Assembly (NCBI GenBank): GCA_011620505.1
Contig: WOZA01000024.1
Span: 1 to 32,522 of the forward strand
DNA: 32,522 nucleotides
DNA from: Anaerolineaceae bacterium
Lineage (GTDB): Bacteria > Chloroflexota > Anaerolineae > Anaerolineales > Anaerolineaceae
Direction: 5' to 3'
This document shows, one piece after another, positions 1 through 32,522 of the stretch. The notes under the pieces were generated by a model. It ran no database searches and was not told where the DNA came from. It saw nothing but the letters and a program-made list of their open reading frames with translations. The translations under genes and the position numbers were made by a program. How positions within the stretch are numbered: the first letter of the stretch is position 1; the number at the start of each line of letters is the position of its first letter.

Positions 1-9
1 TGGCTATGC

Positions 10-15
10 TATAAT
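10..15 (+). promoter_or_regulatory. Extended -10 promoter of the LCP gene
   Basis: TATAAT preceded by TGC (an extended -10). The start codon lies 41 nt further on, giving a 5' leader of roughly 35 nt. The window begins too close to see the -35 box. No strong ribosome binding site precedes the ATG. Confidence 0.6.
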
Positions 16-56
16 CTTTACTCTGGTGGGGTGTCTTTTCGCCCTGCGTTAAGCTT

Positions 57-1370
57 ATGAAAACGACCGGAACCTTACCAATTCATCGCCGTGGCAAAGC
101 TTTGCTTGCAGCCGGAGTGTTGGTGGCCCTGGTTTTGATGATCAATGCCTGCGCTTCCGGTGGGGGCAGACCTCCAAGAGGGTCAAATCACCAGATGCTC
201 AGCCCCTGGGCATCCGCCACTCCCACCGCAACCCTGCAGCCCAGCGCCACCGCCACCCCGGACGTCTGGCCCACCTTCGCGCCGCCCGGCAGCCCCGCTG
301 CCACCGCCATTCCACCTGCCGCCCCCCGGCTGGAGCTGGATGAGGATGTGAAGATCTGGCTGCTCCTGGGCACGGAGGCGGAAAAACCTTTCAGCGGTCG
401 CACGGATGCCATCCATCTGCTGCTGATCAATGAGCGGCTTTCCAAGGCGAGCGTCATCTCCATCCCTGGCAGCCTGTTTGTTTATCTCCCCGGGCACACG
501 ATGCAGCGGCTCAACACGGCTTTTGCCCTGGGCGGAATGGAACTGGTGCGCGACACGCTCGCGTACAACTTCGGCATCCGCCCCGACAAGTTCGTTCTCG
601 TCCATCCGACCGAGTTCAAATGGCTGGTGGATGACCTGGGCAGTCTGGATGTGAGCGTGCTCTTTCCGATCCGGGACGCGTGCGGGGGTTTGCCCGCCGG
701 CACGCACCGGATGAATGGCGACAAGGTGTATTGTTATGTTTCGTATGATGGCGGCGATGAAATCAATCGCACCCGCCGTCAGCAGCAGGTCTTGCAGTTG
801 CTCTTTACCAAATTAGTTCAAAATGGCAGATTAGCCCGGCTGCCGGTTTTGTATGCTTCTTATCAGGATCATCTCGAAACCGACATCTCCCTGATGGATC
901 TCCTTCTCCGCGTTCCCCTGGCGCTGCGTTTGGGCGATCCGGATCGGGTGAGTTACTTCGTGCTGGGATGGGAGCAGCTGCGCCAATGGGAATTGCCTGA
1001 TAACACACAAACGACCGTCTTGCTGCCGCGCGAAGAGGAGGTGGCAGCGATGTTCGACCAGGCATTGGCGGCGATCAGTGACCCTTCCCCCCTTGGGGAA
1101 ATCGTGCTGACGTACGAAGCCCAGGTGACCATTGCCGTCGCGCTCACGCAAACCTCCCAGGCGACAGCGTATGTGCCGGTTTGGCCGACCAGCACGCCCA
1201 TCGGGCAGCCTACATCGAGTGCGACACAACCCGGTCAGCCTACCGCGACCCGCACACCAACTCAGCCCGGTCAGCCGACTGCAACCCGCGCACCAACTGC
1301 CACGTATTCTGAACCTTACCCGATACCGACCGCGGTCTTTTATACCCCAACACCGCCTGCGTATCCATAA
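57..1370 (+). CDS. LytR-CpsA-Psr (LCP) family lipoprotein
   Basis: LCP proteins transfer undecaprenyl-linked glycopolymers onto peptidoglycan outside the membrane. Residues 13-32 form a lipoprotein signal ending in INAC, so Cys32 would be lipidated. A Pro/Thr-rich linker follows to about residue 90, then the LCP domain (about 98-255). Family signatures are visible: RTDAIHLLLIN near 115-125, VISIPGSLFVYLPG near 133-146, RLNTAFALGG near 151-160, the VDDLGSLDVSV segment near 191-201, and NRTRRQQQ near 237-244, which carries the conserved arginines that bind the pyrophosphate lipid. The C-terminus is another low-complexity Thr/Pro/Gln tail. The gene is followed after 17 nt by the lytic-transglycosylase-like gene and probably shares its transcript, pointing to a cell-wall role. 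The family is clear although diverged. The polymer transferred is unknown, and a non-enzymatic role is possible. Confidence 0.8.
   Translation: MKTTGTLPIHRRGKALLAAGVLVALVLMINACASGGGRPPRGSNHQMLSPWASATPTATLQPSATATPDVWPTFAPPGSPAATAIPPAAPRLELDEDVKIWLLLGTEAEKPFSGRTDAIHLLLINERLSKASVISIPGSLFVYLPGHTMQRLNTAFALGGMELVRDTLAYNFGIRPDKFVLVHPTEFKWLVDDLGSLDVSVLFPIRDACGGLPAGTHRMNGDKVYCYVSYDGGDEINRTRRQQQVLQLLFTKLVQNGRLARLPVLYASYQDHLETDISLMDLLLRVPLALRLGDPDRVSYFVLGWEQLRQWELPDNTQTTVLLPREEEVAAMFDQALAAISDPSPLGEIVLTYEAQVTIAVALTQTSQATAYVPVWPTSTPIGQPTSSATQPGQPTATRTPTQPGQPTATRAPTATYSEPYPIPTAVFYTPTPPAYP
1227..1298 (+). repeat. Two tandem 36-bp repeats in the LCP tail
   Basis: Two adjacent 36-nt units encode the 12-residue motif QPGQPTATR(T/A)PT in frame. 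They differ at a handful of mostly third-codon positions. This is a recent expansion of the low-complexity C-terminal linker. Confidence 0.75.
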
Positions 1371-1387
1371 AATATAAAAAGGAGAAA

Positions 1388-3208
1388 ATGTTTAGGCAGA
1401 CCAAGCATCAGCATTTACCCCCACTCCTCAGAGTCCTGATGGTGTGTGGTCTTTTGCTGGGTCTGATCGGAACTGCTCCCGCAGAGTCAATTTCACTGCC
1501 CTCCGCCGGCGTTAAACGCTCGGTGACAATCGAAGTCGACTACACCATCTACGAGTGGTGGCTGCTTTCATGGAAAACCTCCGAAATCGTCTGCCAGGTT
1601 TACACTGAACACGAGTCCTGGCCCGATGCCTCCGAAGTGCTTTATTACTGCGGATCCACCATTCAAAAGCAGTGGTTGGGGACCAGTGCCTGCGTCTTTG
1701 ACGAAAACATCACCAATACCCAGGAATGCAACGGGTTATATCTTCATAAGGCAAGTGTCACCCCCTCCAAGCGCAAGGTGGAGGTCAGCCTGCCTTCACC
1801 AGAAGTGTTCGTTTCAATTGCCGGCTGCAATAAGGAACCAGGGCAAGCCAATTGCACCACACTCCCCTATTTGCGTCTGCAGGCGCTGGAGCCGCTCCCC
1901 AACGAACAAATCATCCAGATCCTTGGCACTGTCAACGGCGCCGGTTTTAGCTGCCCGGGCAGCGCGTGCGACTTACCGCTGAGCCCGACTGGCATGGAAG
2001 GCGTTTTGGTTGAGTTTTGGGCGGAATCGAGCTATGGTGATTCCAGCGATCACTACACCGCGCAGGTGCGCGTGATACCATGGGGCGATTTTGCCAATCC
2101 CGATCAACCCCCCACCGATAAACCCAGTTATTATGTGGATGTGCTCAGTTCCCAGTGGATGGGAGAAGGTCAGTCCACCTGTTCCGAGATTTGGCAGTCC
2201 TTCCTGCCGGTGGATGGGCCGCCTTCGTGGCTGAGGACGCCCGAATTGGCGGATGAGTTGGTATCGACGAACGAGTATTTCCTTCTGGCGGGTTTGCTCA
2301 TTAAGCAGGGCCTGGTGGATGCCAGCACTTGTCCGTCTGGCGGGCTTGAAACGAACGGCGCCGCGACTGCTTGCGGTATGGAGGCTGCCCAGGGGGTGGT
2401 GGATGATTGGCAAAATCAGTTTGACTCGGAAATACTGCGGGTTGCGGACGATACTGGTGTGCCAGCCCAATTGATGAAAAACATCTTCAGCCGCGAAAGC
2501 CAATTCTGGCCTGGCATCTATGAGAAAGTCCGCGAGGCGGGGCTCGGGCACCTGAGCGATATTGGCGCGGATGGCGTTTTGCTTTGGAACCCGGCTTTTT
2601 ACAGCCAGTTTTGCCCGTTGATTCTGACAGATGAGACCTGCCAGCGTGGGTTTGGCAACCTTGATCCTGCTCAGCAGGAAATGCTGCGCGGAGCCCTCGT
2701 CCAGAAGGTCAATGCTGCCTGTCCGGACTGCCCGGTGGGGATCGACTTGACCCAGGCGAACTTCAGCATCAGCATCTTTGCCCGCGGCATTTTGGCAAAC
2801 TGCGAGCAGGTGCGCCAGATTGTTTACAACAGCACCGGCCGCCAGCCGGGCCAGGTGGCGCAGTATGAGGATTTGTGGAAGTTCACGTTGCTGAATTACA
2901 ACGCGGGTCCGGGCTGCCTGGGCAATGCCATGCAGCGCACCATCAATAATGGCAATCCACTAACCTGGGAAAACGTTTCCTATAATTTGCAGGAGGCTTG
3001 CCGGGCCGGGATCGCCTACGTGGATGACGTCTCAATCATGCCCCAGCCAGACCAAGGCAGCATCAACGACCTGTTGAGCACACCCGAACCCAGCACCTAC
3101 CTGCCCACACCCACAGTCCAGCCGACACCGCGCCCGATTATTGTGACCCCCACGCCTGGACCGACTGCGACTCCAGGCCCAGCCCCCACCGGCACCCCTT
3201 ATCCCTGA
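1388..3208 (+). CDS. Secreted lysozyme-fold / lytic transglycosylase-like protein
   Basis: A Sec signal peptide (hydrophobic stretch about residues 14-32, ending TAPAES) indicates export. The N-terminal 300 residues form a Cys-containing, beta-rich region I do not recognise. From about residue 355 the sequence resembles goose-type lysozyme or SLT domains: SRESQFWPG with a candidate catalytic Glu370, a Gly-rich GLGHLSDIGAD segment, and NYNAGPG at about 503-509, like the YNAGPG signature of lytic transglycosylases. Many cysteines (for example in CPLILTDETC and CPDCPV) suggest disulfides. The C-terminus is a Thr/Pro tail. The start is set by AAGGAG four bases before the ATG. It lies 17 nt after the LCP gene, so both probably act on the envelope. 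Peptidoglycan cleavage is inferred from motifs only. Confidence 0.65.
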   Translation: MFRQTKHQHLPPLLRVLMVCGLLLGLIGTAPAESISLPSAGVKRSVTIEVDYTIYEWWLLSWKTSEIVCQVYTEHESWPDASEVLYYCGSTIQKQWLGTSACVFDENITNTQECNGLYLHKASVTPSKRKVEVSLPSPEVFVSIAGCNKEPGQANCTTLPYLRLQALEPLPNEQIIQILGTVNGAGFSCPGSACDLPLSPTGMEGVLVEFWAESSYGDSSDHYTAQVRVIPWGDFANPDQPPTDKPSYYVDVLSSQWMGEGQSTCSEIWQSFLPVDGPPSWLRTPELADELVSTNEYFLLAGLLIKQGLVDASTCPSGGLETNGAATACGMEAAQGVVDDWQNQFDSEILRVADDTGVPAQLMKNIFSRESQFWPGIYEKVREAGLGHLSDIGADGVLLWNPAFYSQFCPLILTDETCQRGFGNLDPAQQEMLRGALVQKVNAACPDCPVGIDLTQANFSISIFARGILANCEQVRQIVYNSTGRQPGQVAQYEDLWKFTLLNYNAGPGCLGNAMQRTINNGNPLTWENVSYNLQEACRAGIAYVDDVSIMPQPDQGSINDLLSTPEPSTYLPTPTVQPTPRPIIVTPTPGPTATPGPAPTGTPYP

Positions 3209-3227
3209 TCCTTCTCAGAGCAGGGAT
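3201..3227. terminator. Bidirectional hairpin between convergent genes
   Basis: A perfect 7-bp stem (ATCCCTG / CAGGGAT) with a 13-nt loop overlaps the stop codon of the lytic-transglycosylase-like gene and touches the stop of the ytxH-like gene. There is no real T-tract on either strand, so termination efficiency is uncertain. Confidence 0.4.
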
Positions 3228-3442
3228 TAAACTTTCCCTGAACGCAACTCTTCAAGCTGCGCTTCCAGTTCAGCCCGCTTTTCAACACCGGCCTGCTCAA
3301 CTTCGTAACGCACATTCTTGACGTAGTCGCAGATCTTCGCTTTTAATTCTTTACCTGAATAAGGCGCGTACAGACGGGCTAACGTGCTGCCTACCAGCCC
3401 GCCAAGCACTGCACCAAATAACCAACTGGAACTTTTGCTCAT
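3227..3442 (-). CDS. YtxH-like small membrane-associated protein
   Basis: A 71-residue protein. Residues 6-22 (WLFGAVLGGLVGSTLARLY) form a Gly-rich hydrophobic helix, followed by LYAPYSGKELKAKI, which matches the LxAPxSGxExR pattern of the YtxH family, and then a charged helical tail (VEKRAELEAQLEEL). The ORF-track start 90 nt upstream is rejected, because AAAGGA sits just ahead of the internal ATG used here. YtxH-family proteins are small, often stress-associated and without a defined activity. It is divergent from dnaK, which fits a stress context, but that link is only suggestive. Confidence 0.75.
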   Translation of the reverse strand: MSKSSSWLFGAVLGGLVGSTLARLYAPYSGKELKAKICDYVKNVRYEVEQAGVEKRAELEAQLEELRSGKV

Positions 3443-3472
3443 TTCATCGTCCTTTCGACATTTTCTACTTCT

Positions 3473-3503
3473 ATTATAAGGGATTGCTGACTGCTGATAA
3501 CAA
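3473..3503 (-). promoter_or_regulatory. Promoter of the ytxH-like gene
   Basis: On the minus strand TTGTTA is followed after 19 bp by TATAAT, about 30 nt upstream of the start codon. The -10 is perfect, but the -35 is weak and the spacing slightly long. Confidence 0.5.
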
Positions 3504-3605
3504 TGCTTGTTTCTTGAGGATAGGTAAAACATGGTTTTCTATCCAGCTGGGGCTCCACGCATATATCCATCAGACAAAATGTTAATATCCTTCTATCAAA
3601 TAATT

Positions 3606-3633
3606 ATTATGCTTTAGTCACGTTAATTATGCT
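3606..3633 (+). promoter_or_regulatory. Direct repeat upstream of dnaK
   Basis: ATTATGCT occurs twice, 20 bp apart (3606-3613 and 3626-3633), in an AT-rich stretch just before dnaK. The spacing of about two helical turns would suit a regulator binding one face, or overlapping promoter elements. I do not see a CIRCE (HrcA) or HAIR (HspR) inverted repeat. Function is unproven. Confidence 0.3.
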
Positions 3634-3659
3634 AGTTATTCAAATAACAAGGAGTGAAT

Positions 3660-5594
3660 ATGGGAAAAATCATCGGAATTGACCTGGGAACTACTAACAG
3701 TGTCGTCTCGATCATGGAAGGCGGATCCCCCACTGTGATCCCAACCTCAGAAGGGTCGCGTTTGCTGCCTTCGGTTGTGGCGTTTAATAAAAACGGTGAA
3801 AGGTTGGTCGGCATTCCTGCCAAGCGTCAGGCGATTGTCAATCCTGAGAATACCGTTTATTCAGTGAAGCGTTTTATGGGACGCCGCTATGACGAAGTGG
3901 CACAGGAACGTGGGATGGTTTCGTTTAAAGTCGTTGCTGGTCCCAGTGGCGACGCGCGCATCCAGATCCCCGTCACGGGGCAGACGTATACCCCACAGGA
4001 GATTTCTGCGATGGTGTTGGCCAAACTAAAGGCCGATGCTGAAGCCTACCTGGGCGAAAAAGTCACCCAGGCTGTTATTACTGTGCCGGCTTACTTCAAC
4101 GACAGCCAGCGCCAGGCAACCAAGGATGCCGGCAAGATCGCTGGATTGGAAGTGATGCGCATCATCAACGAGCCGACTGCGTCCGCGCTGGCTTACGGCC
4201 TCGATAAGAAAGAGAATGAGATCATCCTGGTCTTTGACCTGGGCGGTGGTACGTTTGACGTTTCACTGCTCGAAGTTGGCGGCGGCGTGGTGGAAGTGAA
4301 AGCCACCAATGGCGACACCCACCTTGGCGGCGATGACTGGGATAACGCAATCGTTAATTGGGCAGCGGAAGAATTCCGCAAAGATCAGGGCATTGATCTG
4401 CGCCAGGATCGCCAGGCACTCCAGCGTCTGCGCGAAGCGGCAGAAAAAGCCAAGATCGAACTCAGCACTGTAATGGAAACCGAGATCAACCTGCCTTACA
4501 TCACTGCTGATGCCAGCGGACCCAAGCACCTGCTGCTGAAACTCACCCGTGCCAAATTTGAACAGATGACGGAAGACCTGCTCAAGCGCTGTCTGCCCCC
4601 CTTCCAGGCTGTCATGAAAGATGCCGGAGTGAGTATCGATCGCATTAATGAGGTGGTCCTCGTTGGTGGAGCCACGCGTATGCCGATGGTGCAGGAATTG
4701 GTGAAAAAGCAGACCAATGGCAAAGAGCCTAATAAGAGCGTCAACCCGGATGAGGTTGTTTCCATTGGAGCAGCCATTCAAGGCGGCGTGCTGGCTGGCG
4801 ACGTCAAGGACGTGCTGCTGCTGGATGTGACCCCACTCTCGCTGGGTGTGGAAACCTTGGGCGGTGTTATGACTCGTTTGATTGAGCGCAACACCACGAT
4901 ACCGGTCAAGAAAACCGAAACCTTCTCGACCGCAGAAGATAGCCAAACAGCCGTGGATATCCACGTGCTGCAGGGTGAACGCCCGATGGCGGCCGACAAC
5001 ATGACCCTTGGTCGCTTCCGCCTGGACGGCATTCCGCCGGCGCCGCGCGGCATCCCGCAAGTGGAAGTCACTTTTGATATTGATGCCAACGGCATCCTGA
5101 ACGTGACCGCGAAGGATAAAGCCAGCGGCAAGGAGCAAAGGGTCACCATCACCGCTTCAACTAACCTGAACAAGGCGGATGTGGAGCGCATGGTGCGCGA
5201 AGCCTCGCAAAACAAGGCGGAAGATGAACGCAAGAAGGCACTGATCGAAGCCCGCAACATGGGCGACAACCTGGCGTATCAGTCCGAAAAGACCTTGAGG
5301 GAACTGGGCGAGAAGGTGGACGTTTCCTTGCGCAACGACGCCGAAGCCAAGATCCAGGTGCTGCGAGGGGCAATCACTGGTGAAGACGTCAGCGCCATTA
5401 CCAATGCCAGCAATGCTTTGCAGGAAGTGATGCAGAAGATTGGCAGCGCTGCCTATCAGCAAGCCGGACCTGCTGGAGGCGGTCAGCCTGGAGCAGGGTT
5501 TGGCGGTCAGCCAGGGGCTGGAAATGACGGCCAGCACGGTCAGTCGGAAGGCAATGACGAGGATGTTGTGGAAGGTGAATTCCACGAAGCCTAA
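3660..5594 (+). CDS. dnaK: Molecular chaperone DnaK (Hsp70)
   Basis: Cytoplasmic Hsp70 chaperone that cycles ATP while binding unfolded peptides. The 644-residue length is typical. The ATPase domain shows GIDLGTTNS at the N-terminus, [11 protein letters not shown], the [12 protein letters not shown] phosphate loop and VGGATRMP. The linker and substrate domain contain [16 protein letters not shown]. The C-terminus is a Gly/Gln-rich tail ending in acidic DEDVVEGEF. The track start (GTG, six bases earlier) overlaps the ribosome binding site AAGGAG, so the ATG at 3660, five bases after it, is preferred. grpE and dnaJ are not adjacent, unlike in many bacteria, and the gene appears monocistronic because a strong terminator follows. 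It could be one of several Hsp70 copies in the genome. Confidence 0.97.
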
Positions 5595-5613
5595 AAGATC
5601 CTTTTGAGATGAA

Positions 5614-5649
5614 AAGAGCCTGTTCGTTTTTTGAACGGGCTCTTTTTTT
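5614..5649 (+). terminator. Rho-independent terminator of dnaK
   Basis: A stem AGAGCCTGTTC / GAACGGGCTCT with one G-T wobble is closed by a T-rich loop and followed by seven T residues. It begins 20 nt after the dnaK stop. Confidence 0.9.
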
Positions 5650-5696
5650 GACCCAATTGGGGTTGGTGTTCTCATGCCTGCAGTGCAGGAAGCGAC

Positions 5697-5723
5697 TTGA
5701 TGGAGGTCCCCATACATTATAAT
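5697..5723 (+). promoter_or_regulatory. Leaderless promoter of sbcD
   Basis: TATAAT (5718-5723) lies exactly six bases before the ATG at 5730, so transcription should start at or next to the start codon. TTGATG at 5697-5702 is a possible -35 with a short 15-bp spacer. No ribosome binding site can fit. Confidence 0.65.
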
Positions 5724-5729
5724 TAGCCC

Positions 5730-6962
5730 ATGATCAAACTCCTTCACTTCGCAGATGCTCACATCGACATGGCCAACTACGGCCAGCACGACGCCGTCAC
5801 CGGACTTCCACAACGTGTGATGGATTTTTTGAAATCTCTGGACTTCATCGTCGACACTGCCATCAGCGAAAAGGTTGACCTGGTCATTTTCGCTGGCGAC
5901 ACCTACCGCGATCGTTCGCCGGCGCCGACTTTCCAGCGTGAGTGGGGCAAACGCATCATGCGCCTTTCACGCGCGAAGATCCCGACTCTGCTGCTTATAG
6001 GCAACCACGATGTCTCCCCCTCGCAGTATCGCGCGCATGCCATCCAGGAGTTTGACACGCTCAGCCCGGATTACATTCACGTTGTCAGCTCCCTCAAGCT
6101 GCTCAGCCCGAAAGATCTCGATGGCGTACCGGTTCAGGTGGTTGCCATCCCCTGGATAACGCGTTCGGGAATATTGGCGTCTCTGACAGCGGACTCTTCC
6201 AATGAGGAAGACCCCCAGGAACTGATTGAAAAGGCATTGAGCGATTGGCTAAATCAGACTATTTCGGATCTTGACCCCAGCCTCCCAACCATTCTGACCG
6301 CGCATGCTTCGATTGCCGGGGCAAAGTTTGGCAGCGAGCAAACCGTCAAAATCGGTCGGGATGTCGTCCTGCCGCCTGGCCTGGTGGCAAACCCAGCGCT
6401 GGATTACGTGGCACTGGGGCACATTCACCGCTACCAGGATCTCAACCAAGGATCGCATCCACCGGTGGTGTACCCCGGTTCAATTGAACGCGTGGATTTT
6501 GGTGAGATCAATGAAGGTAAGGGTTTCATCATCGCTGAGATTGAAAAGGGTCAAACAAATTACCGCTGGCAGCAGCTGCCTATCCGGCGTTTTCTGGATT
6601 ATTGGGTCGAACTGGATGATCTGCTGGGTGTCAATGAAAAAATCATGGCGGCATTGCCAGCCAGTGAAGAGCTGGCAGACGCGATTGCGCGGTTAACGCT
6701 CGTGTACCCAAGCGACCTGGAAACCTTGATCGATGAAGCACGAATTCATGAACACTTTAAAAGCGCCTTTGCTTTTCAGCTGGTCAAGAAACCCATTTCC
6801 GAGGCGCGAACACGGCTTGGCGACAGCTTTGAAGCCAGCAGTATGAGCCCCGCGGAATTGCTGGAGGTCTACTGGAAACAGCAGCACATCGAGGATAAAG
6901 CCGAGCGCGATCGCCTGCAGAAACTGGCTGAGGAAATTATCGTCCAGTCACAGACCCAATAA
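5730..6962 (+). CDS. sbcD: SbcD/Mre11-type DNA repair exonuclease (metallophosphoesterase)
   Basis: A calcineurin-like phosphoesterase of the SbcD/Mre11 type, which with SbcC processes DNA ends and hairpins. Di-metal ligand motifs appear in order: FADAHID (residues 7-13), GDTYRD (about 56-61), GNHD (about 93-96), the LTAHASI segment and ALGHIHRYQ. The capping region after about residue 280 resembles SbcD C-termini. The 410-residue length fits. No SbcC ATPase gene follows, which is unusual because sbcD and sbcC usually form an operon; the partner would have to be encoded elsewhere. The start is supported by the -10 box six bases upstream. The family is certain, while the symbol is by homology. 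Confidence 0.85.
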   Translation: MIKLLHFADAHIDMANYGQHDAVTGLPQRVMDFLKSLDFIVDTAISEKVDLVIFAGDTYRDRSPAPTFQREWGKRIMRLSRAKIPTLLLIGNHDVSPSQYRAHAIQEFDTLSPDYIHVVSSLKLLSPKDLDGVPVQVVAIPWITRSGILASLTADSSNEEDPQELIEKALSDWLNQTISDLDPSLPTILTAHASIAGAKFGSEQTVKIGRDVVLPPGLVANPALDYVALGHIHRYQDLNQGSHPPVVYPGSIERVDFGEINEGKGFIIAEIEKGQTNYRWQQLPIRRFLDYWVELDDLLGVNEKIMAALPASEELADAIARLTLVYPSDLETLIDEARIHEHFKSAFAFQLVKKPISEARTRLGDSFEASSMSPAELLEVYWKQQHIEDKAERDRLQKLAEEIIVQSQTQ

Positions 6963-7017
6963 GGCTATTCCCAGAATTTAAGTCCGACCTAAGTTATAAG
7001 GGCAATCCGGTCATATT

Positions 7018-7731
7018 TTACGGCGTCCACTCATCGTGGATAATTGCTGACAGGTAATAAGCACCGTCCCCGCTTTGCTGGAAACCCAGGCGCAGCGATT
7101 GCCAGTCCAGGTAGCCATAGGCTTCTGTTCCCGGTTGGAAATATTCAACGTAATGCCCATCCGGGTAAACCTCGGCAAAGTTATCGATGGTGTTGCTGGC
7201 TTTTCGCGAGGGATCCAGCAAGAGCTCCCACTCCTGAGCAGGGGTTTGGCTGGTGACGTACTCAGGCCAATATTTCACAACGGTAAGGTTTATGTCCATT
7301 CCGCTGCCCGCCTGCACACCCCAGTGGTAGATTTCCTGATCGCTTCCGAATGCAGCCACCTGTTCTCTGGTGAAGACCAGGTCCTTGTCCCCGTTGATAT
7401 AGCCATATGGAGAGATCCGCACGCCAAGTTCGGGGTGGATGAAAGCCGCCAGCGCGGCAAAATCTTGACTCTGTAGGAGCGGCAGGATTTTGGCCGCCAG
7501 ACCTTCAAAAGTATCTTTAACGGGCTCCAGCGGGCAACTCGTGCTTTCAAGGCTGGCTATTTGGGTTGAAAGCGCATTATTTTGCTCCTGAGCGGCCAAC
7601 AGTTGGTCTGAAAGCAATTGGTTTTGCTGCCTGAGTTGCTCAAGCTCGGTACTTTCGCTCGGGGCAGCCACCACGCAGCCTGTCAACATCAGAATGAATA
7701 CGATCAAAAAGGAAAAGAGTTTCTTGTTCAT
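7018..7731 (-). CDS. Coiled-coil lipoprotein of unknown function
   Basis: I do not recognise this family. A lipoprotein signal ends in LTGC (Cys19). Residues about 28-65 form a Gln/Leu-rich coiled coil (LEQLRQQNQLLSDQLLAAQEQ). From about residue 72 a globular domain resembles small secreted proteins of the NTF2-like type, with IHPELGVRISPYGY and a Tyr/Trp-rich core. That comparison is impressionistic. The start follows GGAGG at good spacing. It lies 132 nt downstream of folP on the same strand but has its own promoter candidate, so it is probably a separate unit. Confidence 0.7.
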   Translation of the reverse strand: MNKKLFSFLIVFILMLTGCVVAAPSESTELEQLRQQNQLLSDQLLAAQEQNNALSTQIASLESTSCPLEPVKDTFEGLAAKILPLLQSQDFAALAAFIHPELGVRISPYGYINGDKDLVFTREQVAAFGSDQEIYHWGVQAGSGMDINLTVVKYWPEYVTSQTPAQEWELLLDPSRKASNTIDNFAEVYPDGHYVEYFQPGTEAYGYLDWQSLRLGFQQSGDGAYYLSAIIHDEWTP

Positions 7732-7763
7732 GGTTCCTCCGGATTGGGCGCAGAATTACACCT

Positions 7764-7791
7764 ATTGTACTTAAGACGGAATCTCGGGCAA
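7764..7791 (-). promoter_or_regulatory. Promoter of the coiled-coil lipoprotein gene
   Basis: Minus-strand TTGCCC, a 16-bp spacer and TACAAT lie about 33 nt upstream of the start codon. Confidence 0.5.
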
Positions 7792-7863
7792 AATGTTCCA
7801 AGACAGCCGGACTGAAAACCTATGAAACAAAGCCTTCTGTTTCTACTTTTGCACGGTTTGATC

Positions 7864-8733
7864 TTATGGCAGTTCGCTGAAGCGGATCGCATCCAGCATG
7901 CGTGCCAGGCGAACGGTCTCCCTTACGTCGTGCACCCGCAGAATGTCAGCGCCGTGCAGCACGCCCCAGGCGTTCGCGGCCAGGCTGCCCTCCAGGCGTT
8001 CGCCTTGCGGCAAATTGAGCGTGTGCCCAATAAAACCTTTGCGAGAAACGCCCAGCAGGATCGGGAAGCCCAGTTCGCACAGCTCGTCAATATGTTTGAG
8101 CAGGAATAGGTTTTGCTCGATGGTCTTACCAAAACCGATCCCGGGGTCGAGGATGATTTTGTCTGGGCTTACGCCGGCATCAATAGCCGACTTAGCCGCC
8201 TCTGCCAGCCAATTCCGCACCTCGGTGACGATGTCGTCATACCTCACGCCCTCATAGCGCCCGCCGAGCTCGCTGGTGACTGCCTGTGCGCCTTGCGTGC
8301 GATTGTGCATCAGGATTGCGGTCGCACCTGCCTCGGCTACCGTACCTGCCATGGCTGGGTCATACCGAAAGGCCCAGATGTCATTGATGATGTGCGCGCC
8401 TTCTGCCAGGCAGACCCGGGCGGTTTCAGCTTTGTAGGTATCAATCGAGAGGATGACGTTCGGCATCTCCTCGCGTAAGGCTCTCACCACTGGCAACATC
8501 CGGCTCAGTTCCTCATCCACACTGATTGCTGTTGCGCCAGGGCGAGTGGATTCCGCGCCCAGGTCGAGAATATCACAGCCATCCTGGATGAAATGCTCTG
8601 CCTGCAGCAGTGCCGTGCGGACGTAGTCACGTTCTCTGAGCAGTCCATCGCCTGAGAAGCTATCCGGGGTGAGGTTGATGATGCCCATGATGTAGGTTTT
8701 TTTGCCGAGTTCTGGCAGCAGTTCATTTTTCAT
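7864..8733 (-). CDS. folP: Dihydropteroate synthase
   Basis: Condenses 6-hydroxymethyl-7,8-dihydropterin pyrophosphate with p-aminobenzoate in folate synthesis (cytoplasm). The TIM-barrel signatures are intact: IMGIINLTPDSFSGDG near the N-terminus, DILDLGAESTRPGA, LSIDTYKAETA, ILDPGIGFGKT and GVSRKGFIG, which cover the pterin and pyrophosphate sites. The 289-residue length is normal. The track start is a GTG that overlaps the GAGGTG ribosome binding site; the ATG two codons later is preferred. Only 7 nt separate it from the LysM lipoprotein gene upstream, so the two are co-transcribed, although no functional link is evident. Other folate genes are not nearby. Confidence 0.95.
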   Translation of the reverse strand: MKNELLPELGKKTYIMGIINLTPDSFSGDGLLRERDYVRTALLQAEHFIQDGCDILDLGAESTRPGATAISVDEELSRMLPVVRALREEMPNVILSIDTYKAETARVCLAEGAHIINDIWAFRYDPAMAGTVAEAGATAILMHNRTQGAQAVTSELGGRYEGVRYDDIVTEVRNWLAEAAKSAIDAGVSPDKIILDPGIGFGKTIEQNLFLLKHIDELCELGFPILLGVSRKGFIGHTLNLPQGERLEGSLAANAWGVLHGADILRVHDVRETVRLARMLDAIRFSELP

Positions 8734-8740
8734 ATTCACC

Positions 8741-9739
8741 TCAAGGAATGGTTGCGTGCGCTTCTACGAACAATTTCATTTCTGCAATCTCCCCTTGCAT
8801 GGCATAAATTCTAAAAATGAATGGCATGGAGCCGCTGGTGGAGAGCGGAACTTCTGCCTCCCAGCGGCGCAGCCCAAGCACCTGGCCGTTGGAGTCGTAA
8901 ACCACCCCCAACACCCAAACGTAATCTGCCTCCCCTTCCGGTATGGTCACCTTGCCTGCAGTTTCCGCAAAGCGCGCGCCTTCAGCAATGACTGGCGGCT
9001 CTGCTGCGATTTCTGCTTCCAGGTAGCGCGTATCGTCCGGCATCACTGGCAGCCAATCCAATATTTGAGCGCTGATTTCAAAGCTTTCCGGGACGGGTGC
9101 AGGGAAGTAAGCGACGGCGGGTATCGTCTCTTGGGCTGGCAGGATGTTGAGCGGCAGAATGCCGTCCAACTCCAGCGTGGTCGCGTCGGCGCTGGTGAGT
9201 GTGAAGAGCACGGATGGATTTTCCACGGGGGACTGGCTGAGGTTTTCAAGCTGAACGAAGCAGTAGGCGCCTCCAAGCGCGTCCCGGTAACAGACTGGTG
9301 CCATGGCCAGGCGCAGCGGGCTGAAGGGATCTGGCGTTTGGGTGGGGGTTTCCGGGCTGGCGCTGGCTGAAGGCGGCGTTGGCGTGATCGGGATGATCAG
9401 CACCGTTCCAACGCTCATCAAATTGGGGATCACGGTCGGGTTGGCGGCTTTGAGCGCGTCCAGCGAGATGCCGTATCTCAGCGCCACACCAAACATGTCG
9501 TCTTTTTCGGTAACGGTGTAAGTAACCGGTGCGGGCGTTGGAGTGAGGGTGGGGGTGAGGGAAGGGGTTGGCGCAAGCGTATCAGTCGGACGAGGTGTGG
9601 CGCTGGGGGTAAGCGCAATTACGGATGTGTTTGTCGGTAATGGCACGATCGTAGGCAGACTGACATCCCCCGGCATGCAGCCTGCCAATGCCAGGGCAAA
9701 AAAAGCCAACCAGATGAACATGCCAAGTTTCCACTTCAT
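8741..9739 (-). CDS. LysM-domain lipoprotein
   Basis: A lipoprotein signal ends in ALAGC, followed by a long Thr/Pro linker. One LysM domain (about residues 72-117; YTVTEKDDMFGVALRYGIS through GTVLIIPI) would bind peptidoglycan or another GlcNAc polymer. A second Pro-rich linker leads to a C-terminal region of about 200 residues, predicted to be beta-rich (an Ig- or FxLD-like fold is possible), which I cannot assign. The track starts at an ATG that lies inside the TATAAT box itself, so the second ATG, three codons later, is the better start. It is the first gene of a unit with folP. Confidence 0.75.
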   Translation of the reverse strand: MKWKLGMFIWLAFFALALAGCMPGDVSLPTIVPLPTNTSVIALTPSATPRPTDTLAPTPSLTPTLTPTPAPVTYTVTEKDDMFGVALRYGISLDALKAANPTVIPNLMSVGTVLIIPITPTPPSASASPETPTQTPDPFSPLRLAMAPVCYRDALGGAYCFVQLENLSQSPVENPSVLFTLTSADATTLELDGILPLNILPAQETIPAVAYFPAPVPESFEISAQILDWLPVMPDDTRYLEAEIAAEPPVIAEGARFAETAGKVTIPEGEADYVWVLGVVYDSNGQVLGLRRWEAEVPLSTSGSMPFIFRIYAMQGEIAEMKLFVEAHATIP

Positions 9740-9746
9740 TTTTTGC

Positions 9747-9752
9747 ATTATA
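9747..9752 (-). promoter_or_regulatory. Leaderless promoter of the LysM lipoprotein gene
   Basis: Minus-strand TATAAT ends seven bases before the preferred ATG. There is no clear -35 and no room for a ribosome binding site. Confidence 0.55.
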
Positions 9753-9883
9753 CTCCGCTGCCAGAAACTCTATTTTTGGGTCTGGAATTTATCCAGTATT
9801 AACAGACCGCCTGTGGCTTCCATCCAGTCCATGATGGCTTCGACTCACATTCCACAAAGTACCCCAAACTACACATGATTGGG

Positions 9884-9889
9884 TACAAT
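9884..9889 (+). promoter_or_regulatory. Leaderless promoter of surE
   Basis: TACAAT lies exactly six bases before the ATG at 9896. The -35 region is weak (no TTGACA-like box at 16-18 bp). Confidence 0.55.
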
Positions 9890-9895
9890 CCAGGC

Positions 9896-10708
9896 ATGAT
9901 ACAACAAAAAAGACCTCAAATCCTCCTGACGAATGACGATTCAATCAATTCCCCCGGGCTGTGGGCGGCTGCGGAAGCGCTTTCGGACCTCGGGTTTGTC
10001 CATGTGGTTGCGCCGAGTGTGCAGCAGACATCGATGGGGCGGGCTCTTCCGCGCGACACGGACGGTCAGATCCGCCCGCAAAAGTTGTTGGTGCACGGAA
10101 AAGAGTGGGAAGTCTATGGCGTTGGCGCAACTCCAGCTCAGGCCGTGCTGCATGGCATGTTGGAAGTGATGGGATTCCCACCGGATCTGTTGGTATCGGG
10201 TATCAACTACGGAGAAAACCTGGCATCGGGGATCACGGTGAGCGGCACGGTTGGTGCGGCGCTTGAGGGGGCTTCGATGGGGATCCCAGCCCTGGCCGTT
10301 TCACTGCAGACTCCGATAACAGAGCATTTTGACCTCTCGGATCGGGTTGACTTCTCAGTGGCTGCTTGGTTCACACGCTTTTTTGCTGAGAAACTCCTGT
10401 TAAAGAAAATGCCCTTCGATGTGGATGTGCTCAAGGTCGATATACCCTCTGGAGCAACCCCAGAAACACCCTGGGTGGTGACGCGTCAATCCCGTCAGCG
10501 GTATTTTTACGCGAAACCGAAAGATCCATCCATCAACGAAGGTTCACGGAACATGGGATATGAGGTGCGCGTTGATACGGAAAGTCTGGAAGAGGATGGA
10601 GATCTGAAGACTGTGATCGTGGACGGGAAGGTATCAGTGACCCCAATTAGCCTGGACCTGACCTCGCGGGTGGATCTGCACGATTTTAGACGGTTACTGG
10701 AATCTTAA
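9896..10708 (+). CDS. surE: 5'/3'-nucleotidase SurE
   Basis: SurE is a metal-dependent phosphatase acting on nucleoside 5'- and 3'-monophosphates. Diagnostic motifs are present: ILLTNDDSINSPGL near the N-terminus (the metal-binding aspartate pair), SGINYGENLASGITVSGTVGAALEG near residues 100-125, and the GIPALAVSL strand. The 270-residue length is typical. The track start seven codons earlier reads through the -10 box TACAAT, so the internal ATG is used here as the start of a leaderless message. The gene is divergent from the LysM lipoprotein and converges with ychF. Confidence 0.92.
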   Translation: MIQQKRPQILLTNDDSINSPGLWAAAEALSDLGFVHVVAPSVQQTSMGRALPRDTDGQIRPQKLLVHGKEWEVYGVGATPAQAVLHGMLEVMGFPPDLLVSGINYGENLASGITVSGTVGAALEGASMGIPALAVSLQTPITEHFDLSDRVDFSVAAWFTRFFAEKLLLKKMPFDVDVLKVDIPSGATPETPWVVTRQSRQRYFYAKPKDPSINEGSRNMGYEVRVDTESLEEDGDLKTVIVDGKVSVTPISLDLTSRVDLHDFRRLLES

Positions 10709-10747
10709 TAACCCCGGTTCTTCCAACCATGAGTGACTTGAAAACGC

Positions 10748-11818
10748 CTAAATATTGAAGCGTATCTCGATGATGTCGCCATCTTCGATGATGTAGTTTT
10801 TGCCTTCGACGCGCAAGCGGCCTTTGTTACGGGCTTCGGCGGTGCTGCCGTAAGTGATCATGTCCTGGAAGGAGAGAATTTCCGCGCGGATGAAGCCCTT
10901 TTCCATGTCTGAATGAATGACGCCAGCTGCTTCACGGGCATTAGCCCCTCTGCGCAGCGTCCAGGCATGGACTTCCTTCTCCCCGGCGGTAAAAAATGAG
11001 TGCACTCCCAGGAGATCATACGAGAGCTTGATCAAGCGCGACATGCTCGGCTCGGCGATGCCGTATTCCTCCAGGAAGATGGCAGCATCGGCAGGGTCAA
11101 GCGCGATAATATCCGCCTCGAGCTTGGCGGGTAGATGTACCACTTGTGTATGCGGGTGAGGACTGGTGTAGTCCAAAGCAGGCTGGTCCTCAGACTGATT
11201 AAAGACCACAATTTGCGGTTTGCGGCTGAGGAAGCCAAAACTTGAAAGGATCTTATCTTCTTCGGGGGTAAATTCGTAATGGCGCAGGGGTAGCTCCTGG
11301 TTGAGCACTGCCTGCAATCGCTCAAAGAGGTCGATTTCGCCTTGGATGACATCACGCGGGCGGCTCACACCGCGCCGAAATTCTTCTTTTAGCCTTTCAA
11401 GGCGGCGTTCGACCATTACCAGATCGTTGAGGATGAACTCGGTATCCATCGTCTGAATATCGCGCAGGGGATTAACGCTGCCGGCGAGATGGGGAACACT
11501 GGCATTTTCGAACTGGCGCACCACATGCAGAAAACCATCCATTTGCGCGAGCTGATTGACCATCACGCCGGGCAAACCGGCACGACCCGCACTGCCATCC
11601 AGGCCAGCAATGTCGGCATAGGTGACCTTGGCACGCACGATCTTCTTGGGGTGATAGATCTCGCAGAGCTGATCCACCCGCGGGTCAGGCACATCCACCA
11701 CGGAAGTGTGAACTTCCATCTGACCAGTGGACATGTCCGTCGGGATATTAGCGCCAGTAAGTGCTTTGTAGAGAGTGGTTTTGCCTGATTGGGGCAGGCC
11801 GATGATTCCAAGTTGCAT
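10748..11818 (-). CDS. ychF: Ribosome-associated ATPase YchF/EngD (variant P-loop)
   Basis: YchF is an Obg-related P-loop NTPase that prefers ATP and associates with ribosomes. The P-loop is GLPQSGKTT (residues 7-15), where most YchF proteins have GLPNVGKST. Switch II is DIAGL, and the G4 position reads NQSE, fitting the NxxE that relaxes guanine specificity in this family. The C-terminal TGS-like domain is clearly YchF: FFTAGEKEVHAWTLRRG, AAGVIHSDMEKGFIRAE and DGDIIEIRFN at the end. The 356 residues match the family. TTGGAG precedes the ATG. It appears monocistronic. Confidence 0.9.
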   Translation of the reverse strand: MQLGIIGLPQSGKTTLYKALTGANIPTDMSTGQMEVHTSVVDVPDPRVDQLCEIYHPKKIVRAKVTYADIAGLDGSAGRAGLPGVMVNQLAQMDGFLHVVRQFENASVPHLAGSVNPLRDIQTMDTEFILNDLVMVERRLERLKEEFRRGVSRPRDVIQGEIDLFERLQAVLNQELPLRHYEFTPEEDKILSSFGFLSRKPQIVVFNQSEDQPALDYTSPHPHTQVVHLPAKLEADIIALDPADAAIFLEEYGIAEPSMSRLIKLSYDLLGVHSFFTAGEKEVHAWTLRRGANAREAAGVIHSDMEKGFIRAEILSFQDMITYGSTAEARNKGRLRVEGKNYIIEDGDIIEIRFNI

Positions 11819-11843
11819 GGTGACTCCAAAAAGATAATAAAGG

Positions 11844-11849
11844 ATTATA
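11844..11849 (-). promoter_or_regulatory. -10 box of ychF
   Basis: Minus-strand TATAAT lies 25 nt upstream of the ychF start, leaving room for the TTGGAG ribosome binding site. The -35 is not obvious. Confidence 0.5.
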
Positions 11850-11985
11850 CCGCAGCGGTTGAACCGTTCATGCCAGGACTATGTTCAAACTGCCTGAATA
11901 ATGTCTGGATAATGTTTGGAAAAAAAGTCGTTTTTCTGCATGATACAATCAAAAAAAGTACCTTCTAATCTTGTTTGGAGAAAGA

Positions 11986-13395
11986 ATGAATAAGAAACGA
12001 TTCTTGATTAGTATTGTGATGATGCTCGCTCTGAGCGCCTGCTCACTCCCGCGGCTTGTAAAAAATGATCCTACTGCGACGCCAAAACCAAGCCAACCAA
12101 CAACTCAGCCGACCAGGCAAGCTGAACCGACAGCCGCAGTGCCAACCGCCACTATTCCGCCTGTCCCGACAGACACCCCGATAGAAGCTTCTCTTCCTGT
12201 AATCCCTGCTGCCCTGGTGGGTAGCGTGAGTGTAGGCGAAAGCTTGTTAAATGAGACTTTTGATCAAAAAGGGTTGTGGAATACCAGCAATGACCCGGAA
12301 TATGGCGCGGAACTGGTCGATGGCGTTTACCGGATGAAGGTGAACACGGCAAATTGGATGGTATGGTCGGAATCCAGCAAGGTGGCGAGTGACAACATCA
12401 TCATGGACCTCGACACCGAATTGATTAGCGGATCGGTGAAGAATACCCAGGGCATGATTTGCCGTTATCTTGACGATGAAAACTTCTATATGCTGACAGT
12501 TGGCAATGATGGCTGGGTCGAAATTATGAAAATCTATCAAGGCGAGCAGACGCAACTTTTTGGCGAATTTGTAGACGCCCTGGTAGATCCGGTCAGAAAC
12601 CACTTGCAGGGATTTTGCATAGGTGATCGGCTTATTCTCTATGTCAATGGGAAGCTGGGGGCTGAGGTGCAGGATAGTGACCTGACGTTTGGAGATGCTG
12701 GTTTGATCATGGGCAGTTATGATGAACCGCAAGTGACGGTCGATTTTGATAATTTTACCGTTTATGAAGCTGTTGGCGACTTCACAACCAGCCTCACTCC
12801 CGAACCGGTCGAAGAGGAAGTGCTTCTTCCTGACCTTGGGAATGACTTGAAGGAGAGTTACTCGGATGATTTTGACACGCCTAATAAAGGACACTGGACG
12901 ATTTTTAATGAATCCGAGGTGGTATCCGAGTGGCGGAACGGCAGATTTGCTTTTGATATTAACGAGACGCTGATAACAGCCGCTTCACCCACAAATGACC
13001 TGTATCTGAAGGATGTGATTGTGCAAGTGGATGTCTACCGCATAGGGGATGTGCTTGAGAATGACATGGGTTTGGTATGCCGCTACCAGGACCAGGATAA
13101 CTATTACAGCCTGAGTTTTGGCAATGATAACTATGTGACAATCTACAAAAATGTAGCCGGAACCTGGACTCCGTTGTTCAATGAATTTGCGGATGCCGAC
13201 CTGTCTGCGGACTATCATAAGGTGGCGATTAGCTGCATTGGCACGGAACTTTCTCTGTATGTTGACGACCAGTTACTAGCGAGGGTCAATGACAGCGATT
13301 TTTCGACGGGAGATGTTGGTATCTTGGCAGGCACTTACGAAGATACACCGGTCGTGCTCGAATTTGACAACTTCATGGTGTATATGCCAAATTAA
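11986..13395 (+). CDS. Lipoprotein with duplicated lectin-like (LamG/DUF1080-like) domain
   Basis: A lipoprotein signal ends in LSAC, followed by a Thr/Pro linker to about residue 65. The rest consists of two homologous beta-sandwich units (about residues 85-260 and 285-469). Each contains a matching series: GMICRYLDDENFYMLTVGND versus GLVCRYQDQDNYYSLSFGND, then a LYVNGKLGAEVQDSDLTFGDAG versus LYVDDQLLARVNDSDFSTGDVG segment, and finally VDFDNFTVY versus LEFDNFMVY. The pattern is that of concanavalin-A-like sugar-binding domains (3-keto-disaccharide hydrolase/DUF1080-like), without obvious catalytic residues. A surface carbohydrate-binding role is inferred. The start is the ATG after GGAGAAAG rather than the upstream TTG of the track. 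A terminator follows. Confidence 0.75.
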   Translation: MNKKRFLISIVMMLALSACSLPRLVKNDPTATPKPSQPTTQPTRQAEPTAAVPTATIPPVPTDTPIEASLPVIPAALVGSVSVGESLLNETFDQKGLWNTSNDPEYGAELVDGVYRMKVNTANWMVWSESSKVASDNIIMDLDTELISGSVKNTQGMICRYLDDENFYMLTVGNDGWVEIMKIYQGEQTQLFGEFVDALVDPVRNHLQGFCIGDRLILYVNGKLGAEVQDSDLTFGDAGLIMGSYDEPQVTVDFDNFTVYEAVGDFTTSLTPEPVEEEVLLPDLGNDLKESYSDDFDTPNKGHWTIFNESEVVSEWRNGRFAFDINETLITAASPTNDLYLKDVIVQVDVYRIGDVLENDMGLVCRYQDQDNYYSLSFGNDNYVTIYKNVAGTWTPLFNEFADADLSADYHKVAISCIGTELSLYVDDQLLARVNDSDFSTGDVGILAGTYEDTPVVLEFDNFMVYMPN

Positions 13396-13411
13396 GCCCA
13401 ACATATCTGAT

Positions 13412-13440
13412 GCCCTCCCGGAAACCCTGGAGGGCTTATT
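13412..13440 (+). terminator. Rho-independent terminator of the lectin-like lipoprotein
   Basis: A 7-bp GC-rich stem GCCCTCC / GGAGGGC with a 10-nt loop is followed by TTATTTATTT. It lies 16 nt after the stop codon. Confidence 0.8.
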
Positions 13441-13516
13441 TATTTAAGTGCAACTACAATGCCTGTCTCTGCCAGGTCGAGGTCTGTGTTTTTTGCGATT
13501 ACAAGCGAATGTTTGC

Positions 13517-13546
13517 TTGACCGGCAGAGGGAATTGCGAGTATACT
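13517..13546 (+). promoter_or_regulatory. Promoter of the tRNA-Leu gene
   Basis: TTGACC, an 18-bp spacer and TATACT end 10 nt before the first tRNA base. This is close to the sigma-70 consensus. Confidence 0.75.
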
Positions 13547-13556
13547 ACTGCAACGA

Positions 13557-13638
<82 letters not shown>

Positions 13639-13642
13639 AGAA

Positions 13643-13672
13643 AAAAGCCTCTCATTTTTCTGGGAGGCTTTT
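13643..13672 (+). terminator. Terminator of the tRNA-Leu gene
   Basis: A 9-bp stem AAAAGCCTC / GAGGCTTTT around a T-rich loop begins five bases after the tRNA. Confidence 0.85.
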
Positions 13673-13711
13673 CGTTTCCTTTATTGGTCTGCCTGGTGGG
13701 GAGTTGAAAAG

Positions 13712-13930
13712 TTAGTTGCCGATAAGGTGTTCGTGGTCCTTGCAGCACCGAACTTTGCATGAGGGTGACTGGCAAGGCTTCCAGTTAATTTGGGCGAGAA
13801 TCTGAGCCCTTGTCAGATGTGCATAGGAAGTCCCAAGCGCTTTGCGGAGATTGCTCGTGGAGGATTTGAGATAACGATCTGCCTGGGGATCAAAAACGTG
13901 AATACAAGCGTGGAGATTGACGATAATCAT
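13712..13930 (-). CDS. Doubtful small ORF, possible regulator fragment
   Basis: A 72-residue reading frame whose ATG follows AGAAAGGA at seven bases, better spaced than the TTG start in the track. I do not recognise it with certainty. The segment ADRYLKSSTSNLRKALG, followed by LTRAQILAQIN, faintly resembles the DNA-binding part of BTAD/SARP-type transcriptional activators (ANLRKAL... LTRDTVQLN). The end is Cys-rich and unlike that family. It may be a decayed regulator remnant or a chance ORF. The rest of the 13.67-14.13 kb gap shows no other supportable gene. A minus-strand TTGGCA-19 bp-TATACT upstream (about 14.07-14.10 kb) could drive it. Confidence 0.25.
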   Translation of the reverse strand: MIIVNLHACIHVFDPQADRYLKSSTSNLRKALGTSYAHLTRAQILAQINWKPCQSPSCKVRCCKDHEHLIGN

Positions 13931-14133
13931 GACCGAATCCTTTCTGTTAAGGTGCAGACCAATCCTATGCCAGCCTGGGGTGTAAAACTCCAGGTGAATA
14001 GCACAGTTGGAATCGGTCAATGGATCAGGTCATGAGGTTACCATTCCCACTTCTTGTGGAACAGAAAGTATATCAAAACCGGTTGGATTTGTGCCAAAAA
14101 TGAATGATTCTGGAAATGTTAACAAAAAAACCG

Positions 14134-14161
14134 TTGACAGGTAAACGAAAGATATTAGAAT
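14134..14161 (+). promoter_or_regulatory. Strong promoter of an orphan RNA unit
   Basis: A perfect TTGACA (14134-14139), a 16-bp spacer and TAGAAT (14156-14161), with transcription predicted from about 14168. No protein-coding gene lies downstream on this strand, because mutS2 runs the other way. Confidence 0.65.
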
Positions 14162-14167
14162 ACTCAT

Positions 14168-14258
14168 TAATATATTATCCTACTGGCACCGGCCTCAGGG
14201 GACCGGCGCAGAAGGATCGCCAGTAAGTTAGGGAGCAAATTAGTGGCGATCCTTTTTT
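14168..14258 (+). ncRNA. Candidate small RNA or attenuator
   Basis: A predicted transcript of about 90 nt runs from a consensus-like promoter to a strong intrinsic terminator and encodes no ORF. Visible structure: a GC-rich hairpin around CCGG (14189-14192 with 14203-14206), and a 7-bp helix TACTGGC (14181-14187) with GCCAGTA (14219-14225) that would enclose it. The latter uses bases also needed for the inner part of the terminator stem, so the two helices compete. That is the layout of an antiterminator/terminator switch, but no gene follows. I do not recognise a known riboswitch consensus. It ends against the 3' end of mutS2 on the opposite strand and might also affect that message. Confidence 0.5.
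14212..14258 (+). terminator. Strong terminator of the orphan RNA unit
   Basis: A perfect 11-bp stem AAGGATCGCCA / TGGCGATCCTT with a 21-nt loop is followed by a T6 tract. On the minus strand it lacks a T-tract, so it is oriented to end plus-strand transcription. Confidence 0.85.
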
Positions 14259-14270
14259 ATTTGCTGGTTT

Positions 14271-16682
14271 TTATTTGTTGGGATGGAAGAAAACCACGCT
14301 GACCCCGTCCCCGCCTTCTTTTTCCCCACCGTTTTCCCAGCGATGAACATACGCTGAATGATCTAGCAGATCGCGCACTGCCTGGCGCACCGCGCCAGTA
14401 CCTCGCCCATGAATGATCCGTCCAAAGGGCATTCCGGAAGAGAAACCCTGCTCCAGGTAGCGTTCGGTGCGGTCGAGCGCGTCATCCACGCGTTGACCGC
14501 GCAGGTCAAGCTCGAGTCCGGGCGAATTGACCCCTGGGATGGCAGTGCTACCGGTGACCACAGGAGCTGGCTGAGGTGGAGTGTCGTTTTCTTCAAGCGA
14601 TTGAACTCTGCGCTCAACTTCGTAGGACTTGGCGCGCACACGCAAAGCGCCAATTTGCAGCTCAAGATCCTCACCGTCCACGCTGCTCACCACTCCTTCA
14701 GCGCCGAGTTTGCGTACAAGAACTCTATCGCCCACTTTTAGGGGTCCACTGAGCCCTTTGGCTTTTGGCTGCCGGTGCTTTTTGCGGAGATTTTGTTCCT
14801 GCTTTTGCTCAACTACCTCGAGTTTTTCTTCGATTTCGGTTAACTGCGCCTGTTTTTCGGGCGATTGGTGCAAGCGGGTCAGCTCACGCCTGAGAGTGTT
14901 CAATTCTTCGCGTAAGGATGCGAGTTCACTTTCAAGCTGTGTTTGATGGGCGTCAAGCAGTTGGGCTTTTTCTGCTTCCAACTGCTCAAGGCGGGCATTG
15001 ATCTGGTTTCGGCTGGCTTCGGCTTCTTTGCGAGCTTTTTCGGCAGCTTCGTAGCTGGCGGCTGCCAGGTCTCGCTGACGGTGGATCTCCTCGAGCAGAT
15101 CATCCGCGTGCAGTTCGGTCGGATCAATTTCCTGGCGGGCAGCAGCAATGATAGCGGGGTCGAGACCCAATCGTTCAGCAATGGCGAGCGCATTGGAGCG
15201 CCCAGGCAGACCGATCACAAGGCGGTAAGTAGGGCGCAGCGTTTCGAGGTCAAACTCCAGGCTGGCATTGGTGACCCCTTTGGTGGAATGAGCGTAAGCC
15301 TTGAGCTCGGGGTAGTGAGTGGCAACGACGGAGGTGATGCGGCGCTGGAGCATAAAGTCCAGGACGGCGCGCGCCAGGGCGGAGCCTTCCTGGGGATCCG
15401 TGCCAGCGCCAAGTTCGTCCAGCAGAACGAGTGAACGATGGTCAGCCTGTTTAAGGATGCGCACCAGTTGGGTAATATGCCCTGAAAAGGTCGAGAGGGA
15501 TTGCTCAATCGACTGCTCATCGCCGATATCCGCGAACACATCCCGGAAGATGCTCAGGCGGGAGCCGGATTGGGCAGGGATTTGCAGCCCGGCTTGAGCC
15601 ATTAGCACCATGAGACCGACCGTCTTCAGGGTGACAGTCTTGCCGCCTGTGTTAGGGCCGGTGAGCACCACCGAAAAGGTCTGCCGGTCCAGTTCAAAGT
15701 CGATTGGGACGACTTTCTGGGGGTCCAAAAGCGGGTGGCGGGCACGACGCAGTTGGATGACGCTTCCGGGATGGGCTTCGGGAGGTTGTGCGGGGAAGGG
15801 CACCAATTCGGGCTCATTGGCTTGGAGGTCATCTGCGTAATGGGCTTTCATGAGCGCAAGGTCAATGCCAGCCATGGCTTTGGTGGTCAGGTTGAGGCTT
15901 TCAGCTTGCAATGCAATTTGCTGGCTGAGCGCACGCAAGACGCGCAGGACTTCATCGCGCTCAGCGAGTTCAAGCTCGCGGAACTTATTGTTGAGCTCAA
16001 CGACCGCAATGGGTTCAATAAAAAGGGTGGCACCAGAAGCGCTTTGGTCGTGAATGATCGCCTTGATCTGCCCCTTGTGTTCGGCGCGCAAGGGCAAAAC
16101 GTAGCGACCGGAGCGTTGGGTAATGAGATTATCCTGCAGCATGCGAGCGCTTGCAGGGTCAGTCAGGTAGCGGTTAAGGCGGTCCATCAGGCGGGCATGA
16201 ATAACCTTTATTTCAGAGCGTATGTGAGCCAGTGCGGCAGAGGCGCTGTCGAGCACTTCACCGCGTTCGCTGATCGTGCGGTTGATGAGATCGATCAGTC
16301 CCTGGCCATCCGAGAGACCTCCGGCGAGAGCCGCCAGGGAGGGAGCAGTTTCAGCGTTGTCGAGCAGCACGCGGCGGGCAGTGCGGGAAAGGATCAGGGT
16401 ATTGCGGACGGCGAGGAGGTCGCTCGCTTCGAGAGCTATGCCGTGCAGAGTCTGATCCGTGAGAGGTGCCAGGTCCACCGCGCCCTGGAAGCTGATGCTG
16501 TCATTTACTGAGATCAGGAGGCGGGCTTCACGGGTTTCCTGCTGGCGTTGCAGGGCGGTCTCGAGACTGCTGGTGGGACGAAGCGCTTCGGCCAGGGACT
16601 CAGAGGCGCTGAAAGACGCGTAGGACTTAAGCCGCGCCAGGACTTTTGGGAATTCAAGCAGGATCAGCGATTTTGGGTTCAT
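14271..16682 (-). CDS. mutS2: Endonuclease MutS2
   Basis: MutS2 binds branched DNA or stalled collided ribosomes and, through its Smr domain, cleaves nucleic acid. It is not a mismatch-repair MutS because it lacks the mismatch-recognition domain. The clamp/lever region comes first, followed by the ATPase: Walker A GPNTGGKT near residue 340, and Walker B LVLLDELGAGTDPQEGSALA near 417. A long charged coiled coil spans about 510-630. A KOW-like VGDRVLVRKLGAEGVV segment precedes the C-terminal Smr domain (LDLRGQRVDDAL near 718, with the HGRGTGAVR signature). The 803-residue length is typical. It lies downstream of nagA on the same strand, but 132 nt with an inverted repeat separate them. Confidence 0.95.
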   Translation of the reverse strand: MNPKSLILLEFPKVLARLKSYASFSASESLAEALRPTSSLETALQRQQETREARLLISVNDSISFQGAVDLAPLTDQTLHGIALEASDLLAVRNTLILSRTARRVLLDNAETAPSLAALAGGLSDGQGLIDLINRTISERGEVLDSASAALAHIRSEIKVIHARLMDRLNRYLTDPASARMLQDNLITQRSGRYVLPLRAEHKGQIKAIIHDQSASGATLFIEPIAVVELNNKFRELELAERDEVLRVLRALSQQIALQAESLNLTTKAMAGIDLALMKAHYADDLQANEPELVPFPAQPPEAHPGSVIQLRRARHPLLDPQKVVPIDFELDRQTFSVVLTGPNTGGKTVTLKTVGLMVLMAQAGLQIPAQSGSRLSIFRDVFADIGDEQSIEQSLSTFSGHITQLVRILKQADHRSLVLLDELGAGTDPQEGSALARAVLDFMLQRRITSVVATHYPELKAYAHSTKGVTNASLEFDLETLRPTYRLVIGLPGRSNALAIAERLGLDPAIIAAARQEIDPTELHADDLLEEIHRQRDLAAASYEAAEKARKEAEASRNQINARLEQLEAEKAQLLDAHQTQLESELASLREELNTLRRELTRLHQSPEKQAQLTEIEEKLEVVEQKQEQNLRKKHRQPKAKGLSGPLKVGDRVLVRKLGAEGVVSSVDGEDLELQIGALRVRAKSYEVERRVQSLEENDTPPQPAPVVTGSTAIPGVNSPGLELDLRGQRVDDALDRTERYLEQGFSSGMPFGRIIHGRGTGAVRQAVRDLLDHSAYVHRWENGGEKEGGDGVSVVFFHPNK

Positions 16683-16747
16683 GCTATAAAAAAGTTTATC
16701 ATGGATGGGTCTGATCAGAAGGTTGAACCCCGATGATTCAAACAGTT

Positions 16748-16784
16748 TGAGGACGCCAAATCTTGTGATGTTTGGGCGTCCTCA
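16748..16784. repeat. Inverted repeat between nagA and mutS2
   Basis: A perfect 10-bp palindromic arm pair TGAGGACGCC / GGCGTCCTCA with a 17-nt loop. There is no T-tract on either strand. It lies between the nagA stop and the mutS2 start, so it may end nagA transcription or stabilise its message. Confidence 0.55.
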
Positions 16785-16814
16785 TATGAACAAAACACAA
16801 ATTAAAAGATAATG

Positions 16815-17939
16815 CTAGAAGAGCAGCTTACCGCCCAGTACGCAGTGGCGGACCTCAAGCGTCTCAGCATCCAGCAGGGTAAGGTCAGCCCGTTTCCCTA
16901 TGGCGATGGAGCCGATTTCATCCTGCATACCCAACACCCGGGCTGGGTTTGCGGTGGTGGCGCGCAGCGCAGACTCGAGTGGAATGCCAAAGTTGATCAC
17001 CGCACGGCGGAAACATTCCGAAAGCGGAGTGGCACTGCCGGCAATGGTGCCGCTGGCGAGGGTGGCGAGGCCATCCTTCATGGTCACTTTTTGACCGCCC
17101 AACTCATATTCTCCATTTGGCATACCGCATGCCATCATGGCATCGCTAATCAGGCAGATACGATCTTCGCCAAAGATGCTGAATGCAACCCGGATGGCGG
17201 CAGGATGAACATGATGCCCGTCACTGATCAACTCCACGCTGCTGGCATAGTCAGCGGCTGCGCCAATGAGACCAGGAGCACGATGGTTGAAGGGGTTCAT
17301 GGCGTTATAGAGATGGGTGACGTGACTGGCGCCGCGGAAAAAGGCTTCTTTTGCCAGGTCATAATCGGCACTGGTGTGATGGAGGCTGACCACACAGATT
17401 TCGCTGGTGCGCGCGATGAAGTCCAGCGCGCCAGGCTTCTCTGGGGCGACGTCGTTGAGCCGGATGCGACCGCTGCAGGCATCATTGAGCTCAAGGAAGA
17501 AATCATAATCCGGGTCAATCAGGTTATTGGGGTCCATGGCGCCTTTTTTCTCAACGGAGGCAAATGGACCTTCGAGATTGATGCCGCGCATAACAGCTCC
17601 ATCTTCAATGGGGTTGTCCATAAACTCGCTCGCGACCCTGACCATGTTCAGTAGAACGGGTTTTTTCATCGCCATGGTGGTACCAAGGTAGCTGGTGACG
17701 CCAACAGATGCCAGGTAGCGGGCGATGTTCTCATGCGCTTCGCGGGTGCTGTCGCAGAAATCAGTGCCATATGCGCCGTGGATGTGAATATCAATAAATC
17801 CGGGAGCAACGATGCAGCCAGTGGCGTCCAGCACTTCCGACTGGCTATGAGGTTCGCTGATGCGGTCGAACTCAGTATAGACGTCCCCTTCACGCAGGGC
17901 GAAATCTTCGCAAAAAACAAGACCATCTTTAATTAGCAT
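16815..17939 (-). CDS. nagA: N-acetylglucosamine-6-phosphate deacetylase (copy 1)
   Basis: Removes acetate from GlcNAc-6-phosphate to give glucosamine-6-phosphate. This amidohydrolase shows PGFIDIHIHG (about residues 46-55), NLEGPF, the metal-ligand region VSLHHTSADY, THLYNAMNPF, SDGHHVHP and the catalytic-aspartate motif LISDAM, ending with the usual IGKRADLTLLD. The 374-residue length fits. GGTGAAAG precedes the ATG. It is divergent from the HAD/CutC pair and stands at the edge of the amino-sugar locus, where a second, more diverged NagA homologue lies on the other strand. This copy is the more canonical of the two. nagB (deaminase) is not in the window. Confidence 0.93.
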   Translation of the reverse strand: MLIKDGLVFCEDFALREGDVYTEFDRISEPHSQSEVLDATGCIVAPGFIDIHIHGAYGTDFCDSTREAHENIARYLASVGVTSYLGTTMAMKKPVLLNMVRVASEFMDNPIEDGAVMRGINLEGPFASVEKKGAMDPNNLIDPDYDFFLELNDACSGRIRLNDVAPEKPGALDFIARTSEICVVSLHHTSADYDLAKEAFFRGASHVTHLYNAMNPFNHRAPGLIGAAADYASSVELISDGHHVHPAAIRVAFSIFGEDRICLISDAMMACGMPNGEYELGGQKVTMKDGLATLASGTIAGSATPLSECFRRAVINFGIPLESALRATTANPARVLGMQDEIGSIAIGKRADLTLLDAETLEVRHCVLGGKLLF

Positions 17940-17987
17940 CTTTCACCATTCTCCATCGATAGAATCTGCTGCCATGCAAAGCTTCGA

Positions 17988-17993
17988 TATAAT
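17988..17993 (+). promoter_or_regulatory. -10 box of the HAD-CutC unit (divergent with nagA)
   Basis: TATAAT lies 39 nt before the HAD start. Its reverse strand reads TATTAT within the same bases, so nagA may use an overlapping divergent -10. The -35 is weak. Confidence 0.5.
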
Positions 17994-18032
17994 AGCATGA
18001 CGGAAAAATCATAACATAATTAAGGATAGACC

Positions 18033-18815
18033 ATGATAAAAGCGGTATTCTGTGATGTGGACAATACCTTAACCAGCCCCATAACGCGCACCATCCCAAT
18101 CAGTGCTCTTGAAGCCATTCAGAAGGCGCGCAAAAATGGGGTTAAGGTGTTCGTCGCAACCGGCCGGCAAACCCGCGCCTATGAAGAAGGCAAGATATTG
18201 CAGGGCATCGCGTTGGATGGCTATGTGGCGGTCAATGGGCAGCTTTGTTACTTGCCGGATGGGACCATTATTCATAAGGCTGTACTTGATCCGCGGGATG
18301 TGGCCGTTATCTTGCGGCTGGCTCAGGAACTGAACTTTGCCTGCTGCCTGATTGAAGGAGATAAGATCTATCTGACGGGGATTGATGAAAACGTCCGTTC
18401 TTTCCATGAAATGATCCACATTCCATATCCGATGGTCACCTCGGCAGACGGGGCGGAAAGTCGCGATGTGCTTTCCATTGCGCCTTACATCAACTATGCG
18501 ACCCAAGCATTGATCACTCCCCACTTGAAGAGCAGTGAAATTGTGCGTTTTAACCCCTTTAACTGTGACGTGATCCCGCGCAAAGGGGGAAAGGACGTGG
18601 GCATGCAGGCTATGCTGGATTACTTTGAAGTGCCGATCGAGCAGACAATGGCTATTGGGGATGGGCAGAACGATATCAACATGTTGAAGGCGGCTGGGGT
18701 CGGGGTGGCGATTGGGAAGTGCAGCCCGGAAGTGATGGCTGCGGCGGATTATCACGCGCCTGAAGCTGATGAAGATGGCATCTGGCATACGTTCAAAAAG
18801 TTTGGGATCATCTAA
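18033..18815 (+). CDS. Cof-type HAD family sugar phosphatase
   Basis: A HAD-IIB hydrolase, probably dephosphorylating a sugar or similar phosphate in the cytoplasm. Motif I is DVDNT (residues 8-12; the usual DxDGT with Gly replaced by Asn, nucleophile Asp8). Motif II/III surroundings are VFVATGRQ and the conserved Lys in RKGGKDVGM. Motif IV is IGDGQNDINML. The cap is of the C2 type, as in Cof proteins. The 260-residue length is normal. It precedes cutC by 12 nt in one unit. A possible role is to relieve accumulation of sugar phosphate made by the PTS nearby; this is inferred from context. Confidence 0.85.
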   Translation: MIKAVFCDVDNTLTSPITRTIPISALEAIQKARKNGVKVFVATGRQTRAYEEGKILQGIALDGYVAVNGQLCYLPDGTIIHKAVLDPRDVAVILRLAQELNFACCLIEGDKIYLTGIDENVRSFHEMIHIPYPMVTSADGAESRDVLSIAPYINYATQALITPHLKSSEIVRFNPFNCDVIPRKGGKDVGMQAMLDYFEVPIEQTMAIGDGQNDINMLKAAGVGVAIGKCSPEVMAAADYHAPEADEDGIWHTFKKFGII

Positions 18816-18827
18816 TTGGAGATCGGA

Positions 18828-19580
18828 ATGGAAAAAGTGGTCATTGAAGTTTGCTGCGGTTCGGTGGATGATGTGGTGCGGGCAGCAGAAGCTGGAGCGG
18901 ACCGGGTGGAATTGAACTCGGCGCTGTTTGTTGGCGGACTGACTCCTTCGATTGGAGCGGTACTGGAAGCCAAACTCAGGGTGGACATCCCCGTCATCAG
19001 CATGATACGTCCGCGCGCAGGAGGGTTCTGTTACACCGACCTGGAGTTCGAGACCATGCTGCGGGATACGCGCGAACTGGCGAAGGCAGGCACGGATGGT
19101 TTTGCGGTTGGTTTTCTAACTACTGAAGGATGGTTGGATGAAGAACGCTGCAAGATTTGGGTAGATGCAGCGGGAGAGAGGGAATTGGTGTTCCACCGCG
19201 CCTTTGATATTATGAAAAATGAACCGGAAGAAGTGCTGCCGCGGCTGGCTGAGCTCGGTTTTAAACGGGTTCTGACCAGTGGGAGGGAACCTTCTGCACC
19301 GGCAGGAGCAGAAATGATCAAACGTTGTGTGCAAGTGGGGGCGGTGGAAGTCCTGGCGGGGGGCGGCGTTCGGGCGGAAAATGTGCAGGAGTTAATTCAA
19401 AACACTGGCTGCCGGCAAGTACACTTCACCTGCCACACGAGGCAAAGCGATCCATCCGTGCGGGGAGCCAAATTATCCTTTGGGTTGCCAAATATGCCAG
19501 AAGATGATAAGTTCGATCTAATGGATATTAAAAGGTTAACCGGCTTGATCAGGTTGATCCGCACTTTACCCACATCCTAA
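18828..19580 (+). CDS. cutC: CutC family TIM-barrel protein
   Basis: A CutC homologue of 250 residues. Family features are EVCCGSVDDVVRAAEAGADRVELNS at the N-terminus, GGLTPSIGAV, the ISMIRPRAGGFCY strand, FHRAFDIM, VLTSGREPSA, and the AGGGVRAENV loop. The ATG at 18828 is preferred over the upstream TTG because GGAG precedes it by six bases. CutC was named for copper homeostasis, but the E. coli phenotype was later traced to the MicL small RNA in the cutC 3' region, so the protein's biochemical role is open. Here it sits between a sugar phosphatase and a PTS amino-sugar run, which points to a metabolic role. Confidence 0.9.
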   Translation: MEKVVIEVCCGSVDDVVRAAEAGADRVELNSALFVGGLTPSIGAVLEAKLRVDIPVISMIRPRAGGFCYTDLEFETMLRDTRELAKAGTDGFAVGFLTTEGWLDEERCKIWVDAAGERELVFHRAFDIMKNEPEEVLPRLAELGFKRVLTSGREPSAPAGAEMIKRCVQVGAVEVLAGGGVRAENVQELIQNTGCRQVHFTCHTRQSDPSVRGAKLSFGLPNMPEDDKFDLMDIKRLTGLIRLIRTLPTS

Positions 19581-19613
19581 GGGTCGACAGAGCACGGGGG
19601 CAGTGACTTTTTT

Positions 19614-19674
19614 ACCAAAATAGACCACTTGTATTGACACTGGTGATTTTTGTATTATTATAGAATTGCCAGTG
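19614..19674 (+). promoter_or_regulatory. Promoter with GntR/NagR-like operator candidates
   Basis: TTGACA (19634-19639) is followed by an AT-rich stretch with overlapping -10 candidates (ATTATA at 17 bp, TATAGA at 19 bp). Just upstream, the 16-mer at 19614-19629 matches 11 of 16 positions of the DasR/NagR-type dre consensus ACTGGTCTAGACCACT, with the right half TAGACCACT complete. A further inverted repeat CACTGG (19638-19643) / CCAGTG (19669-19674) flanks the -10. The layout suits repression of the downstream SIS-PTS run. No GntR regulator gene lies in the window. Confidence 0.5.
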
Positions 19675-19759
19675 AGACAGAGTCTTTATCAACTTGCTGG
19701 AACCATTATTGCAATCAGTCCGAACTGTTTTAACAATAAAATACTACAGAGGTGTACGG

Positions 19760-20464
19760 ATGGACAATGAAGTGTTCGAGATGGCATATAAGCTCATCGG
19801 CAAACTCCAGGAAACTCAGGGAGAAAACATTCTCGCGGCTGCGCGCTGCATAGCAGACACGTTCGAACATGGCGGCATTATACAAGCTTTTGGATCCGGG
19901 CATTCTTATGCCGGGGCAATTGAGCTTTGTGGGCGGGCTGGTGGCTACGTACCCTCGAAAGTGATCAAAGATCCAGCTGGTGGTATGTATGAATCCATCC
20001 AGGGTGTGGGTGAAATCCTGATGAAGAAAGTTGAGATCTTGAAGGAGGATGTGGTTTTCATCATTTCCAACTCAGGTCGCAATCCTTTACCAATTGAGAT
20101 TGCCTTACAGGCAAAACAAAGGGGCGCAAAAGTAGTTGCTCTGACTTCCGTCAGCGCAAGTTCCAAACTTAGTTCAAAGCATCAGTCCGGCAAACGCTTG
20201 TTTGAGGTGGCAGATGTAGTCATTGACAATCAGGTTCCTGATGGCGATGCCAGCATCCAGCTTGAAGGGCTCGATACCGCTATTTGTGGTATGTCTTCGA
20301 TTGTCACCTCGGTTGCGCTGCAGGCTGTCGTGCTTGAATCGGCGAAGATGCTCCTCGCAAGGGGTATCACGCCGCCATTCTTTAAGTCACAGAATATCGA
20401 TGGAGGTGAAGAATATAACGACGCATTGCTCAAGAAGTACTTTAATCGGATCAATCATATGTAG
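19760..20464 (+). CDS. SIS-domain sugar-phosphate protein, UPF0309-like (copy 1)
   Basis: A 234-residue SIS (sugar isomerase) domain protein of the UPF0309 type. The phosphosugar-binding signature is AFGSGHSYAGAIELCGRAGG (about 43-62). The second half is VFIISNSGRNPLPIEIALQAKQRGAKVVALT, with the Ser-rich phosphate site SNSGRN. Members bind or isomerise phosphosugars, or cleave them as MurQ does, but substrates are mostly unknown. The start is moved 66 nt downstream of the track start, to the ATG after AGAGGTG; this also places it sensibly below the promoter. It is the first gene of the PTS run. Confidence 0.85.
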   Translation: MDNEVFEMAYKLIGKLQETQGENILAAARCIADTFEHGGIIQAFGSGHSYAGAIELCGRAGGYVPSKVIKDPAGGMYESIQGVGEILMKKVEILKEDVVFIISNSGRNPLPIEIALQAKQRGAKVVALTSVSASSKLSSKHQSGKRLFEVADVVIDNQVPDGDASIQLEGLDTAICGMSSIVTSVALQAVVLESAKMLLARGITPPFFKSQNIDGGEEYNDALLKKYFNRINHM

Positions 20465-20471
20465 TTAATCA

Positions 20472-20485
20472 GGAGGGAAACCTCC
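20472..20485 (+). other. GNRA-tetraloop hairpin before PTS IIC
   Basis: GGAGG-GAAA-CCTCC forms a perfect 5-bp stem closed by a GNRA tetraloop, eight bases after the SIS stop. It hides a Shine-Dalgarno-like GGAGG; the true AAAGGAG of IIC lies further on. It may stabilise or process the message. Confidence 0.45.
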
Positions 20486-20512
20486 AAAACTAATGAAAGG
20501 AGTTTGACCTAA

Positions 20513-21253
20513 ATGAGTACGTTTCTTCTCGCTTTATTCTTAGCAATCTTTACCGGCTTAATGATTGTGTTTGCGTCATTGGCCATGGGCGGCATCTACA
20601 ATCCGCTCATTTTCGGCGTCGTCACCGGTCTTTTGGTCGGCGATGTTCGGCTGGGTCTTGAGGTTGGTGCAATGTGCGCCCTCTATGACATTGGCTTCTA
20701 TACCTACGGAGGCGCGACAACGCCTGACTATAACGTAGGGGCAATGTTTGGCGTGGTCGTCGCGAAACAGAGTGGTGACGTCAACCAGGGTATCATTATC
20801 GGTACCGTTGTTGCCCTGCTCATGTCGTGGTTCGACATTCTTGGCCGCGGTGTTACAACCGTCTTCCAGCACGGTGGCGACAGAGCCTTGGCCAACAGAG
20901 ACATCAAAGCCTTCGAACGCTGGCATCTGCTCGGCACCCAGGGTTGGTTCTGGAGCCGTTTCATCCCCGTGTTTATCGGCATGATGCTGATTGACAATTA
21001 TCAGGTGATTTCCAACTTTATCAACAATTACGCCTGGATCAAGGATGGTCTGGCTGTAATTGGGAAGGCTCTCCCAGCGGTCGGCTTTGCACTGCTGCTT
21101 TCATATATGGATATCAAGAACTTCTGGCCATTTATGTTAATCGGCTATGCACTCTATGCTTTTATGGGCGTTCCTACGCTCGGTCTGGCCATTATCGGTA
21201 TTGCCCTCGGCTATCTCTTCACCAACTTTATGAAAAAAGAGGAGGCAAGGTAA
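20513..21253 (+). CDS. PTS mannose/sorbose-family transporter subunit IIC
   Basis: Integral membrane channel subunit of a mannose-family phosphotransferase system, which imports and phosphorylates sugars with IID and the IIAB domains. The 246-residue protein is mostly hydrophobic helices. Family features include FASLAMGGIYNPLIFGVVTGLLVGDVRLGLEVGA near the N-terminus, where IIC-Man proteins carry a similar Gly-rich re-entrant segment, YGGATTPDYNVGAMFGV, and a C-terminus rich in membrane helices ending in KKEEAR. AAAGGAG precedes the ATG. IID follows after one base. Family members move mannose, fructose, sorbose, GlcNAc or GalNAc, and the exact sugar cannot be read from sequence. Confidence 0.9.
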   Translation: MSTFLLALFLAIFTGLMIVFASLAMGGIYNPLIFGVVTGLLVGDVRLGLEVGAMCALYDIGFYTYGGATTPDYNVGAMFGVVVAKQSGDVNQGIIIGTVVALLMSWFDILGRGVTTVFQHGGDRALANRDIKAFERWHLLGTQGWFWSRFIPVFIGMMLIDNYQVISNFINNYAWIKDGLAVIGKALPAVGFALLLSYMDIKNFWPFMLIGYALYAFMGVPTLGLAIIGIALGYLFTNFMKKEEAR

Positions 21254-21254
21254 G

Positions 21255-22082
21255 ATGGCACGCACAAATGCTAAACTCTCTGAACAGGCTTTAAAGAAAG
21301 CCGCCAACCGTCACAACTGGGCTCTGCAGTGGTGCTGGAACTACGAACGTATGCAGGCTTCCGGCTTTGCATATGCCATGGTTCCGATCATGAAAGAGCT
21401 CTATGACACCAACGATGAGGTTTGCGAAAACCTCGAACGTCACATGCAGTTCTACAACTGCCATCCGGGCGGTTCAGCCGTGATTATGGGCGCAGCGGTT
21501 GCCCTTGAAGAAGGCTACGAAACTGACATGTCCAACAGCATCAAGGTTGCCTTGATGGGACCTCTGGCGAGCATTGGCGACACAATCCAGGCTGTGCTGG
21601 TGAAACCGATTGCCTACATCATCGCTGCTGGAATGGCAGCCGAAGGCAGCTTCCTCTCCCTGCCCGTGATCATCCTTCCACTTCTGGCTCTCTTCCTGGC
21701 GAGATGGCCGCTCTTCAAATGGGGTTACAAACGCTCTGTTGCCATCCTCGAAGATATCGAGGGCAACACTGACTTCAACACCATGCGCAAGGCTGCTCAA
21801 ATCCTCGGGTTGACGGTTGTTGGTGGATTTGTGCCAAGCATGATTGGCCTGACACTGAAGTACACTTACTCCCAAACTTTAACCGATCCAGCGACCGGAC
21901 AGGATGTGGTAAAGACCGTCGCTCTGCAAGATACGCTTGACGGCATCCTGCCGAAACTGCTGCCAATCGCGCTGGTTGCATTCTGCTACTGGCTGATCAA
22001 GAGAAAGGTCAATCCCGTTCGGGTTATCGCAATCGTTGCGGTGATTGCTTTTGTCCTGGGCGCGCTCGGCGTTTTGGGCTAA
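21255..22082 (+). CDS. PTS mannose/sorbose-family transporter subunit IID
   Basis: Membrane subunit that pairs with IIC. The N-terminal soluble part shows the IID pattern QWCWNYERMQASGFAYAM and RHMQFYNCHP (most members have FFNTHP), then GAAVALEEGY and MGPLASIGDTIQAVLVKP, which is highly characteristic of IID. The C-terminal half has several membrane helices. The 275-residue length is typical. It starts one base after IIC. No domain fusion is seen. Confidence 0.93.
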   Translation: MARTNAKLSEQALKKAANRHNWALQWCWNYERMQASGFAYAMVPIMKELYDTNDEVCENLERHMQFYNCHPGGSAVIMGAAVALEEGYETDMSNSIKVALMGPLASIGDTIQAVLVKPIAYIIAAGMAAEGSFLSLPVIILPLLALFLARWPLFKWGYKRSVAILEDIEGNTDFNTMRKAAQILGLTVVGGFVPSMIGLTLKYTYSQTLTDPATGQDVVKTVALQDTLDGILPKLLPIALVAFCYWLIKRKVNPVRVIAIVAVIAFVLGALGVLG

Positions 22083-22097
22083 AATTTAGTACAATTG

Positions 22098-22131
22098 TTG
22101 GTGGCGGAGAAAATCCCTTCTCCGCCACCAA
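22098..22131 (+). other. Perfect 14-bp hairpin between IID and IIB
   Basis: TTGGTGGCGGAGAA and its exact complement flank a six-base loop. No T-tract follows directly, although TTTTTT occurs about 13 nt later. It probably tunes the IIB share of the operon message by partial termination or RNA protection. Confidence 0.65.
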
Positions 22132-22164
22132 ACTATACGAGGGATTTTTTGGAGAGAGCAAAAT

Positions 22165-22650
22165 ATGATTAAGCATCTTCGCATTGATAACCGTTTGATC
22201 CACGGACAGGTCGCCGTTACATGGATGCGCCGTATTAACGCGGATGCGATTGCAGTTGTTAACGATGACGTTGCCAAAGATCGCATTCAAAAGATGGCGC
22301 TGCCCCTTGCCGCAAGAGACGCGAAAGTCTTGGTGCTGTCGCATCAAGAGCTGCAAGACTACGTCAAAGAGCACCCGGATGAATCGCTTTTTGTAATCGC
22401 CAAATCCCCGATGGATGCCCTGCGCATCCTGGAGAGTGGGCTTGAAGTTGGCGAAGTCAATGTGGGGAATGCCGCCCCGATCGCCGGAACCAAGTATGTC
22501 ATGGTGGATAAATCAATCGCTGCCACCAAAGAAGACGCGGAAGTGTATCGTAAGATCGCGGAACTACGGGGCGGCAAACTGATGACCCAGACGGTCTCCA
22601 CTTATCAACCTCAGGACTTTCTCCAACTGCTGCGCAAAGCCGGCCTTTAG
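22165..22650 (+). CDS. PTS mannose/sorbose-family subunit IIB
   Basis: Cytoplasmic subunit that accepts phosphate from IIA and passes it to the sugar held by IIC/IID. The active-site signature RIDNRLIHGQVAVTW lies at residues 6-20, with phosphorylated His13. The 161-residue length matches a stand-alone IIB. GGAGAGAG precedes the ATG. A IIA domain is neither fused to it nor present elsewhere in the window, so it must come from another locus. Confidence 0.93.
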   Translation: MIKHLRIDNRLIHGQVAVTWMRRINADAIAVVNDDVAKDRIQKMALPLAARDAKVLVLSHQELQDYVKEHPDESLFVIAKSPMDALRILESGLEVGEVNVGNAAPIAGTKYVMVDKSIAATKEDAEVYRKIAELRGGKLMTQTVSTYQPQDFLQLLRKAGL

Positions 22651-22692
22651 GCTCCCGCGGCAGCATTCGAACGAATGCCCGTTTAAATACGA

Positions 22693-22735
22693 AAATAGTG
22701 GTGGTCACTTCGAGGATTCGGGGTGACCACTATTT
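22693..22735 (+). other. Bulged hairpin after PTS IIB
   Basis: AAATAGTGG-TGG-TCAC pairs with GTGACCACTATTT (one 3-nt bulge). Only a weak T-rich tail follows. It may be a partial terminator or an RNA-stabilising element between IIB and the next gene. Confidence 0.5.
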
Positions 22736-22767
22736 ATAGACGCAACAAGTGAATAGGAAACCCTGCC

Positions 22768-23403
22768 ATGCAATTGAAAATCGCCAAAATTATTAATAGC
22801 CTGCTTATCGTTCTGACCGTAATTATCTTAGCGCTTGCGGGAGGCTATATCTTTGTATACAACCGCTACCCCGAATTTAGGACGACTTACTTAATTATTT
22901 TCGTGCTTGTTGCTATTGGATTGATGCTCTTTTTCAGATGGATGGAAGAGGGCTGGGACAAACGTGTCATTACCCGCATGGTCAAAGATGGTAAGGTCGC
23001 GTTGGCAAATATCAAACACTCGGAACGCGTGATGCGCATGCGCGACAGCACATTTACCAATTTCTGGCTGTATGAATTCGTGGCAGATTTGGTAACTCCC
23101 GATCTCGTAAACCTGAACGAAGTGAAATTCTGGGAAAAAATGAATGCGGACACCCAACAGATTCCCAACGGCTCCGTCTTTGTGACGTACGACCCCGAAA
23201 AGCCAACCCAAATCTTTGTTGTGCCAAATGTGTTGATCAGCCAGCTGCCCGAGCTGATGCCCGTGGTGCGTAAGATTGAAGCGAATGCGTCCATTCGGTA
23301 CCTGGACGCGTATTACAACAAAGGCATGGTTATCAAAAGCATGAAAGACTCGCTGGCGGAGCAGAGCCAGGCGGTGGAAGAAAAGAAAAAGAAGGAAGGC
23401 TGA
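22768..23403 (+). CDS. Two-helix membrane protein of unknown function in the PTS operon
   Basis: I do not recognise this family. Two membrane helices occur at about residues 9-31 (SLLIVLTVIILALAGGYIFVY) and 38-57 (TTYLIIFVLVAIGLMLFF). A soluble domain of about 140 residues follows, with WEKMNADTQQIPNGSVFVTYDPEKPTQIFVVPN in its core, ending in a charged Glu/Lys tail. After the second helix a positively charged RWMEEGWDKR segment suggests a cytoplasmic C-terminal domain. AGGAAA precedes the ATG. It ends one base before the Gfo/Idh gene, so it belongs to the operon. It is not a IIA subunit as far as I can see. Confidence 0.7.
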   Translation: MQLKIAKIINSLLIVLTVIILALAGGYIFVYNRYPEFRTTYLIIFVLVAIGLMLFFRWMEEGWDKRVITRMVKDGKVALANIKHSERVMRMRDSTFTNFWLYEFVADLVTPDLVNLNEVKFWEKMNADTQQIPNGSVFVTYDPEKPTQIFVVPNVLISQLPELMPVVRKIEANASIRYLDAYYNKGMVIKSMKDSLAEQSQAVEEKKKKEG

Positions 23404-23404
23404 G

Positions 23405-24400
23405 ATGATGAGGATTGGGACAATAGGAACCGGGATTATCGTTGATGGTTTTTTTGATGCGGTCAGCAAGACCGACGACGCAGAAGTGGTTGTGATCTAC
23501 TCGCGCAATGAAGAAACCGCGCAGGCTTTTGCAGCCAAGCACAACCTGACAAAATGGCATACAGACCGGGATGCTTTTCTGAATGACCCTGAGATCGACG
23601 TCGTTTATGTAGCCTCACCCAATTCGCTCCATTACCAATGGACGCTTGATGCCCTGAAGGCAGGCAAAGGGGTCATTTGCGAAAAACCCTTTGTTTCGAC
23701 CCGCGCGGAGTGTGAGACCCTGCGTAATCTTGCTCACGAAAAAGGCTTGTTCCTGGTGGAGGCTATCACTGTCCCGCATCTGCCCAACTTCCAATTGATC
23801 CGCGACCATTTGGATAAAATCGCTCCGGTCAGGTTGGTGCAGCTCAACTTTTCGCAGTACTCAAGCAAACACAAAGCTTTTTTGGAAGGCAAGAATCCGA
23901 ACATCTTCAACCCTGCCTTTGCTGGCGGCGCCTTGATGGATATCAACTACTACAACTTGCGCTTCATGCTTGATCTGTTCGGCGAGCCTGAGAATGTGCG
24001 CTATTTTGCCAATCTTGCGCACAATGGCATCGACACATCCGGTGTGCTGCTGATGACCTATCCGGGTTTTCTGGCAGAGGCTGTAGGGGCAAAGGACAGC
24101 CGCAGCGAGAATATGGTGCAAATCCAGGGCGAAAAGGGTTACATCAAAGTGCCCAAGGAAAGCAGCCGCTGCATCTCGTTCACGGTAGTCACCCAGAATG
24201 GCGAAGAAACATTCAATGAGCAGGCAGATGATAACGTGCTTGTCTATGAGATGCGGGAATTCGCTGAAATGTACCAAACTAACGACCTGGCCAAACGAGA
24301 TGAATTGTTGGAAATGACCTGCCGTGGCATGAAGTGGCTTGAGATAGCCCGCAAGGACGGCGGAGTATATTTTGAAGGAGAAACGCGATATGTGGATTAG
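23405..24400 (+). CDS. Gfo/Idh/MocA family oxidoreductase
   Basis: NAD(P)-dependent sugar or polyol dehydrogenase of 331 residues. The Rossmann fold is at the N-terminus (RIGTIGTGIIVDGFF), followed by VYVASPNSLHYQWTLDALKAGKGVICEKPF, whose EKP lysine is catalytic in this family. The second domain contains GGALMDINYYNLRFMLDLFG. Substrates vary widely (inositols, sugar acids, glycosides via 3-keto intermediates, amino sugars). It begins one base after the membrane protein and overlaps the next gene by 11 nt, showing tight co-expression. A role in modifying an unusual amino sugar is inferred from context. Confidence 0.9.
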   Translation: MMRIGTIGTGIIVDGFFDAVSKTDDAEVVVIYSRNEETAQAFAAKHNLTKWHTDRDAFLNDPEIDVVYVASPNSLHYQWTLDALKAGKGVICEKPFVSTRAECETLRNLAHEKGLFLVEAITVPHLPNFQLIRDHLDKIAPVRLVQLNFSQYSSKHKAFLEGKNPNIFNPAFAGGALMDINYYNLRFMLDLFGEPENVRYFANLAHNGIDTSGVLLMTYPGFLAEAVGAKDSRSENMVQIQGEKGYIKVPKESSRCISFTVVTQNGEETFNEQADDNVLVYEMREFAEMYQTNDLAKRDELLEMTCRGMKWLEIARKDGGVYFEGETRYVD

Positions 24401-25607
24401 ATCAACCCGGATTTACACTGAAGATGGTCTGTTGGACGGCTGGATGCGGATTGAAGAGGGGAAGATTATCCAATTTGGCAAGGGTGAAAAAGAAGGCGCG
24501 GTTGATTTTGGCGACCTGCGCATCATTCCCGGCATATTTGATACGCATATCCACGGCACCCAGGGCTATACCATGTGGGAGGAAGGCGAGAGTGGGGATA
24601 TTGATTTCCAGTTGGATGGCTTTTTGAAGGGTGTGGCGAGTGAGGGTGTGACGTTAGTTCTCCCAACGCTTTTTAGCGCTACCGGTGACGGCGAGGGCGC
24701 CCTGGAAGTACTGAAGAAAACCGCGAATCGAGTCGGCAAGCCGCAAAACGGCGCGAACGTGGCGGGTGTGCACTTTGAAGGCCCCTACTTGAACCGGGTC
24801 GGCGAGAAAGGCATCCGTCCGAAACCCCCCACGATCAATCTGGATTTTGTGCGTAAGGCGATCGAGGCTGGGAGCGGACATCTAAAACTGATGGGGTTGG
24901 CACCAGAACTGCCCCAGTCAGAAGAATTGGTCGACCTCCTGATAGAGCATGGCGTAATCGCCGCGTTTACCCACACGGATTGTAATTCAACCCAGGCATT
25001 TGCCGCTTTCGATCATGGCATTACCGTGGCGACGCATCTGTGCAACGTGATGACCGGAATTCACCACCGCGATGTGGGCGGGTTGGGGGCAGCGCTGCTG
25101 GATGAACGCGTTACCTGCGAGCTGATCTGCGACGGCTTGCACGTCTCTAATCCGATGATCGAGATTGTGATGCGTGCCAAGCCCCACGAAAAAATCATGC
25201 TGATTTCCGATTGCACCGGTTATTCCGGCGCGCCAACCGGTACCTATAGGGGCTTCCTGGGGCATTCAGGCGAAGTGATCGTGGACGATTTGGGCTTTGT
25301 CCGCGAAACAGGTGGGCGTCTGCGCGGGAGCAGTAAGCCGGTGCTCTATGGCATCTGGAACCTGGTGGAAAACGTCGGGCTTGAGATGGACGACGCCTTG
25401 AGGATGGCCTCACTCGTGCCTGCCCGAAAATATGGTTTTGGAGATAAAAAGGGTTCGCTGAAAATTGGCAAAGACGCTGATTTTGTGGTGATCAGTGATG
25501 ATTACAAAGCACTTGAAACTTACGTGGAGGGGCGCAAGGTCTTCGACCGTGCCAGTGAAGGAGATAAGATTTTTAACCAGCAAATGCTGGAGACTTTACT
25601 GAGGTGA
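24390..25607 (+). CDS. N-acetylglucosamine-6-phosphate deacetylase-like amidohydrolase (copy 2)
   Basis: A NagA-family amidohydrolase of 405 residues, more diverged than copy 1. Motifs are PGIFDTHIHGTQGY, HFEGPYLNRVGEKG, AAFTHTDCNSTQAF, THLCNVMTG (HLYNAM in canonical NagA), CDGLHV and LISDCTG, which retains the catalytic aspartate. The ATG at 24390 follows GAAGGAG and is preferred to the TTG in the track. It overlaps the Gfo/Idh stop by 11 nt and is followed by the ceramidase-like gene after two bases. The changes around the substrate pocket suggest a related but different N-acyl amino-sugar phosphate. Confidence 0.85.
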   Translation: MWIRSTRIYTEDGLLDGWMRIEEGKIIQFGKGEKEGAVDFGDLRIIPGIFDTHIHGTQGYTMWEEGESGDIDFQLDGFLKGVASEGVTLVLPTLFSATGDGEGALEVLKKTANRVGKPQNGANVAGVHFEGPYLNRVGEKGIRPKPPTINLDFVRKAIEAGSGHLKLMGLAPELPQSEELVDLLIEHGVIAAFTHTDCNSTQAFAAFDHGITVATHLCNVMTGIHHRDVGGLGAALLDERVTCELICDGLHVSNPMIEIVMRAKPHEKIMLISDCTGYSGAPTGTYRGFLGHSGEVIVDDLGFVRETGGRLRGSSKPVLYGIWNLVENVGLEMDDALRMASLVPARKYGFGDKKGSLKIGKDADFVVISDDYKALETYVEGRKVFDRASEGDKIFNQQMLETLLR

Positions 25608-25609
25608 AA

Positions 25610-26857
25610 ATGATCAAAGTAGCAACATCCACCCGCTATGTAACCCCGCAGGAACCCTGTTTTATGGGCGGCTACGGCATGCGCAGGCAGAAGTCTGAAG
25701 GCATCCTCGATGAGTTGAAATGCACTGCAGTACTCCTGGAGATCGATGGGTCGCCCATTGTGATGTGCGATGTGGAAATCCTGATGATCACATCGGAAAT
25801 CGTCACAGCAGTCAAAGAAAGACTATTGCGCGAGTATGGCATCCAGCCTGAAATGGTCACCATCGCTACCACCCACACCCATGCCGGCCCGGAGATCCGT
25901 TCCGAGCGATTGCCAATGTTTGATGAAGAAAGTGATGATAGCTTTTGGCGGCGATATCAGGACTTCTTGAAGGAAAGGATCTTTATCACCATCGCTGACT
26001 GTTTTGAAACTGAGCTGAGAGAAGCTGAGGCCTGGTATCGTACCGTGAAAATTGAGGGGTTGTATGGCAATCGGAATGGGATTGGCAAGCCCGAGGACAA
26101 AGATGTCACGTTGATCGTCTTCAAAAACGAAAAAGAGGTGTTGGCTGCAATTGTGAATATTGCCTGCCACCCGACCGTGTTGGGCGCCCAGAACCTGCAG
26201 ATCAGCAGTGACTTGCTGGGGTACATCAGCCGTGGTGTCAAAGAAAGACTGGGAGTGTATCCACTGATGATGCAAGGCGCTTCCGGGGATATGAGCAACC
26301 GCAACTACCGCCAGGGGCACGATGCACAAGAGCTGACCCGCACGGGTGAGGGCATTTTGGCACAGCTATTTGCCAGCCAGGAATTAGCCCCGCTCAGCCT
26401 GGACAAACCGGTGGTCGAACCTTACCACTGGGAAACCAGTTATCCAGTGGATAAAGAAGCTCTCAAAAAACTGCAGATGCAAATCAGGCAGCAAATGGCA
26501 GCCGAAGAAAATTACGACAAGCACAAGATCCTGCTTTCTTCGGATTATGCGATTGACCTCAAGTTGAAGAAAGAGGAAATTACCGCCAATTTTGATGCGG
26601 CAATTATCCGAATGGGAGATCTCGAAATCTGTAAGCAGCCCGGGGAAATGTTCTCGCGCTTTGGCATGAAGATCAAAGCCGCCAGCAAGGCAAAGCTCCC
26701 GCTCATCTGGGGTTATGCCGATGACTATGGCGGCTATCTTGCGGACGAGGGTGAGTATGGCAAGACCTACGAAAGCATCATGTCACCCATGCCAAAAGGC
26801 GCTTCGGAAGAAATTACTGATGACCTGGCCCGTTTAATGGCAGGAGAAACGGAGTAA
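25610..26857 (+). CDS. Neutral/alkaline ceramidase N-terminal-domain-like hydrolase
   Basis: Resembles the catalytic domain of neutral ceramidases, zinc amidases. It has no signal peptide, so it is cytoplasmic. It begins near GGYGMRRQKSEGILDELKCTAVLLE and carries the zinc-binding THTHAGPE (about residues 85-92), CHPTVLG and a later QGASGDMSNRN, where ceramidases have a Ser/His-rich catalytic pocket. The fatty-acid specific C-terminal domain of true ceramidases is absent (415 residues against about 650). The ATG follows GAGGTG; the track GTG overlaps it. Between a NagA homologue and a SIS protein it probably hydrolyses an amide on a sugar derivative rather than a ceramide. That is inference. 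Confidence 0.75.
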   Translation: MIKVATSTRYVTPQEPCFMGGYGMRRQKSEGILDELKCTAVLLEIDGSPIVMCDVEILMITSEIVTAVKERLLREYGIQPEMVTIATTHTHAGPEIRSERLPMFDEESDDSFWRRYQDFLKERIFITIADCFETELREAEAWYRTVKIEGLYGNRNGIGKPEDKDVTLIVFKNEKEVLAAIVNIACHPTVLGAQNLQISSDLLGYISRGVKERLGVYPLMMQGASGDMSNRNYRQGHDAQELTRTGEGILAQLFASQELAPLSLDKPVVEPYHWETSYPVDKEALKKLQMQIRQQMAAEENYDKHKILLSSDYAIDLKLKKEEITANFDAAIIRMGDLEICKQPGEMFSRFGMKIKAASKAKLPLIWGYADDYGGYLADEGEYGKTYESIMSPMPKGASEEITDDLARLMAGETE

Positions 26858-26859
26858 AG

Positions 26860-27591
26860 ATGAAATATTCAAATGAATACCTGGAACATTTGGAAGGAAT
26901 CCTTGAGAAGATCAAGGCGAATGAAGAGCAATACCGCGAAACTGCAGCCGCGATATTGGAACGAGTCAAGCAAGGAGGAATGATATTTCCCTTTGGCACC
27001 GGGCATGGGCATCTTCTGGCACTTGAGATGTTCTATCGCGCTGGCGGCATGGTGCGGGTTAATCCGATACTGACCGAAGAACTGATGCTGCACAAATCAG
27101 CCACAGGTTCCTCAGCTTTTGAACGCAGCGAAGGCAAGGCTGAGCCACTGCTGGAGGAATTCAAGGTCAGTGAAAAGGATGTGGTGATTGTGTTCTCGAA
27201 CAGCGGCATCAACCCGCTGACCATCGAGATGGCTTTGGGTGCAAAAGAACGCGGCGCTCTAACCGTAGCTCTGACCAATTTGAACCATTCACGTCCACTG
27301 CAGAGCCGCCACCATTCGGGATTGAAATTGTATGAGATTTGCGACATTGTGCTCGATAATTTTGGTGTCTTGGGCGATGCCTGCGTGAAGGTTGCTTCGG
27401 GGATCAAGATCGCGCCGACATCCACGGTCTCTGGAGCAGCGATTGTGCATACCCTGACTGCCATGATGGTTGAGCTGGCGGAGGCAGAGGGCTATGAACT
27501 CGAACTATACACTTCCGGCAACGTGCCCAATGGGCACGAACGCAACCTGGCGCTGATAGAAAAGTACAAAGGTGTTATTAAAAGCCTCTAA
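26860..27591 (+). CDS. SIS-domain sugar-phosphate protein, UPF0309-like (copy 2)
   Basis: Paralogous to the SIS gene at the head of the run. FPFGTGHGHLLALEMFYRAGG replaces its FGSGHSY phosphosugar signature, and VIVFSNSGINPLTIEMALGAKERGALTVALT matches its second half. It is 243 residues long. It starts two bases after the ceramidase-like gene with GGAG upstream. Substitution of the SIS active site (SGHS to TGHG) suggests a different substrate. A non-catalytic binding role is also possible. Confidence 0.85.
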   Translation: MKYSNEYLEHLEGILEKIKANEEQYRETAAAILERVKQGGMIFPFGTGHGHLLALEMFYRAGGMVRVNPILTEELMLHKSATGSSAFERSEGKAEPLLEEFKVSEKDVVIVFSNSGINPLTIEMALGAKERGALTVALTNLNHSRPLQSRHHSGLKLYEICDIVLDNFGVLGDACVKVASGIKIAPTSTVSGAAIVHTLTAMMVELAEAEGYELELYTSGNVPNGHERNLALIEKYKGVIKSL

Positions 27592-27625
27592 GCCGGACAC
27601 CTAACCGGAATGGAAAGGAATTGTT

Positions 27626-28480
27626 TTGAAGAGAGAATTCAATAAAGAGAATATCAAGTTAGCCGCTTTCGATCTGGATGGGACGATTCTGACCAAGAGT
27701 TACATTACCGAGGTGACCAAAGCTGCCATTACACGCCTGGCTGAAAGCGGGGTGAGGACGATCGTGGCGACCGGTCGGCACTTATTCCAATTACCCCCCG
27801 CGGTATTGGACATTTCCAGTTTCCAGATTGCCATTGGTTCCAACGGCGCGATGATTGGCAATATTCGCAGTCACGAACTTTACCATTTTGATGGTTTCGA
27901 TGTGGAAACCGCTTTGCGATTTCTGCGCTGGTTACCCACCGTGACCAATTCCTTCCACATCGCTTTTCAAGACGGTTCTGGCTACCTGATGCGAGAGGAT
28001 TACGAGCGGTTGCTCGATTTGCAGCCCAACGATGTGGAGAGGGAAAAATCAGCTCGGGAATACCAGCGGGTTTATACGATCCTTGATGACCTTGATCATG
28101 TCGAACAAACCATGAAGCCGGTGGCTAAGTTTGGTTTCAGGATGGCAAAAGAGGAAGACGTGCCTGCCGCGGTTCAGCTGGTGCGGCAAAATTTTGGGTT
28201 TGAAGCTGCCATCACGGATTATCAGACCATCGAGGTGACAAAAGCCGGCGTGACGAAAGCTTCCGGGTTAATACGTGTGTGTGATCACTATGGACTGAAG
28301 CCCGAAAATGTGATTGTCTTCGGCGACAGCGGTAACGATGTACCGGCGATGAGAATAGCCGGCTATGCCGTGGCGATGGGCGACGCCGCCCCAGATGTAA
28401 AAGCCGCGGCAGATGAAGTCACAGCAAGCATCCATGATGATGGCGTGGTCCTGGCGATTAATCGTTTATTTGACCTGTAA
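27626..28480 (+). CDS. Cof-type HAD family sugar phosphatase (copy 2)
   Basis: A HAD-IIB hydrolase with the canonical motif FDLDGTI (motif I), IVATGRH, and motif IV GDSGNDVPAM. The protein is 284 residues. The start is a TTG five bases after GGAAAGGAA; no ATG is as well placed. Unlike the first HAD protein it has standard DxDGT. It sits between SIS copy 2 and murQ, with only 9 nt to murQ. It may dephosphorylate an intermediate or prevent toxic build-up of phosphorylated sugars. Confidence 0.8.
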   Translation: MKREFNKENIKLAAFDLDGTILTKSYITEVTKAAITRLAESGVRTIVATGRHLFQLPPAVLDISSFQIAIGSNGAMIGNIRSHELYHFDGFDVETALRFLRWLPTVTNSFHIAFQDGSGYLMREDYERLLDLQPNDVEREKSAREYQRVYTILDDLDHVEQTMKPVAKFGFRMAKEEDVPAAVQLVRQNFGFEAAITDYQTIEVTKAGVTKASGLIRVCDHYGLKPENVIVFGDSGNDVPAMRIAGYAVAMGDAAPDVKAAADEVTASIHDDGVVLAINRLFDL

Positions 28481-28489
28481 AGGAGAAAA

Positions 28490-29404
28490 ATGGCAGTTCA
28501 ACCCTCTGAAATTAGGAAATTGAAGACTGAACAGCGCAACCCTGCAACTCTGGATATTGACCTGCTTCCCACGCTGGCTATGGTGCGGATGCTGAACGAT
28601 CAAAACCGGGTGCTGGCTGACGCGGTGGACGAGCAGGCTGAACAGATAGCGAAAGCTATCGAGCTCATTACTGAACGCATGCAGCGCGGAGGACGCTTGA
28701 TCTATATTGGCGCAGGCACCAGCGGCAGACTTGGTGTGATGGATGCCGCTGAGATCCCGCCAACCTTTTCATACCCTCCCGAGGGAGTGGTTGGCTTGAT
28801 TGCTGGCGGTGACCTCGCCCTTCGTGGGGCAGTGGAACACGTTGAGGATGATCCCCTGGCAGCCGCTGAACAGCTAAAGGCTCTCGGTCTATACCAGAAC
28901 GATGTCGTGTGCGGCATCGCTGCCAGTGGGCGGACGCCCTATGTGATTGGCGGGTTGGATTACGCCAAGAGTGTTGGCGCGGGGACAATCAGCGTTGCGA
29001 ATAACAAGCACAGCGAAATTGGCAGACATGCGGATGTGGCGATCGAAGTTGAAACCGGACCGGAAGCGCTTTCAGGCTCAACCCGCCTGAAGGCTGGCAC
29101 CGCCCAGAAACTGGTGTTGAACCTGCTCTCAACAGGGACGATGATTCAGCAAGGCAAAACTTACAGCAACCTGATGGTGGACGTCAAAGCGACGAATGAG
29201 AAACTGCAGGCGCGCTGCCTGAACATCCTGCGGGAAATCTTCCCCGCGTTGGAAACCGAGCGCCTTGCGGAAGCCCTGGCACGTGCAAATGGCAGCGTGA
29301 AACTGGCGGCAGTCATTATCAAAACCGGGCTTCCAGTGGAGCAGGCGCGCGCTGAACTGGAACGGCACGACGGGCATCTGCGCCGCGTCTTTGGGGAGGC
29401 ATAA
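28490..29404 (+). CDS. murQ: N-acetylmuramic acid 6-phosphate etherase
   Basis: Cleaves the lactyl ether of MurNAc-6-phosphate to give GlcNAc-6-phosphate and D-lactate in peptidoglycan recycling. The SIS-type fold shows IYIGAGTSGRLGVMDAAEIPPTF (about 71-93; Glu88 aligns with the catalytic Glu of E. coli MurQ), the second acidic site in GAVEHVEDDP, GIAASGRTPYVIG, EALSGSTRLKAGTAQKLVLN and LMVDVKATNEKL. The 304-residue length is standard. AAAGGAG precedes the ATG. The dehydrogenase gene follows after one base. Together with NagA it supplies glucosamine-6-phosphate from muramic acid. It is the best-defined enzyme of the run. Confidence 0.96.
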   Translation: MAVQPSEIRKLKTEQRNPATLDIDLLPTLAMVRMLNDQNRVLADAVDEQAEQIAKAIELITERMQRGGRLIYIGAGTSGRLGVMDAAEIPPTFSYPPEGVVGLIAGGDLALRGAVEHVEDDPLAAAEQLKALGLYQNDVVCGIAASGRTPYVIGGLDYAKSVGAGTISVANNKHSEIGRHADVAIEVETGPEALSGSTRLKAGTAQKLVLNLLSTGTMIQQGKTYSNLMVDVKATNEKLQARCLNILREIFPALETERLAEALARANGSVKLAAVIIKTGLPVEQARAELERHDGHLRRVFGEA

Positions 29405-29405
29405 G

Positions 29406-30416
29406 ATGCTGGCGAGAACCGTCATCATTCCAGCCAAAGGACGAGCGGAAGTTGTGGAGGAAGAGCTCGATACCAGCCGTTTACAGCCCAACGAAGCCAT
29501 CATCCAGGCAGAAGCCAGCATGATTAGCGCCGGCACAGAACTCTCGCGCGTGTTCGAGATCAAGAAAGGCTTTAGCTACCCTGTGCGCCCGGGCTATTCG
29601 GCGGTGGGAAAAGTGCTGGCGAAGGGGGAGGGGCTGACCGACCTGCAGGTTGGGGACCGGGTGTTCTATACCGGACCGCACGCATCGATCTGCCGCTTCT
29701 CCCGCGGGAACCGTACCCAGGGTCCGATGATCTTTAAGTTGCCTGAGGGCATTAGCCCACAGGAAGGCTCGTTGATCACGCTGGCATTGGTGGCCATCAG
29801 CGGCGTGAACAGCGTGGAAGTCCGTTTGGGCGATCGGATAGGCGTGTTTGGCATGGGAATGATTGGGCTTTTGGCAGCACTGATGCTCAAGAAGCTTGGG
29901 GCAGAGGTGGTGGCAATTGACCCGGTGGTGGAGCGCTGTGCCCAGGCGCAGCAGATGGGCATTACACAGATCGTAGATTGCCCGGCGGAAGAGCAGCTGG
30001 CGCAGATCCAGGCGCGCTTTGGCGGGCTGGACGCGGCTGTGGACGTGACAGGCGCGGCACGAGCTATTGAGACGGCAGTTCTTTCTACCAAGAAATACGG
30101 GCAGGTGACGCTGCTGGGCACCCCTCGCGCAGCCTGCACCCTGGATGTGACCCCCATGCTGAATGCCATCCACATGCGCATGCTGCGCGTGACCGGGGCA
30201 TTCAACAGCCTGGAACCGGTGTTTGAGAGCGAAGGCATGCGCATGAACGTGGCGCGCAACTTTGAGACCGTTTGCGGCATGATCTTGAGCCGCGAACTGC
30301 CAGTTTCGTGGCTGATCAGCCATGTGATCAAGCCTGAGGAAGTGGAAAGAGCCTACCACGGCTTGATGTTCGAACCGGATCTGTACCACTGCGTGGTGAT
30401 TGACTGGAGCAAGTAG
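29406..30416 (+). CDS. Medium-chain zinc-type alcohol dehydrogenase-like protein
   Basis: An MDR-superfamily oxidoreductase of 336 residues. The NAD(P)-binding GVFGMGMIGLLAALMLKKLGAEVVAID is at about 150-175. The N-terminal catalytic domain carries MISAGTELSRVF, the GTE pattern of the bi-domain threonine-dehydrogenase-like subgroup, where a Ser stands in place of the usual zinc-binding Cys; the four-cysteine structural zinc cluster is also missing. The start is the ATG one base after murQ (GGGGAGG upstream), not the track start inside murQ. It is the last gene of the PTS run. The substrate is unknown, plausibly a hydroxylated sugar derivative. Confidence 0.85.
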   Translation: MLARTVIIPAKGRAEVVEEELDTSRLQPNEAIIQAEASMISAGTELSRVFEIKKGFSYPVRPGYSAVGKVLAKGEGLTDLQVGDRVFYTGPHASICRFSRGNRTQGPMIFKLPEGISPQEGSLITLALVAISGVNSVEVRLGDRIGVFGMGMIGLLAALMLKKLGAEVVAIDPVVERCAQAQQMGITQIVDCPAEEQLAQIQARFGGLDAAVDVTGAARAIETAVLSTKKYGQVTLLGTPRAACTLDVTPMLNAIHMRMLRVTGAFNSLEPVFESEGMRMNVARNFETVCGMILSRELPVSWLISHVIKPEEVERAYHGLMFEPDLYHCVVIDWSK

Positions 30417-30436
30417 TTCGTTTATTGCCTGGTTAC

Positions 30437-30457
30437 GTTGGGTCATGCCCGACTTTG
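30437..30457 (+). terminator. Weak terminator after the amino-sugar run
   Basis: GTTGGG / CCCGAC (one G-T wobble) around a 5-nt loop, followed by TTTG, lies 20 nt after the dehydrogenase stop. The stem is short and the T-tract poor. Confidence 0.4.
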
Positions 30458-30469
30458 TAGCATATCCGT

Positions 30470-30475
30470 TACAAT
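30470..30475 (+). promoter_or_regulatory. Leaderless promoter of hutI
   Basis: TACAAT lies exactly six bases before the ATG at 30482. There is no consensus -35 at normal spacing and no ribosome binding site. Confidence 0.55.
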
Positions 30476-30481
30476 TAGGGT

Positions 30482-31741
30482 ATGAAAATTTTCCATAACA
30501 TCTCACAATTGATAACCCTGGCAGGGGGTCCCCAGCGGGGACTGCAGCTTGGTAGACTTGGCATGATCGAGCAGGGTGCTGTTGTCTGTGAAGGTGAAAA
30601 CATACTTGCTGCCGGCGGAAATGAAGAAATGCTGGAGCGCTATCCCGACGCTGAACGCGTTGACCTTCATGGTCGGGCGGTCGTGCCAGGGTTCGTGGAC
30701 CCACATACCCACCTGATCTGGGCAGGAGACCGCGCCAACGAGTTTGAGATGCGCCTGCAGGGCAAGAGCTACATGGAGATCATGGCAGCCGGAGGGGGGA
30801 TCCTGGCGACGCTTACGGCTACGAGGAATGCCAGCCTTGAGCAACTGATGGAAGAAGCCCGCAGCCGGGGAGATACCGCCTTCTCCTATGGCACTACCAC
30901 CATTGAAGCCAAAACAGGTTATGGACTGGACATTGAAACCGAACTGCGCCAGTTGGAAGCCATCCTGGAGCTGGATCGCACCGCACCGATCGAGATCGTG
31001 CCCACCTACATGGGCGCGCATGCCATCCCACCGGAATACAAGGGTAATCCCGCCGGCTATACCCGGTTTTTGTGTGAAGAGGCACTGCCCGCGACCAAAC
31101 AATGGTGGCTTGAGCATGCCAGTGGGCGACCTCTGCCTTTTGTGGACGTCTTTTGCGAGGCGGGTGTGTTTGAAATTGAAGAAACCCGTGAGATCCTGAG
31201 CGCGGCAAAGGCTCTCGGTTTCCCGCTCAAACTGCACGCTGACGAATTTGAGAACTTAGGCGGCGCCAGCCTGGCAGCAGAACTTGGAGCTGTCTCGGCA
31301 GATCATTTGGTGAAGACCTCGCTGAAAGATATCGCCCGCTTAGCGGCGAGCGAGACCGTGGCAGTGTCGCTCCCGGGCACGCCGTTTGGCCTGGCACAGC
31401 AGGAATACACTCCGGCAAAGGAAATCCTGGCAGCCGATGGCTACCTTGCCCTGGCGACTGACCTGAACCCGGGCACCACCTGGAACGAATCCATGCAGTT
31501 CATCCAGGCGCTGGCTTGCCGCTACCTCAAACTGACGCCTGCCCAGGCACTGGCTGCCTCCACGATCAATGCTGCCAAGGCAGTTGCCCTGGAGCACACA
31601 GTGGGTTCGATTGAACCGGGGAAACAGGCAGACTTTTTGGTGTTGACCACGCCGGATTACCGCAACCTAAGTTACCGCTATGGAACCAACCAGGTGGCAA
31701 TCGTTGTCAAAAAGGGCGATCTTTACCCAAATGCTGATTAG
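30482..31741 (+). CDS. hutI: Imidazolonepropionase
   Basis: Opens 4-imidazolone-5-propionate to formiminoglutamate in histidine degradation (cytoplasm). This amidohydrolase shows PGFVDPHTHLIWAGDRANEFEMRLQG (about 69-94), SYGTTTIEAKTGYGLD, PTYMGAHAIPPEYKG, LHADEFENLGGASLAAELGAVSADHL and TDLNPGTTWNESM, all specific to HutI. The 419 residues match the family. Other hut genes (hutH, hutU) are absent from the window, so the pathway is split or incomplete here. It is followed by a tiny membrane protein after six bases. The leaderless promoter supports this start. Confidence 0.93.
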   Translation: MKIFHNISQLITLAGGPQRGLQLGRLGMIEQGAVVCEGENILAAGGNEEMLERYPDAERVDLHGRAVVPGFVDPHTHLIWAGDRANEFEMRLQGKSYMEIMAAGGGILATLTATRNASLEQLMEEARSRGDTAFSYGTTTIEAKTGYGLDIETELRQLEAILELDRTAPIEIVPTYMGAHAIPPEYKGNPAGYTRFLCEEALPATKQWWLEHASGRPLPFVDVFCEAGVFEIEETREILSAAKALGFPLKLHADEFENLGGASLAAELGAVSADHLVKTSLKDIARLAASETVAVSLPGTPFGLAQQEYTPAKEILAADGYLALATDLNPGTTWNESMQFIQALACRYLKLTPAQALAASTINAAKAVALEHTVGSIEPGKQADFLVLTTPDYRNLSYRYGTNQVAIVVKKGDLYPNAD

Positions 31742-31747
31742 GTAAAT

Positions 31748-31936
31748 ATGGACCCGGAACTGACGCGCCAGTTGATCAATTTGGCCATCCTCATAGCGGG
31801 GGTGCTGGCGATTATCTGGGTGCTGCGAGACGTCTTAAAACTGGCATGGCGGGTGATCCGGACGATTGTTTTGATTTTGATCTTGCTGGTGATCCTGGGG
31901 AACATCCTGGGCATTATCCAGCTTCCGAGGTTGTGA
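31748..31936 (+). CDS. Small two-helix membrane protein
   Basis: A 62-residue protein with two hydrophobic segments (about 10-26 and 40-58) separated by a basic RDVLKLAWRVIR loop. I do not recognise it. It begins six bases after hutI and overlaps the HD-domain gene start by one base (TGATG), so translation of the three genes is probably coupled. The ribosome binding site is weak. It is too short for confident assignment but looks real because of its position. Confidence 0.6.
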   Translation: MDPELTRQLINLAILIAGVLAIIWVLRDVLKLAWRVIRTIVLILILLVILGNILGIIQLPRL

Positions 31937-32522
31937 TGGAATTGAGCATTGAGCAAGCCCGCGCGTATTACCCTGGCGATGACCCCGTGCATGGCTTCGA
32001 CCATGTTATGCGGGTCTACCGGATTGCTGAGAAGCTTGGAAAAGAAGAAGGCGCGGATCTTGAAATCCTGCATACCGCCGCGCTTTTGCATGATTCAAAA
32101 GGTGCGGATCCGCGCGGCGAGGGGAACGAACGCGAGGTACACCACCTGCTCAGCGCGGAGTTTGCTGAGACCGTGCTGATGGAGATGGGCTGGCAGCCGG
32201 AACGCATTGCAGCCGTGCAGCACTGCATCCGCAGCCACCGCTACCGCGCGCAGGACGAACCCCCGCAGACCATTGAGGCGATGTGCCTCTTTGACGCGGA
32301 CAAGCTGGACGTTCTGGGTGCGATTGGGGCGGCGCGCACCACGGCATTCTCCGCGCAGGCGAATTTGCCGTTTTACCGCGAGCCCTCTCAGCGCTTTTTG
32401 GAGAGCGGCGAGCATGAGCCCGATGAACTGCACAGCGCTTATCATGAATATTTGTTCAAGTTGCAGTTTGTGCACAAGAGGCTGCTGACCAAGGCTGGCA
32501 GAGCCATTGCCGAGCAGCGTGA
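31936..32522 (+). CDS. HD-domain phosphohydrolase (truncated by window end)
   Basis: This gene is not in the ORF track because it runs off the window. It reads MELSIEQARAYYPG at the start, then HGFDHVMRVYRIAEKL, AALLHDSKG (the metal-binding His-Asp), VQHCIRSHRY and DADKLD, the HD-superfamily order of His...HD...H...D ligands. The 195 visible residues fit small HD hydrolases of the YpgQ/YedJ type. Its start overlaps the membrane-protein stop by one base. The substrate is unknown, perhaps a nucleotide. Confidence 0.8.
   Translation, partial: MELSIEQARAYYPGDDPVHGFDHVMRVYRIAEKLGKEEGADLEILHTAALLHDSKGADPRGEGNEREVHHLLSAEFAETVLMEMGWQPERIAAVQHCIRSHRYRAQDEPPQTIEAMCLFDADKLDVLGAIGAARTTAFSAQANLPFYREPSQRFLESGEHEPDELHSAYHEYLFKLQFVHKRLLTKAGRAIAEQR

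Follow-up and report, generated by a model that had tools for sequence, protein, structure and literature searches.

Which sugar does a mannose-family PTS supply when its genes lie in one operon with murQ? The question is raised by the stretch of DNA analysed here (the window, 32,522 nt), which belongs to the MAG of an uncultured member of the Anaerolineaceae (Chloroflexota). MurP, through which E. coli takes up MurNAc, is a glucose-family transporter, and the operon in the window further encodes two SIS proteins, a ceramidase-like hydrolase and two oxidoreductases. The 12-gene operon very probably serves to import and degrade amino sugars, for instance the muramic acid of cell walls; the identity of the sugar and the part played by the additional enzymes are considered below.

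Organization and conservation of the operon

Twelve genes, all on the + strand, were called between positions 19760 and 30416, in the order SIS1, IIC, IID, IIB, TMx, Gfo/Idh, NagA2, Cer, SIS2, HADb, MurQ and MDR. The initial annotation had listed thirteen same-strand genes; the shared strand stands, the count does not. It had also described them as mostly 0–50 nt apart or overlapping, in agreement with the successive junctions of 48, 1, 82, 117, 1, −11, −4, 2, 34, 9 and 1 nt, nine of the 11 ranging from an overlap of 11 nt to a gap of 48 nt and the widest separating IID from IIB (82 nt) and IIB from TMx (117 nt). The 12 genes are presumably co-transcribed. Profile searches recovered every family it had named, namely the mannose-family PTS, MurQ, a NagA homologue, the ceramidase-like protein, two SIS proteins and two oxidoreductases.

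Ahead of SIS1, a promoter-like site (TTGACA-16-TATTAT, 19634..19661, + strand) agrees with the consensus at 11 of 12 positions, and the block around it is conserved in five species. A 9-base match to a NagR/DasR-type half-site, TAGACCACT, occurs upstream of it at 19621; since it is unconserved in two relatives (ATAAACC), such an operator is not claimed. No MurR/RpiR regulator was detected by profile searches among the 12 operon genes and the three genes upstream. The latter are NagA1, an N-acetylglucosamine-6-phosphate deacetylase (16815..17939, − strand; TIGR00221, 283.6 bits against a cut-off of 225.65), which adjoins the operon on the opposite strand as a divergent neighbour and keeps this neighbourhood in relatives; HADa, a Cof-type HAD phosphatase (18033..18815, + strand; TIGR00099 over cut-off), syntenic in relatives and probably part of a separate short upstream unit; and a CutC-family protein (18816..19580, + strand; PF03932), whose close copies, at 79–96% identity, are restricted to cluster-bearing species, so that it is co-distributed with the cluster. 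Downstream, HutI (30482), an enzyme of histidine breakdown, was rejected as an operon member, as it begins about 65 nt away here and in one relative (G302) but about 170–390 nt away in four others.

The Gfo/Idh/MocA oxidoreductase (23405..24400; PF01408, 2.4e-26) is placed at the level of family, with 2ho5 and 4iq0 as its nearest solved structures, and the closing MDR-family, alcohol-dehydrogenase-like oxidoreductase (29406..30416, starting at ATG 29406 or TTG 29391; PF00107, 1.2e-16) matches MDR structures weakly. HADb (27626..28480; PF08282, 2.5e-45) is a Cof-type HAD phosphatase scoring 134.4 against the TIGR00099 cut-off of 137. TMx (22768..23403), a membrane-anchored orphan with hydrophobic N-terminal helices in its translation, reaches the cut-off of no Pfam or NCBIfam family, gave a poor structure model (pLDDT 45.9) and occurs in five of 147 genomes of the family, all from the host's genus.

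Conservation of the gene set in relatives had been set beforehand as a check capable of overturning the reading as one unit. Among 29 congeneric genomes searched, the whole block is complete and in the same order in five, the host's own included, and is cut by contig ends in two more, giving seven carriers; MurQ exceeds its cut-off in exactly these seven. The gene order is retained across several species at 69–99% protein identity, which argues that the arrangement is not due to chance.

A mannose-family importer paired with MurQ

IIC (20513..21253; PF03609, 5.8e-49), IID (21255..22082; PF03613, 7.9e-79) and IIB (22165..22650; PF03830, 2.1e-36), all on the + strand and all over cut-off, belong to the mannose/fructose/sorbose family, and the translation of IIB carries the motif DNRLIHGQ, which contains the phosphoryl histidine. 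A lone mannose-type IIA (contig C59), EI (contig C21) and NagB are encoded elsewhere in the genome; among the seven carriers, two (G304 and G315, each about 88% complete) yielded no EI. MurQ (28490..29404, + strand) scores 372 bits against the TIGR00274 cut-off of 302 and keeps the equivalents of E83 and E114, the two catalytic glutamates of the E. coli enzyme; judged by its sequence, it is a true MurQ. In a quick tree, it groups with copies from Bacillota, enterobacteria, Collinsella and three Chloroflexota (support 0.97), whereas most Chloroflexota MurQ fall elsewhere. This placement makes a gain from outside likely.

The initial annotation had proposed that a mannose-family importer joined to MurQ is a solution unlike MurP. 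This is strengthened by its occurrence as one conserved block and by its rarity, within a survey covering Chloroflexota and five plasmid loci: no mannose PTS was detected near MurQ in 40 other Chloroflexota neighbourhoods, 23 of which contain a BadF-type kinase, nor was the pairing seen at the five plasmid MurQ loci inspected. MurP–MurQ–MurR-like loci occur on Priestia, Lacticaseibacillus and Collinsella plasmids. The MurP–MurQ–MurR system likewise combines PTS import and C6 phosphorylation with the MurQ etherase; it differs in its glucose-family transporter, where the operon has mannose-family IIB, IIC and IID, and the operon lacks MurR while adding NagS-like, ceramidase-like and oxidoreductase genes. 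In the MurT/MurK–MurQ route of Tannerella, a separate kinase phosphorylates the sugar after uptake (PMC5790795). There, as in the loci of other Chloroflexota that combine a BadF-type kinase with MurQ, MurNAc-6-P feeds MurQ and then NagA, but the carriers described here have no such kinase over cut-off. Mannose-family PTS operons for amino sugars are known as the aga/gam type in E. coli (PMC3668189) and Streptococcus (PMC5018945), and in these, too, the transporter is accompanied by SIS proteins and a deacetylase of the NagA type; in the present operon, however, the SIS proteins are NagS-like rather than of the AgaS type, and MurQ and the ceramidase-fold enzyme are additional. No description of the gene set was found in the literature searched, which covered few subscription journals. 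The operon is new in combination, and its importer family is not known to have been joined to MurQ before.

The NagS-like proteins and the ceramidase-fold hydrolase

SIS1 (19760..20464, + strand; NF002805, 260 bits against a cut-off of 135) and SIS2 (26860..27591, + strand; 272 bits) are a short-loop and a long-loop member of the NagS-like (UPF0309/PRK02947) SIS proteins, and match the NagS structure 9eol with E-values of 1.5e-39 and 5.8e-34, respectively. NagS of Streptomyces (SCO4393) is a GlcNAc-6-P dehydratase whose product is deacetylated by NagA; H53, R64, E94 and D179 are essential, S91 is important without being essential, and the enzyme was published in 2025 as confined to Streptomycetaceae (PMC12680351). 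The equivalents of the four essential residues are invariant in an alignment of 14 members that includes SIS1 and SIS2. SIS2 retains S91 and N228 as well, while S91 is replaced in SIS1. Both are relatives of NagS and may likewise be dehydratases. They share with it the SIS fold, these four positions and coupling to a NagA, but stand further from it than its Streptomycetaceae orthologues do (58.7% or more) and form an operonic pair with a function predicted from sequence, where the Streptomyces locus is a single gene. Homologues of NagS at 26–36% identity, from Clostridium, Paenibacillus and Acidothermus, showed little if any dehydration of GlcNAc-6-P, and the distant homologues were given no substrate (PMC12680351); the substrate of SIS1 and SIS2 may therefore differ.

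Cer (25604..26857, + strand; 417 amino acids; PF04734, 1.6e-13) matches the Pseudomonas aeruginosa neutral ceramidase 2zws in profile searches (6e-33), and its structure model (pLDDT 92.5) aligns by Foldseek with 2zws and human 4wgk at TM-scores of 0.72–0.76 over the query. The fold and the HxH, R, H and E zinc/catalytic positions are shared, as is a GDVSPN-type serine, S231, identified as the nucleophile. These two neutral ceramidases are, however, 646–688 amino acids long, and Cer lacks their C-terminal domain, scores 28 bits where the neutral-ceramidase equivalog NF041649 demands 1200, has no apparent secretion signal and lies among sugar-phosphate genes. Its translation shows no N-terminal hydrophobic segment, and the protein is probably cytoplasmic; for this reason, and because of its neighbours, we rejected a function as a secreted lipid ceramidase. 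NagA2 (24390..25607, + strand, start ATG 24390), a diverged NagA-type deacetylase, falls just under the nagA equivalog cut-off (TIGR00221, 214.9 against 225.65 bits), but it matches NagA structures (3e-39), and the metal ligands of E. coli NagA (E131, H195, H216 and D273) align with E, H, H and D.

The deeper conserved unit is the pair formed by the NagS-like SIS protein and the ceramidase-like hydrolase, which is found in bacteria and archaea. Elsewhere, the pair adjoins genes for PTS (mannose-family included), MFS or SSF transporters, BadF-type kinases, NagA, NanE or GH84. Conversely, when 76 loci with a ceramidase-like gene were examined outside the genus, a NagS-like gene was missing from 61. 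In Enterococcus raffinosus, the ceramidase-like copy has an amidohydrolase and a PTS for beta-glucosides as neighbours, no SIS gene being annotated nearby.

Proposed pathway and alternatives

We somewhat favour the view that the genes form a single amino-sugar catabolic operon, in which a mannose-family PTS imports most probably MurNAc for the MurQ route while the SIS proteins and Cer provide a second branch. IIB, IIC and IID, served by the EI and lone IIA encoded elsewhere, would import an N-acetyl-hexosamine, most probably MurNAc and perhaps GlcNAc or ManNAc as well, phosphorylating it at C6. MurQ would then strip D-lactate off MurNAc-6-P to give GlcNAc-6-P, and NagA1 or NagA2 together with NagB would complete the standard route. 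In the second branch, elimination at C3 by the NagS-like proteins may yield an enamide resembling 6-phospho-chromogen I, whose amide Cer, with NagA2, would cleave; the two oxidoreductases and the phosphatase might remove the reactive carbonyl product or put it to use. Counting against this view are the two carriers in which EI was missed, the near-inactivity of the NagS homologues assayed, the replacement of S91 in SIS1 and the many ceramidase-like loci that lack a NagS-like gene. The reading of the genes as one pathway, already put forward in the initial annotation, remains the best one, the block being conserved in several species.

Alternatively, the PTS may import another amino sugar (GlcNAc, ManNAc or an N-acyl variant), MurQ being a passenger acting on MurNAc-6-P from an unrecognised kinase. 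We regard this as the less likely course, albeit one with some weight: a SIS/Cer/PTS core without MurQ is present in other Chloroflexota, Clostridium and Coprothermobacter, twice together with a NanE-type ManNAc-6-P epimerase. On the other hand, no AnmK was detected in the 29 genomes of the genus, nor does any kinase of the BadF/MurK type exceed its cut-off in the seven carriers, which leaves the PTS as the likeliest source of MurNAc-6-P, as predicted from gene content; moreover, wherever the contig of a carrier spans both MurQ and the PTS, the two are linked. From the SIS and ceramidase-like proteins, the initial annotation had deduced a modified or amide-linked MurNAc, for instance a lactyl-peptide or muramic lactam, with Cer cutting the amide after import. 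The intact active-site residues and seemingly cytoplasmic location of Cer, and the presence of MurQ within the same operon, would suit such a substrate, but in other phyla the same pair adjoins NagA, NanE, GH84 or BadF-type kinases, and MurQ accompanies it in none of 15 loci of other lineages. We consequently find this idea improbable; given that both SIS proteins are related to NagS, a dehydration branch of amino-sugar-6-phosphate metabolism accounts for them more readily than would an attached peptide or amide. That the PTS transports mannose or some other unrelated sugar, the genes being several unrelated adjacent units, seems very improbable. The IIC is indeed only distantly similar to characterised members (E about 1e-15 against ManPTS IIC structures) and two wider gaps interrupt IID, IIB and TMx; yet spacing is tight elsewhere, a single promoter-like block is conserved, and co-occurrence with amino-sugar genes is repeated in other phyla.

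MurQ chemistry itself passes via a related unsaturated intermediate. It is conceivable, though we offer this only tentatively, that the SIS/ceramidase-fold pair represents a widespread, undescribed route into which MurQ was plugged behind a mannose-family PTS: the NagS-like enzyme would dehydrate a 2-acetamido-hexose-6-phosphate, the amidase would open the enamide, and the resulting imine would lose ammonia without NagB. Through the gene context described here, distant NagS homologues in several bacterial phyla and archaea acquire a recurring partner in the ceramidase-fold hydrolase and are placed in a setting of amino-sugar phosphates, so that their function becomes testable. For the anaerobic Anaerolineaceae, the operon suggests another way of delivering MurNAc to MurQ, and their food may include the walls of dead bacterial cells.

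Layout and conservation of the operon

The operon comprises 12 genes, all on the plus strand between 19760 and 30416, which encode in order a NagS-like SIS protein (SIS1, 19760..20464), mannose-family PTS components IIC, IID and IIB, an orphan membrane protein, a Gfo/Idh oxidoreductase, a NagA-type deacetylase (NagA2, 24390..25607), a ceramidase-like hydrolase (25604..26857), a second NagS-like SIS protein (SIS2, 26860..27591), a Cof-HAD protein, MurQ and an MDR oxidoreductase. Nine of the 11 junctions are tight, and a strong promoter-like site (TTGACA-16-TATTAT, 19634-19661) lies ahead of SIS1 within a block conserved across five species. The 5′ neighbours are NagA1 (16815..17939, opposite strand), a HAD phosphatase and CutC; the 3′ neighbour is hutI. 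The host MAG, of which the window is contig C120, measures 1.78 Mb in 168 contigs (87.8% complete, 0.5% contamination); in the named genome collection, the Anaerolineaceae/Chloroflexi MAGs UBA6133, UBA5838, Chloro_02 and WAS_Bin_29 are close to it.

Among 29 genomes of the genus, MurQ exceeds the cut-off in precisely the seven that carry the operon. The ceramidase-like gene is 79–97% identical in the six relatives, four of which (L024–L027) keep the entire gene order together with both sets of flanking neighbours, while the other two (L028, L029), where contig ends interrupt the operon, are collinear over the sequence present. About 1 kb of extra DNA separates the ceramidase-like gene from SIS2 in G304 (L025:13900-14904), and the Gfo/Idh gene of G315 (L027:9353-10248) is recovered by tblastn as two overlapping pieces, pointing to either a frameshift or a misassembly. 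The orphan membrane protein occurs in five of 147 genomes of the family, every one within this genus. The HAD phosphatase and CutC genes (18033-19580) are syntenic in the cluster species; since CutC at 79–96% identity is found only in these species (six of the seven carriers), both genes may have travelled with the operon.

The SIS proteins and the ceramidase-like hydrolase

Both SIS1 and SIS2 match NagS of S. coelicolor (SCO4393, PDB 9eol) as well as 3cvj. NagS dehydrates GlcNAc-6-P to 6-phospho-chromogen I, which can be deacetylated by NagA, and its essential residues are H53, R64, E94 and D179 (PMC12680351). The equivalents of these residues are invariant in 14 aligned homologues, SIS1 and SIS2 included. 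Activity on GlcNAc-6-P was negligible or absent in the NagS homologues tested from outside Streptomycetaceae (PMC12680351), and the name NagS therefore cannot be given to SIS1 and SIS2, which probably perform NagS-type chemistry on a related substrate. SIS2, NagS and most ceramidase-linked copies form a long-loop subtype, and SIS1 belongs with L039, L040, L075 and L112 to a short-loop subtype without the S91 equivalent. One other Chloroflexota locus, L032, has both, with the short-loop copy beside the PTS and the long-loop copy beside the ceramidase-like gene, as in the window.

In the genome to which the window belongs, a third NagS-like SIS gene (G000:C160, L136:6931-7773, plus strand) is arranged head to head with one encoding a TPR protein that has a lytic transglycosylase (SLT) domain; a link to cell-wall turnover is possible. 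The arrangement is matched in G302 (L139:8308-9057), but there the partner is an unannotated 831-aa ORF.

A profile search with the ceramidase-like hydrolase retrieved neutral ceramidases (2zws, 6e-33), and these were the only significant Foldseek matches of its confident AlphaFold model (pLDDT 92.5; TM-score 0.72–0.76 over the query). The HxH, R, H and E positions are preserved, and S231, presumably the nucleophile, is located in a GDVSPN-like motif. Because the protein is shorter than true ceramidases and, unlike them, has no apparent signal peptide, it probably acts inside the cell.

MurQ and the probable source of MurNAc-6-P

MurQ is a full family member, as judged by score and catalytic glutamates. 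EI is encoded in the host genome. The only mannose-type IIA found there is solitary and lies on another contig (G000:C59, L115:4847-5257, minus strand), adjoining a uracil phosphoribosyltransferase gene apart from its IIB, IIC and IID; NagB is encoded on a third contig. AnmK was found in none of the 29 genomes, and no BadF-type kinase passed the cut-off in any of the seven carriers. The system most likely to make MurNAc-6-P is therefore the PTS, within the limits set by MAG incompleteness and by kinases of other families.

MurQ is present in 99 of 400 Chloroflexota genomes. Forty neighbourhoods were read (MurQ was re-found in 39): BadF-type kinase accompanied it in 23, NagA in 17 and a two-SIS-domain protein in 13; a mannose PTS, NagS-like SIS or ceramidase-like gene occurred in none of the 40. 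Four of five plasmid MurQ loci inspected have a PTS of single-chain EIIC or glucose type, and the fifth an MFS transporter with AnmK. The operon is a novel variation on known amino-sugar operons.

The SIS/ceramidase pair beyond the genus

The genome collection was scanned with a single conserved peptide pattern and the best 80 ceramidase-like loci were retained, so frequencies cannot be read as unbiased; four came from the genus and 76 from elsewhere. Within the fetched stretches, 15 of these 76 have a NagS-like gene and none has MurQ. The NagS-like gene is absent from the other 61, and the hydrolase family therefore has additional roles. The pair occurs with PTS, NanE and an RpiR regulator in Clostridium UBA701; with PTS, NanE-like, NagA, HAD, two-SIS-domain and Gfo proteins in Coprothermobacter UBA10526; with MFS, BadF kinase and NagA in Zymogenus relatives; with BadF kinase and NagA in Bipolaricaulota; with GH84 in Bacillota MAG-64; and with SSF in Opitutae. 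In a Thermococcus MAG (L037:5932-11254), genes for NagA, a NagS-like SIS protein, a GNAT acetyltransferase and an M14 carboxypeptidase diverge from the ceramidase-like gene. PTS-linked copies exist in other Chloroflexota (L031, whose contig recurs as L039, and L032), and a diverged one in congener G309 (L030). On the Enterococcus raffinosus megaplasmid pCX012922 (L140:9763-15225), a ceramidase-like gene sharing 31% identity with the window's copy is accompanied by genes for an amidohydrolase and a beta-glucoside PTS IIABC and by one unnamed gene. The wider pattern is most simply read as an amino sugar arriving as its 6-phosphate, via a PTS or a transporter plus kinase, for the SIS/ceramidase-fold pair, often with NagA, to work on.

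The initial annotation, which joined a mannose-family PTS to MurQ in one pathway, was correct in substance and is borne out on both points; its proposal of a modified or amide-linked MurNAc as substrate is not favoured by the evidence. Alongside the gene families, intact catalytic residues, conserved order and linkage observed for the operon, it is fairly likely that N-acetylhexosamines, MurNAc among them, would be imported and phosphorylated at C6, that MurQ would yield GlcNAc-6-P, and that NagA and then NagB would act downstream. More speculatively, SIS elimination might produce an enamide, to be hydrolysed by the ceramidase-fold enzyme or NagA2; the carbonyl product might then be reduced or oxidised by the Gfo and MDR proteins, and the HAD protein might dephosphorylate. 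What makes the operon interesting above all is the NagS-like/ceramidase-fold pair, for which the question of substrate can now be posed precisely.

Follow-up and report, generated by a model that had tools for sequence, protein, structure and literature searches.

A cytosolic ceramidase-superfamily hydrolase in a mannose-family PTS operon of an Anaerolineaceae bacterium, and its possible role in amino-sugar catabolism

The operon

The window analysed here is a stretch of 32,522 nucleotides that forms contig 120 of a 1.78-Mb Anaerolineaceae MAG. All genes between positions 18033 and 31741 lie on the forward strand, and a second NagA-like protein (NagA2, 16815-17939, reverse strand) diverges upstream of them. 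The series begins with a HAD-IIB phosphatase (HAD1, 18033-18815), a CutC-family TIM-barrel protein (18816-19580) and SIS1 (19739-20464), a SIS protein of the UPF0309/PRK02947 or NagS family. These are followed by the IIC (20513-21253), IID (21255-22082) and IIB (22165-22650) components of a mannose-family PTS, by MemX (22768-23403), a 211-residue protein for which two membrane helices are predicted and which matches nothing in Pfam, by a Gfo/Idh/MocA-family oxidoreductase (23408-24400) and by NagA1 (24390-25607), a NagA-like amidohydrolase that is diverged enough to score 214.9 bits, below the nagA cut-off of 225.65. After the gene that is the subject of this report come SIS2 (26860-27591), a further member of the UPF0309/PRK02947 family, a second HAD-IIB phosphatase (HAD2, 27626-28480), MurQ (28490-29404), which scores over its equivalog cut-off, a zinc-type alcohol dehydrogenase-like protein (29391-30416) and HutI. 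The EIIA-man and EI proteins are encoded elsewhere in the host genome, and thus the PTS of the operon can plausibly work. A near-consensus sigma-70-like promoter, TTGACA-16-TATTAT, is found at 19634-19661 ahead of SIS1, where HAD1-CutC and the genes from SIS1 onward may therefore form separate transcripts, with the proviso that overall counts of the pattern do not exceed those in shuffled sequence.

The gene between NagA1 and SIS2, here called CDase, runs from an ATG at 25610 to a stop codon ending at 26857 on the forward strand, with an alternative GTG start two codons upstream, and encodes a protein of 415 residues. It is separated by only 2 bp from each of its neighbours, and its position between a NagA homologue and a SIS protein is as given in the first-pass annotation. 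Comparison with two relatives gives a dN/dS of about 0.10, and the gene is thus under purifying selection.

A ceramidase catalytic core

The assignment of CDase draws on PF04734, an alignment of metal ligands and structural modelling. The protein matches PF04734, the N-terminal part of neutral/alkaline ceramidases, with 50.6 bits against a gathering cut-off of 32.1, and is the sole member of that family found in the host genome. The reference structures are those of the Pseudomonas aeruginosa neutral ceramidase (PDB 2zws/2zxc) and human neutral ceramidase (4wgk). The zinc ligands of 2zws, which we take to be H97, H204, E411 and Y448, align with H89, H187, E346 and Y376 of CDase, and the remaining residues of the catalytic set, H99, R160, Y460 and E461, align with H91, R155, Y387 and E388. 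The zinc motif THTHAGPE had been noted earlier, with the caution that the ligands might be lost on careful alignment; the motif is present, and all four ligand positions are kept relative to the solved neutral ceramidases. Across 42 aligned sequences H89, H91, H187, E346, Y376, Y387 and E388 are invariant, and in a later set of 48 Y387 gives way to Phe in one sequence, from Enterococcus raffinosus.

The relationship extends over approximately the full catalytic part, where a profile built from 23 diverged homologues, 22 of which match PF04734 themselves, finds 2zws at 5.5e-44 and 4wgk at 5.2e-39. An AlphaFold model computed from an alignment of eight close sequences (pLDDT 71, pTM 0.76, with low values in the active-site loops) was compared by Foldseek with solved structures and returned 4wgk, 2zws and 2zxc at 1e-14 to 1e-15, with a probability of 1.00 and TM scores of 0.58-0.63; the confident structural matches of this model are ceramidases only. 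CDase and the three reference structures have in common the fold family, the H/H/E/Y zinc ligands, the second His of THTHxGP, the substrate Arg and the Tyr-Glu motif.

The differences are equally marked. The neutral ceramidases act on lipids, are secreted or bound to membranes, and have 646-688 residues including a C-terminal domain, whereas CDase is a protein of 415 residues, apparently cytosolic, encoded in a sugar operon. Its N-terminus is not hydrophobic, the best 9-residue Kyte-Doolittle mean within the first 40 residues being 0.56, and no clear signal peptide is present in the family members checked. There is no match in CDase to the C-terminal immunoglobulin-like ceramidase domain and the chain stops after the catalytic part, such that the earlier description of a protein lacking both the signal peptide and the C-terminal domain is borne out. 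The stretch between the second and third ligands is also shorter by about 50 residues (159 against 207 in 2zws), and the alignment shows CDase to be without the 2zws insert that contains NNPFLSALGGLLTGVPP in this region. Judged from its sequence, CDase is a zinc hydrolase that belongs to the ceramidase superfamily and resides in the cytosol. That it acts as a cytoplasmic ceramidase on lipids would accord with its superfamily membership and its complete catalytic set, but the reading is barely credible for a protein that is without a secretion signal, the C-terminal domain and the 2zws insert, that scores 28.2 bits against the threshold of 1200 for the NCBI neutral ceramidase equivalog NF041649, and that is encoded in a sugar-import operon.

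Proteins of the same kind appear in databases as the family 'neutral/alkaline non-lysosomal ceramidase N-terminal domain-containing protein', defined by PF04734 with no C-terminal domain, which is found in Clostridia, Chloroflexota, Alphaproteobacteria and haloarchaea, often within sugar clusters. The clade of the window differs from the rest of this family in being linked to a PTS and in carrying a lysine, K160. No relative was found in viral contigs.

The operon in close relatives and in Clostridia

The locus is found in six other Anaerolineaceae/Chloroflexota MAGs, with CDase proteins that are 79-97% identical. At one related locus (L003, 11246-12250) about 1 kb, holding small ORFs of unassigned kind, is inserted between CDase and SIS2 and is bordered by a 46-bp stretch that nearly copies the 3' end of CDase (91%), which would suit an insertion or a tandem duplication; at another (L006, 7882-8777) Gfo/Idh matches as two overlapping pieces in different frames, reflecting either a frameshift or misassembly.

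A version of the operon is also present in a Clostridia MAG, that of an uncultured Angelakisella (L008), with the order HAD1-CutC-SIS1-IIC-IID-IIA-IIB-MemX-Gfo-CDase and a GntR-type regulator on the opposite strand after CDase. The operon proteins encoded in positions 1-8400 of this contig are 47-78% identical to those of 18033-26857 in the window, with values of 55% for CDase, 77% for SIS1 and 75% for IIC, and identities as high as these between phyla suggest that the PTS operon as a whole has been transferred horizontally. NagA1, SIS2 and MurQ do not occur after CDase on the Clostridia contig, the left end of which stops at HAD1, and NagA1 and SIS2 may lie past the contig end. MemX is conserved with the operon in two phyla, at 54% identity in the Clostridia MAG; it has no match in plasmids or in a further 393 genomes from the order to which that MAG belongs, and the exact operon is therefore rare. 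Proteins of the CutC family usually go by the name of copper homeostasis proteins; the one described here is likewise found in the sugar PTS operon of both Chloroflexota and Clostridia, a placement that fits a sugar-metabolic rather than a copper-related role.

MurQ lies three genes downstream of CDase in every Anaerolineaceae copy that extends that far. This arrangement favours a muropeptide amidase, which would free the peptide from a MurNAc(-6P)-peptide ahead of MurQ and NagA, as do the MurQ-like nature of SIS2 and the fact that MurNAc recycling requires an etherase, NagA and an amidase. Such a role is nevertheless improbable given that (i) MurQ is absent, within the stretches read, from the CDase clusters of Clostridia, of a distant Chloroflexota genome of another class (G279) and of Alphaproteobacteria, (ii) the conserved core of the operon stops at CDase in the Clostridia MAG, and (iii) mannose-family PTS IICD is not known to handle muropeptides.

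Phylogenetically, the window clade groups with the proteins of the Clostridia MAG, E. raffinosus, G279 and one ABC-linked member (L073) with support of 99/95. All PTS-linked members carry K160, five residues past the substrate Arg (R155); at this position Gly is found in 33 of the 43 other sequences, and Glu in the alignment of the ABC-linked L073. K160 is a candidate phosphate contact on this residue pattern. It was rejected as proof of a phosphate pocket, as it has a single origin in one clade and the model is poor at this position. The E. raffinosus megaplasmid (L115, 10814-13239) has a tandem pair of CDase-like genes that overlap and are each annotated as hypothetical, with an amidohydrolase gene on one side and a beta-glucoside PTS gene on the other.

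Distant homologues and their gene neighbourhoods

Adjacency to NagA1 and SIS2 in the window alone was set aside as evidence until distant clusters bore the linkage out. The relatives found in similar gene company are diverged, at 22-31% identity. In G279 a homologue of about 29% identity lies in the order IIC-IID-IIB-CDase-SIS-NagA-Gfo, and a second homologue of that genome in SIS-NagA-CDase. On alphaproteobacterial plasmids of Nitratireductor, Ponticoccus and Microvirga the genes run from a NagB-like protein through a SIS protein of PRK02947, NagA and CDase to an ABC sugar importer. Among 35 genomes with a homologue, with kinship left uncorrected, there are 5 pairs with NagA within about 1 kb of CDase against 0.34 expected, 9 pairs within 8 kb against 1.4 expected, and 5 pairs with a PRK02947 SIS gene within 3 kb against 0.11 expected. 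In the tree, NagA-linked members fall in at least four separate clades. The linkage of CDase with amino-sugar genes consequently exceeds chance and reaches past close kin.

Many other relatives adjoin genes for FGGY and ROK kinases, DegT aminotransferases, GH88 and fucose-isomerase-like proteins, and the Nitratireductor clusters also hold uxuA and a mannitol dehydrogenase-family gene. With sugar neighbours as varied as these, the wider family extends past amino sugars, and CDase could be a sugar-specific zinc hydrolase that takes a sugar or a sugar acid as substrate and cuts in it an amide other than the N-acyl bond, an ester or a lactone, as part of a cytosolic branch that radiated into many sugar pathways. 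The presence of NagA, which already supplies a deacetylase, points the same way. This remains a rather unlikely reading, as the PTS-linked and alphaproteobacterial clades are tied to NagA and NagS-family SIS proteins, the known substrates of which are 2-acetamido sugars, and as every amidase catalytic residue is kept.

The SIS step

In Streptomyces, NagS (SCO4393, PDB 9eol) is a GlcNAc-6P dehydratase the product of which is deacetylated by NagA, and the NagS homologues tested from outside Streptomycetaceae reportedly have no or almost no activity towards GlcNAc-6P (PMC12680351). The window resembles this system in having two NagS-family proteins, SIS1 and SIS2, and a NagA-family protein, NagA1, but the Streptomyces pathway, unlike the window operon, contains no ceramidase-like step. 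In alignment SIS2 keeps the residues needed in NagS, namely H53, R64, S91, E94, D179 and N228, while SIS1 has Gly in place of S91. That SIS1 and SIS2 might simply be GlcNAc-6P dehydratases was considered but rejected on account of the lack, or near lack, of activity of distant homologues, even though the SIS2 residues are kept. The same low activity means that the substrate here is probably an amino-sugar phosphate that is related to GlcNAc-6P but different from it.

Proposed function

What, then, might a ceramidase-type catalytic head be doing in a sugar operon? One answer is a glycosylamide hydrolase that would stand in for glycosylasparaginase and act on N-linked conjugates of a sugar with an amino acid, for instance GlcNAc-Asn, with or without a 6-phosphate. 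A substrate of this type holds both an amide and a HexNAc, and gut bacteria reportedly use GlcNAc-Asn (PMC6960285); as a reading based on analogy, for an operon that has no aspartate- or asparagine-handling gene, it is highly improbable.

The preferred reading, to which we attach a probability of roughly 0.52, is that CDase works in the cytosol as a zinc enzyme that hydrolyses the N-acyl bond of an N-acyl amino sugar, or of a derivative, after import. Since diverged homologues from further classes and phyla recurrently lie among amino-sugar genes, the best candidate for the substrate is an N-acyl amino sugar, which is probably phosphorylated since a PTS brings the sugar in. The mannose-type PTS of the operon would import and phosphorylate an N-acylated amino sugar, or a derivative, from which CDase would remove the N-acyl group, be it acetyl or some other small acyl. 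The NagA homologue and the NagS/MurQ-like SIS protein would act in the same series of reactions, while the Gfo/Idh, CutC and HAD proteins would take other steps. Within this proposal we infer the amide as the scissile bond, the sugar-phosphate substrate (from the PTS linkage and K160) and the order of the steps. The chemistry offers a possible rationale: ceramide is a 2-acylamino-1,3-diol, and the same group would be presented by C1-C2-C3 of a 2-acylamino sugar, such that the catalytic head of a ceramidase could be reused once the lipid pocket was lost.

There are also points against an N-acyl amino-sugar hydrolase. With NagA already in the operon, a further deacylase has to act on another acyl group, on another sugar or at another step, and the varied neighbours of the wider family do not tie it to N-acetyl sugars. 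The first-pass annotation had suggested cleavage of an amide on a phosphorylated sugar, with an N-acyl amino sugar and a muropeptide as examples, and of these the former gains from the recurrent neighbourhood and the latter loses from the restriction of MurQ, within the stretches read, to the Anaerolineaceae copies. In the literature searched, no biochemistry was found for any cytosolic member of the CDase family, nor any report tying ceramidase-like proteins to NagA, SIS or CutC clusters.

Implications

Databases call such proteins ceramidases, which implies lipid metabolism, whereas their gene neighbourhoods speak of sugar metabolism. Tentatively, a cytosolic branch of the ceramidase fold, spread over at least three bacterial phyla, may have been re-tooled from lipids to amino sugars, to serve as the missing third enzyme alongside a NagS-type SIS lyase and NagA in an undescribed route that has both PTS and ABC forms. 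If this were true, many annotations would mislead, and the conserved SIS-NagA-CDase cassette would mark an uncharacterised route of amino-sugar catabolism, with CDase offering a case, open to experiment, in which the fold of a lipid amidase has been put to use on carbohydrates.
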